NCBI RefSeq assembly: GCF_001550095.1
Contig: NZ_LRUC01000047.1
Coordinates: 1-64,000 of the forward strand
Origin: Celeribacter ethanolicus
GTDB lineage: Bacteria > Pseudomonadota > Alphaproteobacteria > Rhodobacterales > Rhodobacteraceae
Direction: 5' to 3'
Length of the DNA stretch: 64,000 bases
Shown here: positions 1-64,000 of the stretch, piece by piece
Position numbering within the stretch: the first letter of the stretch is position 1
Layout of the letters: each line of letters starts with the position of its first letter
Position numbers and translations under genes: made by a program
The notes under the pieces: generated by a model
The model's input: only the letters and a program-made list of their open reading frames with translations
The model's database searches: none
What the model was told of the DNA's origin: nothing

Positions 1-1
1 G

Positions 2-1204
2 ACCGGCCAGGACCGGCGCTTTGAGGCGCAGGGCGATATTCCTGCGCTTGGCGCGGGGCTGCGGGTGACGCTTGGCGGCGAGCCCCTTCCGGGATCGGGG
101 GAGGACTATCTGTGCCTCGTGGCGCATCACAGCTACACGTCGGACAATTACGGTTCCGGCGGCGAAGAGGGCGACGGCTACGCCTACACCGGGCGCTATG
201 TTTTGCTGCCCGCCGACGCGCCTCTGGTGCCGGAGTTGAAGACCGCGCGCGCCGATGTGAAAGGCCCGCAAACCGCGGTGGTCGTGGGCGACGGCGAGAT
301 CGACTGCGACGAGTACGGGCGCATTCTGGTGCAGTTCCACTGGGATCTGGACGCCGCCTATTCGATGCGCTGCCGGGTGTCGCAATCCTGGGCAGGCAAC
401 GGCTGGGGTGGCATGGTGATCCCTCGGATCGGCATGGAAGTCGTGGTGGAATTCCTCGACGGCGACCCGGACAAACCGCTGGTCACCGGGTGCGTGTATA
501 ACGGCAAGAACGCGGTGCCGTATGAGCTGCCCGCGAACAAGACCGTCTCGACATTCAAATCCGACACCCACCAAGGCAGCGGCTACAACGAGTTCCGCTT
601 CGAGGACGAGAGGGGTGAGGAAGAGGTCTTTATGCATGCGCAAAAGGACCACAACACCATCATCGAGAATGACGAAAGCCATTCCATCGGCCATGACCGC
701 AGCAAAAGCGTCGGCAATGATCAGTCCGAATCCATCGGCAACGACAAGACGATCTCTGTCGGTCACGACCACCGTGAGAACATCGGCAACGACATGTATT
801 ACACCGTCGGCCAGAATCAGCAGGAAAGCTACGGCAAGGACCACCTGCACCGGGTCGGCAACATCTACAAACAGTCGATCTATGCCGATCACCTCTATGA
901 AACCGGTCGCAATTTTACCGGCGAAGTCGCGGGTAAATATACGCTCGACGTCGGCACCTCGATCACCAACAACACCGGCAAGCACACGCTGATGGCGTTC
1001 GAGAAGTTCCAGATCACGGGTCCGGGCGGCAAGATCACCATCGACGGCTCGGGGATCACGCTTGAAGCTCCGAACATCCGGCTCAAGGGCAATGTGTCCA
1101 TGGGCGGATCTGGCAGCGGTCAGGTGCAGACGCTGAAACTCGCCGCCAACGAAGGGCTTCCGCTTTGCGAGGAATGCGCAGCGGCGCGATCCGATGCCTC
1201 ATAA
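2..1204 (+). CDS. vgrG: VgrG spike protein of type VI secretion, 3' part
   Basis: The reading frame is open from the left edge, so the 5' end lies outside the window; 400 residues are visible. VgrG trimers form the needle tip that carries effectors out of the cell. The fragment holds the end of the gp27-like part, the OB-fold/gp5-like part (roughly residues 80-165, including WGGMVIPRIGMEVVVEF), then a long run of short repeats of the type SIGNDxxxSVGxD (about 215-300) that matches the triple-stranded beta-helix of gp5. The C terminus ends in a short Cys-containing tail with no toxin domain, so this is a carrier VgrG rather than an evolved one. The adaptor and PAAR genes downstream support the call. 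No tss structural genes are in view. Confidence 0.95.
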   Translation, partial: TGQDRRFEAQGDIPALGAGLRVTLGGEPLPGSGEDYLCLVAHHSYTSDNYGSGGEEGDGYAYTGRYVLLPADAPLVPELKTARADVKGPQTAVVVGDGEIDCDEYGRILVQFHWDLDAAYSMRCRVSQSWAGNGWGGMVIPRIGMEVVVEFLDGDPDKPLVTGCVYNGKNAVPYELPANKTVSTFKSDTHQGSGYNEFRFEDERGEEEVFMHAQKDHNTIIENDESHSIGHDRSKSVGNDQSESIGNDKTISVGHDHRENIGNDMYYTVGQNQQESYGKDHLHRVGNIYKQSIYADHLYETGRNFTGEVAGKYTLDVGTSITNNTGKHTLMAFEKFQITGPGGKITIDGSGITLEAPNIRLKGNVSMGGSGSGQVQTLKLAANEGLPLCEECAAARSDAS

Positions 1205-1236
1205 AAGGGTCAGGCCTTTGTTAAGAGAAAATCATA

Positions 1237-2235
1237 ATGGACGGGGTCTATACACTCTGGAAAGCGTCCCATTTTCATTTCAGAGAAGTGCTGCGGCGCG
1301 GTCGTGTTTATCTTGTTGTTGACCCGGACTCCTTTCCTGAACTGGGGGACGCGCTTGAGGAATCTGATCTTCCATACACCAACCTGTATGGCAAAGGGGA
1401 AGGTGTTTTAGGGCAAACAGAAGCGCCTTACATTGTCCAGTTGAACGCACGCGACATCGCCAACTGGAAACATTTGATCAAGAATCTCAGAAACCAAAAT
1501 GTGGCAATCGGCCTCATTGCACCGGAAACAGTCGATATACACCAGCTGCGTCGGCATTGGAAAAAATGGATATCCGTTCGCATTCCAAATGAGGATCAAC
1601 CTGTCATGTTCCGCTTTTTCGATCCCAGAATTCTGTTCGCCTTTCTCGCAACCTTGAGTGCCGCCGAAGCACATAGTTTTTATGGGCCAGCACAACATCT
1701 GATCGGTTTTCAAGATGGCCAGCTTGAGGTGGCCACGCCCGAAGCAGTTGTTCGGAATACGGCGCCGCTTAAACTTGGGGTCGGGGAGCATTATCTGTTT
1801 CGCGCCGAACAGGTTCAGGCGATGGAGGATGTGACGAGTCAGGTCTTTAAAGACCGGCTCAAACGCTATCTGCGCATCGTCTGGTGGCAATATGCCGAGG
1901 ATATGCCGGAAGAGCAGCTTTCCCAGATCGTCGAAGACGGCATCGCGGATGCAAAAAAACTCGAAAGTATGACAGACAACTCTGTGCTGGCGATGACGCT
2001 TATCCGGCTGATCGACCCGTCTGTCAGCACGAATTCAAAGTATTGGCGCCACGCCTACGATGGTGCAGGTAAAGAGCACCCAGGTGCGCGCGCAATCTTT
2101 CTGTTATCAGTTATGTTTGACGAAAACTTTCCACACGACAGAGAAACGGTTGAGTTACTTTTTTACAAAGCCAATCGCTTTGGCCGGCCAGAAGAGCAAT
2201 GGCATGACATCCCCCGCAACTGGGAGACCAAGTGA
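1237..2235 (+). CDS. DUF4123 domain protein, T6SS effector adaptor/chaperone
   Basis: A 332-aa protein whose N-terminal two thirds match DUF4123: the opening YLVVDPDSFPEL strand, the LGQTEAPYIVQL block and the FRFFDPRILFAFLATL block (about residues 133-148) are characteristic. DUF4123 (Tap/TEC) proteins bind a cargo effector and load it on VgrG or PAAR, and are not themselves secreted. It starts 32 bp after vgrG stops, and its TGA overlaps the ATG of the next gene by one base, so the two are probably translationally coupled. That makes the next protein its most likely client. The domain call is firm; the client is inference. Confidence 0.9.
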   Translation: MDGVYTLWKASHFHFREVLRRGRVYLVVDPDSFPELGDALEESDLPYTNLYGKGEGVLGQTEAPYIVQLNARDIANWKHLIKNLRNQNVAIGLIAPETVDIHQLRRHWKKWISVRIPNEDQPVMFRFFDPRILFAFLATLSAAEAHSFYGPAQHLIGFQDGQLEVATPEAVVRNTAPLKLGVGEHYLFRAEQVQAMEDVTSQVFKDRLKRYLRIVWWQYAEDMPEEQLSQIVEDGIADAKKLESMTDNSVLAMTLIRLIDPSVSTNSKYWRHAYDGAGKEHPGARAIFLLSVMFDENFPHDRETVELLFYKANRFGRPEEQWHDIPRNWETK

Positions 2236-2855
2236 TGGCTGGCAATAGTGATGCGGCTAACACTGCGGAATCCAGCCCGAAAACTGTTGTGGGTGAAATG
2301 GTGGCTAATGTCGGCGACCTGTTTAATCAGGAGCCGCGCAATCCGGCAGATAGTCCTGTTCCTGATTACAACTGTCCGGTGGCAAATTGTGGTGCGGAAA
2401 AGGTTTGCGAACAAGTCAACGTCGGCGATCCGATCACCGGAGACAGCCGCGCCCATATTGAGCGCAACGCGTGTAACAAGTGTCCTTCTTCACCACCAGT
2501 CCCGCGCTATTCCGTGAGAGGAGACCGTAATCATCCGAGACGCATTCTATACTTTGAGGATCATACTGGACGCAGATGGCAACCGGACAGCGATTTAACA
2601 GCACCAATTTTCCACGGTGATGCGGGCTTTGGCCATCGCACACATGACAGCATGACATTTCGTCTCGACTTTGGCTTGTCTCAAGACGAACGCGGTTGGC
2701 AATGCCGCTATTACAAAGGACAACTTGACGACACCAGCACCGACAGGGGCACCTATGATTATGCCGATGCCCCGTCCTCGAACCATACCGAGATGGACTT
2801 CAACACTCACCTGCAAAACCCGCATTACGCACCCAATCTTACCGAACGATACTAA
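2235..2855 (+). CDS. Unknown Cys/His-rich T6SS-linked protein, candidate cargo effector
   Basis: A 206-aa protein I do not recognise. The ATG at 2235 overlaps the DUF4123 stop (TGATG); a GTG one codon earlier is less likely. No signal peptide or membrane segment is visible. Residues about 45-80 hold a cluster of Cys (CPVANCGAEKVC, then CNKC) that could bind zinc. The C-terminal half is rich in His, Asp, Tyr and Trp (FHGDAGFGHRTHDSMTFRLD; RGTYDYADAPSSNHTEMDFN), which could be a catalytic domain. Its place between a DUF4123 adaptor and a PAAR gene is the normal position of a T6SS cargo effector. No separate immunity gene follows on this strand. Function is not assigned. Confidence 0.7.
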   Translation: MAGNSDAANTAESSPKTVVGEMVANVGDLFNQEPRNPADSPVPDYNCPVANCGAEKVCEQVNVGDPITGDSRAHIERNACNKCPSSPPVPRYSVRGDRNHPRRILYFEDHTGRRWQPDSDLTAPIFHGDAGFGHRTHDSMTFRLDFGLSQDERGWQCRYYKGQLDDTSTDRGTYDYADAPSSNHTEMDFNTHLQNPHYAPNLTERY

Positions 2856-2888
2856 CCTAAACGGCCCCCGAAACAGAGGACACACATC

Positions 2889-3149
2889 ATGAAACCCGTT
2901 GCCCGCGTCGGAGACACTCATGTTTGCCCCATCAAAGGGCATGGCACCAACAGCATCGTGTCCGGGGGCTCTGCCCTTGTCGACGGCCGGCCGATCGCGC
3001 GGATCGGTGACAAATGCGCCTGTGGCTGCGTGATTGTCTCGGGCTCCTCCGGTTCGACCTGCGACGGCAAGCCGGTCGCCGTGATCGGCGCCAAGACATC
3101 CGGCGGCGGAACGATTGTCTCGGGGTCTCACTCGTCGAAAACACTTTAA
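2889..3149 (+). CDS. PAAR-domain spike tip protein
   Basis: An 86-aa stand-alone PAAR protein. It opens with PVARVGDTHVCP and carries the repeated turns VDGRPIARIGDKCACGC and GKPVAVIGAKTSGGGTIVSG that build the small pointed cone sitting on VgrG. His and Cys residues (HVCP, later CACGC) can supply the zinc site near the tip. There is no C-terminal extension, so it is a plain tip rather than a PAAR-toxin fusion. An AGAGGACA ribosome site precedes the ATG by a few bases. It follows the unknown cargo candidate by 33 bp and is probably in the same transcript. Confidence 0.95.
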   Translation: MKPVARVGDTHVCPIKGHGTNSIVSGGSALVDGRPIARIGDKCACGCVIVSGSSGSTCDGKPVAVIGAKTSGGGTIVSGSHSSKTL

Positions 3150-3165
3150 CTTTTGACGCGTTCCG

Positions 3166-3208
3166 TCACGCTGTCTCGTGTTTCGGCGGCGGCGCGAGAC
3201 AGGCGTGA
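3166..3208 (+). promoter_or_regulatory. Imperfect hairpin between PAAR and second DUF4123 gene
   Basis: The arms TCACGCTGTCTCG (3166-3178) and CGAGACAGGCGTGA (3195-3208) pair with a single bulged base around a 16-base loop. No T-run follows, so it is a weak terminator at best. It may act as a processing or attenuation hairpin that lowers expression of the adaptor downstream. Confidence 0.4.
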
Positions 3209-3277
3209 AAAGCAAACCGCCATTCTGGTCGGTTTTGCCGAGAGAAACAGCCAGATCGTCATTCAAAGGAGGCAGCC

Positions 3278-4339
3278 ATGGTCAAAGAGGATTGGTCAGA
3301 ACCGGATGCCGCCTTCGAGAATCCCATGAGACGCCCCGTCCTCCCGGCTCTCTCCGTGCATAAATCCTCTGAAAACATTCCCATTCTCAAAGGAAACACA
3401 GCGCAAAGCTTCACCGAACCGTTTTTCCCGACGGGGTTCCTGAACGAAAGAAGGACGATATTTGCCGTCATGGATGCCGGACGCCTCGCATGTCTTCCGG
3501 TGCTGCTCGAGACAGGAAATATCCCGCATATGAGCCTGTTTTCCGGAGACCTCGCCGAGACCGGAAAAGACGTCGCGCCCTATCTTGCCGAGTTTTCAGA
3601 AGACAATGACGTGCTGCGGGGGTTGCTGAGTTGTACCGAAGAGGCGAAGATACAGGCTGGCGCTTTCTGGGATGCTCAGGCCGGTATTTTCATCAGCACC
3701 TCAATGCCCCTGTCCGATCTCAGATCCCATCTGCGCAGATTCATGCGCGTGCTCGATGCCCGAGAAAAAGCCTATTACTTCAGATTCTGGCAGCCTGAAG
3801 TCGCCGAGGTCTATTTCTCCAACGCCGCAACCGACCCGCAGAAAGCCGCCCGCTGGGTTTTCCCCCATGACACGAGGACGCAAATCGACGCGATTTGGGC
3901 CCCAGTCCGCAATTTCACGCATGACGCCTATCTTTTGCAATTCGAGCGCGGCACAGAACTGACAAGAAACGATCTGGGCGGCGGACAATTTCGTCTGGAC
4001 CGATCGGATTTCGATGCGTTGCACCGGCTGCAATGGAATCGTGACGTGGCGAAGGTCGCGGATCAGTTGCGTCAGGCCTTTCCACAGCAGGTCACGGCCA
4101 TTGAGCTGCCGCTCACCGCGTTTTGCGATACCCAGATGCGCCGTGCCGTCACGCAGGGTTTTGCCCATCTCGACATGCTTTACGTCTTCTGCGCCTGGGC
4201 AATCAACTTTGGCCCGGATTTCGAGAGCATGGACAAGACCGGTGCCATCGCTGGCTTCATGCAATCCGATGCACCGCCAGAATGGCGCTTTGAACAGATC
4301 AAGACACGGATGATCGCCCTCGAAGAGACAATGGGTTAG
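3278..4339 (+). CDS. Second DUF4123 domain adaptor protein
   Basis: A 353-aa protein with a clear AAAGGAGGC ribosome site just before the ATG. The DUF4123 domain spans about residues 60-200, with the IFAVMDAGRLACLPVLLE opening, a LRSHLRRFMRVLD helix and the AYYFRFWQPEVAEVYF block. The C-terminal third is alpha-helical and probably recognises the cargo. It is unrelated in sequence detail to the first DUF4123 protein of this cluster, so each adaptor probably serves its own effector. It ends only 8 bp from the converging DUF2235 phospholipase gene, which is the obvious candidate client. Confidence 0.88.
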   Translation: MVKEDWSEPDAAFENPMRRPVLPALSVHKSSENIPILKGNTAQSFTEPFFPTGFLNERRTIFAVMDAGRLACLPVLLETGNIPHMSLFSGDLAETGKDVAPYLAEFSEDNDVLRGLLSCTEEAKIQAGAFWDAQAGIFISTSMPLSDLRSHLRRFMRVLDAREKAYYFRFWQPEVAEVYFSNAATDPQKAARWVFPHDTRTQIDAIWAPVRNFTHDAYLLQFERGTELTRNDLGGGQFRLDRSDFDALHRLQWNRDVAKVADQLRQAFPQQVTAIELPLTAFCDTQMRRAVTQGFAHLDMLYVFCAWAINFGPDFESMDKTGAIAGFMQSDAPPEWRFEQIKTRMIALEETMG

Positions 4340-4347
4340 CGGCGGGT

Positions 4348-5760
4348 CTACTTCGCTTTTCCCGCGATATTATAGTCCACGGAGCGTTTGAAAGCCGCTT
4401 CCGGAGACATGCCGATCTTGTCGAAATTCGAGGACATATGGCCGAACTTGAACAGGGCGGCTCGTTTCGTCGCCTCGTCCGGCGTCCCTCCGGCGCGCAT
4501 CGTCCCGGCCATATCCGCCAATTCTGCGGGAATCTCGTATTCTCCCCCGGTCGGCAGGGTGTCCAGCGGAACACCTGCGGCTGTTGCGGCATCGTACATC
4601 ATGGCCAGTGGAATGCGGGAAAGGCCAAGCTCTACCCAATCGCGATCAAGCCGGGCGGCGGTCGTATAAGAATAGGTTTTTGTTACCAATCCCGCCAGCC
4701 CCCAGGGTCTCGATTCAACAATGGGACCCGGCGCATTCTTTAGCCCGCCTTCGGGATCGCCGGGCTTGATCCAGCCTTCGTCGACATAAAAACTGGCAAT
4801 CGAATCGCGCTGACTCGCCGCCAGAGCCATATCCCTCGCCCGCGCGGCTTCCGCATCGGCACGGGTATAAAAGGTCTTGGTTTTGGCTTTTTCGACGAGG
4901 GCTTCGCTACCCGTTCCCGCATAACCGCCTCCGACATCGGAATGCGCGCCGGTGCAGGCCTTGAACGGCCCTCCGCCGGGCGTGTTGTGATTGAGCCGGA
5001 AGTTTTCGCGATACTCGTTTTCCGCCGTCAGATGCATGATCCCGTCGGCCTGCGCCGTCGACATATGGACGTTGACCGGGCCGTTGTCGTCATTCGTGCC
5101 GAGACCGACCGCCGCCACCGTGTCGAACACGCCGACAAAGCGGATGCGCACTTTGCGTCCCTCCGGCAAATGAGCGCGATTGCGATCCATATGGACCCCG
5201 AACAGGAGCGAGTAATCGAGCGCATCGTATTCGATAAAGCCCTGTCGGAAACAGTTCACGAAATAGCGCGCCGCCGCGGCGCCCCGACTGAAGCCGAAGA
5301 CATCCAGGATCACCTCGGTCGGCTCGATGCCGGGACTGAGCTCATTGATGATCTTGCCGACTTCGAGACAAGCCTCGAAAACGCGGGATTCAACGCCGGT
5401 CGGCCCCATCCCGATTGCAGCGCCGACCTTGTTGGTCGGCCACCAATCCGACTCGCCCGCCGTTGTGCCAATCCCTTGCTTATAAAGGCGATGGCGCTTG
5501 ACCGCATACCCACAGGAATTTCTTGGCCAATAGCGTTTTTCCCATTCGTAGAGATCGTAAAGCAACCTCACATTGGTAAGCGAAGAATTGTAGCTGTCGG
5601 AAATACGGCTCGACGGGCCACGCACATTTGCCGCGTTATTGCCCGTACCGTCGAAGAACACTCCGATTTCCAAGGTCACCGCCGGACAAGGTTGCGCATA
5701 GGCCCCGGCGGCCCGATCCATGTCCTGCGACTGATCTGAGGCGGATGATGTTACACTCAT
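4348..5760 (-). CDS. DUF2235 alpha/beta-hydrolase, Tle1-type T6SS phospholipase effector
   Basis: A 470-aa lipase of the DUF2235/Tle1 family, which hydrolyses membrane phospholipids of target cells after T6SS delivery. Family landmarks are GVFFDGTGNN (residues 33-42), the nucleophile elbow GFSRG with Ser158, VFDTVAAVG with candidate Asp213, and GAHSDVGGGY with candidate His273, which give a plausible Ser-Asp-His triad. There is no signal peptide, as expected for a T6SS effector. Its ATG overlaps the stop of the upstream lipoprotein gene by 4 bp (ATGA), so a probable immunity gene is translated first. The family call is firm; delivery by this VgrG is inferred from position. Confidence 0.9.
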   Translation of the reverse strand: MSVTSSASDQSQDMDRAAGAYAQPCPAVTLEIGVFFDGTGNNAANVRGPSSRISDSYNSSLTNVRLLYDLYEWEKRYWPRNSCGYAVKRHRLYKQGIGTTAGESDWWPTNKVGAAIGMGPTGVESRVFEACLEVGKIINELSPGIEPTEVILDVFGFSRGAAAARYFVNCFRQGFIEYDALDYSLLFGVHMDRNRAHLPEGRKVRIRFVGVFDTVAAVGLGTNDDNGPVNVHMSTAQADGIMHLTAENEYRENFRLNHNTPGGGPFKACTGAHSDVGGGYAGTGSEALVEKAKTKTFYTRADAEAARARDMALAASQRDSIASFYVDEGWIKPGDPEGGLKNAPGPIVESRPWGLAGLVTKTYSYTTAARLDRDWVELGLSRIPLAMMYDAATAAGVPLDTLPTGGEYEIPAELADMAGTMRAGGTPDEATKRAALFKFGHMSSNFDKIGMSPEAAFKRSVDYNIAGKAK

Positions 5761-6332
5761 TGCGCGGGCTCCGGGCAGGGGGCGTCTGTGGGAACAGGCG
5801 GGTACTCGAACGCCAGGGCCGAGGCCAGTTTCGCATGCGCATTGGCCTCCGCAGCGACATCCCGGTCGGCCTCCGGCACACGCAGGCCACAGGTTTCAGC
5901 GACATCTTTGTTTATATGTTTCGAGTCATCATCAGAGCCGATCACCAGATGTCCATTGGCCCCGAAAATCAGAATGAGATCGACCCTGTCGTCGCGTATG
6001 GTCGTCAGCTCTCGCGGGTCAACCGTGACAGACGCCTGCCAGGCGCGGTTGGTCAAAAGCTCGACCCACTGCGCGGTGATCTGAAACTCGTCCGTGCCGG
6101 ACAAGGGACGGGTCAGGGACATGGTCTCCGTGCTGCGCGGCGCTTCAATATCGGCCATCCCGAAACGGACTGTCGGAATCGGCTCGCGATACACATCAGC
6201 GATATCTGCCTGAGTAATAAGAACCGGGGAATATGAAAAACTCGTCATCGACAGATCGACGCGTTTGGGGCCCGATGGGATACAGCCGCTCAGAAGAAGC
6301 GTTCCGGCAAGAGCGAGAAAGCGCATCGTCAT
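5757..6332 (-). CDS. Lipoprotein, candidate immunity to the DUF2235 phospholipase
   Basis: A 191-aa protein starting MTMRFLALAGTLLLSGC, a lipoprotein signal with lipobox LSGC and Cys17. I chose the ATG at 6332 because it overlaps the upstream stop by 4 bp and opens directly into the signal; a longer frame to 6422 exists but adds a non-signal leader. The mature part is soluble, without recognised domains. Periplasmic lipoproteins next to Tle1-family lipases usually bind and block the lipase, and the 4-bp overlap with the lipase gene fits that. The immunity role is inference from location and context. Confidence 0.75.
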   Translation of the reverse strand: MTMRFLALAGTLLLSGCIPSGPKRVDLSMTSFSYSPVLITQADIADVYREPIPTVRFGMADIEAPRSTETMSLTRPLSGTDEFQITAQWVELLTNRAWQASVTVDPRELTTIRDDRVDLILIFGANGHLVIGSDDDSKHINKDVAETCGLRVPEADRDVAAEANAHAKLASALAFEYPPVPTDAPCPEPAQ

Positions 6333-7042
6333 GTCCGGCCTCCGATCTCGCGAATATTGGGCCGACCCGTTGCGAGGTCCGACAGATACCAGACCTTGCT
6401 TTGCGCCCGGTCCAGCAACCACTCGGGGTAATGTGCGGCATAGAGATCTTCGAAACGCGGGAAAGGATCGGCGGAGATGGCCTGCCCCGGGGCATAAATC
6501 ACCATGCGTGGCAAGGGATCGAACGCCTTCTGCGCGCGCTCCAACATCGGCACGCCATCGGCATCCGCCATATTCAGAATCGGCCCGCTGGCGTTCAGCA
6601 ACATCTCATAGGCAACGGTGTCAGGATGCGACCGCATCTCCGGATGATGCAGGAAAGGGGCTTCGACCAGCCCCAACACAATGTTCACATGCACGAGCCA
6701 GTGACGCTCGCTCCACAAGAACAGATCCCCGAAAGCCGTATGCGCCACGGCATGCACGTCGATCCGACCGGTCTTGTCGCTGAACTCCGGGTCGCCACGA
6801 AAGATGGCCTGCACGGCGTCCTGCAATTCGAACGGGGCACACAAGCGCAACGCACCTTGCGCCAGATCCCCGACACCGTAATTGTCCCAAAAATCCAGCA
6901 ACAGAGGCGCAATGCGCCCCTCAAAACGGGCGATTTCGCCAGGTCGGACATCCACGGCATTCCGCAGAGGCCCCCTGTCTTTGATAAGCTTGGCCAAAGC
7001 CGCCTTGGCTGCAAGTCCCGGAAGATTGCTACGAAATGTCAT
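6329..7042 (-). CDS. GAD-like / Tdi1-type (DUF1851) protein, T6SS immunity candidate
   Basis: A 237-aa cytosolic protein, first gene of the minus-strand effector operon. The N-terminal half resembles the GAD-like domain and the C-terminal half resembles the Tdi1/DUF1851 fold, with the characteristic AFGDLFLWSERHW block (about residues 100-112) and the closing LDPLPRMVIYAPGQAIS-like segment. Proteins of this type are best known as immunity to T6SS DNases such as Tde1. No such DNase is visible here, so it may guard against an effector lost from this locus, against an incoming toxin, or play another role beside the lipase. The stop overlaps the lipoprotein ATG by 4 bp. Confidence 0.7.
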   Translation of the reverse strand: MTFRSNLPGLAAKAALAKLIKDRGPLRNAVDVRPGEIARFEGRIAPLLLDFWDNYGVGDLAQGALRLCAPFELQDAVQAIFRGDPEFSDKTGRIDVHAVAHTAFGDLFLWSERHWLVHVNIVLGLVEAPFLHHPEMRSHPDTVAYEMLLNASGPILNMADADGVPMLERAQKAFDPLPRMVIYAPGQAISADPFPRFEDLYAAHYPEWLLDRAQSKVWYLSDLATGRPNIREIGGRT

Positions 7043-7308
7043 GAACCAAACCTAAATCGCCAACCACACCCTACATTACTCAAGCCATTTGAAACCTCAA
7101 CCCATCGCAGTGAATTTCAGGAAGGCCAGTGAAAATCGAGCGGGCGCTCCATCGCATGGCTACGTTGCGCCCCCCATCCCACAACGGGGACAAGAGCCCG
7201 CTGGCAGGACAACCGGAGCTGCGCCGCATGTATAGCTCAGCCATGTGCCGCCAGTGACTTTCATTAAATTTCGAAATTATTTAAACATACCCCCAAAAGG
7301 GCCCGATC

Positions 7309-8000
7309 ATGACAAAGGAACGGATCCTCTACTGTGATCCCGGAATTGACGATGCCGTGACCATCGCACTCTGTTGCGCTTCAGATGAGCTTGATCTTCT
7401 CGGGATCACGACCACCCATGGCAATGTGGCTCTGGAACGGACGACGACCAACACCCTTGCTCTGCTTGACGTCCTCAATCAAAACATCAGCGTTTATGCC
7501 GGGGCGGATCGGCCTTTGGTGCGGCCCGCGATCCATGCGAGCAACGTGCATGGGGCCTCCGGGTTCGGCGGGGTCGAGATCCCCATGCCGCGCGCGTGGT
7601 GTTCGAAGCCGGATGCCCCGTGACCATGTTCGGCCTCGACGCCACTCACAAGGTCATCGCCACACCAGATCGCGTCGCCGCGCTTGCGGCGCTCGGGACA
7701 CCGATTGCGCGGCTGATCGCTCGACTGATAGAGGCCTACCGCCCCTCATACACCGAGCGCTACGGTTGGGACTGAGCTGCGATTCATGACATGTGTACAA
7801 TTGCTTGGGCAATTGACCCGACGTTGTTCAGCCTTACGGAAATGGCCGTTCTGATCGACACGAACGAAGGGCCGAATTTCGGACGCACCGTTTACGACAG
7901 TCGCAAACGCGCCCCCTCGCAACCGATTGTCAACGTGGCAAGAGACGTGGATGCGGATCGGGTCTTCGCGCTTTTGGCAGAACGTATCGCCCGCTATTGA
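7309..8000 (+). pseudogene. Inosine/uridine-preferring nucleoside hydrolase, broken
   Basis: The 5' part (7309-7590) encodes a good nucleoside hydrolase N terminus, with the calcium-binding DPGIDDAVTIAL motif and the THGNVALERTTTN block. At about 7590 the frame shifts and the text jumps from FGGVEIPMP to ARVVFEAGCPVTMFGLDATH, skipping what I estimate as 60-70 codons found in intact relatives. In the new frame a TGA at about 7779 interrupts YGWD and AAIHDMCTIAW, after which the normal C terminus (PTLFSLTEMAVLIDTNEG) runs to 8000. Deletion, frameshift and nonsense mutation together make this a decayed gene. The ATG at 7309 follows a short AT-rich leader. Confidence 0.9.
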
Positions 8001-8072
8001 AGCGGGCACACAGCCTCGGAATATGCCAGTAGGTCTCGCACGATACAGGACAAAGCGAAACGGCCCGCAACA

Positions 8073-8340
8073 TCATCTGACATGGCAAGCACCGATCCTA
8101 TGCCCCGCGCCAAAAAGCGCATAATCCTCGCGTGTCAGGTCAGGCATATCCGCCAGAATCTGCGTCCCGAGGCCCGCTGCAACTTGTTTTCGAGTGAAAA
8201 CATCGTGCCGAATGCGCCGCGACAATGGCCGCCAGCGGGATCTGGAGCGACTCGGCGATTTGCCTGGTCCGTTCCGACGGGGAAAATCCGGCACGTCTGC
8301 ACCGGATCTCCCCGGTGTGACTGTCTGCGATCATAGCGTC
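8073..8340 (-). pseudogene. Unidentified coding remnant beside the BMP pseudogene
   Basis: Downstream of the broken BMP gene two minus-strand frames carry protein-like text: MIADSHTGEIRCRRAGFSP near 8334, and ILADMPDLTREDYALFG ending near 8073. They look like pieces of one shifted gene, but I cannot name the family. Neither piece has a convincing start with a ribosome site or a full domain. It probably belonged to the same degraded operon as the nucleoside hydrolase and BMP genes. Confidence 0.4.
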
Positions 8341-9460
8341 GACACTTACACAACCGATCGATCACGCCCTCGACGAGGTAATCCATGGCTTCAAGCTCAA
8401 TCGCCGTTTCCGGGTAAGACAAGCCTGCGGGCACGACCTCTTTGCCAGTGTTGTCCTTGAGCGGCCCGTTGATGATCGCAAAATTGCCTTTCATCATCTC
8501 TGCACGCACCGCATCGGCCTGCGACTTTGCCGCCTCGGTGAACGCGGGGCCATAAGGCGAGGACTTGACGAAATGTTCGCCCAGACCGCCACGCACGAAA
8601 TGACCAAGCGGCTGGCCTGCAAGTTTTTCCGAAACGAATGTCTCGTAGACCGGCGCCCCATTCCATTCCGCCCCGGTCAGATAGCCATGCGGTGCGATCT
8701 CCTGTTGAGTGGTGTGATAGCCACAACTGTAGCCTCCGATCTGTTCGGTCGTCCCGATCACCACTTTCGCGCCGTCGACATGGCAGGTGATGACATCCGC
8801 GCCGCTGCTGACCAGCGCATTGGTGGCTTCTGCCTCTTTCACGAGGGCAGACCATTCACCGGTGAAAATCACCTGTACCTCGATCTCGGGATCGACGGCC
8901 CGCGCACCAAGCGTGAGGCTGTTGATGTTCAGAAGCACCTGCGGGATCGGTTTTGCGGCGGCGAAACCGAGCTTCTTCGACTTGGTCATATGTCCGGCCA
9001 CGATACCGTTCAGATATTGCGCCATGCCGATATACCCGAAATAGGAGCCCGTGTTGTCGGGATGCACCCGTCCTGCCACAGCCCGCCACAATGGCGGAAC
9101 TCGGCCTGCGAATATTTATTTGCCATTTCAATCATGTATGGATCGAAATAGCCGAAACTCGTCGCAAAGATCAGGGACCCGCCGTCCAGTTCGATCATCG
9201 ACTGCATGGTGCGCGCCACATCCGAGGTTTCCGCCACGTTTCCTCTTCGAGCACCCTCACGCCCGGCCTGGCCCGAACGGCGGTAGCCCCTTCGGCATGA
9301 GCCTGATGATAGGCATAATCGTCCTTGGGCCCGACATAGATGAAGCCGACCGTCAGACCGGAAACGGCCAATGCTTTCTGACCGAAAAGTGCGTCACAGA
9401 GAGGGCGGCCCCACCGGCCAGCAAGGCACGGCGAGAAACGGAATTGTGCGTCTTAATCAT
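8340..9460 (-). pseudogene. BMP-family ABC transporter substrate-binding protein, frameshifted
   Basis: A BMP/Med (PnrA-like) binding protein, the family that captures nucleosides or related ligands for ABC import. A strong AGGAGG site precedes an ATG at 9460, and the signal region MIKTHNSVSRRALLAGGAA looks normal. The frame stops after about 35 codons. Coding text resumes in another frame (GLTVGFIYVGPKDDYAYHQA, then SMIELDGGSLIFATSFGYFD), shifts again near 9085, and the rest (DNTGSYFGYIGMAQYLNGIV to MDYLVEGVIDRL) is continuous to about 8340. At least two or three frame breaks mean no full protein is made. Loss of this gene and of the nucleoside hydrolase fits shared decay of one uptake-and-salvage pathway. 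Confidence 0.88.
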
Positions 9461-9484
9461 GGTCCTCCTCATATTTTCGAAATT

Positions 9485-10183
9485 TTAATCTTTGCGCAGA
9501 AGCGGCAAGGATTCGATGATTATTTCAGCGGTTTTCGTCCAGTGCAGCGCCACAAGCTCTTCTGCGCGCGGCGCGTCGCGTTCCAGAACCGCCATCATGA
9601 TCTCGCGATGCTCGCGATTCAGATCACGCGTTTCACCGGAGAGCGCGATCGACAGACACCGATAACGTTCGCAGCGTTCGCAAAGCTGTGCACGCAGACC
9701 CAGCAACACCGGCGAGCCACAGGCCTGCACCACCTGTTCATGAAACTGTGCATGCGCGACATTCCAGGTCTCAAAAAACGCGATCCCTTCGTGGTCGGAC
9801 GCCAGCAAAAGATCCTCAAGCCGGTGAAATGCCGCCAAAAGTGCCCGGTCATCCGTTTTGCTCGCCCGTGAAATCGCGTTCCGAATCGCTTTCTTTTCCA
9901 GATAAATGCTGTTTTCCGTCAAATCCCAAAGCTCTTCCACGGACACGGACGCAACCCGGAACCCACGTTGTTCCGCACCTTCGACAAGACCGGTATTCGC
10001 CAGTTTGACCAGAGCTTCGCGCAAAGGTGCCGTGCCGACGGGATAGACCTCACGCAGCTTGGAAAAAGCCAGTTTCTCACCCGGCGCAAGACGCCCATAA
10101 AGAATATCATGCCGCAAAAGCCGGTAAGCGGTCGTGGCTTTGGACTTCGCCTCCTCGGGGAAGGCCAATTTTGTCGCATCCAT
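9485..10183 (-). CDS. GntR-family regulator, FCD subfamily
   Basis: A 232-aa regulator with an N-terminal winged helix (residues about 10-75: AYRLLRHDILYGRLAPGEKL, then PLREALVKLANTGLVEG) and a C-terminal all-helical FCD ligand domain (about 85-225, with metal-binding type His in NVAHAQFHEQV and LNREHREIM). FCD regulators sense small carboxylates, sugars or amines and usually repress the neighbouring uptake genes. I use the ATG at 10183, behind GGAAA; an ATG at 10225 in frame would add 14 residues without a better ribosome site. It lies 25 bp upstream of the BMP pseudogene and is intact although both flanking genes are broken. Confidence 0.88.
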   Translation of the reverse strand: MDATKLAFPEEAKSKATTAYRLLRHDILYGRLAPGEKLAFSKLREVYPVGTAPLREALVKLANTGLVEGAEQRGFRVASVSVEELWDLTENSIYLEKKAIRNAISRASKTDDRALLAAFHRLEDLLLASDHEGIAFFETWNVAHAQFHEQVVQACGSPVLLGLRAQLCERCERYRCLSIALSGETRDLNREHREIMMAVLERDAPRAEELVALHWTKTAEIIIESLPLLRKD

Positions 10184-10289
10184 CGCTTTTCCGGTCTCTT
10201 TCCGTGTCTTTGATATCAGTTTCATACGAATATGAGGACCGACATTACGTAGTTCAGGCAGAAAGTGAACAGAATTTCGAAAAAGCATT

Positions 10290-11190
10290 CGAAGACAGAG
10301 AAACGACACGCCAATTGTCGATACAGCCAGACGGCGGCTTGTATCTCGGAACGTGACACGAACTCATCCAGCTGATGGGCCAGCGCCATGGAGCCGGGAC
10401 CGAACAAAAGTCAGAGAGCGATCGCCGAAAACTGCGAGGCGTCGCTGCCAAACCCCGCCACCCGGGCGGGCTTGCCGGACAGCTTTCCAACTCCCGAACA
10501 TAGGGATGATCCGCCGCAAGCTCGGATGCATGACCTTCGAGGCGGACCTCAAGCGCAATCCCATGCGCTGAGGCAGATGTTTCGACGGCCTCGGCGACCC
10601 AGACCGGATCAATCGCTTTGCTATAGCGAAATTTCATGTGGCAGCTCGCCCTGCCCACGGTGATATTCGGCGCCGCACCATCGTTGTTCACCACAATATT
10701 GAGATCGCACCAGGACGGCATATAGGCGACATCCTGAAACGCGCTCTCATCCCGCAGTTTCAGGTGCAGCGCCCTCATATCGGACAAAAACGGGATCAGA
10801 TCGGGCTTATGCGCCTTCAACATCTGACTTTAGGCCACGATGCGACGTGCCCCGGCCTTGGTCGTTTCCTCGTCGCAGGACAACAGAAGCATCACCGGCA
10901 CATCTTTCGGCAGGTCGCGAGCCGCCGTAATGAAAGCCGCGACCGGCCCTTTCATATCGGCACTGTCGAGACCATAAAGCCGGTCGCCCTGTCGATGCTC
11001 GGCCAGAGCGGTGCAACCCGCCCCGGTCCAGACCGCCGCACTGCCTCTGCTGTCCACCATCGCACAGTGCCGGACGTCACGATCCGGATCCTGCGGCAAC
11101 ACCGTTTCAAGCGCATCTGTCGCGGAGTGCCCGGCAAGGGCATCATGGACAGCGCATTGTCCACCAGCCACGCGGCCGCCTCCCAATCAT
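10290..11190 (-). pseudogene. M20-family peptidase/deacetylase (ArgE/DapE-like), broken
   Basis: Pieces of an M20 amidohydrolase lie in several minus-strand frames. They are RLYGLDSADMKGPVAAFI with LLLSCDEETTKAGARRIVA (about 10830-11000), the lid and dimerisation part NIVVNNDGAAPNITVGRASC with CHMKFRYSKAIDP (about 10600-10760), and the C terminus FGPGSMALAHQLDEFVSRSE (near 10320-10390). The zinc-binding GHxDxVP motif expected before RLYG is missing. A stop near 10830 and frame changes near 10490 and 10400 interrupt the gene. The substrate of the ancestral enzyme is unknown. Confidence 0.85.
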
Positions 11191-11591
11191 ATTTGCGATA
11201 GACATTCGCATCGACGATCCGGTTGGCACTGCCGTGAGTGCATCGCATCGGTTTGCCTACAGTTCGGCATCTCTGATGAAGTTGATGGCCCGGCTCACAT
11301 TTTGCTCCGGGCGCCGCCTGTCGCCCTCCTTTTGCAGACCGGTTTTACGGTGACGAAATCCTGCTTTTGTCCACTTTCCCGCAGTCAGGAAAACCCAATA
11401 CTCCTCTCGCGGCAGACCATGGCCGGTGTCAGAACATCCGGGCCGACACATCCAAAGGCAACACGGCGCGAGGCGCGTGGAAACGCTCATTCCAAACAGG
11501 GCTGCTGGCCTTGTGGACGGGCGCGCATGTCATTACTGTCGCCCTTCACATCGAAAGTGTTCGAGTACAAACCGCGTTAGGAAAAGAAACA
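11191..11591. other. Intergenic or degraded stretch before the XRE gene
   Basis: About 400 bp with no convincing gene. The minus strand shows a fragment (IVDANVYRKYDWEAAAWLVD near 11150-11215) that reads like part of a protein but has no usable start or family match. The right part must hold the promoter of the XRE gene; I see only a weak AAAGAAACA ribosome site before its ATG. Confidence 0.5.
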
Positions 11592-12395
11592 ATGCAACCC
11601 CAGAACCTTCCGCGAAATCTCCGCCTCCTGCTTGGCAAATACCGCTCCCTGGCCGAGGGGGCCCATGACATCGGGATCAACCGCCAGCAGTTGAACAAAT
11701 ATCTCAATGGCAGCAGTTTTCCCTCTGCCAGAACTCTTCAGCGGATAGCCACGACTCTCGGTGTCGATATAGATGTTTTGCTTGCAGATCCTGCCCAGGC
11801 GAAACAGGCATTAGAAGCCCAAACCGCATCTCCCTCTCCGATAGAAGCCGCGATGCAATCCGCTTATAGCGCATCTCTCGATCGCCTCATTCGGGAAGAG
11901 GGCACTCTGAAAGCCTATTGCGGCGACTATCTCTGCTGGCATCGGACGGCCATTTCCGACGCCTATATCCACGCAAGCCTCATCCGGATTTATCAGAAAG
12001 ATCGAAAAACCTATGCGAAATCCCTGATCGCAATTCGACGCGACGGTCAGCCCTCGCATGGGATCAAAACCTATGTGCATGATTCACATATTTTTCTGAA
12101 CGCCGGCTGCCTGCATCTGGTGCGCATGTCGCATCTGGCGGGTGGGGAGACCGATCTCGGGCTGATGATCCTGAAACTTCCACGGCTGCCTTCGGAAAAG
12201 ACACTCCACGGTCACACGCTGACGACCAGCATCCATGTCTCTGGCAACATCGTGCCATCCAAGGTGATCATGCGGAAAGTCACAGGCCCCCCCTTACAGA
12301 TTTTCCGTCGACATTGCGGGGCATGGCGCCTCGACGACCTTCATACGGAAAAGGACATCCGGGCAGAGTTCAGCGCCGGAATGTATGTGGAATGA
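11592..12395 (+). CDS. XRE-type helix-turn-helix transcriptional regulator
   Basis: A 267-aa protein. Residues about 5-60 form an XRE/Cro helix-turn-helix (GINRQQLNKYLNGSSFPSAR and LQRIATTLGVDIDVLL). The remaining 200 residues form an unnamed domain with strand-rich text (LIAIRRDGQPSHGIKTYVHD, and PPLQIFRRHCGAWRLDDL near the end), likely a sensor or oligomerisation domain. I chose the ATG at 11592 because the HTH begins right after it; the frame extends upstream to 11367 but that part is unlike a protein N terminus. It converges on the barrel gene and shares a terminator with it. The target is unknown. Confidence 0.8.
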   Translation: MQPQNLPRNLRLLLGKYRSLAEGAHDIGINRQQLNKYLNGSSFPSARTLQRIATTLGVDIDVLLADPAQAKQALEAQTASPSPIEAAMQSAYSASLDRLIREEGTLKAYCGDYLCWHRTAISDAYIHASLIRIYQKDRKTYAKSLIAIRRDGQPSHGIKTYVHDSHIFLNAGCLHLVRMSHLAGGETDLGLMILKLPRLPSEKTLHGHTLTTSIHVSGNIVPSKVIMRKVTGPPLQIFRRHCGAWRLDDLHTEKDIRAEFSAGMYVE

Positions 12396-12397
12396 CA

Positions 12398-12423
12398 AAA
12401 GAGGGGGCCAGGGCCCCCTCTTT
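12398..12423 (+). terminator. Bidirectional intrinsic terminator
   Basis: A perfect stem with arms AAAGAGGGGGCC (12398-12409) and GGCCCCCTCTTT (12412-12423) and a 2-base gap, flanked by A-run and T-run. It sits between the convergent XRE regulator and barrel genes and should serve both strands. Confidence 0.85.
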
Positions 12424-12446
12424 CCATCGTCGCACGCCAGTCTCGC

Positions 12447-15400
12447 TCAGAACTTGGCGATCAGGTTCAGGAAGACCCCGGAGCTTTCGTAATCGAGATC
12501 GGTCATGTCCTCGGACACCTGCCCCCATTCGTAGCCGACACCGATTTTCGCATTATTCCCGACGTGGCGATAGACGCCGAGCAAAGCCCCGGTGTCGTAG
12601 GTCTCGCTCCCTTCGGTATACATCAAGCGCCCCTCGGCCATCGCATCCCAGTTGTGAACGACGTGCCAGTCTAGACGCATGATCCCGAGATGCGCCGTCG
12701 AGTCGCTAAAGTCCTCCGTGCCGCGCGGGGCGACTTCCGAACGGCGGTAGCCGTATTTGCCGCCCAGCGTGAAGTGCTGGTTCAGGTCGTAATCGGCATC
12801 AATCGAGAGAACGTGGCTTTTCTGCGCGTCCCCTTCGGTGTCGCCATTCGCCGTCACCTGATCCGCACCCGGAAGGTCGTAGAGATAGGTGTATTTGAAC
12901 AGCACGTTCAGGCGCTCGTTGTCGATCGGGCGGAAGCCGTAGCCGAGGCTGGCCTCGACATATTCCCCGTCACGGAAGCTGTCGTCGTCATTGTCGGAGA
13001 TCAGCGCATCGACATTGCCGAGCCACCGCGCGCTTTCGCTGACATGGTATTCGAACCCGCCCGCAAAGGCCCAGGTGTCGGCATCCTGCGACACGCCATC
13101 GCCGCTTTCGGTGCGATATTCCAACCGGCCGCGTGCGCGCAGGCGATCCTCGTCTGTATAGGCCACGCCAAAGGAATAGGCATCGCGTTCGATGTCGCCA
13201 TTGATCTTGTCGCGCACCGTGCCGCTTTCCATCGCGCCGCTGAACGCCCAGCGCGCATTCGGCGTGAATGTGATCCCGTAGGCATCGGTCATGGAATGAC
13301 GTTCGCCAAAGAAATCCATCGAGGTTTCGGCAAAGCTCGAGAAGGTCTGGGAATGGCGATAGCGCCCGCCCATCACCACCTTGCCGCGATCCTCGCCGAC
13401 AAGTTCATAGCCGCCATTGGTCCGTGTCGGGTCCAGCGTGTAGCCGAGATAGAGCTCATTGTCGGCGGTCGGCGAATAGGCCAGACGCGCGTTGGCCGCA
13501 AAGCCTGCGGTGCCGTCGGAGGCCTCGCCCGAAACTTTGACCTTTTCACCCAGACGCGTGGCCGCACCAAAGCCCAGACGGTCGTCGCGGTCCAGCCCGC
13601 CGGAGCGGTCCACTGTCGCCTGCCCCAAGACCCAGACCTTGGTGTCATCGCTGAACGCATAGCTCAAACGCGCCGCCAGATCGGTGCGGTCCCCGGTTTC
13701 CGTCGGATCGCCAATCGTGGTCTGGTCGAGATAGCCAAGCGCCGCCTCGATGGTCCAGGCGTCCGTCAGATCATAGGCCACGCCCAGCTCGCCCTCGGCC
13801 TTGCTGTCGCCACCATCGCGGTCGAAATCCTCGATCCGCACGCCAAAGCTGAGCCGGTCGGACACCTCGATCTCGCTGCGCAAACCGATCAGGGTCTGAT
13901 CCTCGGTGATATCTTCGTTGAGGGTCGAGAACCCGGCCTCTTTGCGTTCGTAATAAAGCTCGGCATAACCGCCGGTGGACAGGCCGAGATCGGCAAAATC
14001 GACATGGCTGTCGAAGCGATACGCCATCGCATCTTCAAGGCCTGCGACGCCATCTTCGGTGATGGTCAGACCGCCATCCGACGACAGGCTACGGCTGAAC
14101 CCCGGCCCATCGGTGCCCGCCACTTCGACCTCGAGGAAACTCGATTTGCCGAATTTGTAATAGGCATCCACCGCCGCCATACGCTGATCGGCCACGCCCG
14201 TGGTCTCGTTCATCGCGGTGAAGCCGAGACGCAGATCGTTGGTCGCCCAGGCTTCGATGCGTCCGCCGTAGGAGAAGCCGTCCACATCCTCGACGGTCGG
14301 GGTGTATTCGTATTGCACCACCAGATTGACGTCATAGGCGCCCGTGCCGGAGCCCACGAGACCACCATCGGAACTCGACGAGCCCAGAGGTTGGGTCAGC
14401 GTGATCACACCCTGCATGTAGTCGATCTCGTAATCGACACCGGCCTGAAGGCTTTCGGTCGAGATTACCCGCCCTGTGTCGGGGTCCACCACCTGAACGC
14501 GCACCGTCTCTGAACCGCCGTTCAAATCCTGACGGGTCAGGAAATAGACTGAGCCCCCGGTGCCGCGCAGGATATCGCGCTGCGGCAGAGTGTCGGGCTG
14601 GGCGCCATAAAGCACCCCCTGCACCCGCGCTTCGCCGTCTTCGGTGCGGGCACTCGTCGCGCTGCGCAGCTCCGCGCCGTAAAGCGAACGTGTGTTGGAC
14701 AACAACTCGCCACCAGACACATCGACCTTGAAGTCGCCCCAGGTCAGGCGCGTGTCGTCTTTCTCCAGCCGCAGATACACCCGGCCCGAGGTCGGTGTGT
14801 CGTCATAGCTCGTCGAGTCGTCGCCATAGGTCGGATAGAGGTCCTCCGGGTCCAGGCGTTCGATCACCGAGCGCGGATCCTTTTCGTCAAGGCGACGGAA
14901 GATGTCCTCCAAATCGCCCTCGCCCGTATCCAAAGACGAGGTCACCGACCAGCCGTTGCGGGTGATCCCCGAGGCATAATAGGCCAGACGCCCCTCGGCG
15001 TAATTGCGTTCGTAATCCGGGTCGGCCTCAGATTCCGTGTCCTTGATCCGATGCCCGAAGGTCAGGTCGGCGATGGCCACATAGTGCCAGTCGCTCGCCG
15101 GAATCTCGAGCCTGCGGGTGATTTGTTGCGGTTGCCCGTAGCGCTTGAACTCCACATCCACCGCACGGTCACCCGCAGGCACGATCCGGCTCACGAGAAA
15201 CTCGCCGGAGGGCGTTACCGGAACCGTCTCGCCCATGACGCGCACCGGCTGACCGGCATCGGCACGGCCCGAAACGGTGACCATGCCGCCCACGATGGGA
15301 ATGGCGCGTTGGCGGGTGCGATCTTCGCCCTCGCCCGCCGCCGTCAATGGCGCGCCGGTGGTCTCATGCGTGTCGAAATGGCCTTCGCTGCGGTTCAGTT

Positions 15401-16052
15401 CCAGCGGCCAGGTTTCGTCGTAGCGCCCCTTGGCGTCATAGACGCGCACCACATAGACCATCTCTTCCGGGCCATCCTCCGGCATGGTCCAATTGACCGT
15501 GCCATTGGGCGCCACCGGCAGAGTTGCCACCGTGCGCGGGGTGCGGCCCATGGTGTCGATCACCCGCACTTCGGCGCGGGCAATATAGGCCGGGTAGTTG
15601 GTGGAGGCGCGGAACCGCACCACCTCGCCTGCCCGATAGGTCGCTCGAAGATCGTCGGTCGAGACATTGAGCAACCGACGCGGCGTCAGCCCGTCGAAAC
15701 GAATGTCGACATCCGCCCTGTCCGCCACGATGTCGGCCGGACGGCGCGGATCGGGGGGCGGCATGGCCCCCGCCACCGGCGTTTGGTCGATGGAGATCGA
15801 AAAGCCCTGAGCTTCGAAATCCGATCCCATCACTTCCTTCACCATTTCCGTGTTCTTGCCCACCGGCATGGTCACGACCACGTCAGAATTGGACCGTTCA
15901 CAGCCTTCGGGCTGCGGCGCCAGCGCCTCGGCACAGAGCGTTTCCGCCCGCGCCTCGCCCGCCAAAAGTACGGCGCTGATTGCGATCACTGATCCACCGC
16001 ACAAAATCCGCGTGAAGGTTTTCTGTTTGCTGCTCATACCAAGCGTCCTCAT
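12447..16052 (-). CDS. Large outer-membrane beta-barrel protein partnered with a DUF11 protein
   Basis: A 1201-aa protein with a signal sequence (ILCGGSVIAISAVLLAGEARAE). Residues about 110-330 look like periplasmic beta-sandwich modules (DDLRATYRAGEVVRFRAST; GTVNWTMPEDGPEEMVYVVR). Residues about 460-560 hold GTGGSVYFLTRQDLNGGSE and VDYEIDYMQGVITLTQPL, a block I know from large outer-membrane proteins paired with repeat surface proteins. The last 600 residues are alternating amphipathic strands ending in Phe (LNLIAKF), as in outer-membrane barrels. The ATG at 16052 overlaps the stop of the upstream giant gene (ATGA) behind GAGGG; an ATG at 16037 with its own GAGGAC is an alternative. It may anchor or export its partner; this is inference. 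Confidence 0.8.
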   Translation of the reverse strand: MRTLGMSSKQKTFTRILCGGSVIAISAVLLAGEARAETLCAEALAPQPEGCERSNSDVVVTMPVGKNTEMVKEVMGSDFEAQGFSISIDQTPVAGAMPPPDPRRPADIVADRADVDIRFDGLTPRRLLNVSTDDLRATYRAGEVVRFRASTNYPAYIARAEVRVIDTMGRTPRTVATLPVAPNGTVNWTMPEDGPEEMVYVVRVYDAKGRYDETWPLELNRSEGHFDTHETTGAPLTAAGEGEDRTRQRAIPIVGGMVTVSGRADAGQPVRVMGETVPVTPSGEFLVSRIVPAGDRAVDVEFKRYGQPQQITRRLEIPASDWHYVAIADLTFGHRIKDTESEADPDYERNYAEGRLAYYASGITRNGWSVTSSLDTGEGDLEDIFRRLDEKDPRSVIERLDPEDLYPTYGDDSTSYDDTPTSGRVYLRLEKDDTRLTWGDFKVDVSGGELLSNTRSLYGAELRSATSARTEDGEARVQGVLYGAQPDTLPQRDILRGTGGSVYFLTRQDLNGGSETVRVQVVDPDTGRVISTESLQAGVDYEIDYMQGVITLTQPLGSSSSDGGLVGSGTGAYDVNLVVQYEYTPTVEDVDGFSYGGRIEAWATNDLRLGFTAMNETTGVADQRMAAVDAYYKFGKSSFLEVEVAGTDGPGFSRSLSSDGGLTITEDGVAGLEDAMAYRFDSHVDFADLGLSTGGYAELYYERKEAGFSTLNEDITEDQTLIGLRSEIEVSDRLSFGVRIEDFDRDGGDSKAEGELGVAYDLTDAWTIEAALGYLDQTTIGDPTETGDRTDLAARLSYAFSDDTKVWVLGQATVDRSGGLDRDDRLGFGAATRLGEKVKVSGEASDGTAGFAANARLAYSPTADNELYLGYTLDPTRTNGGYELVGEDRGKVVMGGRYRHSQTFSSFAETSMDFFGERHSMTDAYGITFTPNARWAFSGAMESGTVRDKINGDIERDAYSFGVAYTDEDRLRARGRLEYRTESGDGVSQDADTWAFAGGFEYHVSESARWLGNVDALISDNDDDSFRDGEYVEASLGYGFRPIDNERLNVLFKYTYLYDLPGADQVTANGDTEGDAQKSHVLSIDADYDLNQHFTLGGKYGYRRSEVAPRGTEDFSDSTAHLGIMRLDWHVVHNWDAMAEGRLMYTEGSETYDTGALLGVYRHVGNNAKIGVGYEWGQVSEDMTDLDYESSGVFLNLIAKF

Positions 16053-19000
16053 TGCTCAACCCTCACGATGGTTTTCTCGATGGTCAGTTTCACACGGCCC
16101 GGCTCTCTCCAAAGATCCCGCAGCTCTCTCTCGACCTGCCGCATGGATTGCCGCGCCAGACGTTTCTCCGCAGATCCCGCCTCATCCGGCAGGTGATAGG
16201 CGATGCGCAGATGCACAGGTTCGCCAGCGATTTGCTGCACCAGACCTGCAAGCGCCGTTTCGAGCGCAGGCGTCATCTTCGGACCGGAGGCGGTTTGCGC
16301 GAAGCCCTGCGCATTCACATCCACACGCACCACACGGGTCAGCGCCGCACCAAAGTTCAGCTCGGTCATTTTGCCGGGCGTGAGACGCACGACACGCGGG
16401 TTCTCCGTGGTCAGGCGATAGCCGGTCGGCAGCGAGCGGGTGTCGAGCTTCAGGATAAAGTTCGAACCGCGATCTTCCGGCAGCATCGCACAGGGCACAT
16501 GGAAGCGGCCGTATTGGTCGGTGGTGATCACCGTGCCATCGACACCGGTCAGGCGCACAGCGGGGATGCCGTTCTCGACGATCTCGCGGCCCAGCTCCAC
16601 GGGCGCATCGCCCTTGCCGCTGTATTTGCCGCTGAAGATCGCATCCTCATCGACGATCCGGCTGATCGGACCGTTTTGATAGCCGTCCCGGTTCAGGTCG
16701 TTGAACACCTTGCCGTAGACATCGCCACAATCAAACACCGGCTCCGGGAAGATCGAGACAGTGGCCGTCGCCTCGGGCGACAGCGGTTCCCGCGTGGTCG
16801 AGTCGCGCAGGCGCGCCCGGTTCACGTGATCGCCCACATCCGCGCTGGTCAAAACCCGCGCCGAAAGCGTCGCCTCGATGGTGGTGAGCGGCGGCACGGT
16901 GACGCTGGGCCAGGTCACAACCTTGCCCTGCACCGTGACCTCGATCGGTTCCCCGTCCCAGGTCGCCGTGCCCTCGACATAAACGAAGTCGGCGGGCAGC
17001 ACGTCCATGAGATCCATCGTGCCACTGGTGCGCGGATTCTCATTGGTCACCGTGATAGAATAGGGCACCACGGACCCGCGCTCCACCACGCCACGCGGCG
17101 TTGTTTTGCGCAGCACCAGACCGCTGTCATAAAGCAGAGGCTCAAGCGGATATTCCGTCGGATCGTCCACGGTATTGCCGTCGCCATCGTCGCCGTCGTC
17201 GGAAAGATCGTTCACCTCGGTCGGGTCTTCGGTGAATTCGTCCGGGTACTCCGGCATCGCCGTGGCGAGGATCTGGTTCGACAGCCCGCCTGCGTCCACC
17301 GCTTCGATGGTCAGTTCAAAGGTCGCGGTGTAAGTGGCGGTCTCGCCCATCACCAACGTGCCTTCCGAAGAGCCTTCGCTCGCGGACACAAAGGTCGGAC
17401 CGCTGTCGAGAGCCAGCGTCTGGCCGGTGGTCAGCGTCAGGAAGGTGTCCTCGAGCGCCACATCGTTCACCGTGGTGTTGCCGAGGTTCTCGACCGTGAT
17501 CGTGTAGGTCATCAGATCGCCAACCCCATCGACACCGTCGCCATTGTCAGTCAGCGCCTGCGTCTTCACCGCCTCAATCGCGCTGATCGGACGTTGGATC
17601 ACCGTTTCGGTGGCCTGATCGCACACCAAAGGATTATCGATGCGACAGATCTCATAGGTCACCTCATAGGTGCCCGCCGGATTGCCTTCGGACAGGGTGA
17701 TGAGACCCGTGGAAGGATCGAGCGTCAGAGCCGGATCGCTGTCCACGACCGTAATCGTCACATTGTCAAGCGTCGCCTGCTCTTGGCCGATCATGTCGGA
17801 GGCCAGCATCGAGGTCGTGATGCCACCGTCGGTGTCAAACTCCCAAGGCGTCTCAGGAATGGCTTCGATGAAGACGGTTTCCGCCACCGCGTCATCTTCG
17901 TCATCGACCGTCAGGTCGCCGCCATTTCCGTCTTCACCATAGGTGCCGGTTGCAGTCGCAGTGTTGAGCACTTCGCCCGCGTCAATATCAGCCTGAGTGA
18001 TCGCGTAGATGCCTTTTTCCGTGAAGGTGTACTCCGCACCCGGGGCCAGAGACGGGATAACCTCGCTGATCTGATTAGCGCCCAAAAGCGGGTCGGTGAT
18101 CGTGACATTCGTCAAGGTGACGGTGCCGGTGTTCGTGACCTTGAAGGTATATTCAAGCTCCTCACCCACCTGCCCGACGGTTTGCGTCAGACCGGAATTG
18201 TCGACGGTTTTCTCAAGAACGATCGACGGTGCCTGACCGAGCGGCACGGTTTCATCGTCCGTATCCGAGACCTCGCCGACAACCGAGTCGGCCGTGACCG
18301 TCGCCTCATTCACCAGTTGGCCTGCATCCAGATCGGCCTGCGTCAGCACATAGCTCGCCTTGAACGTGTCGGTATCGACAGCCCCCGGCGCCATTTCGGC
18401 AATGCTGGCGCCCGGTGTCTCCCAAACGATCCCCGGAAGGATGTCCGCAAGGGTCACATCGGTCAGCGTCACGTTGCCCGTGTTGGTCACCGTAAAGCTG
18501 TAGGTCACGATCTCGCCGACTTCGGAGGGATCGCTCACGTTGCTCGCATCTGCGGTTTTGATCAGCTCAATCGCCGCAGTGCGCGCCACCGGCGTGGTGG
18601 TCGGTGTGTCGTTGTCCTGCGACGTGCCGGAGGTGTCAGTCACCTCTTCGTCGAACGGATCGGTACCGGTCACAAGTGCGGTGTTCTCCACGTACCCGCG
18701 GTCGATGTCCTCCTGCGTCAATTCATAGACGGCAGAATAGGTCGTGTCGTCTGTGGCACCCGGCGCCAGCGACGCAATCGGGCTTCCGGTCAGAACACCC
18801 ACACCTTCAAGCATCGCATCCGTGAGGGTCACATCGGTCAGGGTCTGCGAGCCGGTGTTGGTGATCGCAAAGCTGTAGGTGATCTCCTCCCCCGGCACCG
18901 GCGGATCGGAGAACGCCGTGGTCGCGGATTTCACCAGCGCGATGGCAGGCTCATAGATCGGTGTCACCGGCGTCGGGTCGTTTTCACCCGTCTCATCGGC

Positions 19001-22000
19001 GCGACCGTTGCCATTCGGGTCCGGATCGGTACCGTCGTCGGAATCATCGCTGAGCAGCGGGTTGTCACCCGGCGTTTGCCCGGTCCAAGTGCCGTTGCCC
19101 GTCACCGTCGCCTGGTTTTCATAAACACCGCCAGAGGCCTGAGCGCTCGGCAGCGGAACTTCTGGGCGGACGCGCAGCGAGAGGGAAATCTCACAGGTTG
19201 CCCCCGCCGCAAGCGTCGCCCCGGAGACCAGCGTCTGATCACCTTCGCCGTTGAACCCGGCGTTCAGCGCGCCACAGGAGCCGCCCGGAGCGGAGAGGAT
19301 CGTGTAGGTGCCGCGCACCATGTCATCCGTCGCCGGATTGGACAGGCTCGCATAGCTGCCGAACAGCGGTGCGGCTCCCGACAGGGCGTCCGTCACAACC
19401 ACTGTGTCGAGCGGCTCAAGGCTGAAGTTCTCCACGACAAAGCTGAAGCCAACGGTGAAGGAGCCATCCGCCGCAGAAGTCGGGCCGGAGCTGACACGTT
19501 TCGCAATCCCGATCCGCGCTTGCGGCACGAGAGTGAAATCGTAATCGGTGGCATCCGTGTCGGACGGCAGATCAATCGTCGTAATCGCGGTGGCGCCAGA
19601 TGGGCTCCCGCCCTCGGACCCACTCATGGCTTTGCTATCTTCGAGATAAGTCTCGCTCACGCTTCCGCGTGTCACCGTGTAGGTGCCGCGCGGCAGGTTG
19701 GCGATGGTATAATCGCCATTGGCATCCGTCGTCGCCGACACGGAAACGGGCGTTCCGTCAAAGGCCGTCCCGGTCACCGTCACCGTCACCCCGGCCACGC
19801 CGGTGTCGTCGGTATCGAAATCGCCATTGTCATCGAAATCGCGGAACACCGTGCCAGAGAGCGCAGAAGACACGACATCGACCGGGCCGGAGTTTTCGTT
19901 GTTGTTCGGATCGACATCGAGCGAGGTCGTGGTGATCCGTGCCGTGTTGGTAAAGCTCTGCGGATCGGAGGTCACGCTGGTGACTTTCACCGGCACAGTG
20001 ATTTGCGCCGTCGCACCGCTTGAGAATGTGCCAAGCTCACAGGTGAAACTCGTCCCCCCCACAGCCCCGCCACAGCTTTGCAGCGTTGCCGTCCCGGAGG
20101 TGACAGTCACCGAAGGTGTCCCCGCCAGCACCATATTGGCCGGCAGGCTGTCGGTCACCTGGACGCCATCGGCCTCGGCCAGCACAACGCCCCCATCGGA
20201 GCCGGTGTTGTTGCGCACGGTGATGACGAAATCGAAGGTCTCAAGAAGTTCGACCGGAGATTTGCTTGCAATCTTGCTGACAACCTCGACATCGGCGCGG
20301 GTGCGCACGGTGGTGTTTTCAGTCACTTCGTTGTTCGCCGGAAGCGGATCGTAGCCATCATCAATCCCAGGCGACGTCAGGTTCGCCGTATTGGTCGCCG
20401 TCCCCTTTTGAACCCCACGTGCCACGATGGTCACGACACGAGACCCGCCAGATTCGATCCGATCAAAACTACAGCTCAGCGTACCGTCAACTTCCCCGAC
20501 ACTCGGCACCGTGCCACAGACACCTGTCCCAGCGTCATGCGACTGATAGCTCAGGAATTGCTCCGGCATGAGATCGTTCATCGTGACGTTCTCTGCCGCA
20601 GAGGGGCCATTGTTGCGGATGGTGACCGTGTAGGTCACATCCTCACCGACCGCCACGGGATCAAGGCTATCGACCTTGTTGACCTGAAGATCATAGCTGG
20701 GCGCGTTCACCGTCGTCTGGACAGAGGCGCTGTTGTTCGTGTCATCGGTTTCATCGAGGCTGCTGCTCACGGTCGCGGTGTTTTCCAGCACGGAACCGAC
20801 CAGCGCCTCTGTCGGCTGAACCACGATTTCCACGGCTTGCTGTCCGCCGGTCACAACCGTGCCGAGGTTACAGACAACCTGATTGTTGCCCCCAGTGGTC
20901 AGCGTTCCCACCGTCGGCACGACCGAGCAACTTCCCGTCGTCGGCGCCGCGGAAACAAAGATCAGCCCATCCGGCAAGGTGTCCGTGATCGTCGTGTTTG
21001 GCGCATTGCTGAGGAAAAATTCATTTGCAGGGTTGAGTGCCGTGACAATGTAGCTGAGGTTCTGACCCACAATCGCCTGCTCGGGCGTTGCGGTTTTCGT
21101 GATGGTGACATCCGTGCGCGCGTCAATCTCGAAGGTCACGGTATCATCGTTGTTGGTCAGATCGGGGTCGGCCACGCTCGACGACAGGACTTGAACCGTG
21201 TTGCTGCGCTGTCCGGCATTGCCGCCCGGGCGCACCTGCACTTCGATGATCGGGCAATCGTTTCCGGCGGTACAGACCGGCAGCACATCGAAAGTACAGC
21301 TCAGATCCCTGCCCCGCCAGCGCGACGCACTGTCACAAACCGCACCGGAAGGCGCGGAGATGCTCACCAAACCGGCGTCTGTCGCCCCGACCTGATTGTT
21401 GATCAGGCTCAACAAAGGATCTGTCACGGTCACATTGGCCGATGCGGCAGGCCCCTCGTTCACCACTTCGATGTAATAGGTCTGAATTTCGCCCACGGTT
21501 ACGGTCGCCTCGGCCACCGTCTTATTCACGGTGATGTCGGCAGAGGCGTTGTCTGCGCTGCTGTCCACATCGTAGCTCGAGGAGTTCCCGACACCCGGAT
21601 ACTCTGGCGAAGAGACGCTGGCCGTGTTGGTCAGCGGACCCGACTGGGTCGCCTCCGCGCGGATCACCAGGACAGGTGTGCTCGCCCCGGCCACCAAAGC
21701 GCCCGACACGCCTGCTTCATAGACGCGTTCGCAGACCACATCCACCGGCCCGGCCTGAGGCGCCGCAGGCGTACAGGTCCAGCCATTGCTGTCATAGCCT
21801 GTGAAGGTCATTCCCTCCGGCAGGCTGTCCGTCATGTAAAGCGTGCCGTAGAAATCGGCATTGCCCGTGTTTCGTGTCTGCAGGTTGAATTCATATTCAT
21901 TGCCGACCACGACCAGAGCCGGGCTGGGGCCGGTTTTGGACACGGACAGATCGACCACCGGATCCGCAATGGTCCGACCGCCGTCGGTGTCGGTGTTATT

Positions 22001-23257
22001 GCTCAGGTTCGCGTCATCCGGCCCCGTCGAACTCACCGTCGCACTGTTGCTGACATTCCCGGACGTCACCGCCGTCGTTTTGATCAGGATGTCGCCTAGC
22101 GGCACATCCGTCCCGGCCATCAGCCCGTCGGACGGGCGCGTACAGTTCACGTCCTGACCACTGATCGTACAGTCCCATCCGCCGGACAACACCTCCACCT
22201 CATCAATCTGATAGGCGGCAGGCACACTGTCCGAAATTTCGAGACCGTAGGGCACCCCTCCGGTGAAACTCGGCGACAGCGTGAAAATGGCAGGATCGCC
22301 GACGAGAACCGTTCCCGGTGCGGAATTGCTTTTCGTCAGGCGAACATCGCTGCCATCGCTGACCTGAGTGGTCAGAGACGCGAAATTGTCGTCGGTGAGC
22401 GGGTCCTGCGGCGCGGAAATATCAGCGGTCCCGGCCACGATCAGGGAGGACCCCGTGCCCGCTGCCGTCACTTGTCCCGTCAGGTCGAATCCGAAGGCAT
22501 CGCCAGCCGGAATGTCGCTCGGGATCGTGCAGAGGTAAACCGATGCGCTGGCGCTGCAATAGGACGGCAAAGAGGTGACCGTCAGACCGGTGATCGCCGG
22601 AATTTCCACGACGGCTGCCGTCACTGTGTCCGGGCCGTTGTTTTCAAGATTGAACGTATAAGTAACCGTCTCGCCGGAGATCGCCTCGGTCGACCCGACG
22701 ATGTCGAGGGCAACATCGGCCCCGCTCAGGATCGTCGTGGTCTCGGCAAAACCGTTGTTCCCGGGCGCCGGGTCATTGTAAGCAGGAACGGAACCGGACA
22801 AGGTGATGGTCCCTGATGCCGTCGCCTTGATGATCGCGGACAGCGCAAATGTCTCGTCTGCCTCCAGAGCGGGGATCACACAGGAAACCGTCGCAGGGCC
22901 CGTCACGGGCAGCGCCGGATCACAGGTCGTGTTGGTCACATCCTGCAACACACCATTCGCGGGGATGGCCAGGTCAATCGACGTCTCGGGTGCCTGACCG
23001 ACCCCCGCCATCGCAGCGTTGTTGTTGACCGTGATGTCATAGCTCACGTCACCGCCCGCGACCGTCGGGTCCGAACCGGCATCGGTCACGTTGACAACCC
23101 AGTCGTAACTCTGCGCACTGGCGCTGACCGGGGCAAGAAAGCCTGCCCCAAAAGACAACATCGCAAGAGCAAGCACGGATTTCGCCGCAGCCCGCAACGA
23201 CACCCTCTTCCGCTTCTTGAAGTTAAAAGATTCCGTGGGTTGATGCCCCATGTTCAT
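16049..23257 (-). CDS. Giant DUF11-repeat surface protein
   Basis: A 2402-aa protein with a signal peptide ending SVSASAQS near residue 49. About residues 55-1180 are tandem DUF11-type beta-sandwich repeats, each with a version of VTYTVTIRNNGPSAAENVTM followed by a Cys-containing turn and a NTAxVSSxxxDPxxxNN ending. An SdrD_B-like module follows (GTVFRDFDDNGDFDTDDTG, PRGTYTVTRGS), then DUF7507-like repeats (VTYSFTVTNTGNVTLTDVTL; ASYVLTQADLDAG). The last 250 residues (VFNDLNRDGYQNGP; PKMTPALETALAGLVQQIAG) are a different module that may meet the barrel partner. Such Asp-rich repeats form calcium-stiffened stalks used in adhesion or biofilm. The gene overlaps the barrel gene by 4 bp. Confidence 0.9.
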   Translation of the reverse strand: MNMGHQPTESFNFKKRKRVSLRAAAKSVLALAMLSFGAGFLAPVSASAQSYDWVVNVTDAGSDPTVAGGDVSYDITVNNNAAMAGVGQAPETSIDLAIPANGVLQDVTNTTCDPALPVTGPATVSCVIPALEADETFALSAIIKATASGTITLSGSVPAYNDPAPGNNGFAETTTILSGADVALDIVGSTEAISGETVTYTFNLENNGPDTVTAAVVEIPAITGLTVTSLPSYCSASASVYLCTIPSDIPAGDAFGFDLTGQVTAAGTGSSLIVAGTADISAPQDPLTDDNFASLTTQVSDGSDVRLTKSNSAPGTVLVGDPAIFTLSPSFTGGVPYGLEISDSVPAAYQIDEVEVLSGGWDCTISGQDVNCTRPSDGLMAGTDVPLGDILIKTTAVTSGNVSNSATVSSTGPDDANLSNNTDTDGGRTIADPVVDLSVSKTGPSPALVVVGNEYEFNLQTRNTGNADFYGTLYMTDSLPEGMTFTGYDSNGWTCTPAAPQAGPVDVVCERVYEAGVSGALVAGASTPVLVIRAEATQSGPLTNTASVSSPEYPGVGNSSSYDVDSSADNASADITVNKTVAEATVTVGEIQTYYIEVVNEGPAASANVTVTDPLLSLINNQVGATDAGLVSISAPSGAVCDSASRWRGRDLSCTFDVLPVCTAGNDCPIIEVQVRPGGNAGQRSNTVQVLSSSVADPDLTNNDDTVTFEIDARTDVTITKTATPEQAIVGQNLSYIVTALNPANEFFLSNAPNTTITDTLPDGLIFVSAAPTTGSCSVVPTVGTLTTGGNNQVVCNLGTVVTGGQQAVEIVVQPTEALVGSVLENTATVSSSLDETDDTNNSASVQTTVNAPSYDLQVNKVDSLDPVAVGEDVTYTVTIRNNGPSAAENVTMNDLMPEQFLSYQSHDAGTGVCGTVPSVGEVDGTLSCSFDRIESGGSRVVTIVARGVQKGTATNTANLTSPGIDDGYDPLPANNEVTENTTVRTRADVEVVSKIASKSPVELLETFDFVITVRNNTGSDGGVVLAEADGVQVTDSLPANMVLAGTPSVTVTSGTATLQSCGGAVGGTSFTCELGTFSSGATAQITVPVKVTSVTSDPQSFTNTARITTTSLDVDPNNNENSGPVDVVSSALSGTVFRDFDDNGDFDTDDTGVAGVTVTVTGTAFDGTPVSVSATTDANGDYTIANLPRGTYTVTRGSVSETYLEDSKAMSGSEGGSPSGATAITTIDLPSDTDATDYDFTLVPQARIGIAKRVSSGPTSAADGSFTVGFSFVVENFSLEPLDTVVVTDALSGAAPLFGSYASLSNPATDDMVRGTYTILSAPGGSCGALNAGFNGEGDQTLVSGATLAAGATCEISLSLRVRPEVPLPSAQASGGVYENQATVTGNGTWTGQTPGDNPLLSDDSDDGTDPDPNGNGRADETGENDPTPVTPIYEPAIALVKSATTAFSDPPVPGEEITYSFAITNTGSQTLTDVTLTDAMLEGVGVLTGSPIASLAPGATDDTTYSAVYELTQEDIDRGYVENTALVTGTDPFDEEVTDTSGTSQDNDTPTTTPVARTAAIELIKTADASNVSDPSEVGEIVTYSFTVTNTGNVTLTDVTLADILPGIVWETPGASIAEMAPGAVDTDTFKASYVLTQADLDAGQLVNEATVTADSVVGEVSDTDDETVPLGQAPSIVLEKTVDNSGLTQTVGQVGEELEYTFKVTNTGTVTLTNVTITDPLLGANQISEVIPSLAPGAEYTFTEKGIYAITQADIDAGEVLNTATATGTYGEDGNGGDLTVDDEDDAVAETVFIEAIPETPWEFDTDGGITTSMLASDMIGQEQATLDNVTITVVDSDPALTLDPSTGLITLSEGNPAGTYEVTYEICRIDNPLVCDQATETVIQRPISAIEAVKTQALTDNGDGVDGVGDLMTYTITVENLGNTTVNDVALEDTFLTLTTGQTLALDSGPTFVSASEGSSEGTLVMGETATYTATFELTIEAVDAGGLSNQILATAMPEYPDEFTEDPTEVNDLSDDGDDGDGNTVDDPTEYPLEPLLYDSGLVLRKTTPRGVVERGSVVPYSITVTNENPRTSGTMDLMDVLPADFVYVEGTATWDGEPIEVTVQGKVVTWPSVTVPPLTTIEATLSARVLTSADVGDHVNRARLRDSTTREPLSPEATATVSIFPEPVFDCGDVYGKVFNDLNRDGYQNGPISRIVDEDAIFSGKYSGKGDAPVELGREIVENGIPAVRLTGVDGTVITTDQYGRFHVPCAMLPEDRGSNFILKLDTRSLPTGYRLTTENPRVVRLTPGKMTELNFGAALTRVVRVDVNAQGFAQTASGPKMTPALETALAGLVQQIAGEPVHLRIAYHLPDEAGSAEKRLARQSMRQVERELRDLWREPGRVKLTIEKTIVRVEQ

Positions 23258-23406
23258 GTCTGCTCGCTCCGCTCACACTCGGACCGTCCGCAGACTGCCC
23301 GGATCAGGATGAGAGAGGCTGTGCAAAGAGACGCCATCTGACATACGACTTCCGACGAACGCCTCACATACAGGTGAAACGATCGGACGGCTGTCTTTCA
23401 GAGAAT

Positions 23407-23712
23407 TTACCTGTCGCGTTTTCTGGACTTAAGCTTATCTGCCAAAACAACCGAGATTGCCCCGATAAGCATCGCGAACATGCCCGCGACACTATAGGCC
23501 AAAGCGATCCGGCCTATGGAAAACCCCATAAAAAACGCGACAAGCGCTGCGAGAAGGCCGGTGGCCACAGCAAAAAGCATGAGACCGCTTTTCAAAGCTG
23601 CGTCCCGCAAACGCCTGGTAATCCATATATCAGATTTTTTTTGTCTCTCGACCGCACATACCGCCCCCGTAAACTCAACTACAATTGCCGCACATGAAAC
23701 CGCTCTCACCAA
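23407..23712 (-). CDS. Possible small two-helix membrane protein
   Basis: A short frame whose C-terminal part looks real: two hydrophobic helices (MLFAVATGLLAALVAFFMGF and the stretch from IALAYSV to AISVVL) followed by a basic tail KLKSRKRDR. The 5' end is uncertain, because only TTG and GTG codons open the frame and no good ribosome site is present. The true protein may begin near the DIWITRRLRD segment. It lies between the giant surface gene and the autotransporter, with no evident partner. It could be a chance frame. Confidence 0.35.
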   Translation of the reverse strand: MVRAVSCAAIVVEFTGAVCAVERQKKSDIWITRRLRDAALKSGLMLFAVATGLLAALVAFFMGFSIGRIALAYSVAGMFAMLIGAISVVLADKLKSRKRDR

Positions 23713-24306
23713 AACGGCGTTTCGACATATCCGGCACTGGTAAATGCGTTACCCAAAGGAAAGCCCCCGAAAAATTCTCTACCTAGCGCCAAGAGTGACG
23801 TAAAAAGAGTCTGCATGAATGAAAGTCGATGACACTGTCATCTTCTGTTTACAGAATAGAGTACAATCGCGATCATGCCGTCACCCCGACACAAGTCGTC
23901 ATGTACCGTCGCGCCTATTCGACCAACCAGAAGCTCTCCGATGGCGACTTGAAATCTCAGGGGCATCGGTGACGGCGACATGCAGAAGCCAAAGGCTATG
24001 CCGTTGTCGCGATCTTGCGTGTCGGATTGCAGAAGAACTCGATGCCACCCTCTATGCCCCCAAAGACATCACGCCGTGCTGCGTCGCGTGTTGGAGAAGC
24101 CCGTATCCAAGCTTTTTCACGTTTCAATAACTGAAAGAAGTTTCCTGCCATCGCTTCCATGCGCGTTGCGGGGCCATTCCCCTATTGTGATCAAATTGCT
24201 GCAGTCCAAGAGATAAGCGCTGCGACCAAAGACAAGTGCTCAATAAAAATCCGCTTTGCGGCATTATGCACCTTCACGGAAAAGTGTTTCCTAAGGGGGG
24301 AGTACC
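23713..24306. other. Gene-free stretch upstream of the autotransporter
   Basis: About 590 bp, more AT-rich than its surroundings at both ends. Short plus-strand frames in 23880-24130 contain protein-like scraps (MYRRAYSTNQKLSDGDLKS; AKGYAVVAILRVG) separated by stops, possibly a dead gene, but I cannot name it. The last 100 bp, ending in AAGGGGGGAG before the ATG, must carry the autotransporter promoter and ribosome site. Confidence 0.5.
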
Positions 24307-26964
24307 ATGGTCGCTTTTGTCAAATTCGTTCGTTTCCGGATTCTTCTTGGTTTCATCGTGTCAGGCCTATGCCTTCTGGCAAGCGTTGATGCCGGCCATG
24401 CGCAAAGCGTAACGGTTTCAAATTTTCGGCTTCAGTCGGACGGCACTTGTGGCGCAGGTGGATCTTCGACCACATTCCTTGCAAATGCCTTGGGGCCGAC
24501 CGGTCCCGCCGATGGGCCGGATGCCTTTGGGGACCCCGTGGATTGGATCGCGTTCTATCTCACGGATTCAGCGGGGGTTATCCTGGGCAGTGCGACGTTT
24601 AACGCACCACCGAACAGCTATTTGGCAAATGATTTTTTCGGCACGGTTCAACAACAGCCGACAGCGACCGGAAACTTCACTTTTTACGTCTACGACATTG
24701 ATACCAATGCGGCCGACCAATCAATCGGCGCAACCTATGCCCCGAACGGGCGCCAAATGGGGTCAGGCTCCTTTGATGCCGCCGCTTTGGACAGCGACTG
24801 CTCCAATATTTCTGCGACGGGAACTCCGCCCGCCTTTTCGGCCGCTTTTTCGCCGAGCACAATCGACGAAGGCAACATCTCGAGCTTGACCTTCACCATC
24901 AACAACGCGGCGAATTCCAGTGCTGCGACGGGACTGGATTTCACCAACAATCTTCCTGCCGGTGTCACTCTGGCCACACCAGCCAACGCTTCAACGACCT
25001 GCACAGGTGGAACGCTCACTGCAACAAGCGGAGCGAGCACAATAAGCTATTCGGGTGGCACCGTTGGTGCCTCGGCAAGCTGCACCATCTCAGTCGATGT
25101 CACATCGCCTGCCGGAGGCTCTTTTAGCAACACGTCGGGGAGTTTGACCTCCAGCCTCGGCAATTCCGGGACAGCAAGTGCTACGCTGACCGTGACAGCC
25201 GTTCCGCCGACCGTCACCATCGGCGCCCTGTCTGGCCCGAGCGCGGGCGTGTACACCGCCCAGATCACCCTCTCAGAGGCCAGCACCGATTTCGTCGTCG
25301 GCGACCTGACCCTGACCAACGCCACCGCCACGCTCGCGGGCTCCGGCACCAGCTACACCGCAACTCTGACGCCCCTGGCCGATGGCCAGATCGCGCTGTC
25401 GGTCGCGGCAGGCAAGTTCACCGACGCGGCGGGCAACGACAACACCGCCTCGAACGAGGTCACGGCGATCTACGACGGCACGCCGCCGACCGTCACCATC
25501 GGCGCCCTGTCCGGCCCGAGCGCGGGCGTGTACTCCGCCCAGATCACCCTCTCCGAGGCCAGCACCGATTTCGTCGTCGGCGACCTGACCCTGACCAACG
25601 CCAGCGCCACGCTCGCGGGCTCCGGCACCAGCTACACCGCAACCCTGACGCCCCTGGCCGATGGCCAAATCGCGCTGTCGGTCGCGGCAGGCAAGTTCAC
25701 CGACGCGGCGGGCAACGACAACACCGCCTCGAACGAGGTCACGGCGGTCTATGACGGCACGCCGCCAACGGTGAGCATCACCGATGCCCCAGGCACGGTA
25801 AACGCAATGTCATCGTTCACCGTGACAATCACCTTCTCGGAAGACGTCACCGGCTTTGACAGCGCTGACATCAATGCGACGAACGCAACAGTCAGCAGCC
25901 TGACAGGCAGCGGTGCGGTCTATCAGGCGCAACTGACGGCATCAGGCAGCGGCGCCGTCAGTCTGGTTGTTCCAGAGGACGTCGCCTTCGATGCCGCCAA
26001 CAACGGGAACCTCGCCTCGAATACCGTCAGCATTGCCGATGTCACGGTAGAGCAGACTCAGGAGTTGATCGCGTCTTTCATGCAGACCCGTGCCAACCAC
26101 CTGATCCGCAGCCAGCCCGGCCTGTCAGGGTTCCTGTCGAGGCAGGCACAAGGCGGGTTTGGTGTGAATGTCACGCGTGGCCAGGGCCAGTTCAATTTTG
26201 CCAGCAATCCCGAATACCCGATCTGGATGCAGGCACAGGGCTCCTGGTCGTCGGACACGACCAGCGAGAGCCGGTATATGTTTGGCGCTTTGGGGACGCA
26301 CCGTAAAGTCAGGGACAACCTTCTGATCGGCATGATGGTGCAGTTCGACCATCTGTCAGAAGACACCGGTGCGGCCTCGGTCGACGGCACAGGCTGGATG
26401 GCCGGCCCATATTTCGTCGCCAAAAGCGCCCAGCAACCGGTGTTTTTCGAAGGACGGCTTCTGTATGGTGAGACCAGCAACACGATCTCTCCTTTCGGAA
26501 CCTACGAAGACGACTTCGACACCACACGCATGTTGGCGCAGTTCAAGGTGACGGGGGAGTATGCCTACGGATCGGCCGCGACCTTGTATCCGTTCTTCGA
26601 TGCCTCCTATGTGACGGACGATCAGAAAAGCTATGTCGACAGTCTGGGCAATACGATCCCCAAACAGGGCATCAGCCTCGGGCAAATCGAATTCGGGATG
26701 GATTTCAAAAGAGAGATCCCTGTGGCGACCGGTGAACTCGAACTATGGGGCGGCGTCTCCGGCATATGGTCGCACTCCGAAGGTGACGGTTTTGCCTCGA
26801 CGGTCTCGCCTGATTACGATGGCGGGCGCGCTCGGATCGAACTTGGGGTCAACCGCATGCTGTCCTCCACCCGCCAGTTCAATGCCGCGACCTTCTATGA
26901 CGGGATCGGCGCCAGCGGCTTTGAAAGCTTTGGCGTGAGCCTGGGGTACGAAATGCAGTTCTGA
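24307..26964 (+). CDS. Autotransporter with Ig-like repeats and C-terminal barrel
   Basis: An 885-aa secreted protein with a strong GGGGGGAG site. A signal peptide (LGFIVSGLCLLASVDAGHAQ) is followed by an N-terminal domain with two Cys, a DUF11-like module (AAFSPSTIDEGNISSLTFTI), two near-identical 93-residue Ig-like repeats (TIGALSGPSAGVYTAQITLS type) and a third diverged copy. From about residue 580 a linker (ELIASFMQTRANHLIRSQP) leads to a beta-barrel of about 300 residues ending SLGYEMQF with the terminal Phe typical of outer-membrane proteins. Type Va autotransporters display their N-terminal passenger on the surface. No protease motif is evident, so adhesion is the best guess. Confidence 0.87.
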   Translation: MVAFVKFVRFRILLGFIVSGLCLLASVDAGHAQSVTVSNFRLQSDGTCGAGGSSTTFLANALGPTGPADGPDAFGDPVDWIAFYLTDSAGVILGSATFNAPPNSYLANDFFGTVQQQPTATGNFTFYVYDIDTNAADQSIGATYAPNGRQMGSGSFDAAALDSDCSNISATGTPPAFSAAFSPSTIDEGNISSLTFTINNAANSSAATGLDFTNNLPAGVTLATPANASTTCTGGTLTATSGASTISYSGGTVGASASCTISVDVTSPAGGSFSNTSGSLTSSLGNSGTASATLTVTAVPPTVTIGALSGPSAGVYTAQITLSEASTDFVVGDLTLTNATATLAGSGTSYTATLTPLADGQIALSVAAGKFTDAAGNDNTASNEVTAIYDGTPPTVTIGALSGPSAGVYSAQITLSEASTDFVVGDLTLTNASATLAGSGTSYTATLTPLADGQIALSVAAGKFTDAAGNDNTASNEVTAVYDGTPPTVSITDAPGTVNAMSSFTVTITFSEDVTGFDSADINATNATVSSLTGSGAVYQAQLTASGSGAVSLVVPEDVAFDAANNGNLASNTVSIADVTVEQTQELIASFMQTRANHLIRSQPGLSGFLSRQAQGGFGVNVTRGQGQFNFASNPEYPIWMQAQGSWSSDTTSESRYMFGALGTHRKVRDNLLIGMMVQFDHLSEDTGAASVDGTGWMAGPYFVAKSAQQPVFFEGRLLYGETSNTISPFGTYEDDFDTTRMLAQFKVTGEYAYGSAATLYPFFDASYVTDDQKSYVDSLGNTIPKQGISLGQIEFGMDFKREIPVATGELELWGGVSGIWSHSEGDGFASTVSPDYDGGRARIELGVNRMLSSTRQFNAATFYDGIGASGFESFGVSLGYEMQF
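25204..25761 (+). repeat. Two tandem 279-bp in-frame repeats in the autotransporter
   Basis: Copies at 25204-25482 and 25483-25761 differ at only a handful of positions (for example tct/tcc, acc/tcc and acc/agc codons). Each encodes 93 residues from the PPTVTIGAL start to the AxYDGT end. Such identity suggests recent duplication and lets recombination change passenger length. A third, diverged copy follows at 25762. Confidence 0.9.
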
Positions 26965-27018
26965 TTGACCTGCAATGCCTGAAAATGTGTCAGGCGGCCG
27001 TCTTGAAGACGACCCTGT

Positions 27019-27062
27019 CAAAAAGCGGGGGCAGCATGGGCGTTTCACGTCATGCTGCCCCC
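27019..27062 (-). terminator. Intrinsic terminator of the ort/ord operon
   Basis: The arms GGGGGCAGCATG (27027-27038) and CATGCTGCCCCC (27051-27062) are perfect. Read on the minus strand the stem is followed by GCTTTTTG. It lies just after the ortB stop. It may also stop plus-strand transcription from the autotransporter. Confidence 0.85.
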
Positions 27063-27072
27063 GGAACAGATC

Positions 27073-28473
27073 TTAGAGCGAGCCGAGCACGTCGCGCACG
27101 TCCTGACATGAAAACTGTGTTTCCGCGGCCAGAAAGGCAATGGCCGTCTCTGGCAAGGGGGCGGGAGCGAGCGCTGCGGCTTTGCGCACCAATCCCCTGC
27201 GCAGACGGTTCATGTCGACATCGCGCAGCTTCATCTGAGACGGGTGTTCGGGGATCAGCACCGATTGGCCCGGGCGTTCGAGATCGGGATCGCCGCGCCG
27301 GATGTCGATGCCACGCGCCCGTGCGAATGTGAGCTGAGCCGAGGGCTGTTTGCCGGCGCCTGCATATTCGGTTTCCTGCACGACGATGGTCTGATCCTCA
27401 TCCATCTCCTGCGCCAGAACGAAGGCGGCGGCGAGCGAAACATTGCCCGCCGGACCGCGCTCCATCCCTTCGAGACGGGCGAGCGCTTCGGTCATGTAGA
27501 ACACCTCGCCCTGTTTCAAAAGCAGGTAGCGATCCATGTAGCGCAGCACCCGCGCGGCATTGCGCGGCACATCGGTGCGGTCCGGCCAACCCGCGAAGGG
27601 GACACCGAACCCGGTGTGACCGGTGGTGAAATGCTTGCGGTTGAAATCCCGATCGCTGGCCATATGCAGCCCGGTCAGATCGACGCTGGCGCCGATCACC
27701 TGGGTGTCGAAGGCACCGGCCTTGCGCAGCCCACGTGCTGTGCCCGTCAGGTTGCCACCGCCCGCATGGGTGCAAATCACCGCATCGGGCGCGCGCCCGG
27801 TCACGGCCTGCATCTGTTCGACGATCTCGACGCCCAGAGGCTCGACCCCTGCGATGGCAAAGGGCGTATAGAGCGAGGCGTTGAAATAGCCGGTGTCTTC
27901 GAGCACGCGCAGGAAGCTGTAGAACAGTTCCGGCCCGACCGAGAGCTGCATGACCTCGGCACCGTAAATCTCGCAGGCCCGCCCCTTTTCAAGGATCTCA
28001 GGCTGGCCGATGCCATGGCTGTCGAACACCTCCTGTACGACAATGCAGTCGAGATCGCGTTTCGCCGCCTGACTGGCCACCGCCGCGCCGTAATTGCCGC
28101 TGGTGGCGGAGACGACGCCCTTGAACCCAGCCACCTTGGCGTGATGCAGGCTCAACGCGGCCCGGCGCGCCTTGTAACTGCCCGAGGGGTTCGCCGCCTC
28201 GTCCTTGACGAAAATCCGCGCGCCTTTGCCCTTGGGCGCAAGTTTGCGCGCAAGCCGGGTGAGTTGGCGCAATTCGATCAGCGCGGTGTTGCCAACGGCG
28301 GATTGCACCTGAATCTCGCGCACCTGATTGAGCGTGTAGGGCACCAAGTCCATCATCGCCTCGTAATCGAAGGCAATCGGGTCCTGCATGAAGGGGGTAT
28401 AATCGAGTCCCAGCGAAGACAGCATGATCTCCGCCTTGCGGGCCATCACCGCAGCGTAACTGTTGTCCGTCAT
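27073..28473 (-). CDS. ortB: 2-amino-4-oxopentanoate thiolase, beta (PLP) subunit
   Basis: A 466-aa fold-type II PLP enzyme matching OrtB. With OrtA it cleaves 2-amino-4-oxopentanoate with CoA to acetyl-CoA and alanine. The PLP lysine is in ANPSGSYKARRAA (Lys101), the phosphate loop is in AVICTHAGGGNLTGTARGL, and SATSGNYGAAVASQAAKRD is the family helix. I chose the ATG at 28473, one base after the ortA stop, behind AAGGAGAGC; an upstream in-frame codon at 28491 lies inside ortA. It is the last gene of a dctP-dctQ-dctM-ord-ortA-ortB series. The enzyme is classically from ornithine-fermenting clostridia, so its presence in this background is unusual. Confidence 0.9.
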   Translation of the reverse strand: MTDNSYAAVMARKAEIMLSSLGLDYTPFMQDPIAFDYEAMMDLVPYTLNQVREIQVQSAVGNTALIELRQLTRLARKLAPKGKGARIFVKDEAANPSGSYKARRAALSLHHAKVAGFKGVVSATSGNYGAAVASQAAKRDLDCIVVQEVFDSHGIGQPEILEKGRACEIYGAEVMQLSVGPELFYSFLRVLEDTGYFNASLYTPFAIAGVEPLGVEIVEQMQAVTGRAPDAVICTHAGGGNLTGTARGLRKAGAFDTQVIGASVDLTGLHMASDRDFNRKHFTTGHTGFGVPFAGWPDRTDVPRNAARVLRYMDRYLLLKQGEVFYMTEALARLEGMERGPAGNVSLAAAFVLAQEMDEDQTIVVQETEYAGAGKQPSAQLTFARARGIDIRRGDPDLERPGQSVLIPEHPSQMKLRDVDMNRLRRGLVRKAAALAPAPLPETAIAFLAAETQFSCQDVRDVLGSL

Positions 28474-28474
28474 T

Positions 28475-28795
28475 TCAGCTCTCCTTGGCACCGCGCATCA
28501 GGGCGACCAGATCGTCGCCTGCCGCCAAAAGTTCCGGCACGGCCTGTCCGAAATCATGACCATAGGCCGGGTTCACAGCGATCAGACGGCCCGTCATCTC
28601 GCGACCGATGGCCGTACGGATGGTCACCTCGTCGCCGAGACCTGCCGCGTCGGTGATCAGCCAGCCCTTGGTCCGCATCTCGAGCGGCACCGCGCGGGTT
28701 TCGTCCGGCAGGTTGACGGGGCGTTGCTCCGGTGTCAGGACGATGCGATGAATTTGCACCCAATCGCCGGCCTGTGCCTGTTCTGTCATGGTCAT
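28475..28795 (-). CDS. ortA: 2-amino-4-oxopentanoate thiolase, alpha subunit
   Basis: A 106-aa small subunit of the OrtAB thiolase. It is a compact beta-rich protein with the family blocks GDWVQIHRIVLTPEQRP, GWLITDAAGLGDEVTIRTA and LIAVNPAYGHDFGQAVPEL. It has no catalytic PLP of its own and forms the active complex with OrtB, encoded next. The ATG at 28795 overlaps the ord stop by 4 bp, and ortB begins one base after this stop, so the three genes are tightly coupled. The length agrees with the family. Confidence 0.9.
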   Translation of the reverse strand: MTMTEQAQAGDWVQIHRIVLTPEQRPVNLPDETRAVPLEMRTKGWLITDAAGLGDEVTIRTAIGREMTGRLIAVNPAYGHDFGQAVPELLAAGDDLVALMRGAKES

Positions 28796-29826
28796 ACTTT
28801 CTCTTGCTCCTGAGGTTGAGGGGCGCGGGGGCTGGTCAGAGGCAGGTCGGTCAGATGCACGAGCCCGGGATTGGCGCGATGCAGGTAAGCAACCGCATTG
28901 ACCGCTGCCGCGGCTGTTCCGGCCCCGCCGCCGATTTCCGGGGACAGCACCATGTCGAGCGTCTGATCGCCGGTGATGACGATCCGGTCGGAGGTCTTCA
29001 CATCTTCCGCCTCAGGCCGGATCTGTTGCGGATGTTCAAGCCGCAGGACCTCGCGCCCGTCGGCATAGCCGGTGATGCAATGCAGACAGCCCGCCACCTG
29101 CCCCGGTGCGATGGTAAGCCAAGGGGTTTCACGGGCGACCCTGCTGAGGATCGGCATGCGCGTTTCTTCGACCCGGTCGATGCGCCAGCCGAGGTGTCCC
29201 GCGATCAGTGCGACGGATTGCGCGAAGCCGACATGACCGACCACCGTTCCCGCAGCCAACGCTTTGGTGAATTCCGCCTCGCTCAAACCGACGCCCTGAC
29301 TTTGCAAGACACTGGGGCCGAAATCCGACAGGTCGTTGGTGCGAATGGCCCGAATGTGATCGACCCGCCCACAGGGCACGGTCAGCGCCAGAACCAGCAT
29401 GTCCATGGCAAAGCCGGGATTGACCCCGGTGCCGAGGACACGCCGTCCATGGGCCTTGGCCACCATATCGAGACGCGCCGCCAGATCGGCATCGGCAGCT
29501 TCGGGAAAAGTCATTTCCTCAGCAATGGAGATGACATCGTGGCCGTGGCTCAGACAGGTCTCGATCGCACCCGCAACCTGATGCAGGAAAGAGGCGGTGG
29601 CCTGAAGCACCACGGCGCCCGAATGGGCCGCGAGCACCGCTTCCGCATCGTCGGAGATCGTCAGATCCGGTGCCTCCGGCATTTCAAGCAGGTCGTGCAG
29701 AGAAGTCCCCTTTTTCGCAGGATCGAGGTCGATGGCCCCCACGATTTGGTGGCCGCGCTCGATGACAAGGCGCGCAATCCTCCGCCCCATGGCCCCGAGG
29801 CCATAGAGAATAATGTCTTTTTGCAT
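28792..29826 (-). CDS. ord: 2,4-diaminopentanoate dehydrogenase
   Basis: A 344-aa Rossmann-fold dehydrogenase (DILYGLGAMGRRIARLVIER near the N terminus) matching Ord. This enzyme oxidatively deaminates 2,4-diaminopentanoate to 2-amino-4-oxopentanoate, the substrate of OrtAB. Typical text includes EEMTFPEAADADLAARLDMV and GTGVNPGFAMDMLVLALT. I chose the ATG at 29826, behind AAGGACTG; the longer frame from 29868 overlaps dctM and lacks a site. Ord and OrtAB form the lower branch of the ornithine pathway. The ornithine aminomutase OraSE, which would make the substrate, is not in this cluster, so the substrate may be imported by the adjoining TRAP system. Confidence 0.88.
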   Translation of the reverse strand: MQKDIILYGLGAMGRRIARLVIERGHQIVGAIDLDPAKKGTSLHDLLEMPEAPDLTISDDAEAVLAAHSGAVVLQATASFLHQVAGAIETCLSHGHDVISIAEEMTFPEAADADLAARLDMVAKAHGRRVLGTGVNPGFAMDMLVLALTVPCGRVDHIRAIRTNDLSDFGPSVLQSQGVGLSEAEFTKALAAGTVVGHVGFAQSVALIAGHLGWRIDRVEETRMPILSRVARETPWLTIAPGQVAGCLHCITGYADGREVLRLEHPQQIRPEAEDVKTSDRIVITGDQTLDMVLSPEIGGGAGTAAAAVNAVAYLHRANPGLVHLTDLPLTSPRAPQPQEQEKV

Positions 29827-29854
29827 GGTCAGTCCTTTGTAGAAAACGCCCCGA

Positions 29855-31138
29855 TCAGCCGAGACCAAGCCAATGCGGCAGGCTCAAAGAGAGGGCGGGA
29901 AACAGCACGATGAGAAGCAGAACCAGAAGTTCCACGAGCATGAAGGGCAGGATGCCGCGGGCGACCTCCTCGAATTTGACCGAGCCGACGGAAGAAGCGA
30001 CAAACAGGCAGGCGCCAAGCGGCGGGGTGATCAGCGCGATATTGAGGTTGACCACCATGACGATGGCAAAATGCAGCGGGTCGATCCCCATCTGCACCGC
30101 CATCGGATGCAGGATCGGACCGAGGATGATCAGCACGGCGGTCATCTCCATGAACATGCCGATAACCAAAAGCGCCCCGGTGACGATCAGAAGAAACACC
30201 ACAGGATTGTCGCTGATCCCGCCGAGCATCTGCGCCAACTCGCGCGGCGCGCCTTGCTTGGCCAGCACCCAGCCGAGGATCGAAGCGGCGGCGAGGATGA
30301 TGAAAATCGACCCCGATGCCCGAACCATTTCGTAGAGCACATCCCAAAGATCGCGCAGCCCGAAGTTGCGATAGACCAGCACCCCAATCAGAAGGGCATA
30401 GACCACCGCCACGGCGGCGGCTTCGGTCGGGGTAAACACCCCGCCCAGAATGCCGCCCAGAATGATCAGCGGCATCAGCAGCGGCAGAAGCGCGGCGCGA
30501 AACGCCTGCCCCAACGGCGGCACCTCGCGGTCGAGCGTGGCAATCGGAAGGTCGTCGCGCTTCGCGCGCCAGCCGACATAGGCCATCAGTGCCGCCGCCA
30601 TGACCAACCCCGGCACAATCCCGGCGGCAAACAGCCCGGCAATCGAGACCTGCATGAGAGAGCCGTAAATCACCATAATGATCGAGGGCGGGATGATCGG
30701 CCCGATCACCGAAGACGCGGCGGTCAACGCGGCGGCAAAGCGCGGCGAATAGCCCTGTTTCGCCATTGTGGGGATCATCATCCGGCCAATTGCAGCGGTA
30801 TCAGCCACGGCGGCGCCAGTGAGACCGGCAAAGAACACCGAGACGAGGATATTGACATGCGCCAGCGCCCCGCGCACCCGCCCGACCAACGCATTTGCGA
30901 GATCGACCAGACGATCCGTGATCCGAATGCGGTTCATGATGTCGCCCGCAAGAATAAAGAACGGCATGGCCATCAGGGAAAACATGTCGATACCGGAAAA
31001 CAGCCGCATCGGCACGAGACGCAACAGGCTCGGCCCGTCGGCGAAGGACAGCGCGGCAAGGGCGACGATGCCGATGGCAAACCCCAGAGGCGTTCCCAAG
31101 ACCACGAGGGCGGCAAAGATCAGAACGAGACTGAGCAT
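29855..31138 (-). CDS. dctM: TRAP transporter large permease DctM
   Basis: A 427-aa multi-spanning protein of the DctM family (about 12 helices), with family signatures GDIMNRIRITDRLVDLANALVG-like text near residue 65, a SSVIGPIIPPSIIMVIYG loop, and MIPTMAKQGYSPRFAAALTA. Together with DctQ and the periplasmic receptor DctP it drives Na+- or H+-coupled uptake, usually of carboxylates or amino-acid-like acids. Its ATG shares one base with the dctQ stop (TGATG). It is followed by ord after 28 bp, which ties transport to Ord/OrtAB catabolism. Confidence 0.93.
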   Translation of the reverse strand: MLSLVLIFAALVVLGTPLGFAIGIVALAALSFADGPSLLRLVPMRLFSGIDMFSLMAMPFFILAGDIMNRIRITDRLVDLANALVGRVRGALAHVNILVSVFFAGLTGAAVADTAAIGRMMIPTMAKQGYSPRFAAALTAASSVIGPIIPPSIIMVIYGSLMQVSIAGLFAAGIVPGLVMAAALMAYVGWRAKRDDLPIATLDREVPPLGQAFRAALLPLLMPLIILGGILGGVFTPTEAAAVAVVYALLIGVLVYRNFGLRDLWDVLYEMVRASGSIFIILAAASILGWVLAKQGAPRELAQMLGGISDNPVVFLLIVTGALLVIGMFMEMTAVLIILGPILHPMAVQMGIDPLHFAIVMVVNLNIALITPPLGACLFVASSVGSVKFEEVARGILPFMLVELLVLLLIVLFPALSLSLPHWLGLG

Positions 31139-31668
31139 CAGAACGCGCCTCCGCCGGGAATATGATTGTCTTCAACGACCTCTGCGTCGAGGAGGTTGAG
31201 AAGCGTGTGCAGGATGTGCTGGATCAGGATGGCGACCCCCGCGACCGGCACGGAGAGCATGGGCCAGAACATCGACAGACCGAGACCCGGGGCGGCCTGG
31301 CGTGCGCCGCGCAAAGCGTTGGCCCAGCCTTCGGAGATCATCACCCAGAGAAACCACGCGATTGCCAAAGCGACGACCAGATCGCCGAGATGCCGGAGCA
31401 GCGCAGGCAACCGGTTGCGCAGGGCGTCGATCGCGATGTGATCGCCATGGCGCAGCGCCACCGAAGCCCCCACCAATCCGATCCAGATCATCAAATAGCG
31501 TGCAGCCGCCTCGGACCAGACCAGCGGTTCGAACAGGGCGTAGCGAAACACCGTTCCGGCCACCACGACCCCGACCATCGCCGCCCCGGCCAGCACCAGA
31601 GGCACCGCGACGACGATATTCACCAGTTTGGACAGCCGCCAAAGCGCTGTCACGATCTGCTGTTTCAT
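31138..31668 (-). CDS. dctQ: TRAP transporter small permease DctQ
   Basis: A 176-aa four-helix membrane protein of the DctQ family, with the helix pair around VVVAGTVFRYALFEPLVWSE and AARYLMIWIGLVGASVALRH, the most conserved stretch of these subunits. I chose the ATG at 31668 behind GGAGAGAC; the longer frame to 31818 runs back into dctP. It is coupled to dctM by a one-base overlap. The tail ends with a proline/glycine-rich cytosolic stretch. Confidence 0.9.
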   Translation of the reverse strand: MKQQIVTALWRLSKLVNIVVAVPLVLAGAAMVGVVVAGTVFRYALFEPLVWSEAAARYLMIWIGLVGASVALRHGDHIAIDALRNRLPALLRHLGDLVVALAIAWFLWVMISEGWANALRGARQAAPGLGLSMFWPMLSVPVAGVAILIQHILHTLLNLLDAEVVEDNHIPGGGAF

Positions 31669-31709
31669 CTTGTCTCTCCACCGATCCGTCCCGATCCCGG
31701 CGACCTCCA

Positions 31710-31740
31710 CCGGGCGCATCACGCCGGGCGGAGCGCCCGG
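31710..31740 (-). promoter_or_regulatory. Hairpin after dctP, before dctQ
   Basis: The arms CCGGGCGC (31710-31717) and GCGCCCGG (31733-31740) pair around a 15-base loop, directly after the dctP stop. No T-run follows. Such hairpins after binding-protein genes usually stabilise the upstream message, giving more receptor than permease. The other TRAP locus in this window has one in the same place. Confidence 0.5.
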
Positions 31741-31741
31741 G

Positions 31742-32785
31742 TCATTCGCCGTAAATCTCGGCTTCAGCGGTTGCGACAGCTTCGAGCAGAGACTGTCCGA
31801 GGGTGACGGCATCCGCACCGAATTCCGTTTCCATCGTGCCCATCACGGCGGGAACGGCAATCTCGCGGAAGGCGGTCATTTCCTCGGCATTCGGATAATA
31901 GACCTCAAGCCCGGCCTCTTTCAGGAACTCGGCGCCGTAGGTATTGGCCCGCAATGCGATCTTGGCCCCGCGCCCGGCGACCTTGGCGGTCTCGACAGCG
32001 GTGATGAAAATGCGCCGCTGCTCCGGTGTCAGGCTGGCGAGGAAGTCTTCGGAGGTCACCCACCAGTCGGCACCGTAGAGGTGGTTCGTCATCGTGGCGT
32101 AGCTCTGGACCTCCTGAAGATTGCCGATGGCGATGATCGGGATCGGATTGTGCTGGGCATCGACCACGCCGGTTTCGAGCGCCCCGTAAAGCTCGTCCCA
32201 CGGCACGGGCGTGGCTGCGGCACCGAGCGAATTCATCAACTCCATATGGCTCGGCACCGACATGGTGCGCACCTTGAGCCCGGCCATGTCTTCGGGCGAT
32301 TTCACCATATGGTCCGAGTTGGTGAAGACATAGAAATCCCCGGCGGTCACCCCCAGAAGATGCAAGCCTGTGGCCTCCGAAATCTGTGTGGTGAGCGCAT
32401 CGCCGAAGGGACCGTCGAACACCTGCTCTGCGACAATTTCATTGGGGAAAACGAAGGGCAGTTCGATGCCGTTGATCGCCGGGTAGAATTGCGCCAGACC
32501 GCCGACGGAGGCGATGTTGACCTGAATGATCCCGGCCTGGGTCAGGTCCATGCGCTCGCGTTGATTGCCAAGGGCACTGGCGGCCTGAATGTCGACGGCC
32601 ATATCGCCATTCGACATGCTTTCCACCATCTGCTTGAAGACGGTGGCGGACATATGCGCGGCGGACGCGGCGGTGTCGGCCGGTTCTTCATGCGCCAGTG
32701 TGATCGTCAGGCTCTGCGCCCAGAGCGGGGTCGCGGCCAGCATCAGCGCCGCAGAAGCGCAAAACGCGCGAAGGGGGGTGGTCAT
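31742..32785 (-). CDS. dctP: TRAP transporter periplasmic receptor DctP
   Basis: A 347-aa binding protein with signal peptide (MTTPLRAFCASAALMLAATP, cleavage after LWA). The mature part follows the DctP pattern: LTITLAHEEPADTAASAAHM, the GGLAQFYPAINGIELPFVFP hinge region, and the ligand-contact stretch GLKVRTMSVPSHMELMNSLG. The latter contains the Arg that clamps a ligand carboxylate in most DctP proteins. I chose the ATG at 32785 behind AGGAGAG. It is the first gene of the transporter-ort operon. The ligand is not determined; context suggests a diamino or amino-oxo acid. Confidence 0.92.
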   Translation of the reverse strand: MTTPLRAFCASAALMLAATPLWAQSLTITLAHEEPADTAASAAHMSATVFKQMVESMSNGDMAVDIQAASALGNQRERMDLTQAGIIQVNIASVGGLAQFYPAINGIELPFVFPNEIVAEQVFDGPFGDALTTQISEATGLHLLGVTAGDFYVFTNSDHMVKSPEDMAGLKVRTMSVPSHMELMNSLGAAATPVPWDELYGALETGVVDAQHNPIPIIAIGNLQEVQSYATMTNHLYGADWWVTSEDFLASLTPEQRRIFITAVETAKVAGRGAKIALRANTYGAEFLKEAGLEVYYPNAEEMTAFREIAVPAVMGTMETEFGADAVTLGQSLLEAVATAEAEIYGE

Positions 32786-32890
32786 GGAAACTCTCCTGTT
32801 GTGTCGGAACGGGTCTTTTGACCCTGTTTGTTTTTCCCCGTGCCTGTTTTCAGACACGCGGTATCGCGTGTGTATCGCGGTCAAAACTTC

Positions 32891-32929
32891 TGACGCCCGG
32901 CCACGATGATCTTACACCTGTGCCGTAAG
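32891..32929. promoter_or_regulatory. Putative LysR-type control site upstream of dctP
   Basis: Two features lie side by side about 105-145 bp upstream of dctP. One is a 20-base element at 32891-32910 that recurs with 17 of 20 matches at 33951-33970, in front of the LysR/M81 pair. The other is an inverted repeat, CTTAC-N9-GTAAG (32911-32929), of the T-N11-A style bound by LysR proteins. Binding by the adjacent LysR regulator is inference. Confidence 0.45.
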
Positions 32930-32986
32930 ATTTCCCGACCGATGCCTGCACAACAAGCAACGCTTCGGCACACCGGATTGCTGAAA

Positions 32987-33889
32987 TTAGAACGCAGACT
33001 CCCGCATGACCTGCGCAAGAATTGTGCAAAACCGTCGGGTCAGCGGTGGCAGATTGCGATGCAGACGCGACACCAATGCGATGCGCGACTGGCTGAGAGG
33101 CACGTCGGTGATCGGGCGGGCGACCACAAGCCCGCGGGCTTCTTCTTCTTCGAAACAACATTTCGGCAGGATCGTGATCCCCTGTCCCGTCAGGGCAAAT
33201 CCCATCAGCCCGTAGACCGAGTCGCATTGCATCGGCGGATCGAGTGTCACATCGGCCCGTGCCCGCAATCCCTGGTCGATCACATCACGGATGCCATAAC
33301 TGCTGTCTTGCGGGATCGAGATCGGATGATGTGCCAGATCGGCCAGACTGAGCGGGCCGTCGGGCATCCCGAAATCCGGAGCGCTGACGGCATAAAGCGG
33401 CGCGGGCACATCCGCCACGACCGTCACATCGCGATGTTTGGGCGGGTCGAAGGCCAGCCCGAGATCGGCTTCGTCGGCTGCCACAGCCCGCATCACCCCG
33501 GTGCTGCCCGACCGTGTTACGGTGAGTTTCACACCGGGGGCTTTCTTGCGAAACGCAGCAATGGCGGGGGTGATCAGACCATTGATCGTGCCCTCGACGC
33601 AATAGATGCGCAACTGCCCGCGCTGGAGATTGCGCAGGGCCTCGATCTCGCCCAAAGCCCAGGATTCATGACGCATCACCTTGCGCGCATGATCGGCAAA
33701 AATCTGGCCCGCCTCGGTGAGGCGCAACCCGCGCGCATGGCGTTCGAACAGCGGCACACCGAGATCTTCTTCGAGACCGGTGATCTTACGGCTCACGGCG
33801 GAGGCGGCGATGTTGAGTTTTTCCGAGGCTTTGCGGATCGAGCCTTCGGTCGCGACGGCCAGAAAGCAGTCGAGTTTTGAATCCAGCAT
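32987..33889 (-). CDS. LysR-family transcriptional regulator
   Basis: A 300-aa LysR protein: winged helix at residues 1-60 (FLAVATEGSIRKASEKLNIA, then SRKITGLEEDLGVPLFERHA) and a periplasmic-binding-like effector domain from about 90 to 295. It lies between the TRAP/ort operon and the divergent M81 peptidase gene, 200 bp from dctP, and is the natural regulator of both. The candidate target element occurs upstream of dctP and in the LysR/M81 intergenic space. The inducer is unknown, perhaps the TRAP ligand. Confidence 0.9.
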   Translation of the reverse strand: MLDSKLDCFLAVATEGSIRKASEKLNIAASAVSRKITGLEEDLGVPLFERHARGLRLTEAGQIFADHARKVMRHESWALGEIEALRNLQRGQLRIYCVEGTINGLITPAIAAFRKKAPGVKLTVTRSGSTGVMRAVAADEADLGLAFDPPKHRDVTVVADVPAPLYAVSAPDFGMPDGPLSLADLAHHPISIPQDSSYGIRDVIDQGLRARADVTLDPPMQCDSVYGLMGFALTGQGITILPKCCFEEEEARGLVVARPITDVPLSQSRIALVSRLHRNLPPLTRRFCTILAQVMRESAF

Positions 33890-33950
33890 GGGACCTCCCG
33901 TAAAAACCTGTTGCCTTGCCGCGCGGCTCTATACTACACCGACAGCATTC

Positions 33951-33970
33951 TGATGTCCGGCCACGATTTT
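33951..33970 (+). repeat. Second copy of the 20-base intergenic element
   Basis: TGATGTCCGGCCACGATTTT here matches TGACGCCCGGCCACGATGAT at 32891-32910, with the central CCGGCCACGAT exact. This copy lies in the 114-bp gap between the divergent LysR and M81 genes. Confidence 0.5.
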
Positions 33971-34003
33971 CTCCACCGCAGCAGCGGTACAAGGAAATCG
34001 GAT

Positions 34004-35521
34004 ATGCCAACCAAGGTTCTTCTCGCGCAATTCATGCACGAGACCAACACATTCTCCCACAGGGAAACGGACACGCCCGCCTTCCGCGGCTTCTATTGTT
34101 ATGAAGGTCCGGCGCTGATCCCGGCATTACGCGGCACCGCGAATGAAGTCGCAGGCTTTGTCGATGTGGCCGAGGCCGAGGGCTGGGAGCTTGTACCGAC
34201 GGTGGCGACCTTTGCCACACCGGGTGGTGCAGTGTCGGATCGGGCCTGGTCGGATTTTGCCGGCACCATCCTGCGGATCGCCCAGGAACAAGGCCCGTTC
34301 GACGGGGTTCTCTTGTCGCTGCACGGCGCGATGGTGCGCGCAGATGGACGGGATGGAGATGCGCTTTTGCTGCGTGAGTTGCGGCAGATCGTTGGGCCGG
34401 ACTGCCCGATTGCCGTGACGCTCGATCTGCACGCCAATCTTGCGCCGCAGATGGCGAAGGATGCCGAAATCCTGATGTCTTACAAGACGTTTCCTCATGT
34501 CGACATGCGCGGCACCGGGGCAAAGGCGGCACGGGCGCTGGCCGAGATTTTGCACGGACAGACCGATCTGCGGACTGTGATCCGCAAACTTCCGATGCTA
34601 ACCCTGCCCGAAGGCGGGCGCACTGATCGCGAGCCGATGCAAGGCCTGCAAAAACTGGCGCGCAGCTTGGAGGTCGATGCGCCGGAGATTTGCGACATTT
34701 CAATCAACGCCGGGTTTTCGCTTGCCGATGTGCCGGAAATCGGGCCATCGGTGACCGTCTGTCATCGCGATGCACCGGAGCGTGCCGCGCGGGTCGCCGA
34801 GCAGATTGCCGAGGCAATGTGGCAGGTGCGTGACGAGACCGGAGAACCCATTTTGACACCGACAGAAGCAGCGGAGCTTGCGCGCACGCATGCGGAAAAC
34901 GCGCCTTTGGTTCTGGCCGATCTGTCGGACAATCCCGGCGATGGCGCCTATGCCGATGCCACAGAAGTGCTCGGTGCACTGATAGAGAAAGGCGGCGACA
35001 ACATCCTTTTGGGTGCGTTGTGTGATCCCGATGCCGTGGCGCAGGCGCAGCACGCCGGAGTGGGTGCGCAGGTTGCCCTGTCCCTGGGCGGGCATAGCGC
35101 CCCCGAATTCGGTGGTGCCCCTCTGAAGGTCACAGCAGAGGTGCGAGCTCTGAGCGACGGCACCTTCATCTGCGACGGGCCCATGTGGAACGGTGTCGCG
35201 CAATCCTGCGGTACGGCGGCTCTCTTGCGGATCGAAGACGTGGATGTCTTGGTGTCGAGCATCCCGACCCAGGCCCTCGACATGGGAATCTTCAGGGCAC
35301 TCGGAGCGGAACCGACCCGCTACCGGGTCGTGGCTTTGAAATCGGTCCAACATTTCCGGGCGGCCTATACACCTTACGCCGCAAGAATTGCCCTTGTCGA
35401 TGGCGGCGGCCTGGCAAGTCCCCGCAGCGGTCGCAGGACCTATGATCGCATACCACGTCCGATCTACCCTTTGGATGAATGGCGCGGCACAGATTTTACA
35501 CACTCTGACAAACATACATGA
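34004..35521 (+). CDS. M81-family metallopeptidase (MlrC-like)
   Basis: A 505-aa protein of the M81/MlrC family, named after the third enzyme of microcystin breakdown but widespread in catabolic loci. It has the N-terminal LLAQFMHETNTFSHRETDTP with candidate metal ligands His and Glu, FDGVLLSLHGAMVRADGRDG, IAVTLDLHANLAPQMAKDAE and the C-terminal LADLSDNPGDGAYADATEVL. I chose the ATG at 34004 behind AAGGAAA; the frame opens upstream at 33911 but inside the promoter region. It is divergent from the LysR gene. These enzymes often cleave small peptides or amides, so it may release an amino acid for the neighbouring pathway. Confidence 0.88.
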   Translation: MPTKVLLAQFMHETNTFSHRETDTPAFRGFYCYEGPALIPALRGTANEVAGFVDVAEAEGWELVPTVATFATPGGAVSDRAWSDFAGTILRIAQEQGPFDGVLLSLHGAMVRADGRDGDALLLRELRQIVGPDCPIAVTLDLHANLAPQMAKDAEILMSYKTFPHVDMRGTGAKAARALAEILHGQTDLRTVIRKLPMLTLPEGGRTDREPMQGLQKLARSLEVDAPEICDISINAGFSLADVPEIGPSVTVCHRDAPERAARVAEQIAEAMWQVRDETGEPILTPTEAAELARTHAENAPLVLADLSDNPGDGAYADATEVLGALIEKGGDNILLGALCDPDAVAQAQHAGVGAQVALSLGGHSAPEFGGAPLKVTAEVRALSDGTFICDGPMWNGVAQSCGTAALLRIEDVDVLVSSIPTQALDMGIFRALGAEPTRYRVVALKSVQHFRAAYTPYAARIALVDGGGLASPRSGRRTYDRIPRPIYPLDEWRGTDFTHSDKHT

Positions 35522-35559
35522 TTGGAGATGGCCGGAACCCCAAGCGCCCCGCGGATATA

Positions 35560-35581
35560 TCGCCCCCCCTGTCGGGGGCGA
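35560..35581 (+). terminator. Possible terminator hairpin after the M81 gene
   Basis: The arms TCGCCCCC (35560-35567) and GGGGGCGA (35574-35581) form a GC-rich stem with a 6-base loop, 40 bp after the stop. There is no T-run, so it may be a Rho-assisted or processing end. Confidence 0.45.
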
Positions 35582-35780
35582 CCGGACGAACTCCCACAAA
35601 AACTGCATCCACTCAATGGGTGCCATCAGGGAAATCTGACGCAATCGGCTAAAACCGCAGTTCGCAGCCTTATACGCCTCTCCTCACTTCGCGCCTCATT
35701 GACAGCTATTGCGACGTCAGGCCACATGACTATCATGCGGCATACATCACAGAAGACTTAGAAACAAAGACCTACGGCGC

Positions 35781-36737
35781 ATGAGCTCGAGCACAGAGAT
35801 ACAAGATCAGATACGCGAAATCGCATGGATGCATTACGTGGGCGGCCTGACACAGGCACAAATCGCTACGCGCCGTGGTTTGAGCAAGATGAAAGTACAT
35901 CGTTTTGTGCAAACCGCCCATGAACAGGGGCTGGTCAAGATTTTCGTGAACAACGTGCCGACGAATTGCATGGATCTCGAAAGCCGCTTGATCGAGCGTT
36001 ACGGTCTGTCGAGTTGCACCATCGTGCCGGATGTCAATGAGCTCCAGACCATGGATGTCTCGATGCCCGCCGTCGCCAGCGCCGGAGCGCGTTTCCTGCA
36101 TGGCCGGCTGGAGAACACGGACCAGATGATCCTTGGCATCGGCTCCGGGCGCACCATGTCCGCGATTGTAAAGGCCATGCCGACAATCAAGCGTAAAAAG
36201 GCGGAATTCATTTCCGTCACCGGCGATTTTGCGGCCCTGAGCGATGCCAACCCCTTCGAGGTCATTCACGCCCTGATCGACAAGACCGGGGGCAAGGGCT
36301 ACGCCTTCACGGCGCCCTTGATCGTCGACAGCGAAGCGGACCGCGACCTGTTCCTGCGCCAGCGCAGCATTCGTGAGTCCTTCGAGCGGTTGCGCGACGC
36401 CTCCATGATTATGATAGGCGTCGGCCATGTCGGCCCCGGCTCATTTTTCCGCTCTTTCGGCCTGATCACCGACGCCGAACAGGGCGAGATGATCCGCCAA
36501 GGCGTGGCCGCCGACCTCGCGGGCAACCTGATCGACGACACCGGTGCCTTTATCGACAGCGGCATCGCAAAACGCATGTTGGGGATGGAGCGCGACCTGA
36601 TGCATGATCGCGAAATTGTCGCCGTCTGCGCCGGGATCGAGAAATGGCAAGCGGCCCGCGCGGCGCTGCGCTCGGGCCTGCTCAATGGATTCATTTCATC
36701 GTTTAGCGTGGCCCAGCGCATTCTGGACGCCGAGTAA
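35781..36737 (+). CDS. SorC/DeoR-type sugar-binding transcriptional regulator
   Basis: A 318-aa regulator with an N-terminal helix-turn-helix (MHYVGGLTQAQIATRRGLSK, about residues 15-45) and a SorC-type sugar-phosphate binding domain from about 55 (VTGDFAALSDANPFEVIHAL, IMIGVGHVGPGSFFRSFGLI, GAFIDSGIAKRMLGMERDLM). LsrR, which senses phospho-AI-2, belongs to this family. It converges on the class II aldolase gene (9 bp apart) and is the likely regulator of the sugar locus to its right, whose kinase would make its phosphorylated inducer. Confidence 0.88.
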   Translation: MSSSTEIQDQIREIAWMHYVGGLTQAQIATRRGLSKMKVHRFVQTAHEQGLVKIFVNNVPTNCMDLESRLIERYGLSSCTIVPDVNELQTMDVSMPAVASAGARFLHGRLENTDQMILGIGSGRTMSAIVKAMPTIKRKKAEFISVTGDFAALSDANPFEVIHALIDKTGGKGYAFTAPLIVDSEADRDLFLRQRSIRESFERLRDASMIMIGVGHVGPGSFFRSFGLITDAEQGEMIRQGVAADLAGNLIDDTGAFIDSGIAKRMLGMERDLMHDREIVAVCAGIEKWQAARAALRSGLLNGFISSFSVAQRILDAE

Positions 36738-36746
36738 CGGCCACTT

Positions 36747-38018
36747 TTACGCTTTGGGTTTGAGCTTGGCCTGTTCCAGCGACCAGTATTCCATATCGAA
36801 CAGATCGCGCTCATTGAGCGGCGTAAAGCGCCCGATCCCTTCAGCGGCCAGAACGATTCGCGCGGTCTGTTCGGCGAGATCGGCGGCCACACCGGCCTCT
36901 TTTGCCGTCCGCCCGATGCCGACAATGCCGAGCCCCCGGATCAGCGCCACGCGCGGCAGCGGATCGAGCATGGTTTTCGGCTCGTCAGCATGGGGCGCGT
37001 TGCGGTTGAAATAGGCCTCGTACCACGCGGCGAAGCCTTTGATCGCTTCGCGCCAGTCTTCGACGCCGAATGTCGCCTCGCCGATGACCGGACGGGGTTT
37101 GATGCGGATGACGTGATCCGGTGTCGCGGTGCCCCGCCCGGTGATCTCCGCCAGTCCTTCCAAGGCCAGAAAGCAGTCATTTGCCTCGCTGAGGCGCAAG
37201 TCTAGCGCCAGGTTTTCCGCGAAAAGCCCCCATTCCCTCAAAGCGATGCGCAGTGCCGCAACCGCAGTATAAGCCTCAGGGTCCAGCGCTTTGGTGCCGA
37301 CCTCTTCGGGCAACAAGGCCGCGCCTTTCGCGGCAAGATACTCTTCGCACATCGTCGTATAGCGCAGAATGCGCTCGTAAGAGGTGCGGGCATCGTCGCC
37401 AAAGGAGAACAAGCCATGGTTCACCAGAAACTGCCCCGACGTTCCCGCGCCCTCTTGGACATGGATTTGATCCGCCGCGTGCGAGAGTTTGAAACCGGGC
37501 ATGACATAGGGCACGATGCTCAGCTCATCGCCGAAAATCTCTCGGGCGCGCTCGGCGGCGTCCGGTTGATTGGCAATGGCCAGCGCCGCACAGGAATGGG
37601 TGTGGTCGACGAATTTCGCCGGCAAAAATGCGTGCAGCAACGCCTCCACCGACGGGTTCGGCCCGCTTTGGTCCAACATCTCGCGGCGCAGGAAAGCGAC
37701 CATCTCTTCGTCCGACATCGTCGCCGTCTTGCGGGCCTCCAACAGCGGATCGAGCCACATCGCGGGCAGACCCGGCCCCTCGATGGTCGCCAAATCCCAG
37801 CCGGAGCCCTTCACATGGATGACATCGTGTTCGGCGCCGTTCTCGTCGCGCCGCCGGGTTTTGACCGAGGTGTTGCCCCCACCATGCAGCACCAGATCCG
37901 GCTCCTGCCCGATCAGCTGCGACGTATAGACCCGCATCGCAAGATCCTGTTCCGCCGGGTCATCCCCCGCCGCGCGGCGCAAACGCTCCGCTTCCGCTTC
38001 GTCCCAAAGAGACTTCAT
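36747..38018 (-). CDS. Class II aldolase (RhaD/adducin-like), short form
   Basis: A 423-aa protein with a class II aldolase fold: LVLHGGGNTSVKTR near residue 42, and zinc-site type motifs VDHTHSCAALAIAN (about residue 135) and LVNHGLFSFGDDA (about 200). It resembles the aldolase half of the bifunctional rhamnulose-1-phosphate aldolase/dehydrogenase but lacks the SDR dehydrogenase half. Full-length relatives have nearly 700 residues, and no trace of the missing half follows. I chose the ATG at 38018, 8 bases after AAGGAC. It is the last gene of a dehydrogenase-kinase-aldolase operon. The substrate is probably a phosphorylated ketose or keto acid made by the upstream kinase. Confidence 0.85.
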   Translation of the reverse strand: MKSLWDEAEAERLRRAAGDDPAEQDLAMRVYTSQLIGQEPDLVLHGGGNTSVKTRRRDENGAEHDVIHVKGSGWDLATIEGPGLPAMWLDPLLEARKTATMSDEEMVAFLRREMLDQSGPNPSVEALLHAFLPAKFVDHTHSCAALAIANQPDAAERAREIFGDELSIVPYVMPGFKLSHAADQIHVQEGAGTSGQFLVNHGLFSFGDDARTSYERILRYTTMCEEYLAAKGAALLPEEVGTKALDPEAYTAVAALRIALREWGLFAENLALDLRLSEANDCFLALEGLAEITGRGTATPDHVIRIKPRPVIGEATFGVEDWREAIKGFAAWYEAYFNRNAPHADEPKTMLDPLPRVALIRGLGIVGIGRTAKEAGVAADLAEQTARIVLAAEGIGRFTPLNERDLFDMEYWSLEQAKLKPKA

Positions 38019-38040
38019 AATCACATGTCCTTTTCCATAA

Positions 38041-39609
38041 TTACTGTTTCACACGTGCCCCCGCCGGACGCCAGATCGGCTCCAAGCCGGAGGCCTCACC
38101 AAGGTCGCGCACACCGTCAGTCACCTCAGACCAACGCGCTTTCAACGGCGCATAGAGCGCCATGTTGTCCGGATCGGGCACCACGCGGCGTTCGATCGGG
38201 CTGGCCATCGCCGCGACCGCCTCGTCCAGCGTCGCAAACAGTCCCGCCTCCACAGCCGCCAACATGGCGCACCCTAGCGCGGTGGTTTCCTTGACCACCG
38301 GGATCTCAATGTCCCGACCCGTCACATCCGCAATGATCTGCGGCCACAGCCTGCCCTGACTCGATCCACCCGTGAATTGCAGCGTGTCATAACGCTGCCC
38401 CGACAGGGCTTCGAGCGTCTCAAGATGGTGATTGGCCAGGAAGGCCCCCGCCTCCATGACAGAGCGCGCCACCTGTCCAAGCGCCAGTCCCGGCGCGTTC
38501 AGATCGAGGCCCAGAAAACTCAGCGGCGGCTGTTTCCACGCATCCGACTGCATCGGACAGGCCGTGGCGGCAATCGCACCAGCAGAGCCCGCAGGCGTAT
38601 CTTGCGCCAGTTTTTCTATCAGATCGAAGGCGTCAACCTCGCTGCCGGTGAGCTGGAGCAAGGGCTCGAAGAACGCGTCACGGACCCAGCGCAGAGCAAA
38701 GCCGCTCAGAAATCCGATCCCTTCGACCATCCATTCGCCCGGCCGCGCATGGCACAGCGTGCGCGGCCCGAAGGCCGGGTCGATCAGCGGCTGATCCGAC
38801 AGGATCGTCATCTGCCAGAAACTTCCACCAACGAGCGTGGCCTGCCCGGCCCGACGGCCAAGCCCCAGAAGCGCAAGCTGCGTGTCGCCACCGCCCGCCA
38901 CCACCGGCGTACCTTCGGCCAAACCGCAGCGTGCCGCGGCCTCCGGTGTGACTTCGCCGATTTTCGTCCCGGCTTCGACCACCGTCGGCACGGTTTCTTC
39001 CGACAGTCCAATCAGACAGAGCAACTCTTTCGACCAGCCCCGCGCCGCAAGATCGAAAAGCGCACTCGACGAGCCCGCCGTGGGTTCGGTGACATAGGTG
39101 CCGGTCAGCCGGGTTGCCATCCAGTCGGAAATCATCCCGAGGCGATGCACACGCGCGAACACATCGGGACGATTGTCACGCAACCAGTGCAACCGCGCAG
39201 GTGCCGTGATCGACACCCAATCTCCGCCACGGCGGTAAATCTCATCCGAGATGCCCGCCTCGGTCAGCGCCTCGGCCTGAACCTGCGCGCGCCCGTCGAC
39301 ATTCGGACAGGCCCAAAGCACCTCGCCCGCATCGTCGTAAAGCACGATCCCCTCACGCATCGAGGTCGTTGACACGGCGGCGATCTCCCCGGCGGAGATT
39401 TCAGCGGCGACGATGGATCGGGCAATCACCCGGTCAATCAGTTCGCCATTTGGCCCGGTTGTGAAATCCAGACCACCGGGGACACCCTCCACCGCCGGAT
39501 GCACCCATTCTTCCTGAGCACTTCCGACAATCTCACCTCGCGTATTGTAAATAATCGCGCGCCCGCTGCCTGTGCCGGCATCGACCGCCATCACATAGGC
39601 TGTCTTCAT
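38041..39609 (-). CDS. FGGY-family carbohydrate kinase, LsrK-like
   Basis: A 522-aa FGGY kinase. The N terminus (VMAVDAGTGSGRAIIYNTRG) and blocks SMREGIVLYDDAGEVLWAC, GMISDWMATRLTGTYV, GTPVVAGGGDTQLALLGLG and FTGGSSQGRLWPQIIADVTG closely parallel the autoinducer-2 kinase LsrK as I remember it, more than xylulose or glycerol kinases. LsrK phosphorylates linear DPD. The substrate here may be DPD or a similar short-chain sugar. I chose the ATG at 39609 behind GGGAGGAC; the longer frame has no site. It sits between a 2-hydroxyacid dehydrogenase and an aldolase, unlike the classical lsr operon, so catabolism rather than signalling is possible. Confidence 0.85.
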   Translation of the reverse strand: MKTAYVMAVDAGTGSGRAIIYNTRGEIVGSAQEEWVHPAVEGVPGGLDFTTGPNGELIDRVIARSIVAAEISAGEIAAVSTTSMREGIVLYDDAGEVLWACPNVDGRAQVQAEALTEAGISDEIYRRGGDWVSITAPARLHWLRDNRPDVFARVHRLGMISDWMATRLTGTYVTEPTAGSSSALFDLAARGWSKELLCLIGLSEETVPTVVEAGTKIGEVTPEAAARCGLAEGTPVVAGGGDTQLALLGLGRRAGQATLVGGSFWQMTILSDQPLIDPAFGPRTLCHARPGEWMVEGIGFLSGFALRWVRDAFFEPLLQLTGSEVDAFDLIEKLAQDTPAGSAGAIAATACPMQSDAWKQPPLSFLGLDLNAPGLALGQVARSVMEAGAFLANHHLETLEALSGQRYDTLQFTGGSSQGRLWPQIIADVTGRDIEIPVVKETTALGCAMLAAVEAGLFATLDEAVAAMASPIERRVVPDPDNMALYAPLKARWSEVTDGVRDLGEASGLEPIWRPAGARVKQ

Positions 39610-39655
39610 AATGTCCTCCCTGACGATGCCTCCCCGCACCGCCTCGCATTCTGCC

Positions 39656-40699
39656 TCAGTTACAAGGGTTTTTGAGTTTTTCCCCTTTCAGAAAGCGCGC
39701 CAGATCTTCTGCGATCTGTTCGGCGGCGAATGTCGCCACGCGGCGCGATGCACCGGCAATATGCGGGGTCAGGGTGACATTGGGCAATCGCAACAAGTCA
39801 TCGTCGCTTTTGGGGGGCTCCACCTCGAAGGTATCAAGCGCCGCGCCGCCGAGATGTCCGCTGACCAAGGCCTCGCAAAGCGCCGGTTGATCGACCAATT
39901 CGCCCCGCGCCGAGTTCACCAGAACCGCGCCTTTTTTCATCTTCGCGATCCGCTCCGCCGAGATGATACCCGTCGTCTCTGGCGTCACCCGCGCATGCAG
40001 GCTCAGAATATCGGATTGCGCAATCAGATCGTCGATTTCGACCTGTTCGACGCCGTCAATGGCATCCTGCACGGTCAGTTTCGCATAGGGATCGCAGATC
40101 AAGATCCGGCAGCCGAAGGGTTTGAGCAGACGCACCACCCGCTGTCCGATATGGCTGTACCCCAAAAGTCCGACGGTCAGATCCGACAACTCGTCGCCGG
40201 TGCGGTCGTAACGGTAGAGATCGCCACGCCAGATGCCTTGAGACAGCCCGGCATGGCCCACGGTGATGCGCCGGACATTGGCAAGAATTGCGCCGACGGT
40301 GAATTCCGCCACGGCGGAGGCATTGCGCCCCGGAACATTGCACACGGTCACATTGCGGGCGCGGGCCGCTTCCATGTTGATATTGGTCGGCCCTCCGCGC
40401 GAAACACCGATGAATTTCAGGCGCGGCGCTTTTTCCAAAAGCTCTGCGGTCACAGGCGCCAGATGCGTCACCAGAACTTCGGCCTCCGCCAACATGGCTT
40501 CGAGGTCCTTGGGGTTGCCGCTGTATTCCTTGATTTCCGTCCCCGCCGGCCCGTCATACGCGAAGAACGGCACCTCCGGCCATTGCAAATCGCGCGTGAC
40601 CACTTCGCACCCCGCGCCAATCGCATCGCGCACCGCAGTCTCAAAAACCTCCGAAGTGATGAATTGATCGCCGATGGCCGCAATCTTGAGTTTTTCCAT
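39656..40699 (-). CDS. D-isomer-specific 2-hydroxyacid dehydrogenase
   Basis: A 347-aa NAD-dependent dehydrogenase of the SerA-like superfamily. The nucleotide fold has VGLLGYSHIGQRVVRLLKPF, and catalytic Arg, Glu and His candidates lie in VNSARGELVD, DTFEVEPPKSDDD and LTPHIAGAS. The substrate domain (residues 1-110 and the C-terminal 30) is unlike true phosphoglycerate dehydrogenases. I chose the ATG at 40699 behind GGGAGGACGAC. It is the first gene of the operon and has a perfect AT-rich palindrome 31 bp upstream. It probably oxidises or reduces a 2-hydroxy or 2-oxo sugar acid in the same pathway as the kinase and aldolase. Confidence 0.88.
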   Translation of the reverse strand: MEKLKIAAIGDQFITSEVFETAVRDAIGAGCEVVTRDLQWPEVPFFAYDGPAGTEIKEYSGNPKDLEAMLAEAEVLVTHLAPVTAELLEKAPRLKFIGVSRGGPTNINMEAARARNVTVCNVPGRNASAVAEFTVGAILANVRRITVGHAGLSQGIWRGDLYRYDRTGDELSDLTVGLLGYSHIGQRVVRLLKPFGCRILICDPYAKLTVQDAIDGVEQVEIDDLIAQSDILSLHARVTPETTGIISAERIAKMKKGAVLVNSARGELVDQPALCEALVSGHLGGAALDTFEVEPPKSDDDLLRLPNVTLTPHIAGASRRVATFAAEQIAEDLARFLKGEKLKNPCN

Positions 40700-41133
40700 G
40701 TCGTCCTCCCATTCCACGCATCCGCGTTTTGTTATAAATAACTTTACTGATATTTATAACATGTCAAGCTCATTTATGCGCCTGCCGGTCCGGGAAAAAG
40801 CCGGGCCCAGCCCAAAAGGAGGACAATATGAACACCAAAATGCAGACAAAAATCGAAGCGGACAGTCGTGCGCCGCTTCAGAATATTTCCGTCTTCGCCA
40901 ACCCTCTCACCAATGATCGCGGCGAAGTCCCCGATGACGACGGGTGCTCGGCGCTCGAAAGCGAAGCCGCGCTCAGGGCCGCGCGCAACCTTGTCTCCAC
41001 GGTGCCCTCGGCCCTACCGACATCGGAGGACACAGACCGCCACGCGGACGCCCCCCCCCTGAACGCGCATCCCGCCACGAGACAGCAGAAAGCCCCCGCA
41101 ATCGCGGAAGCATTCTGTTGCGCCCGTGTCCGT
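40700..41133. other. Intergenic region with operator and a strong orphan ribosome site
   Basis: This 434-bp gap separates the dehydrogenase and VOC genes, both on the minus strand. It holds the palindrome at 40731-40760. A plus-strand AAAAGGAGGACAAT followed by ATG at 40828 opens a frame with no recognisable product; the frame stays open far into the VOC and permease genes, where it is certainly only a shadow. The start signal is too good to ignore: it may begin a short protein, or be the remnant of a gene whose rest was deleted. Confidence 0.5.
40731..40760. promoter_or_regulatory. Perfect inverted repeat, putative operator of dehydrogenase operon
   Basis: GTTATAAATA at 40731-40740 and TATTTATAAC at 40751-40760 are perfect 10-base arms with a 10-base spacer, 31 bp upstream of the dehydrogenase start in otherwise GC-rich DNA. 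Similar half-sites (GTTATTTAT) occur twice upstream of the ABC binding protein gene. The SorC regulator is the likely ligand, by inference. Confidence 0.65.
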
Positions 41134-41622
41134 TCACTCAGGGTATGTGCGGATCGGTTTCAGGTCGATGGCGTGGCCGGTGCCGGATTCGAGGATCACC
41201 TTCAGTTGCGGCTCGCTGTCGAGGTAATAGAACTCGATGGTCTCGCCGATGCGCCCGCCCATGAGCATCTTTGCGCCCGCCGCATCCATGTCCTTCTTGA
41301 ACTGATCGGCCGCGTCCTGGCCGTGTTTCATCACGGCGACGTGGTGCAGGCCTTCGCCATGTTCTTCGAGCCATTCCTTGTAGATCGAGTCGCCCTCAAG
41401 CGGCTGGATCAGCTCGTAACACATGTCGCCCACCATTACCTCGGCGCAGAGCATCGAATAGGTGGCAGGCTTGCCGTGCAGATGGGTGTCATGCAGCACG
41501 GGAGCAGTGTGTTCGTACACATTCCACGGCCCCCAGCCCAGAAGCTGGTGATACATTTTCATCGTCGCATCCAGATCGCGCACAACGACACCGATCTGAG
41601 TGATTTTGGTTTCCTCGGACAT
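41134..41622 (-). CDS. VOC-family (glyoxalase-fold) protein
   Basis: A 162-aa protein with two beta-alpha-beta-beta-beta modules: TQIGVVVRDLDATMKMYHQL at the start and GLHHVAVMKHGQDAADQF at about residue 91. The layout is as in methylmalonyl-CoA epimerase and glyoxalase relatives. Candidate metal ligands are the His in GLHHVAV and acidic residues in MCYELIQP and TIEFYYLD. It lies in line with the ABC importer genes, 39 bp after the permease, so it probably isomerises or opens an imported sugar-like compound. The specific reaction is unknown. Confidence 0.85.
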   Translation of the reverse strand: MSEETKITQIGVVVRDLDATMKMYHQLLGWGPWNVYEHTAPVLHDTHLHGKPATYSMLCAEVMVGDMCYELIQPLEGDSIYKEWLEEHGEGLHHVAVMKHGQDAADQFKKDMDAAGAKMLMGGRIGETIEFYYLDSEPQLKVILESGTGHAIDLKPIRTYPE

Positions 41623-41661
41623 TCCTCTCTCCTCTTTTGGAATGAAACTGCGGGCGGGGGA

Positions 41662-42642
41662 TTACCCCCGGCCCATTTTGCGTGTGATGGCATCGAGAGC
41701 GACGGCGATCACCACGATCGCACCCGTGACCACCTGTTGCAGGTAGACGTCGACACCGCCCAGCACGATCACATTGCCGATCACCGCAATGATCGCCGCA
41801 CCCAGAAGAGCGCCCCAGATCGTGCCAATGCCGCCCGTGGTGGCGATCCCGCCGATGACAGGCGCGGCAATCGACGGCAAAAGCCAGGATTGCCCCATCG
41901 AGGCCTGCGCCGACACAAGGCGAAAGCACAACAGCATCCCCGCCAGCCCGGCCAATGCACCCGCCACGGCATAGGCGGTGATGCGAACACGTTGTTCGTG
42001 GATGCCGATGATCTTGGCGGCCTCGCGACTGTTGCCCACGGCATAGAGACGCCGCCCGTAGACCGTTTTCGTGGTCAGAAACAGGATCACCAGAAACACG
42101 CCCGCCATGATATAGACCGGCACCGGCACCCCCATGAGCGTACCGCCGCCCAGAACCGTCACCTCTTTCGGCAGGCCCACGATGGTGCGGCCCTTGGTGA
42201 TCCAGAGGTTGAGACCCGAATAGACACTGAGCATGCCGATGGTAACCACCAGAGAGTTCAGGTTGAACATGGTGATGATCGTACCATTGATGGCGCCCGC
42301 AATGGCCCCGACCGCCAGCCCCGCCGAAATGGCGAGCGCCGGATCGAGCTGCGCATCGACCAGAAGTTTGGTGCAGACGATGCCGCACAGCCCCGCGATT
42401 GCGCCAATGGAAACGTCGATGTCGCCGAGCAAAAGCAACATGCCCTGCGCGATGGCTACAATGCCGATAAAGGCAAGATCGCGGGAAATGATCGTCATGT
42501 TGTAGCTCGTCAGGAACTGCGGCGCGACCAAAGACGCGACCACACAGATCACCACAAAAGCGATCAGAACCCCGACGATCTGGCCGCCGTCTTTCAGATT
42601 GAAACCCCGTCTCTGCGTCATGTTCACCAGCCCGTCAGACAT
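41662..42642 (-). CDS. Sugar ABC transporter permease (RbsC/LsrC-type)
   Basis: A 326-aa permease of the BPD_transp_2 family, with about 8-10 helices and family text LAFIGIVAIAQGMLLLLGDI, DVSIGAIAGLCGIVCTKLLV and VYGRRLYAVGNSREAAKIIG (the cytosolic EAA-like loop). I chose the ATG at 42642 behind GGGAGGAAG, overlapping the ATPase stop by 8 bases; the longer frame adds an improbable Arg-rich leader. Only one permease gene is present, so the channel would be a homodimer, unlike the LsrC/LsrD pair. Confidence 0.9.
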   Translation of the reverse strand: MSDGLVNMTQRRGFNLKDGGQIVGVLIAFVVICVVASLVAPQFLTSYNMTIISRDLAFIGIVAIAQGMLLLLGDIDVSIGAIAGLCGIVCTKLLVDAQLDPALAISAGLAVGAIAGAINGTIITMFNLNSLVVTIGMLSVYSGLNLWITKGRTIVGLPKEVTVLGGGTLMGVPVPVYIMAGVFLVILFLTTKTVYGRRLYAVGNSREAAKIIGIHEQRVRITAYAVAGALAGLAGMLLCFRLVSAQASMGQSWLLPSIAAPVIGGIATTGGIGTIWGALLGAAIIAVIGNVIVLGGVDVYLQQVVTGAIVVIAVALDAITRKMGRG

Positions 42643-44131
42643 GGGCTTCCTCCCTGTTTGCGGTCGTCGCATCAAAGGCGCCGCCCGTATTGATAATCGA
42701 GGACAGCAAGCGTTCCTCGCTCAAATTCTCTGCCGCAATTTCCGCGTTGATCCGCCCGTCATAGAGGCTCAGAACCCGGTTGCTGCATTTCAAAAGCTCT
42801 TCGATTTCCGAGGAGATCAGCACCACGGCAATCCCTTGGTCCTCGGCCACCCGTTGCATCAGGCGGTAGATCTCGTCCTTGGCGTTGACGTCGATGCCGC
42901 GCGTCGGTTCGTCGAAAATCATCACCCGCGGATTGGCCATGAGGCCGCGCCCAATCAGCACCTTTTGCTGATTGCCGCCGCTGAGGTTCATGATCTTTGT
43001 GTCAGCCGAGGCGGTTTTGACCCGATAGTCGCCGATGATCTTGGCGGCGGCCTGCGCCTCACGCGCGTCCGACACCACCCCCAGCCGCGCCACGTCGCGC
43101 AGCAAGCCTGCGCCGACGTTCTGACGCACCGACATATGCGGGAAAATCCCATGTGCCTTGCGTTCCTCGGAGAGATACATCACCCCCTTGGAAATCGCCC
43201 GCGCCGGTTTGTTGAACACCCATGGCTCACCGTCGAACCACGCCTGCCCCGTTGTCGGTTTGCGCATCCCGAACAGGGTTTGCAGAACTTCGGAGCGCCC
43301 GGCGCCCACCAGCCCGGCAAAGCCGAGGATTTCACCCGCGTGAAGATCGAAAGAAACCTCTTCGAAGCCGTCGCCAGACAGCCCTTCGACGCGGAACACA
43401 CGGTCGCCACGCGGGGTACGCGGACGGTAGAGCGTGCTCAGGTCCATCTCCTTGCCGGTCATTTTGGAGACGATCCAGGCCTCGGAGACCTCCTCGCCAT
43501 CGGAGTTACCCACAACACAGCCGTTGCGCAGCACGGAGACCACGGAATGCAGCCGCATCACCTCGTCGAGCCGATGGGTGATGAAGACAATCGCCGTGCC
43601 GCGGGCCTGCAACTCTTCGACAATCGCAAAGAGCCGTTCGATTTCCGTCGCGGTCAGAGAGGCGGTCGGTTCATCGAGGATGAGAATATCGGATCGGCGG
43701 CTCGCCAGCGCGCGGGCGATTTGCAAAAGCTGCTTTTCGGCCACCGAAATGTCGCGCACCATGTCATCCGGCGCACAGGTCATCTTCAGGTCCTTAAGAA
43801 AGGGCTGTGCCGCCTTCTCAAGCGCCTTGCGCCGGAACAGCGCGCCATTTCCCAGCGGCAGGAACATGTTTTCCGCCACGGTCATATGGTCGAACAGATT
43901 CAGTTCCTGCGGCACATAGCCAATCGCCGGAGGCGTCGCACCATCGTAGTGCAGATCGCCCTCGTCGGGTCGGTAGATGCCGGTCAGCACCTTGACCAGC
44001 GTGCTTTTCCCCGCGCCGTTTTCGCCGACGATGCAATGCACTTCGCCGCGTTCGAACCGCAAGTCCACCGCATCAAGCGCCACCACGCCGGGAAAGCGTT
44101 TGGTGATGCCACGGGCTTCCAAAAGACTCAT
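42635..44131 (-). CDS. Sugar ABC transporter ATP-binding protein, two-domain
   Basis: A 498-aa protein with two fused ABC domains, the RbsA/XylG/LsrA architecture. The first has Walker A GENGAGKST (residues 36-44) and Walker B ILILDEPTASL; its signature is weak (ISVAEKQLLQIA). The second has the degenerate Walker A typical of this family (GLVGAGRSEVL), the signature LSGGNQQKVLIGRGL and Walker B VMIFDEPTRGIDV. It powers import through the adjacent permease. The stop lies inside the permease start region. It begins 86 bp after the binding-protein gene, with a stem-loop in between. Confidence 0.93.
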   Translation of the reverse strand: MSLLEARGITKRFPGVVALDAVDLRFERGEVHCIVGENGAGKSTLVKVLTGIYRPDEGDLHYDGATPPAIGYVPQELNLFDHMTVAENMFLPLGNGALFRRKALEKAAQPFLKDLKMTCAPDDMVRDISVAEKQLLQIARALASRRSDILILDEPTASLTATEIERLFAIVEELQARGTAIVFITHRLDEVMRLHSVVSVLRNGCVVGNSDGEEVSEAWIVSKMTGKEMDLSTLYRPRTPRGDRVFRVEGLSGDGFEEVSFDLHAGEILGFAGLVGAGRSEVLQTLFGMRKPTTGQAWFDGEPWVFNKPARAISKGVMYLSEERKAHGIFPHMSVRQNVGAGLLRDVARLGVVSDAREAQAAAKIIGDYRVKTASADTKIMNLSGGNQQKVLIGRGLMANPRVMIFDEPTRGIDVNAKDEIYRLMQRVAEDQGIAVVLISSEIEELLKCSNRVLSLYDGRINAEIAAENLSEERLLSSIINTGGAFDATTANREEAHV

Positions 44132-44163
44132 GTCGCGTCTCCCTGAGATTGGCCTGAGAGTGA

Positions 44164-44193
44164 GACCGGGGCATCGCAGAGATGCGCCCGGTC
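44164..44193 (-). promoter_or_regulatory. Stem-loop between binding-protein and ATPase genes
   Basis: GACCGGGGCATC (from 44164) pairs with GATGCGCCCGGTC (to 44193) around GCAGA with one unpaired base, just downstream of the binding-protein stop. It is the usual place for a message-stabilising or attenuating hairpin that keeps the binding protein in excess. Confidence 0.5.
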
Positions 44194-44217
44194 GGTGTCA
44201 TGTCCGACAATCGGATC

Positions 44218-45198
44218 TCAGAAACCGTCGATATTGCCGTTCGCCACCATGTCGGGCGTCATGTAACCGATGCCCGTGTCGATCCAGGACGGCGTTTCCA
44301 CGCCCATGTTCTGAAGCATCAGCGCCACGGTGGACCATTCGCCGATCATACGAGGGCGGGTGGCAATCGAGAGATCGAGCACCCCGTCACGCATCAGTTC
44401 CTGAAGCTGCGGCACATCGTCGATGCCGACGAATTGCACCTCGCCGACACGCCCCGCTTCGCGCAGCGCCAGTCCCACACCAACGGGACCCGCGGCATCC
44501 ACCACGGCGATGGCGTCGAGATCGGCATTGGCCGCCAACATGCGCGAGGCTTCGGTCTGGGCCTTTTGCACATCGTCATAATCGAAGCCCTCGTCGACGA
44601 TCTCGACATCCGGGTATTGCGCGAACAGGTCCTTGAGCGCGTCATAGCGGTCCGCATGGGCGGAGTTGGTCGGCACCCCGTGCAGGATCGCAATTTTGCC
44701 CTTGTTGTCGATACGCTTCAAAAGCTCCTCGCCCAAAATCCGCCCCTGATCGTAGAAGTCATTGGAGATATAGGTGAATTGCGAGCCCTGCGGCGCGGTC
44801 GAGACAAAAAGCACGACCGGGATGCCGCGATCACGGGCTTCGTTGAGGATCGGCATGCTGGCGTTCACGTCGATGGCGTCGATGGCGATGCCGTCGGGTT
44901 TGGTCGCGATGGCGCGCTCCAAAAGCGTGTTTTGTTCGACCAGATCGGCCTGCGCCGGGGCTTGGTAATCGATGGTGATCTTGGTGCCAAGCTGGGCACT
45001 CAACTGTTCCGCCGAATCCGCCGCCGCATCATGAACGATGTCGAACCAAGCCTGCGCCAGAATCGGGATCATCACGAAGCGGTATTCGTCCTTGATCTCA
45101 GGGGCTGCGTCCTGAGCCGACACACCCGTTGCGCCCAGCGATGCGCCAAACACAATGCTACAGGCCGCGACCGACAGGCCGCGCATAAGTTTTCTCAT
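44218..45198 (-). CDS. Sugar ABC transporter substrate-binding protein
   Basis: A 326-aa periplasmic binding protein of the RbsB/LsrB type (peripla_BP_4). The signal peptide MRKLMRGLSVAACSIVFGAS ends near SAQD. Family landmarks are ATKPDGIAIDAIDVNASMPI, NEARDRGIPVVLFVSTAPQG and GRVGEVQFVGIDDVPQLQEL. I chose the ATG at 45198 behind GGGAGGAAAC; the longer frame lacks a signal at its start. It is the first gene of the importer operon. Its promoter region carries two AT-rich direct repeats. The ligand could be a short sugar, given the LsrK-like kinase nearby. Confidence 0.92.
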   Translation of the reverse strand: MRKLMRGLSVAACSIVFGASLGATGVSAQDAAPEIKDEYRFVMIPILAQAWFDIVHDAAADSAEQLSAQLGTKITIDYQAPAQADLVEQNTLLERAIATKPDGIAIDAIDVNASMPILNEARDRGIPVVLFVSTAPQGSQFTYISNDFYDQGRILGEELLKRIDNKGKIAILHGVPTNSAHADRYDALKDLFAQYPDVEIVDEGFDYDDVQKAQTEASRMLAANADLDAIAVVDAAGPVGVGLALREAGRVGEVQFVGIDDVPQLQELMRDGVLDLSIATRPRMIGEWSTVALMLQNMGVETPSWIDTGIGYMTPDMVANGNIDGF

Positions 45199-45632
45199 AG
45201 TTTCCTCCCATGACGGGCATGCCTCCAGGCATGCTCCACAAAAAGCCCCTCTCCTCCAGAAGGACCACTCCAAACCCGCGCCCTTCATGCGCGTTCCCCA
45301 CCAGGGCTCCTCTCCCAGGCCACTGACCTGATGTTATTTATTTCACAAATGTTATTTATATAATTCGACCTGTCAAGGAACATTCTTCTCTTCATCGCCG
45401 ACCGCCCTGCCGCATCAGCTTTTAAGAGATATGCCGTCCCTACGCCCCTTGGTGACCGTGGAACAAAGGGGCAGGCCTGCGCGCAGAGAACCATTCTTTG
45501 CAATTCAGCCCGCCCCTCGGAGGATCAGGCAATGATCGGGTCGGAATGGTCTATCTGTTCCGCGCGTCACCAACCTATCTAACCTTCAACGCAGATGCGC
45601 CTGTTTGCGCGCGGATTTTGAAAGGACACACG
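45199..45632. other. Divergent promoter region between ABC operon and hydrolase gene
   Basis: A 434-bp gap between divergent genes. It holds the AT-rich repeats at 45333-45360 and a TATAAT-like sequence at 45359-45364 on the plus strand. The rest shows no gene; minus-strand frames here lack any protein character. Confidence 0.5.
45333..45360. promoter_or_regulatory. AT-rich direct repeats, putative operator of the ABC operon
   Basis: GTTATTTAT occurs at 45333 and again at 45351, an 18-base period. Both match the half-site GTTAT(A/T)(A/T)AT of the perfect palindrome at 40731-40760 upstream of the dehydrogenase operon. Shared half-sites suggest one regulator for both operons. Confidence 0.55.
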
Positions 45633-46589
45633 ATGGAACTCACTCAGAACTGGGACAAGACTTTCCCGAAGAGCAACAAGGTCGACCACAAGAAGGTGAC
45701 CTTCACGAACCGTTACGGCATCACCCTGGCGGGCGATCTCTATACCCCCAAGACCGAAGGCCCCTTTGCAGCCATCGCCATCAGTGGTCCCTTTGGTGCG
45801 GTCAAGGAACAATCGTCGGGCCTGCATGCCCAGGTGCTGGCCGAGCGCGGATTCGTCACTCTGGCGTTCGATGCATCCTATACCGGTGAAAGCGGTGGCG
45901 AACCCCGCAATCTGGCCTCGCCCGAAATCAACACCGAGGATTTCAGCGCCGCCGTCGATTATCTGGGGCTGCTGCCCGACGTGGATCGCGAACGCATCGG
46001 CATTCTGGGCATCTGCGGCTTCGGCGGCATGGGGCTGAACGCTGCCGCAGGCGACACCCGTATCAAGGCGGTCGCCGCCACCACGATGTACGACATCAGC
46101 CGCATGATGTCGCAAGGCTACTTCGACAGCACCACGAAGGACCAGCGCATCGAAGGCCGCAAGGCGCTGAACGACCTCCGCTGGGCAGATGCAGAGTCTG
46201 GCACCGCCGCCTACGGTCCGACCGCGCTGCAGAATCTTCCGGAGGACGCCCCGCAATTCGTGAAGGAATACGCGGCCTATTACACCGACGAAAACCGTGG
46301 CTTTCATCCCCGTTCGGTCAACTCCAACGGGTCCTGGACGCTGACCACGCCGCTGTCCTTCATGAACATGCCGCTGCTGACCTACATCGACGAGATCGCA
46401 CCGCGCCCCGTCCTGCTGGTCCATGGTTCGGCCGCACACTCGCTCTACTTCAGCGAGACCGCCTATGCCAATGCGGCAGACCCCAAGGAGTTGTTCATCG
46501 TCGAGGATGCGACGCACACCGACCTCTACGATCAGATGGACAAGATCCCCTTCGACAAGTTCACCCGTTTTTTCACTGAAAACCTGTGA
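45633..46589 (+). CDS. Alpha/beta hydrolase with Cys nucleophile (YcjY/DLH-like)
   Basis: A 318-aa alpha/beta hydrolase. The nucleophile elbow is GICGFGG with Cys128 in place of Ser, as in dienelactone hydrolase and the YcjY-like group. Other family text includes GFVTLAFDASYTGESGGEPR, PRPVLLVHGSAAHSLYFSE and the late DATHTDLYDQMDKIP with the candidate catalytic His. I chose the ATG at 45633 behind GAAAGGACA; the frame opens earlier at 45498 inside promoter sequence. An AraC regulator follows 55 bp downstream, a pairing I have seen repeatedly for this family. The natural substrate is unknown. Confidence 0.87.
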   Translation: MELTQNWDKTFPKSNKVDHKKVTFTNRYGITLAGDLYTPKTEGPFAAIAISGPFGAVKEQSSGLHAQVLAERGFVTLAFDASYTGESGGEPRNLASPEINTEDFSAAVDYLGLLPDVDRERIGILGICGFGGMGLNAAAGDTRIKAVAATTMYDISRMMSQGYFDSTTKDQRIEGRKALNDLRWADAESGTAAYGPTALQNLPEDAPQFVKEYAAYYTDENRGFHPRSVNSNGSWTLTTPLSFMNMPLLTYIDEIAPRPVLLVHGSAAHSLYFSETAYANAADPKELFIVEDATHTDLYDQMDKIPFDKFTRFFTENL

Positions 46590-46644
46590 TAAACTGGCCG
46601 GGCCGCCTCCGGGTGGTCCGGCTTCACGATTTGGAACCATTCAC

Positions 46645-47559
46645 ATGAGCCACCGCGAGCCCCAGTTCGGACAGGCGCCGCATAGCAGGCTGGCCCGGAT
46701 GATCCAAGTGTGGTGTGGCACGTCGGAGGACGTCTCCACCCCGATCGACGGGCTGAGTTTCTTCCGGCGCACCCGACCGACCGAGCCGGATCTCTGTCTG
46801 GTCGAGCCTGCGCTGCTGGTCGTGGCACAGGGTGCAAAGCAGATGGTCGTCGGTGGCGCGCCGCATCGCTACGACCCTTCGGGCTTTCTCATCACATCTC
46901 TGGAAATTCCCGGACAGACACAGATCATCGAGGCCAGCCCGGACGCACCCTGTCTGGGCCTCGTGATGAAACTCAACCAACGGATGCTGGCCGAAATGGT
47001 GGCCAGCAACGTGATCCCGCCCAGCCAGCGGGCAGACCGCCGCAGCGTCGCGGTGGGGACTGTGACACCTGAGCTGATCTCGCCGCTCGAACGGCTGGTC
47101 GCACTGCTCGACGAACCGGACGCGATCCCTGTGCTTGCCCCCTTGATCCTGCAGGAGATCCACTATCGCCTCTTGCTGAGCGATCAGGGAGCCCGCATGT
47201 GGTCGTTCGTGGCCGCCGGCAATCCGAACCAGCGGATCCTGTCGCTGCTGAACTGGATGAAGGAGAACTATGCCGAGCCGCTCCGTGTGGAGCATCTGGC
47301 CGAGCGCGCGCAGATGAGTGCCTCGACCTTCTACCAGCATTTCCGCGACCTGACGACCATGAGCCCCCTCAAATACCAGAAGTGGCTCCGTCTCAACGAA
47401 GCGCGACAGTTGATGCTGAATGATCACCTGGATGCGGCCACCGCATCCTACCGTGTCGGCTACGAGAGCCCGTCGCAGTTCAGCCGGGAATACGCCCGGC
47501 TTTTCGGCAATCCGCCCAAACGTGATATTGATCAGTTGCGACTTGCTGTTGCGCAGTAG
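46645..47559 (+). CDS. AraC-family regulator with AraC_N domain
   Basis: A 304-aa regulator. Residues about 25-180 form the AraC-type N-terminal domain (LVEPALLVVAQGAKQMVVGG, YDPSGFLITSLEIPGQTQII, APLILQEIHYRLLLSDQG). The C-terminal 100 residues hold two helix-turn-helix motifs (VEHLAERAQMSASTFYQHFR and VGYESPSQFSREYARLFGNP). It starts at the ATG 46645, 55 bp after the hydrolase gene, with only a weak GGAACC upstream. It probably controls the hydrolase gene and is co-transcribed with it. Confidence 0.9.
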   Translation: MSHREPQFGQAPHSRLARMIQVWCGTSEDVSTPIDGLSFFRRTRPTEPDLCLVEPALLVVAQGAKQMVVGGAPHRYDPSGFLITSLEIPGQTQIIEASPDAPCLGLVMKLNQRMLAEMVASNVIPPSQRADRRSVAVGTVTPELISPLERLVALLDEPDAIPVLAPLILQEIHYRLLLSDQGARMWSFVAAGNPNQRILSLLNWMKENYAEPLRVEHLAERAQMSASTFYQHFRDLTTMSPLKYQKWLRLNEARQLMLNDHLDAATASYRVGYESPSQFSREYARLFGNPPKRDIDQLRLAVAQ

Positions 47560-47801
47560 CGCGAACTTTCGTTCGGGGCGATCTGGCAAGACCATACACC
47601 CCGAACCGGCCTTTTGTCGGGAAAGCCTTGAATGCCCGAGAGGCCCCGGAGAACTGACCTTTGGCTCAGAACGCTATCTTCATTTCCAGGCTCGATTTAC
47701 TGGCTCGCACAGAAACATCCCCAAACGTCGCACAATCTGTCCCCGCATGGGGCGCGTATCAATTCCGATCGCTCCGTTCCTCAGTCGACAAAGTCGTACC
47801 G

Positions 47802-48389
47802 TCACGGTTTCAAACAGCGATGCTTGAGACGAAGATAATAGCTTTCGAGCATGGCCGGAGGTTCGACGCCGATCCTGTCTTTCCATGAGATGAGATAATA
47901 CGCAGCCGCATCCGCTATGGAAAACCCGCCAAAGAGATGATCCTTATCGCCAAGTTGCCTGGCCAGCATGGCGAATCCCGTCTGTACGACCTCTTGCCCA
48001 TGGCGTCTCAGTTCCATTTGAGCCGCCGCGTCGGACACGAATTTCTGTGGCATCATGGCGAAGACAGAGCCGCGCATGTGAAGGCCAGAGACGATATGTT
48101 CGGTCAAGGCCATCACCGCGACCTCTTCTGCCAGACCCGCAGGCAAAAGCCGGGCCTCCGGGTAGGTTTTGGCGAGCCAATAGGCGATAACGGGCCATTC
48201 GGTGAGCACCGTCCCATCGGGCAGCATGAGCGCGGGAACCTTGCCCTTCGGATTGAGCGCAAGATAGGTTGCATCGCGATGCGCGCCTGTCTTGAGATCC
48301 GTGGGCATCACTTCGTATGAAGCGCCACAAGCCTCGAGCAAAAGAAGAATTCCCTCGGAGCACGATCCGGGTGAGTGATAGAATTTCAT
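47802..48389 (-). CDS. Glutathione S-transferase family protein
   Basis: A 195-aa protein with an N-terminal thioredoxin-like domain (FYHSPGSCSEGILLLLEACG, NPKGKVPALMLPDGTVLTEW) and a C-terminal helical GST domain (VFAMMPQKFVSDAAAQMELR, FGGFSIADAAAYYLISWKD). The likely glutathione-contacting residue is Ser or Cys in SPGSCS. I chose the ATG at 48389 because it follows AGGAGGCCTT; the longer frames lack a site. It is divergent from the CMD-family gene, across a 145-bp shared promoter region. It may detoxify intermediates of the neighbouring aromatic pathway, though that link is only positional. Confidence 0.9.
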   Translation of the reverse strand: MKFYHSPGSCSEGILLLLEACGASYEVMPTDLKTGAHRDATYLALNPKGKVPALMLPDGTVLTEWPVIAYWLAKTYPEARLLPAGLAEEVAVMALTEHIVSGLHMRGSVFAMMPQKFVSDAAAQMELRRHGQEVVQTGFAMLARQLGDKDHLFGGFSIADAAAYYLISWKDRIGVEPPAMLESYYLRLKHRCLKP

Positions 48390-48534
48390 GAAGGCCTCCT
48401 GTGTCGCCATCAGAGCAGAACAACCGCGGGCGTGCAGCCTTTGCGCAACGCGCGTCCACGATACGGACATCTGAGAGAATATGTTTGGACCTCTGCGGCT
48501 TCCAAGGCTTTCTCGCGTGAAAAGGGAAGACCAT

Positions 48535-49080
48535 ATGACCAGCACCGATCCAGATACGATCTCTCCGCTCACAGATGGAAACTGGCCGGACGAGATTGCC
48601 GATTTGCGCGAAGGGTTCGCGGGGGCTCTGAATGTCTATCGCACCATGGCGCATCACCCGGAGTTGCTGCGCGCCTGGGCGCCTTTGCGTCAGCATATCG
48701 TCAAGGACAGCACGCTTGGGGCCCAGAATTCGGAAATCGTGATCCTGCGCACCGGGGTGCGGCTTGGCTCATCCTATGAATGGGCGCACCACGTGTCCCG
48801 CGCGCGAGCACTGGGCATGGGTGATGATCGGATCAAGGCGGTTCTGGCCACGCCCGAAGGTGATGATGCGTTGTTGGCGCAGGCGGTCGATGCGATCATC
48901 GACCATCAAAAGCTTCCCGCAGCGCTGGAGCGTCGCCTTGCGGAGGTCTTCGGTCAGAAGGCCGTGTTCGACATCATCGCCACGGTCGGGTTCTACACGG
49001 TACTGGGCACGATCCTGATGACCTACGACGTACCCGTCGACGACAAGATCGCGGCCGAGATCGAGGCAAACCCGCTCTGA
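48535..49080 (+). CDS. Carboxymuconolactone decarboxylase (AhpD-fold) family protein
   Basis: A 181-aa all-helical protein of the CMD family. It has the motif LRTGVRLGSSYEWAHHVSRA, where the peroxidase-type CxxC of AhpD is replaced by SSYEW with a conserved His pair, a version I associate with decarboxylase or uncharacterised members. The ATG at 48535 follows AAAGGGAAG; an earlier in-frame ATG at 48481 would add an Arg-rich leader. The gene converges on the IclR gene at the edge of the meta-cleavage operon and may act on a ring-fission product. The reaction is not established. Confidence 0.85.
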   Translation: MTSTDPDTISPLTDGNWPDEIADLREGFAGALNVYRTMAHHPELLRAWAPLRQHIVKDSTLGAQNSEIVILRTGVRLGSSYEWAHHVSRARALGMGDDRIKAVLATPEGDDALLAQAVDAIIDHQKLPAALERRLAEVFGQKAVFDIIATVGFYTVLGTILMTYDVPVDDKIAAEIEANPL

Positions 49081-49084
49081 AGCC

Positions 49085-49876
49085 TTAATCCGGCAGCGAC
49101 GCCGAGATCTTGTCGGCAATCTCCTGCAATGCGGTGCCGTAGTCATCTATCGCACGTCGCGTGGTCATGGCGCTGCGAATCCAGATCAGGGAAATACAGC
49201 CCAGAACAACGCCCCGCGACAGGATCGGCACGGCGATGGAGGCGGTCTCCAGCCGGAATTCGCCACTGTCGCGCACGGCAAAGCCACGGGCGCGGGTCTC
49301 CTCCAGCAAATGCGACAACATCGGTTCCTCGAGATAGGGCCGGTCTTCCTCGACATTGAGGCGACGCAGATGATCGAGGATCAGGTTGCGTTCCTGCTCC
49401 GGGCAAAAGGCCATATAGGCCCGCCCGGCAGAGGTGCGCAGCACTGGCATGCGAAACCCGGTCATGCCCCGGTCGATGGACAAAGGCGAGCGGCCGTGGG
49501 TCGTTTCCTGAACCACCATGGCGGCGTTGTTGTAGACGCTGAGATCGAGCGGCCAGACCACGCGTTTGGCATATTCGCCAAAGATCGGACCCGCCGCTTG
49601 GGTGATCTCAGAAGTCAGGGCAGAACCATCGCCCAAGGCGGCGGCAAACCGGGTGACGCGGACATAGTTCGAGGTCGCGGAAAAGGCAACGTAACCCAGT
49701 TCCTCAAGCGTTTCCAACAGCCGGTAAACGGTGGGGCGCGGAATGCCGAGCGCCTTGGCAATCTCGCCCGGGCGCGCTTCGCCAACCTTGTTGACATAGC
49801 GCAAAATGGTCAGGCCCCGCGCGAGAGATCGCACGGAACCTTGAGATAATTTCGGCGGGGCTGTTTCGTTGGTCAT
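49085..49876 (-). CDS. IclR-family transcriptional regulator
   Basis: A 263-aa regulator with a winged helix at residues 15-75 (SVRSLARGLTILRYVNKVGE, GIPRPTVYRLLETLEELGYV) and an IclR effector domain from about 85 to 255 (GMTGFRMPVLRTSAGRAYMA, LETASIAVPILSRGVVLGCI). IclR proteins such as MhpR control aromatic-acid operons. It lies 45 bp downstream of the FAH gene on the same strand and is the expected regulator of the dioxygenase-hydroxylase-hydrolase operon. The inducer is not known. Confidence 0.92.
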   Translation of the reverse strand: MTNETAPPKLSQGSVRSLARGLTILRYVNKVGEARPGEIAKALGIPRPTVYRLLETLEELGYVAFSATSNYVRVTRFAAALGDGSALTSEITQAAGPIFGEYAKRVVWPLDLSVYNNAAMVVQETTHGRSPLSIDRGMTGFRMPVLRTSAGRAYMAFCPEQERNLILDHLRRLNVEEDRPYLEEPMLSHLLEETRARGFAVRDSGEFRLETASIAVPILSRGVVLGCISLIWIRSAMTTRRAIDDYGTALQEIADKISASLPD

Positions 49877-49921
49877 TGGACAACCATTTCACAGCGCCCG
49901 CCAAAGCGCCAGAAGCCGATG

Positions 49922-50776
49922 TCAGACTTCGGCCTTCACCGGGTTCGACAGCACGCCGACACCGGAGACCTCGACCTCGCAGACATCGCCGTCTTTCATG
50001 AACAGCGGCGGATTGCGGCGCGCGCCAACCCCACCCGGCGTGCCGGAGACGATCACGTCACCGGGCAAAAGCGGCAGGATCGTGGAGCAATAGGCGATCA
50101 GACGCGGGATCGAGCACACCAGCATGTCAAGCGTGGTGTCCTGAACCGTTTCGCCGTTGAGGCGGGTTTGCAGGCGCATCTTGGTGTGATCCCCAATCGT
50201 CTTCGAGATCTCGTCGGCGGTGGTCATCCAAGGACCAAAGGCGCCGGTGCCGGCAAAGGTCTTGCCCGGCATGAACTGATGCGTGTGCTTCTGCCAGTCG
50301 CGCACGGAACCGTCATTGTAACAGGCGTAGCCCGCGACATAATCCATCGCGTCCGCTTCGGAAATGCGGCGGCCCTCCTTGCCGATGATCACGGCAACTT
50401 CGCCCTCATAGTCGAACATGTCGGACTCGAGCGGCTTGATCAGCGCTTCGTTGTGGCCGATCTGAGAGCCCTGATAACGGGCGAAGAGCACAGGATTCGG
50501 GGTCTCTTCGCGTCCGGTTTCCTCGATATGCGCATGGTAGTTCAGACCGACGCAGATGATCTTGTCCGGGTTCGGAATAACCGGATCGTGCTTCACGTCG
50601 TCAAAGGCGTAATCGGCATCGGCGGACACAAATTTCTCAGCCGCCGCCATATCGCCCGTGGCAAGGAAGTCGCGAAGCGTCGGCGCGTCGAAGCGTTTGC
50701 CGAGATCGACGATTCCAGAGTCGTTGACGAGGCCGTAGGAGGACACACCGTCTTTGGTGAAAGAGCAAAGTTTCAT
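49922..50776 (-). CDS. Fumarylacetoacetate hydrolase family protein
   Basis: A 284-aa FAH-fold enzyme with the usual metal-binding text DMFDYEGEVAVIIGKEGRRI (Glu and Asp ligands) and GYACYNDGSVRDWQ, plus the late loop DVIVSGTPGGVGARRNPP. The family hydrolyses C-C bonds of oxo-acids or decarboxylates and hydrates meta-cleavage products. Here it follows the hydroxylase by 2 bp and probably handles the ring-fission product, in place of the alpha/beta hydrolase MhpC, which is absent from this operon. The ATG at 50776 has only a poor ribosome site but is coupled to the upstream stop. Confidence 0.9.
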   Translation of the reverse strand: MKLCSFTKDGVSSYGLVNDSGIVDLGKRFDAPTLRDFLATGDMAAAEKFVSADADYAFDDVKHDPVIPNPDKIICVGLNYHAHIEETGREETPNPVLFARYQGSQIGHNEALIKPLESDMFDYEGEVAVIIGKEGRRISEADAMDYVAGYACYNDGSVRDWQKHTHQFMPGKTFAGTGAFGPWMTTADEISKTIGDHTKMRLQTRLNGETVQDTTLDMLVCSIPRLIAYCSTILPLLPGDVIVSGTPGGVGARRNPPLFMKDGDVCEVEVSGVGVLSNPVKAEV

Positions 50777-50778
50777 GA

Positions 50779-52287
50779 TTAAGCCATTTCCGGTTGTTGC
50801 GTTTCAGAAGAAGGTTGAAGCGGATTGGGGAGGATGCGAGCGATCAGCGCCTCAAGCTCCGCTTTTGTGTCGGCCCCGCCCAGAGTGTGGCGGTCGGGAC
50901 GCAGAACGGTGGCCCTTGCCCCAAGACGGGCGAGGTGATCGGCGGCGTTCGAGTTGTCGGAGGTCACAAGCCCCACGCCATCCGGGAGCGTCAGCCCCTC
51001 GGCCAGATCGGCTTCGGCCACGACGACGAAAGCGTGCGGGAAGGCATCGTCCATCCGTGCGCCATCGCTCATCCGCGGCTGACCGAAAAGACGCCCGGCC
51101 TTGTTGCTGCCATCGCCAAGCCCCGGCCCGATCGGCGGCGCGATGCTTTCCATGCGAGCCGAACCATCGGCGGAGGGCAGAGCGGCGCGCAACGCCTCTT
51201 CGGTGCCGACCGTGTTGATCAGCCCGCCGAGCCGCACGGCGGTCTTGATGTATTCGGCGGCATTGGGTTTGCGCTCGCTCTCATAGGTGTCGAGCAGCTT
51301 TTCGGCTTCCTCTCCCGTGACCAGACCTTTGCAGATCAGCACGAGTTTCCAATAGAGATTCACCACATCGCGGGTGCCCGCGCACATACCCTGGCCCATG
51401 AAGGGCGGGGTCTGGTGACAGGCATCGCCCGCCAGCAACAGCCGCCCTTCGCGCCAATCCTTGGCGACGAGCGAATGGAAGGTGTAGACGGCGGTGCGCT
51501 CCAGCTCGGCCTCGTCGGGTTTGAGCCAGTCCGAGAGCAATTCCCAAACGCATTCCGGCTTGGCGATCTCATGGCTTGCCTCTTCCGGCAGCACGGTGAT
51601 CTCCCACCGCCGCCGCATCCCGGGCGTGCGCACGTAGGTCGCGGGACGTTCCGGCACGCAATACTGGATCGAGTGATCGCCCAGTTCCGGCTTGTCCTCA
51701 TTGAGGATCACATCGACCACGAGCCAGCGTTCGTGAAATCCGTAATCCTCCATATCGCTTTCGATATACCGCCGCACCAAGGAGCGCGCGCCATCGCAAC
51801 CGACGACATATTTGGCGGTGACGTGATGCACCTTGCCCTTGGTCATGTCCTCGTAGCGCAACTCGACCTTGTCGCCTTGGTCGTCGATATTGAACACCTC
51901 GCAGCGCGACCGCACGGTCACCTCCGGGCGATCCGCCATACGGTCCCGCAAAAGCTCTTCGAGGTCAGGTTGGTGGAAGCGGTAGTTCGCATTCCACGCC
52001 TGCGGCCCTTCGCCTTGCGGACGCGGCCAGTCGAGGAGCATCTTGCCGTCCCGGTCGACGAATTGCATGCCGGGGTGGCGATGGGTCTTCGGCGCCATCT
52101 CGTCAGCGATGCCGATCCATTGGAAAGCCCGCATGACTTCGGCGTCGAAATGCACCGCACGTGGCAGGTGATAATGGGCGCTCTCGCGTTCCAGCACGAG
52201 GGTTTTCACCCCGCAGGCCCCCAACAGATGTGCCAGCGTGGCGCCCGCAGGCCCGTAGCCCACAATAGCGACGTCAAAATGCTCCAT
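50779..52287 (-). CDS. FAD-dependent aromatic hydroxylase, MhpA-like
   Basis: A 502-aa flavoprotein monooxygenase of the 3-(3-hydroxyphenyl)propionate hydroxylase type. FAD is bound by GYGPAGATLAHLLG (residues 10-23), the CDGARSLVRRYIE motif in the middle and the GRLLLAGDACHQTPPFMGQG motif near residue 285. A thioredoxin-like C-terminal extension of about 100 residues is present, as in MhpA. It would add an ortho hydroxyl to a phenolic acid and so make the catechol cut by the dioxygenase encoded just upstream. Its ATG directly abuts the dioxygenase stop. The exact substrate is not predictable. Confidence 0.9.
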   Translation of the reverse strand: MEHFDVAIVGYGPAGATLAHLLGACGVKTLVLERESAHYHLPRAVHFDAEVMRAFQWIGIADEMAPKTHRHPGMQFVDRDGKMLLDWPRPQGEGPQAWNANYRFHQPDLEELLRDRMADRPEVTVRSRCEVFNIDDQGDKVELRYEDMTKGKVHHVTAKYVVGCDGARSLVRRYIESDMEDYGFHERWLVVDVILNEDKPELGDHSIQYCVPERPATYVRTPGMRRRWEITVLPEEASHEIAKPECVWELLSDWLKPDEAELERTAVYTFHSLVAKDWREGRLLLAGDACHQTPPFMGQGMCAGTRDVVNLYWKLVLICKGLVTGEEAEKLLDTYESERKPNAAEYIKTAVRLGGLINTVGTEEALRAALPSADGSARMESIAPPIGPGLGDGSNKAGRLFGQPRMSDGARMDDAFPHAFVVVAEADLAEGLTLPDGVGLVTSDNSNAADHLARLGARATVLRPDRHTLGGADTKAELEALIARILPNPLQPSSETQQPEMA

Positions 52288-53280
52288 TTATGTTCTCCCT
52301 GCTGCGTTCTTTTTGGCAAGTTCACCGTAGAGCCACGGACATTCCGCGATCGGCGGGCTGCGACGGCCGCGTTCAGCGGCGTCGAGGCGCATATCGCGCA
52401 GACGTTTGCGCCCGCCTTCTTCGGTGAGATAAAGTCGCTCATGCCCCCAGAAGCTCGGCCCGTCATGGGTTTGATGCGGTTCCCATGTTTCCGGGTCGAT
52501 CAGCCGTCCGCCCCAGCCGTTTTCAACAAAGAAACCCGACGGCGAATGGGCGTAATAGGACGTCATGTAATCGTTGGTGTGCCGCCCGAGCGTATAGGCG
52601 ACGCGGCCCTCATCCATCTGGGCGAGGTCATAGCCCTGCCCCAGATCGTCGAGGTTCTGGAATTCGACCATGAAGTGGTGAAAGCCCAACTGACCGGAGC
52701 CGACCATGGCAAAGGAATGGTGACGGTCGTTCAGGTGGAAGAAGTAGAGGCCATAGGGTTCGAGACCGTAATCAGACACATGAAAGTCCAAGAGATCGCG
52801 GTAAAACGGCATCATCACGTCGATGTCTTTGACGTGCAAAACCGCATGCCCCATGCCCAAGGGGCCTGTGTTGAACCCATCAATCGGACGGCCCGGCACG
52901 AAGGGATCGGAAGCGATCATCGGATTGTAGAACAGCTCGACCCGGTTTCCGCCCGGGTCCTCGAACCAGATCAGCCCCTCGACAAAACGCCGGTCACACA
53001 GCTCTTTCGAACCCAGCGTGACCTTGACGCCAGCGGCGTCCAAGCGCCCGGCGTAGAGTTGCAGATCGTCTTTGGCCGCCACTTCAAAGCCCAGAAACGC
53101 CAGCGTTTCGCCGGGTTCATCGGACACCAGAAGTCGCTGCATCTTGTCGTCCATGCGGAAGGCAACAGCCTTGCCGCCGCGGTCGATCTTCTGCATGCCC
53201 AGCAGCTTGCCGGCAAAATCGGACCAGTCGTCGAGCTTGTCGGAGCGCACACCGAGATAGCCCAGAGCAATGATCGCCAT
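52288..53280 (-). CDS. Type I extradiol ring-cleavage dioxygenase (VOC fold)
   Basis: A 330-aa two-domain VOC protein of the BphC type. The catalytic C-terminal half carries the expected iron ligands: His145 in GMGHAVLHVKD, a His in FHHFMVEFQ (201 or 202) and Glu253 in GFFVENGWGG. Further residues seen at BphC-like active sites are in NDRHHSFAM and RHTNDYMTSYYAHSPSG. It opens a catechol ring next to a hydroxyl. I chose the ATG at 53280 because GGAGACAACC precedes it; an ATG at 53292 has no site. Hydroxylase and FAH genes follow without gaps, so this is a meta-cleavage operon. Confidence 0.92.
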   Translation of the reverse strand: MAIIALGYLGVRSDKLDDWSDFAGKLLGMQKIDRGGKAVAFRMDDKMQRLLVSDEPGETLAFLGFEVAAKDDLQLYAGRLDAAGVKVTLGSKELCDRRFVEGLIWFEDPGGNRVELFYNPMIASDPFVPGRPIDGFNTGPLGMGHAVLHVKDIDVMMPFYRDLLDFHVSDYGLEPYGLYFFHLNDRHHSFAMVGSGQLGFHHFMVEFQNLDDLGQGYDLAQMDEGRVAYTLGRHTNDYMTSYYAHSPSGFFVENGWGGRLIDPETWEPHQTHDGPSFWGHERLYLTEEGGRKRLRDMRLDAAERGRRSPPIAECPWLYGELAKKNAAGRT

Positions 53281-53350
53281 GGTTGTCTCCATTGGTTGAA
53301 ATCGGAATGCCTCAGTTTAGGGGATCTGCTCCCTGACCCCGAGGCGGGAT

Positions 53351-53377
53351 CCCTGTCCGTCCGAAGAGCGGACAGGG
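53351..53377 (-). promoter_or_regulatory. Hairpin between dctP and the dioxygenase gene
   Basis: The arms CCCTGTCCG (53351-53359) and CGGACAGGG (53369-53377) are perfect with a 9-base loop, just after the dctP stop. It has no T-run. It probably stabilises the receptor message or partly terminates, lowering the catabolic genes downstream relative to transport. Confidence 0.55.
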
Positions 53378-53387
53378 CCTGTGATGT

Positions 53388-54401
53388 TCAGTGCCCGGCA
53401 ACCTCATGGGCGCGGTCCAGCGCCGCCTGCGCCGCCGCCGGGTCCGGTTGCTCGGACACCCAAAGTGCGGGCGCTGCGGCAAAAGCTTCGGCCCAGGCGG
53501 CCATGCCCGCGGCGTCCGGGTCGATGAAGGTCACCTTGTCGTCTTCGCGGAAGGCCGCTTCGATCTCTGCATCGGTCTGATCGACGACAGAGGCGATCCA
53601 TTCCGCAGTCGCGCGACCGGACATCTCGTCGATCACCGCCTTGTCCGCATCCGACAGGCTGTCATAGGTCCGCTTGTTCATCAGGATGGACATGGGCGAA
53701 GACATGAAGCCCGTTGTCGAAACATAGGGTGCAACCTCGTTGAGACGGAAAGTGCGATAGGCATCCATCACCCAAACCGCGCCGGACACGACGCCGCGCT
53801 CCAGATTTTCGTAGACCTGCGGGGCCGGAATCCCGACGCCGGAGGCGCCGACCATATCGAAGAGTGCCGAGCCGAATTTCGACGGCGAGCGCAGTTTCAG
53901 CCCGCCGAGATCTGTCGGGGTTTCCGCCGGTTTGTCGGTCATGAAAAAACGGTAGGCGGGCGTTGAGAACAGCGCGATCACCTTGTAATCGGCATATTCC
54001 GCATCGAGCGCGCCGTCTTCGGCCAGCGTATTGAGAATATTGGCCCCGGTCGCGCTTTTGTCCACAAGACCCGGCAGTTCGACCACGCCCGTAAGCGGGA
54101 AGAGGCCCGGCGTGTAGTTCGGCACCACAAGCGCGATATCGGCCACCCCGGCCTTAACCAGTTCCGCCTGCGCGGGCGGCGCACCGAGAATTGCGCCGGG
54201 ATAAAGCTTGAGACTGGTTTTACTGGACAGTTTCGCGTTTACCTCGTCGATCCAGGGTTGCAGAACTTTCGAAGAATAGAACCCCTGCGCCGGTTCATGC
54301 ACGGAGACGCGCAGCTCGCGGGCCTGCGTCGCGGTGGCGGTGAGGGCAAGAGCGACAGCGCTTGCGCTGAGAAGCGTCTTGATGTGCAGTCGGTTGAACA
54401 T
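53388..54401 (-). CDS. dctP: TRAP transporter periplasmic receptor DctP (aromatic locus)
   Basis: A 337-aa binding protein with signal peptide MFNRLHIKTLLSASAVALAL ending near TQARE. The mature part shows DctP features: LRVSVHEPAQGFYSSKVLQP at the start, a FPLTGVVELPGLV region and TDLGGLKLRSPSKFGSALFD with the probable carboxylate-binding Arg. GGGAGG lies a few bases before the ATG. Unusually, it follows the permease genes dctQ and dctM rather than preceding them. Its ligand is probably the aromatic acid degraded by the genes that follow. Confidence 0.92.
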   Translation of the reverse strand: MFNRLHIKTLLSASAVALALTATATQARELRVSVHEPAQGFYSSKVLQPWIDEVNAKLSSKTSLKLYPGAILGAPPAQAELVKAGVADIALVVPNYTPGLFPLTGVVELPGLVDKSATGANILNTLAEDGALDAEYADYKVIALFSTPAYRFFMTDKPAETPTDLGGLKLRSPSKFGSALFDMVGASGVGIPAPQVYENLERGVVSGAVWVMDAYRTFRLNEVAPYVSTTGFMSSPMSILMNKRTYDSLSDADKAVIDEMSGRATAEWIASVVDQTDAEIEAAFREDDKVTFIDPDAAGMAAWAEAFAAAPALWVSEQPDPAAAQAALDRAHEVAGH

Positions 54402-54420
54402 GGTTTCCTCCCTTATGTTC

Positions 54421-55722
54421 TTAAAAGGCGTTGTAGGGCAGCCAGATCACGATGGCCGGAAGTGCGATGATGATGGCGACGCGGATGAAATCGGCGATCA
54501 CGAAAGGCGCGGCACCTTTCCAAAGCTCGGTCAGTTTCACGTCCGGCTGGACGGTCTTGAGCACGAAGAGGTTCATCCCCACAGGCGGCGTGATCAGCCC
54601 CATCTCGACGACCATCACCGCGAAGATACCGAACCATACGAGGTCGATTCCGGCGGCCTGTGCGATGGGGACGAAAAGCGGCACGGTGAGCAGCAGCATG
54701 GCAAGGCTGTCCATCAGCGTGCCGAGCGCCAGGTAGATCACCAGCATCAGCAGGATCACCAGAAGCGGCTGATCGAGAATGCCGGAGAACATGCCCGTCA
54801 AAGAGAACGGCAGACCGGAAAGCGCCAGAAAGAAATTGAACAGGTTCGCCCCGATCAGCACGAGATAAAGCGCACCGCAGGTCATCGCCGTATCCATCAG
54901 GGCGGAGAACATGCCTTCAAGGGTCAGTCGGCGAGACAGCAGGCCGTAGAGCAGCACGACAAAGGCGCCGATGGCTGCGGTTTCGTTGGCGGTGAAGACG
55001 CCGGAATAGAGACCGCCCATGATCAGGCCGAAAATGCCGACGGGAGGCAAAAGTTCCTTGAGGGCGAGGGTGCGCTCATGGGCATTGGCACGGGCGCGTT
55101 GCGGCGCGGTGGACCAGCCGAACCAGATCGGCACCCAGATCGCCATGCAATAGAGCAGCACGGCAAGGAAGATCGGCCCGGCAGTGGCAAGCAGAAGATC
55201 CCGAATGGACTGCTCCGCGATGAAAGCATAGATCACCAGCACGGTGGAGGGCGGGATCAGAATGCCCAGAGTGCCGCCTGCGGCAACGGAACCTGCGGCA
55301 AGCGAGCGCGAATAGCCCGCGTCTTGCATTTCCGGCATGGCGATCCGGCCCATGGTCGCGGTGGTGGCAAGCGAGGAGCCTGAGATCATCCCGAAACCGG
55401 CCGACGCCCCGATGGTCGCCAGAGCCAGCCCCCCTCGACGATGACCGATCAGAACCGACATCGACTGGTAGAGCTTTGCCGAGAGACCGGAACGCGCGGC
55501 GATGTTGCCCATGAGCACGAACAGCGGCAGCATGGTCAGCGTGTAGTTCGTCAGACTGTCCCAGGTTGTCGTCGCACCGATGGCCATGGCCCCGTCGGCG
55601 CCGATGATCATGGCCGAACCGAGGATACCGACGAGACCCAGAGCCACGGCGACAGGGACTTCGAGAAAGATCATCAAAATGGCCGCGGCAAAGCCGAGGC
55701 CGCCCAAAAGAAGTCCGCTCAT
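54421..55722 (-). CDS. dctM: TRAP transporter large permease DctM (aromatic locus)
   Basis: A 433-aa DctM-type permease with about 12 helices, containing GMISGSSLATTATMGRIAMP, EMQDAGYSRSLAAGSVAAGG, GTLGILIPPSTVLVIYAFIA and the late VEMGLITPPVGMNLFVLKTV blocks that typify the family. The ATG at 55722 shares one base with the dctQ stop (TGATG); an earlier TTG two codons upstream is unlikely. It forms the translocation channel with DctQ. Confidence 0.93.
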   Translation of the reverse strand: MSGLLLGGLGFAAAILMIFLEVPVAVALGLVGILGSAMIIGADGAMAIGATTTWDSLTNYTLTMLPLFVLMGNIAARSGLSAKLYQSMSVLIGHRRGGLALATIGASAGFGMISGSSLATTATMGRIAMPEMQDAGYSRSLAAGSVAAGGTLGILIPPSTVLVIYAFIAEQSIRDLLLATAGPIFLAVLLYCMAIWVPIWFGWSTAPQRARANAHERTLALKELLPPVGIFGLIMGGLYSGVFTANETAAIGAFVVLLYGLLSRRLTLEGMFSALMDTAMTCGALYLVLIGANLFNFFLALSGLPFSLTGMFSGILDQPLLVILLMLVIYLALGTLMDSLAMLLLTVPLFVPIAQAAGIDLVWFGIFAVMVVEMGLITPPVGMNLFVLKTVQPDVKLTELWKGAAPFVIADFIRVAIIIALPAIVIWLPYNAF

Positions 55723-56216
55723 CACCAATCCCTCTCATTGCGCAGCGCAAAGCGCAGTCCGGCCAATGCGGCAACCAGACAGGCCGCGAGCGACAGTGCG
55801 GCAAGCGTGATCAGAACCGGGATCGGCAAGCCAAGATCGGCTGTCGTTTCAGGAGAGCCGATCTTGCCGATGGCATTTTCGGCAACGATCCAGACCAGCA
55901 ACGCCGCAAACACGGTCGAAGCGATCGCACCCACCACTCCAAGCGGATAGGTGAACCGGTTCGGCGACAGCTCGGAGAGCAACTTGGCCGTCACATGGGT
56001 GCGTTTGGCATAGCAAACCGGCATAGACAGAAGCGCGCCGAGGCCGATGGAGAGAGACGTCATCTCGATCGCGCCGGGAATGTTCTTGTCCGCAAGCGCA
56101 CGCAGGGCGACATCCCCCACAGTCACGCCTGTCCCAAAGAGGAAACAAACCCCGGCGCCTGCCAGGAAGCCGTTCGAGATGATTTTCTTGAAAGTAAGCC
56201 GGGTCATGCGTGCCAT
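55722..56216 (-). CDS. dctQ: TRAP transporter small permease DctQ (aromatic locus)
   Basis: A 164-aa protein with four hydrophobic helices and the DctQ-type stretch GAIEMTSLSIGLGALLSMPV followed by CYAKRTHVTAKLLSELSPNR. The ATG at 56216 follows GAGGGAAAAG. It opens the operon dctQ-dctM-dctP-dioxygenase-hydroxylase-FAH, so the promoter of the whole aromatic locus should lie in the 400 bp to its right. Confidence 0.88.
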   Translation of the reverse strand: MARMTRLTFKKIISNGFLAGAGVCFLFGTGVTVGDVALRALADKNIPGAIEMTSLSIGLGALLSMPVCYAKRTHVTAKLLSELSPNRFTYPLGVVGAIASTVFAALLVWIVAENAIGKIGSPETTADLGLPIPVLITLAALSLAACLVAALAGLRFALRNERDW

Positions 56217-56643
56217 TCTTTTCCCTCGTGTCTCCGGGATGGCAGGATGCCCGCAGTCATGCAGGTGTGATGCGTTTTCATTGCGTTCCTCCCAAACGCT
56301 TTTGGCCGAAAATAAGGAACGTGTTCAGTCAAAAGATACGCGGAAGGAAGATGTGTCCATCTGGCGGACGCATGGACGACGGCATCTTCAGGGAGATCAG
56401 GCGCCACATTTCGATGGTCTTTCGTTTGATCCCCTCTCGGTGTTTCAGAATGGTTTTGCCGCGTCCGCAGCAAACACCCCGGGCAGGCAGACCTCTCTTC
56501 GCTTGCTGATGTGGAATGCCAAAAAACGGACCTTGGATATGTCTCGTCGCAAATGAAAAACGCCGCCCGATGCAGGGCGGCGTTTCGGTATTCAGGCAGG
56601 TGAAACGGTCAAGACGTCGCCTGAGCCATGCCACAGAGGCCTC
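56217..56643. other. Intergenic region between aromatic operon and metQ
   Basis: About 430 bp with no convincing gene; open frames here have poor protein character. It should contain the promoter for dctQMP and the catabolic genes. I see no clear IclR palindrome by eye. The right end carries the metQ terminator. Confidence 0.5.
56556..56586 (-). terminator. Intrinsic terminator of metNIQ
   Basis: On the minus strand, arms ACGCCGCCC and GGGCGGCGT (56560-56568 with 56575-56583) surround a 6-base loop and are followed by TTTTTC. It lies about 60 bp after the metQ stop. Confidence 0.85.
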
Positions 56644-57420
56644 TTACCAAGAGGTGATCACCGCGCCGTCATAGCTCTCTTCGATAAAGGCTTTGACCTC
56701 ATCGGAGTGATAGGCCTCCACAAGGGTTTTCACCCAGGGCAGGTCCTCGTCACCCTTGCGGACGACGATCACGTTCACATAGGGGCTGTCGGCCTTTTCC
56801 ATTGCGATGGCGTCGTCTTTCGGGCTCAGACCCGAAGCGATGGCGTAATTGGTGTTGATGATCGCGATGTCGGCATCCGACAGGGTGCGCGGCAGTTGGG
56901 CGGCGTCCAGTTCGAGGAACTTGAGGCCCTTGGGGTTGTCCTGCACATCGAGCGGGCTCGGCACGAGGCCGGTGCCTTCGGCGAGCGTCACGAGACCGAG
57001 GTCTTGCAACAGCAACAAAGCACGGCCGCCGTTGGTCGGGTCGTTCGGGATCGCGACTTTTGCACCGTCTTCGAGGGTGGCGAGATCTTCGATCTTGTCG
57101 GAATAGATGCCCATCGGCGTGGTGATCGTGTTGCCCACGACAACAAGCTCAAAGCCGCGATCCTTCATCTGGTTGTCCAGATAGGGCACGTGCTGGAAGG
57201 AGTTGGCTTCGATGTCGCCATCGGCCAGCGCGGTGTTCGGGATCACGTAGTCGGAGAATTCCACCACGTCGATGTCGAGGCCCATCGGGGCGGCGACTTT
57301 GGCGACTTCTTCCATGATTTCAGCATGTTCTCCGGGGGACACGCCGACTTTGATCTCTTCGGCCATGGCCACGGAGGCCATCAGAGCCAGCACGGAGGAA
57401 AGGGTTGCAACGCGCAGCAT
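56644..57420 (-). CDS. metQ: D/L-methionine ABC transporter substrate-binding protein
   Basis: A 258-aa NlpA/MetQ-family protein with a signal peptide (LRVATLSSVLALMASVAMAE). There is no lipobox Cys, so it is probably soluble in the periplasm, unlike the E. coli lipoprotein. Landmarks are IKVGVSPGEHAEIMEEVAKV, DGDIEANSFQHVPYLDNQMK, KVAIPNDPTNGGRALLLLQD and DIAIINTNYAIASGLSPKDD. It is the last gene of metN-metI-metQ and is followed by a strong terminator. Confidence 0.94.
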   Translation of the reverse strand: MLRVATLSSVLALMASVAMAEEIKVGVSPGEHAEIMEEVAKVAAPMGLDIDVVEFSDYVIPNTALADGDIEANSFQHVPYLDNQMKDRGFELVVVGNTITTPMGIYSDKIEDLATLEDGAKVAIPNDPTNGGRALLLLQDLGLVTLAEGTGLVPSPLDVQDNPKGLKFLELDAAQLPRTLSDADIAIINTNYAIASGLSPKDDAIAMEKADSPYVNVIVVRKGDEDLPWVKTLVEAYHSDEVKAFIEESYDGAVITSW

Positions 57421-57453
57421 GTGTAAACTCCTTATGATGCGGTTCGGATAGGG

Positions 57454-58128
57454 TTATTGACCACGCCCCTTGGGCGCACGTTTGTCCACGCGGGCGGCAA
57501 TCCATTCACCGATGGACTGCACAAGCTGGACGAGAACAATGAGAATGACGACCACCACGGCCATGACATCGGGCATGAAGCGTTGGTAACCGTAGCGAAT
57601 GCCGAGATCGCCAAGCCCTTCGCCACCGACGGCGCCGACCATGGCCGAATAGCCGATGAGGCTTACCACGGCGAGCGTGAGGCCTAGCGTGATCGCAGGC
57701 AAGGCTTCGGGGATCAGCACCTTGCGGATGATCTGAAACGGGGTCGCCCCCATGGCGCGCGCCGCCTCTATGAGCCCGCCATCGACCTCGCGAATGGCAT
57801 TTTCCACCAGCCGCGCGATGAAGGGCACAGCGGCGATGGTCAGCGGCACGATCGCGGCGGTGGTGCCGATCGAGGTGCCCGCAATGGCGCGGGTGAAGGG
57901 GATGATCGCCACAACGAGAATGATGAACGGCACGGACCGCGTGGCGTTGACCACGAGGCCCAGAACCTTGTTCACCCAAGGCGAGGACAAAAGCTCCCCA
58001 CGCTGGGAGATTGCCAGAAACACACCCAGAGGCAGGCCGAACACCGTCCCCAGAAAGGTCGAGATCGCCACCATGTAAAGTGTCTGACCGGTCGCTTCGA
58101 TCAAAAGGTTGATGAGATTAGCCGACAT
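57454..58128 (-). CDS. metI: Methionine ABC transporter permease
   Basis: A 224-aa permease with about five helices and the cytosolic EAA loop [30 protein letters not shown] region that docks on MetN. Further family text is [20 protein letters not shown] and [21 protein letters not shown] chose the ATG at 58128; it overlaps the last 11 bases of metN, so the genes are coupled. A TTG two codons earlier is possible but unlikely. Confidence 0.93.
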
Positions 58129-59179
58129 AGCCAAGCACCTCCGTCAAAAGCCCGTGACGTTCCAGATAGGCCCGCGCCTCATCGCCTTTGGCGGCGTCGA
58201 GCGAGACCAGAAGATTACCGAAGGGCTGGGTGCCGATCTCTTCGACCGCACCGGCGAGAATATTGACCTCGATCCCTAGATCGCGGGTCAAAAGCGCCAA
58301 CATCGGATCGGTCGCATGTTTGCCGGAGAAGGTCACGCGCACCACTTCCTCGCCGCCCGACGTCGGACGTTCAGCGATGATTTTATCTTTGATAAAGGCG
58401 GGCAAGGTGACACCCGTCACGCCCGACAAGAAAGAACGCGTCGTCGGATGTTGCGGCGCGGTGAAGACGTCATAGGTCGTGCCGGCCTCAACGATCTGGC
58501 CGCCCTCGATCACAGCGACATGGCTGGCGATGTCACGCACCACGGCCATTTCATGGGTGATCAAAAGGATGGTCAGCCCGAGATCGCGATTGATGTCTTT
58601 CAACAGCGACAACACGGTTTGCGTGGTCTCCGGATCGAGCGCCGAGGTGGCCTCGTCGGAGAGCAGGATTTTCGGCTCGGTCGCCAGAGCACGGGCGATG
58701 CCCACGCGCTGTTTCTGGCCGCCGGACAATTCGGACGGGTAGCGATCCGCCTGCGCCGTCAGCCCGACACGGTCAACGAGATCGGCCACGCGGGTCTTGA
58801 TTTCTGCGCCTCCAATGCCCGCAATTTCCAGCGGCAAAGCGATGTTCTCGGAGACGGTGCGCGAGGACAGGAGGTTGAAATGCTGAAAAATCATCCCGAC
58901 GTCGCGCCGGATGGCCCGCAGCTTGGCGCCGCGCGCGGTACCCACGTCCTGATCGCCGACCAGCACCTTGCCAGAGGTCGGACGCTCTAGCCCGTTGACC
59001 ATGCGCAACATCGTGGACTTGCCCGCGCCCGAACGGCCGATGATGCCGGTGATGGTCCCGGCCCCGACGGTCAGGGAGACATCGCTGATCGCGGAAACGG
59101 TTCCCCCGCCCGGTTTGGCAAAGGATTTTCCGACCGTGTCGAATATGATGGAGGCCGCTTGGCCGTCGTATGAGGTCAT
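58118..59179 (-). CDS. metN: Methionine ABC transporter ATP-binding protein
   Basis: A 353-aa ATPase with Walker [11 protein letters not shown]-loop [14 protein letters not shown], signature [15 protein letters not shown] and Walker [17 protein letters not shown]. The last 90 residues form the NIL/ACT-like domain ([20 protein letters not shown]) through which methionine inhibits transport. It opens the metNIQ operon. I looked at the upstream 100 bases for a SAM-II or other SAM-binding motif and saw none that I could support. Confidence 0.95.
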
Positions 59180-59988
59180 GGTTTTGATTCCAAAGGCCCT
59201 GATCTATCCCGGGCTGTAGACCTGAATGCGCCCCAAGGTTCAAGCCGCGCGACTCAAGAAACCAAGCCTGCCCCTGCCCGTCGAAACGTCCCGGCGCTTG
59301 CCCATGCTCACCGATGAGAGTGACGACAGCAAAATCCAGCAGCGCACCGGCTGGGGAGCCTTGCAGACGCTGCGCCCTGAATATCCGTTGAATTTCCATC
59401 GGCCTTTGGCCTTGGTAGCGGTTCGCGTGTGCACCGAACTTTCGCAATTCGCCCACAAGCCACCACCGGTGAGGTTGGGGCAAGCAACTCCATAAAACAA
59501 TCCCCAAGTTGACCTGAAAAAGGTTGGTTTATTACCTGCATCTAATTCTCCTGTCTCGAGCCGAGAGCTCGCAAGGTCGCCGCCCAGACGAACTTCATGG
59601 TCGCCGACGAATGGCACCTGCAGCCCAATGTACTTGCAAATCTCGTGTTTGGGATCGGTTTGGATTTCGGCGCTGTACTCGCGGATCAATTCGCGCACGG
59701 CCGTGGTCTTTCATCCCGGCAACGCCTCGCCAAAGGCTGCCTCTGACTGACGCTATTTCGCCAAACCGTCAAATTGGGTCACAAACCTGAGGATCAGGTC
59801 GTTTTCGTGTGACGTTCAACAAGAGATGTGAAACGTCGCGAACCTTTGACTCAACCGATGGATAAAACCTAGAGAAATTGCCCCACCACGTCATTCAAAT
59901 CCGACCCAAACGTCACGCATTTTTGACCCTGCTTCCAAAACCGCCTTGCTCCCACAGGACAAGCCGAAACAGTAGCGGGACAAGTTAT
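59180..59988. other. Gene-poor stretch upstream of metN
   Basis: About 800 bp. Minus-strand frames up to 152 codons cover 59240-59698, with one Arg/Ser-rich version (ATKAKGRWKFNGYSGRSV) and an overlapping one (GSPAGALLDFAVVTLIGEHG). Neither has a ribosome site, a recognisable domain or a consistent frame. The region may be a degraded gene or non-coding DNA. The metN promoter must lie at its left end. Confidence 0.5.
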
Positions 59989-60774
59989 TCAGTTTTGCCA
60001 AAAAATGTCGAGCTTCCCACTTTCAGTTTGCGCTTGGCCTTCAATTTTGCGCAAGGATCGCCACCCACCCCACAACGGAGCTAAGAAAAACCCCATTACA
60101 GGCAATGCCACGAAGGCGACCCCCGCCATCACCGTGGCATGCTGATCAATCTCGCCTCCAATGGGCAGGATATATTGCATGATCCGTAAAATAATGATCC
60201 CTGATCCTCCCCCCATCAGCACGCCGAGGCCGATAACCAGAGCGTAAAATCCAAATGCGATTTTTAGGAAAATATCAGTTACGCTCTTTGTCTCCCGCTT
60301 CATACCCCAGTGTGGGGTCGGACGTGAACGAATAATCATCTGACCCGCCACCGTCTGATAGCGAGATTTGAGATTCTGAGCATGAGCGACAGAATTATAC
60401 CGCAACACTCCAGCAAGCCCCACGAGCAAGACCGCCAGCACCATCGCGAGAAACAAAGACCAAAATAAACGGTCATTATGCGACAGCCAAGCCAAAGGCA
60501 GCGCCAGGAAAGCCGCGATAGAGAAAACATTCAAAAGTAACAAACTGCCCGTGGCATAAGAGGGGCGATAGCTTCCGTGCCTCCTGAGCGGCCAGGTTGC
60601 CAAAGGTGCCAATACAGCCAACAGCACAAAAGCACCCGCAATCCAAAGTCCCTGTGATTGCGGAGAAAAGGCATTTAGCCCTGCTATCAATGCCGGAAGC
60701 ACCATCAGCGTATGGATATTGGTGCGCAGCTTGCGACGCTCGAGCTCTTCGCGTGACTGGATCGAGGCATTCAC
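59989..60774 (-). CDS. Multi-pass membrane protein, candidate immunity to the adjoining toxin
   Basis: A 261-aa protein with about six hydrophobic helices (LMVLPALIAGLNAF, GLWIAGAFVLLAVLAPLATW, LLLLNVFSIAAFLALPLAWL, LFLAMVLAVLLVGLAGVL, FYALVIGLGVLMGGGSGIII, ATVMAGVAFVALPVMGFFLA). I chose a GTG start at 60774, 9 bases after GGGGAG; the longer ATG frame from 60828 is made of the 8-bp repeat and is unlikely. It follows a gene for a hydrophobic toxin-like protein by 15 bp. Membrane immunity proteins beside pore-forming effectors are common, but the assignment here is inference. Confidence 0.65.
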   Translation of the reverse strand: MNASIQSREELERRKLRTNIHTLMVLPALIAGLNAFSPQSQGLWIAGAFVLLAVLAPLATWPLRRHGSYRPSYATGSLLLLNVFSIAAFLALPLAWLSHNDRLFWSLFLAMVLAVLLVGLAGVLRYNSVAHAQNLKSRYQTVAGQMIIRSRPTPHWGMKRETKSVTDIFLKIAFGFYALVIGLGVLMGGGSGIIILRIMQYILPIGGEIDQHATVMAGVAFVALPVMGFFLAPLWGGWRSLRKIEGQAQTESGKLDIFWQN

Positions 60775-60788
60775 GTCAATACACTCCC

Positions 60789-61400
60789 CTACCACCCATG
60801 CCTCGCATCCATGCATCCATGCATCCATGCATCCAGTTGGTCGAGCGGGTCAGAACAGAAAAGCGCACAATGCCCCAAAGGGTCATTTTCACGCAAATGT
60901 TGCTCAAAATCGGCATACCACTGGTCAAGAAGAGAATCCACATTTGTGGCGATCTCTTCGATAAATGCTGTGATAGCACGTAGTCCACGCGGCACCGCTC
61001 CGGCAAAGACACGTCCGATACGGCTCGCGCGTTCCTTAACCGCCAGCCACTGATCAATCTTATCGAGCAGGACGCCGACGACGATCGACACACCGAGTCC
61101 GATCCCCACCACCAGAATAACCGGCGCTGCGGCGGCAGAGGCAGCAATAGCCCCAGCAATCATGACGCCTGCGAAGCCAGCGGCCCATACTTTGGCGAAG
61201 GTTACACCGAGCGCACCCAACAAATCGCCCCAATTCTTTTCAGGGTCTTCACTCTGAACGAAATCCGAAACGTCAAAGCTTGCGGCGATGATAAAGCCAA
61301 TGAAGTTGCCTTTCGCGGCAGATCGAGCGGCACTTGCCGCACCAGTTCCCCCGCCCGCACGCGCAGACATTACGTCGGCGTAGCTGCTGATATAACTCAT
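60789..61400 (-). pseudogene. C-terminal part of a membrane-active toxin-like protein
   Basis: A 203-residue frame starting MSYISSYADVMSARAGGG. It has a central hydrophobic hairpin (VWAAGFAGVMIAGAIAASAA with PVILVVGIGLGVSIVVGVLL) and the late LDKIDQWLAVKERASRIGRV. This architecture recalls the C-terminal part of large polymorphic or T6SS pore-forming effectors, in which FKGRxG text precedes it. That text is present, in another frame, in the fragment just upstream, which ends four bases inside this start. I therefore read it as the frameshifted 3' part of one gene, although a separate coupled gene is possible. The C terminus runs through the 8-bp repeat. Confidence 0.6.
60805..60835 (-). repeat. 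8-bp simple sequence repeat GCATCCAT
   Basis: Nearly four head-to-tail copies of GCATCCAT (60805-60835) lie in the last codons of the toxin-like frame, about 30 bp before the start of the membrane protein gene. Eight bases is not a multiple of three, so a copy gain or loss shifts the frame. Confidence 0.85.
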
Positions 61401-61726
61401 TTTTCCATTGCGAAGCCCATAAGCTGCCGCAGTGATGAAAGAGCGCCCCCAGTGCGCCCCTTGAAGATAATTGCAAAGCGCCCGTCCCAAGATGAGATAG
61501 ATTTTACATAAAAACGCCCCTCATAAATCAGTTCGCGCAGAGCGGCGACCACCTGACCACGTTCGGAGCAGGCCACATTTGTCGCGAAAACAGCAAGGCC
61601 TCCCACTTCGTTCGAACCACTCGAGACGGTATTTTGCACGATAGAACTGACCAGCCACTGCAGCTCAGAACGGTTCAAATCATCTACCTGAAGACGTAAT
61701 GGCGCCCAACCAACAGCGCAATAATT
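61397..61726 (-). pseudogene. 5'-truncated fragment of the same toxin-like gene
   Basis: About 105 codons of protein-like text (LQVDDLNRSELQWLVSSIVQ, then RGQVVAALRELIYEGRFYVK and RFAIIFKGRTGGALSSLRQL) end with a TGA at 61397. There is no start codon or ribosome site. Going upstream the frame runs directly into the 3' end of the VIT gene, so the front of the gene has been cut off at about 61726. The final GGAAAAATGA places the stop and the next ATG together; a slip in the A-run would join it to the 60789-61400 frame. It is a remnant of a larger toxin gene. Confidence 0.6.
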
Positions 61727-61727
61727 G

Positions 61728-62429
61728 CTACCCCACCGATACGCCAAAAAGCGCTCCGACCGCAGCTGCCGCTGCCATTGCGAGAGCGCCCCAGAGCGTG
61801 ACCCTCGCAGCGCCCCGAACGACACTAGCGCCGCCGGCGGAGGCGCCCAGACCGCCGAGAACCGCGAGGCCGACGATTGTCAGTGCCGCCACGAATAGCG
61901 CGATCCACGTTTCGGGCGCCAATAGAACGACGATTAGCGGAACGACCGCACCCACAGCGAATGTGAGGGCTGAGACCAGCGCCGCCTGGATCGGGCTGGC
62001 CGTCACTGTCTCGGAGATGCCGAGTTCGTCGCGGGCATGCGATCCGAGCGCGTCGCGTTCGGTCAGCTGGTGGGCCACCTTTTCTGCGAGGTCGCGATCG
62101 AGCCCCCGGTCCACGTAGATCTGGGTGAGCTCCTCGAGCTCCGCCTCGGGCGCTTCCGCCAGCTCGCGGGTCTCGCGGGCAAGATCGGCTTGTTCCGCAT
62201 CAGTTTGGGAACTGACCGAGACGTATTCTCCTGCCGCCATGGACATCGCACCGGCCACGAGGCCAGCCAACCCCGCGATCAGGACCTCAGGCTTTCCGGA
62301 TCCTGCCGCGGCGACACCGACCACGAGGCTCGCGGTCGAGACGAGCCCATCGTTGGCGCCGAGAACGGCGGCCCGCAGCCAGCCGATGCGATGCACCATG
62401 TGGATTTCGGAATGCGAGAGGCGGCTCAT
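61728..62429 (-). CDS. VIT-family Fe/Mn transporter
   Basis: A 233-aa protein of the VIT1/CCC1 family. The first helix has the signature WLRAAVLGANDGLVSTASLV, followed by GLVAGAMSMAAGEYVSVSSQ. An acidic cytosolic segment (LAEAPEAELEELTQIYVDRG, residues about 85-110) corresponds to the metal-binding domain, and three C-terminal helices follow. These proteins move Fe2+ or Mn2+ out of the cytosol. Its ATG overlaps the stop of the P1B ATPase by 4 bp. The stop lies right at the junction with the truncated toxin fragment. Confidence 0.92.
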   Translation of the reverse strand: MSRLSHSEIHMVHRIGWLRAAVLGANDGLVSTASLVVGVAAAGSGKPEVLIAGLAGLVAGAMSMAAGEYVSVSSQTDAEQADLARETRELAEAPEAELEELTQIYVDRGLDRDLAEKVAHQLTERDALGSHARDELGISETVTASPIQAALVSALTFAVGAVVPLIVVLLAPETWIALFVAALTIVGLAVLGGLGASAGGASVVRGAARVTLWGALAMAAAAAVGALFGVSVG

Positions 62430-64000
62430 GGCGTGGCTCCTTGCGCGATGTCATCCTGCGCGGAGGAGACAGCCTTTGGTTCCGGAGTGGTGGGTTTATG
62501 GGGCGCGATGCGCAGCGCGCGGAGGGCGTTCAGGATCACTGCAACGTCGATGACCTCCTGCAGGAGCGCCCCCTGCACCGGAGTAAGATAGCCGAAAGCC
62601 GCCGCGATCATGCCCATGACTGACAGGCCGATCCCGGCGACAACGCTTTCGACAGCGATGCGGCGCGCGCCGCGCGCGATCTCGATCCCTGGCCCGAGCC
62701 GGTCGATACGGTCGACAAGCAGCACGACGTCCGCCGCCTCCGCCGATGCTGCAGTCCCGCGTGCGCCCATCGCTACACCCACATCGGCCGCCGCGAGAGC
62801 CGGCGCGTCGTTGACGCCGTCGCCCACCATCATGACCGGTCCGTGCTTGCGCTCGGAGAGAACCAGCAGCACCTTCTGGTCGGGCGTGAGCCCGGCGCGC
62901 AACCCGTCGAGGCCAAGCCCCTCGGTCACGCGCTCAGCCACGTCCGCGCGGTCGCCGGTGGCGAGCAGGATGCGAATGATCCCCTCCCGCCGCAGCCCGT
63001 CGAGCATCACGCCCGCGCCATCGCGCAGCGGATCGAACATGACAAGGTGCCCCGCCATGTGACCGTCGACCGCCACAGCGACCAGGACCGAACCGGCGGA
63101 AATGGTGGAATGATCGCCCGGCTGGCGCCCCACGCGCGAGGCCACGAAGCCGTCGCCACCGACGATGACCTTCCGGCCCTCGACATGGCCTTCGACGCCT
63201 TCGCCCGGGATCTCGGCCACGTCCGACGGCACGGGCAAGGCGAAGCCCCGCTCCTTCGCGGCGGCGACAATGGCTTGCGCCACCGGATGCTTCGAGGCCT
63301 GGTCGAGCGATGCCGCGAGGCGCAGGATGTCGTCCTCCGCCATGCCGTCGTGGCTGTCGATCGAGACGATCTGCGGGCGGCCGTCGGTCAGCGTGCCAGT
63401 CTTGTCTAGGATCAGCGTTCGGATGCGTGCCATCGTCTCGAGCGGTCCTGCGCCCTTGATCAGCACTCCGAAATGCGCGGCCCGTGACAGACCAGCGACG
63501 AGCGCGACCGGCACAGCAAGGATCAGCGGACAGGGCGTGGCGACGACGAGCACGGCGACGGCCCGGATCGGATCGCCAGTGAACCACCACGCAGCGAAGG
63601 CGATGCTGACCGTGACCGCCAGAAACCCTAGGGACCAACGGTCGGCCAGCCGCGACATCGGCGCCTTGGACGCCTGCGCCTCCCCGACCAGCCGGACGAT
63701 CCCGGCATAGGTGCTGTCCTTGGCTTCTCTCGTCGCCGTCAGGTCGAACGCTTCGCCCGCATTGGTCGAGCCACTCATGGCGTCGGCGCCGTGGGCGAGG
63801 CGCACCGGTAGGGATTCGCCGGTCAGCGCGGAGGTGTCGACGAAGGCCGTCTCCGAGGCCACCATACCATCTACCGGCACCATGTCGCCCTGCCGGATCA
63901 GGAGACGGTCGCCGGGCGCAATGTCGTCGAGCGGGATCTCCTCCAGCCCGCCGTTGCGGTGCCGGGTCGCCGTCCGGGGCACGCGGGAGAGAAGGTCATG
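62426..64000 (-). CDS. P1B-type heavy-metal ATPase with TPC motif, partial
   Basis: The frame is open to the right edge, so the N terminus lies outside; 524 residues are visible. It has the actuator motif ALTGESLPV, the phosphorylation site DKTGTLT (Asp codon at 63404-63406), the ATP-binding SKHPVAQAIV and the hinge MVGDGVNDAPAL. The helix-4 metal motif is ATPCPLILA (TPC, codons at 63530-63538), not CPC, CPH or SPC. The last helix carries QEVIDVAVILNALRAL. TPC is the motif I associate with P1B-5 pumps such as Nia of Sinorhizobium, reported to move Ni and Fe; the hemerythrin domain of some members is absent. The VIT neighbour supports Fe-type substrates. Confidence 0.93.
   Translation of the reverse strand, partial: HDLLSRVPRTATRHRNGGLEEIPLDDIAPGDRLLIRQGDMVPVDGMVASETAFVDTSALTGESLPVRLAHGADAMSGSTNAGEAFDLTATREAKDSTYAGIVRLVGEAQASKAPMSRLADRWSLGFLAVTVSIAFAAWWFTGDPIRAVAVLVVATPCPLILAVPVALVAGLSRAAHFGVLIKGAGPLETMARIRTLILDKTGTLTDGRPQIVSIDSHDGMAEDDILRLAASLDQASKHPVAQAIVAAAKERGFALPVPSDVAEIPGEGVEGHVEGRKVIVGGDGFVASRVGRQPGDHSTISAGSVLVAVAVDGHMAGHLVMFDPLRDGAGVMLDGLRREGIIRILLATGDRADVAERVTEGLGLDGLRAGLTPDQKVLLVLSERKHGPVMMVGDGVNDAPALAAADVGVAMGARGTAASAEAADVVLLVDRIDRLGPGIEIARGARRIAVESVVAGIGLSVMGMIAAAFGYLTPVQGALLQEVIDVAVILNALRALRIAPHKPTTPEPKAVSSAQDDIAQGATP

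Follow-up and report, generated by a model that had tools for sequence, protein, structure and literature searches.

AI-2 is a bacterial signal, DPD is its precursor, and in lsr operons LsrG carries out a carbonyl shift. Here we describe a locus of Celeribacter, a marine-type bacterium, that shares with the E. coli lsr operon an LsrK-like kinase, a SorC regulator and a CUT2-family importer, but has an aldolase of another family in place of the LsrF thiolase, no LsrG, and a binding protein 27% identical over part of its length. With the S. meliloti pSymB-type lsr operon it has in common an LsrK-group kinase with nearly the same pocket residues, a stand-alone RhaE-type aldolase, a SorC regulator and a CUT2-family importer. 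It differs from that operon in having no LsrG, no LsrB-type receptor, a single permease, and an extra dehydrogenase and VOC protein, and its kinase forms a separate branch (35–43% identity).

The S. meliloti locus for erythritol, adonitol and L-arabitol also encodes an RbtA-like dehydrogenase beside an FGGY kinase and a class II aldolase, and its SorC protein is the nearest to ours; its kinase and neighbouring aldolase, however, belong to other subfamilies. The DHAP shunt for 5-deoxyribose salvage (DrdKIA) resembles the locus in a proposed step, in which a class II aldolase cleaves a phospho-deoxy-pentulose to yield DHAP plus a two-carbon aldehyde. In contrast to DrdKIA, our locus has an FGGY kinase, a longer RhaE-type aldolase and CUT2-type importer genes, and neither an MtnK-type kinase nor an MtnA-type isomerase, by which DrdKIA is recognised, was found among ten proteins scanned. 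Finally, RhaEW of L-rhamnose catabolism has an aldolase domain of the same family, but the aldolase described here lacks the fused short-chain dehydrogenase domain and falls in a separate clade.

Locus layout and conservation

The window, a stretch of 64,000 nucleotides from a host genome of 4.2 Mb, carries all eight genes between 35781 and 45198, where an earlier note on this DNA had located them (Table 1). They comprise two operons, both on the minus strand, in the order binding protein–ATPase–permease–VOC protein and dehydrogenase–kinase–aldolase, with the SorC gene adjoining. What the note had observed was confirmed in part, and its interpretation is partly supported.

Table 1. Features of the locus, with positions in the window.
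Feature	Position	Strand	Remarks
SorC-family regulator, EryD/LsrR-like	35781..36737	+	Pfam Sugar-bind, 155 bits
Stand-alone RhaE-type class II aldolase	36747..38018	-	ORF open to 38024; Pfam Aldolase_II
FGGY kinase, sister of LsrK	38041..39609	-	ORF open to 39639; profile scores, trees, pocket residues
D-2-hydroxyacid dehydrogenase, RbtA-like	39656..40699	-	ORF open to 40717; Pfam 2-Hacid_dh
TTGACA box and operator-like site, dehydrogenase-kinase-aldolase operon	40730..40767	-	11-bp perfect inverted repeat
Remnant of lost CUT1 ABC importer	40828..41110, ends approximate	+	Binding-protein gene pieces; junction past VOC gene
VOC-superfamily protein, methylmalonyl-CoA-epimerase-like	41134..41622	-	Last gene of importer operon; Pfam Glyoxalase_4
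CUT2 ABC permease	41662..42642	-	ORF open to 42675; BPD_transp_2; best NCBIfam model AraH
CUT2 double ATPase	42635..44131	-	Best NCBIfam models AraG/xylose/RbsA; LsrA sixth
Periplasmic sugar-binding protein	44218..45198	-	ORF open to 45288; Pfam Peripla_BP_4
TTGACA box and operator-like site, importer-VOC operon	45332..45376	-	

The full set of eight genes, in unchanged order, is present in six other Celeribacter genomes, in one of which the kinase frame is split. Intact copies turned up only in Celeribacter (6 of 20 genomes searched), the genome with the split kinase frame being a seventh carrier, and a scan of close relatives' contigs returned two matching loci, both from this genus. Across the eight genes, dN/dS was 0–0.11 in three comparisons with relatives, showing that they are under purifying selection. 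Thus, the recurrence of the gene order in six relatives and the low dN/dS indicate that the locus is not a chance assembly. The same values, and the open frames of all eight remaining genes, make it highly improbable that the locus is decaying and without present function in the host strain, despite the loss of a CUT1 importer from the window and the split kinase frame in one relative.

The flanking genes do not appear to belong to the locus. An M81 peptidase (33911–35521) had no match in the corresponding stretches of the six relatives, although the L030 stretch ends soon past the SorC gene, and an alpha/beta hydrolase (45498–46589) had none in the same six stretches, which end at or soon past the binding-protein gene. 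No title or abstract opening among the literature matches listed points to the locus; the primary S. meliloti Lsr and LsrB-receptor papers may mention it.

The kinase and its relation to LsrK

The kinase had been likened to autoinducer-2 kinase, and this likeness holds. LsrK is its best NCBIfam model (480 bits, below the cut-off of 528; the next model, XylB, scores 196 bits), and E. coli LsrK is its best PDB match (E 1e-105). In the phylogeny that the earlier note had proposed, the kinase branches beside 17 LsrKs, with which it shares 35–43% identity. The clade of LsrKs and window kinases stood apart from other FGGY kinases with support of 100/98 in the full tree and 100/99 in a reduced tree (four long rows dropped; long-branch warning), and the LsrK clade excluding the window kinases had support of 98/99 and 82/85, respectively. 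These trees rule out a kinase of the RhaB, XylB, GlpK, FucK or EryA type. Because the kinase falls outside the pentose, tetrose and glycerol kinases tested, the link to LsrK is real.

The kinase retains nine of ten published LsrK substrate-pocket residues, compared with one to four in ten other FGGY kinases. At the glycerol-contact positions of GlpK it has R, E, N, I, D and Q, where LsrK has R, E, N, L, D and Q. As judged from these residues the pocket is LsrK-like, so close to that of LsrK that DPD itself may be a substrate. One reading is therefore AI-2 (DPD) scavenging through a non-LsrB importer: the kinase would produce P-DPD, the VOC protein would replace LsrG, the dehydrogenase would reduce the diketone, and the aldolase would yield DHAP and acetaldehyde. 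We consider this unlikely overall, for reasons that emerge from the remaining genes, but several observations besides the pocket agree with it. The host genome has no LuxS, as in S. meliloti, which is described as Lsr-positive without LuxS (PMC3386761). In addition, a second LsrK-group kinase (E 1e-60) is absent from four of the six intact carriers, so in those genomes the locus could be an AI-2 system. Against it, the genus has canonical lsr operons, and two of the six intact carrier genomes have one on a different contig from the locus.

Outside the genus, no kinase exceeded 43% identity in sweeps of 390 genomes of the order, 385 of the class and 398 of the phylum; these slightly overlapping samples were searched at thresholds of 1e-80, 1e-80 and 1e-70, respectively, which exclude remote kinases, and scoring covered the best candidates per genome. 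Among the best 40 of 883 plasmid records, the top-ranked place had a kinase of 40% identity and none reached at least 60%.

Uptake and regulatory genes

The importer had been described as of the LsrACB type. It is of the generic CUT2 kind, but there the agreement ends: with its one permease, an ATPase and permease that score highest on arabinose, xylose and ribose models, and a binding protein lacking five of six AI-2 residues, it is not an LsrACDB importer. The residues of LsrB that contact AI-2 are K35, D116, D166, Q167, P220 and A222 (PMC3386761). By alignment the binding protein keeps A222 only, whereas the LsrBs of lsr loci L037, L038 and L035 keep all six. It is 25–27% identical over part of its length to the LsrBs of S. 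meliloti and E. coli, which lies far from the >63% used to recognise LsrB receptors.

Between the two operons, the gap at 40.8–41.1 kb is, by sequence comparison, the scar of a lost second importer of the CUT1 type. Three colinear blastn pieces match the intact loci L029 and L030, tblastn recovers pieces of the binding protein of 56 and 39 residues, and all four CUT1 importer genes are present in six relatives. In these relatives, the CUT1 ATPase passes the threshold of the UgpC subfamily model (glycerol-3-phosphate), and the CUT1 binding protein has only distant matches, of trehalose/maltose and sorbitol types.

The regulator is a SorC-family protein, as had been claimed, but its identity to the S. 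meliloti erythritol-locus SorC protein (34%) exceeds that to LsrR (26% for S. meliloti LsrR and 23% for E. coli LsrR), and it scores 100 bits on the LsrR model against a cut-off of 486. Both operon promoters have a common operator-like site with no further occurrence in the 4.2 Mb genome, as searched with a pattern derived from the same two sites; upstream of the SorC gene there is no such site.

These results bear on the two earlier readings differently. Scavenging of AI-2 by another breakdown route is weakened, because the binding protein is not LsrB-like, the regulator and importer are not of Lsr type, and canonical lsr operons reside in two of the six carriers. A pathway for another short sugar using the same kinase scaffold is now better supported.

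Aldolase, dehydrogenase and the proposed pathway

The class II aldolase had been called short and non-canonical. The enzyme is present, but it is not short (423 aa, RhaE-like, compared with about 220 aa for the FucA-type aldolases encountered), and stand-alone RhaE-type aldolases are usual in the alphaproteobacterial lsr operons examined, where they follow lsrB at the place that lsrF takes in E. coli. The window aldolase has the E, HTH and NHG motifs, shares 51% identity with its counterpart in the S. meliloti lsr operon, and groups with lsr-locus aldolases, joined to that of genome G344 (100/99). Nineteen long rows of RhaEW length form a separate clade (100/100) that excludes it. It is thus an unfused RhaE-type enzyme of the family found in alphaproteobacterial lsr loci, a membership that also suits AI-2 scavenging.

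LsrG was present in all 19 lsr-type loci scanned and LsrF was absent from 17 of them. A stand-alone aldolase occurred in 10 of 12 LsrK-bearing genomes and in 1 of 378 others (Fisher 4e-17, with an aldolase length cut set after the data were seen and related genomes that are not independent); the lsr locus of genome G231 has neither LsrF nor a stand-alone aldolase nearby. In loci of a further kind, type D, a non-LsrK FGGY kinase and an enzyme resembling glycerol-3-phosphate dehydrogenase are encoded together with both LsrF and a stand-alone aldolase. The exchange is therefore not strict outside lsr operons, and AI-2-processing enzymes occur in other settings too. According to one paper, it is undetermined what becomes of AI-2 in bacteria lacking LsrF (PMC7828210), and no title or abstract opening among the matches listed points to an exchange of aldolase for LsrF, although primary Lsr papers may mention it.

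The absence of lsrF and lsrG was borne out. Neither protein had a match between 30 and 50 kb of the window, LsrG was found in none of seven window-type loci, and LsrF was not found in the whole host genome at E 1e-20, all of which speaks against AI-2 scavenging. The dehydrogenase and the VOC protein are present as claimed. The VOC protein matches PDB entry 3gm5 (E 2.5e-12) and is identical in two relatives; no similarity could be detected between it and a VOC gene that lies near the lsr operon of S. meliloti.

The dehydrogenase is 53% identical over 345 aa to an S. meliloti erythritol-locus enzyme encoded between the kinase gene and fucA, which we identify as rbtA by elimination within the published 17-gene locus, and is RbtA-like at the 50% cut-off used in PMC3599248. 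All 16 relatives of the dehydrogenase found outside Celeribacter adjoin an FGGY kinase, a class II aldolase or both, but lsr loci with the same aldolase show no dehydrogenase of this family, a further point against AI-2. Formally the family is of the 2-hydroxyacid type, and a role on phospho-ketoses is our proposal.

This enzyme, together with a regulator closest to the SorC protein encoded in the erythritol locus, raises the possibility of a tetritol, pentitol or tetrulose pathway of the S. meliloti type, with the LsrK-like kinase replacing EryA. The lalA-rbtABC genes act on adonitol and L-arabitol (PMC3599248), and the relatives' CUT1 importer would fit such substrates. We nevertheless regard this pathway as quite improbable. 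The kinase reaches 21% identity (cut-off 46%) with the S. meliloti protein assigned as EryA by its place in the locus, a kinase that itself has three of ten LsrK pocket residues, and no EryB-like protein occurs among the ten proteins scanned. The regulator, at 34%, lies below the 44% cut-off for EryD, likewise assigned by place, and fucA1 is described as dispensable for these polyols in S. meliloti (PMC3599248).

The reading we prefer, to which we give about an even chance, is a regulon, induced by its substrate, for the uptake and catabolism of a DPD-like five-carbon compound. The remaining genes point to a relative of AI-2 as the target, rather than AI-2 itself. Counted for this regulon, at the level of sequence, are the kinase trees, the LsrK-like pocket, the aldolase grouping, the dehydrogenase neighbours, the shared operator-like site, the non-LsrB binding protein, the co-resident canonical lsr operons and the type-D loci. 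The substrate would resemble DPD at its CH2OH end and have another oxidation level, candidates being 1-deoxy- and 5-deoxy-pentuloses and the corresponding polyols. It would enter through the CUT2 importer, and in relatives also through the CUT1 importer, and the kinase would phosphorylate its primary hydroxyl. To reach a 1-phospho-2-ketose, a single two-electron step would be needed, for which the dehydrogenase may serve, as well as, possibly, a carbonyl shift like that of LsrG in lsr operons, carried out by the VOC protein. Cleavage of this ketose by the aldolase would give DHAP and either acetaldehyde or acetate as the two-carbon product. Both operons may be controlled through the shared site by the SorC protein, which perhaps senses a phosphorylated intermediate. 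We infer the substrate, the order of steps and the roles of the VOC protein, dehydrogenase and regulator; a class II aldolase is already known to cleave 5-deoxyribulose 1-phosphate to DHAP and acetaldehyde (PMC6079011).

More broadly, and tentatively, alphaproteobacterial AI-2 breakdown and deoxy-pentose catabolism may draw on one enzyme pool. In it, a redox enzyme (glycerol-3-phosphate-dehydrogenase-like in type-D loci, RbtA-like in the window locus) would be combined in varying ways with kinases of the LsrK group, class II aldolases of Lsr type, and LsrF. The window locus would then serve a substrate that is not a signal, through a pathway built around the sister of LsrK, and lsr operons that lack LsrF would complete the breakdown of AI-2 by means of the aldolase. 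If so, different C5 deoxy-compounds would all be converted to DHAP and a C2 unit. The aldolase in LsrF's place is a side result of wider weight, with which the end of AI-2 breakdown becomes directly testable. A kinase of this sort is easily taken for a sign of AI-2 quorum sensing, since its best NCBIfam model is AI-2 kinase, although neither the receptor nor the regulator nor the processing enzymes match such a role. Sharing its pocket residues with LsrK but placed in a different setting, this sister kinase offers a natural comparison for LsrK specificity.

Locus architecture and conservation

The locus described in the earlier note is real and coherent: its eight genes, arranged in three units, keep the same order in all six relatives carrying it, and all eight show dN/dS values of 0–0.11 between the window and the Celeribacter loci L030, L091 and L092 (for the L092 kinase, larger piece only). 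The VOC protein has no amino-acid change relative to two of these loci. Every remaining gene is under purifying selection. Among 20 Celeribacter genomes searched, the kinase is intact in six (the window's own genome, G000, and G783, G246, G773, G782 and G212) and lies in two overlapping frames in one (G772). By kinase identity, the nearest named loci are those of Celeribacter naphthalenivorans EaN35-2 (96%) and C. halophilus CGMCC 1.8891 (91%). In all six relatives, a divergent CUT1 (ABC sugar) importer lies between the VOC and dehydrogenase genes, with its binding protein, two permeases and ATPase all found. The window holds only scraps of it (three colinear DNA pieces and two short binding-protein pieces); thus, the window strain lost this importer, and the region is its scar.

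Coordinates and strands of features in the window and in the comparison loci (L numbers)
Feature	Sequence	Coordinates	Strand
Complete locus, eight genes	window	35781-45198	
Unit 1: SorC regulator	window		+
Unit 2: dehydrogenase, kinase, aldolase (one run, dehydrogenase first)	window		-
Unit 3: binding protein, ATPase, permease, VOC (one run, binding protein first)	window		-
Scar of CUT1 ABC importer	window	40828-41110	
Alpha/beta hydrolase	window	45498-46589	
Putative aromatic catabolic cluster	window	49922-53292	
Stand-alone RhaE-type class II aldolase after lsrB	L019	17729-18979	
Stand-alone RhaE-type class II aldolase after lsrB	L020	9001-10248	
Stand-alone RhaE-type class II aldolase after lsrB	L021	11926-13167	
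Stand-alone RhaE-type class II aldolase after lsrB	L022	8935-10176	

Both the dehydrogenase gene and the binding-protein gene are preceded by a TTGACA box and, after it, an AT-rich site, ATAAATAWCANTNNNGWWATWWATAACA; on the dehydrogenase side, the AT-rich site additionally forms a perfect inverted repeat of 11 bp. When as many as three mismatches are tolerated, the site pattern occurs at two places only in the whole G000 genome (4.2 Mb in 52 contigs; the dehydrogenase-side one on both strands) and a reversed control pattern nowhere in it, a result that speaks to uniqueness, not presence, as the pattern was built from these same two sites. The dehydrogenase-side site recurs in Celeribacter loci L003, L004, L029 and L030; L030 has the importer-side one as well. 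The two runs may form one regulon, and the adjoining SorC regulator is the obvious candidate for the protein binding the shared site.

Divergent from the importer operon is an alpha/beta hydrolase gene, whose product scores a weak 58 bits against a model for quorum-quenching lactonases (cut-off 400). Elsewhere in the window, FAD monooxygenase, extradiol-dioxygenase-like and fumarylacetoacetate-hydrolase-like genes, recognized by reading ORFs only, look like an aromatic catabolic cluster.

Kinase and aldolase relationships

The window kinase scored 480 bits against the NCBIfam LsrK model (under its cut-off of 528) and 196 against XylB, and among solved structures its best match is LsrK of E. 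coli. A tree of 30 kinases puts three Celeribacter kinases and 17 LsrKs in one group (100/98), within which the LsrKs group together (98/99). With four long rows removed, the larger group held (100/99) and the LsrK-only group was weaker (82/85). The phylogenetic check proposed in the earlier note thus groups the kinase with LsrK and not with other FGGY kinases, but on its own branch beside the 17 LsrKs. LsrKs share at least 50% identity with one another; the window kinase is 35–43% identical to them and 19–25% to ten other FGGY kinases. It keeps 86 of the 129 columns invariant in LsrKs, including 22 of the 36 unseen in the other ten. At positions that we take to match the glycerol contacts of GlpK, it reads R, E, N, I, D, Q and the six LsrKs compared read R, E, N, L, D, Q, whereas seven other kinases all lack both the N and the Q. 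Finally, of ten residues given in PMC8016206 as surrounding the putative LsrK substrate site, the window kinase keeps nine, LsrKs eight to ten, and the other FGGY kinases one to four. From trees, identities and pocket residues, the window kinase is a sister of LsrK by sequence, and the substrate end is probably similar for both. The same three lines rule out a known pentose or tetrose kinase. No second LsrK-group kinase was found in G000.

A class II aldolase comes after lsrB in each of the annotated lsr operons from S. meliloti, Thalassospira, Alloyangia and Paracoccus aminophilus; these operons also have an LsrG-like gene, lsrK and the regulator, which diverge from lsrA, and two permease genes. 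The aldolase, stand-alone and of RhaE type, likewise comes after lsrB in six Rhodobacterales loci (L035–L038, L040, L041), two of them in Celeribacter G246 and G212, which also carry the window locus, and in L095 (G776). None of these loci, L019–L022 included, holds LsrF; in the E. coli operon, by contrast, lsrF occupies the place of the stand-alone aldolase. E. coli LsrF and LsrG were used to scan 25 loci and the window: all 19 lsr-type loci contain LsrG, the seven window-type loci (six plus the window) lack it, and the only LsrF matches are in L032 and L093, neither of which shows a RhaE-type aldolase in its stretch. LsrF was not found in G000 at E 1e-20, and the absence of both genes from the locus, as given in the earlier note, stands. 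Across 390 genomes of the order, 11 encode the unfused aldolase (an open frame of up to 508 residues), 12 an LsrK-group kinase and 10 both. The aldolase tree joins the window protein to the lsr-type aldolase of genome G344 (100/99), apart from a clade of 19 long rows of RhaEW (aldolase–SDR fusion) length. By these relationships, the origins of both the window kinase and the window aldolase lie in lsr-type loci.

A second lsr-like arrangement in Rhodobacterales (L023, L031, L033, L034) combines LsrK, an LsrR-like regulator, LsrG, aldolase, an RbsD/FucU mutarotase and a non-LsrB importer, and possibly imports another AI-2 form or an AI-2 relative.

Import, redox chemistry and the likely substrate

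Top-scoring models for the ATPase and permease were those for arabinose, xylose and ribose. Of the six AI-2-contacting LsrB residues given in PMC3386761, the window binding protein keeps one. LsrBs from canonical lsr operons in two Celeribacter relatives keep all six. These residues argue strongly, but not finally, against an LsrB-type receptor, because a plastic LsrB binding site is reportedly found in Clostridia. The SorC protein is nearest to an erythritol-locus regulator (34% identity, vs. 23–26% to LsrR), and its closest solved structure by sequence is LsrR. LuxS was not found in G000. Of the two readings in the earlier note, we favor, at about an even chance, a different small sugar handled by an LsrK-type scaffold; AI-2 itself seems a less likely substrate.

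Dehydrogenase relatives occur in 19 of 390 genomes of the order at E 1e-90. In stretches of about 4 kb around 16 loci (three Celeribacter ones set aside), a class II aldolase lies beside the dehydrogenase in 14, an EryA-like kinase in eight, and at least one of the two in all 16. Annotated plasmid loci of P. seriniphilus, S. meliloti, P. denitrificans and Sagittula contain kinase-dehydrogenase-aldolase or dehydrogenase-aldolase-kinase runs. The S. meliloti gene sits between kinase and FucA-type aldolase genes in an erythritol/adonitol/L-arabitol locus, and its product is 53% identical to the window dehydrogenase, exceeding the 50% RbtA threshold of PMC3599248. L027 and L028 (Paracoccus, Sagittula) combine a dehydrogenase-aldolase-FGGY kinase run with genes for three CoA-transferases, an acetolactate-synthase-like enzyme and a molybdopterin oxidoreductase.

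E. coli LsrG isomerizes P-DPD and LsrF then cleaves it, giving DHAP and acetyl-CoA (PMC8016206), and in 5-deoxyribose salvage a class II aldolase cleaves 5-deoxyribulose 1-phosphate to DHAP and acetaldehyde (PMC6079011). By our own deduction, one two-electron step separates isomerized AI-2 phosphate from a 5-deoxy-pentulose 1-phosphate. If the favored small sugar were a more reduced relative of DPD, one would expect the LsrK-like kinase and the Lsr-type aldolase to be joined by a dehydrogenase making this two-electron change; the VOC protein, we guess from its superfamily, might stand in for LsrG. Support for this idea comes from type-D loci in Sagittula, G340, G246 (without aldolase) and Shinella (aldolase–SDR fusion), in which an LsrF about 70% identical to that of E. 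coli adjoins an FGGY kinase other than LsrK (XylB was the top model for both kinases scanned) and a glycerol-3-phosphate-dehydrogenase-like enzyme; Sagittula and G340 add a stand-alone aldolase.

In L131, L132, L133 and L135, where an LsrF about 70% identical to that of E. coli lies beside non-LsrK FGGY kinases and glycerol-3-phosphate-dehydrogenase-like enzymes, the pathway holding it is probably not that of AI-2.

The broader finding, an aldolase taking the place of LsrF in the lsr operons of alphaproteobacteria, may be worth closer study than the locus in the window.
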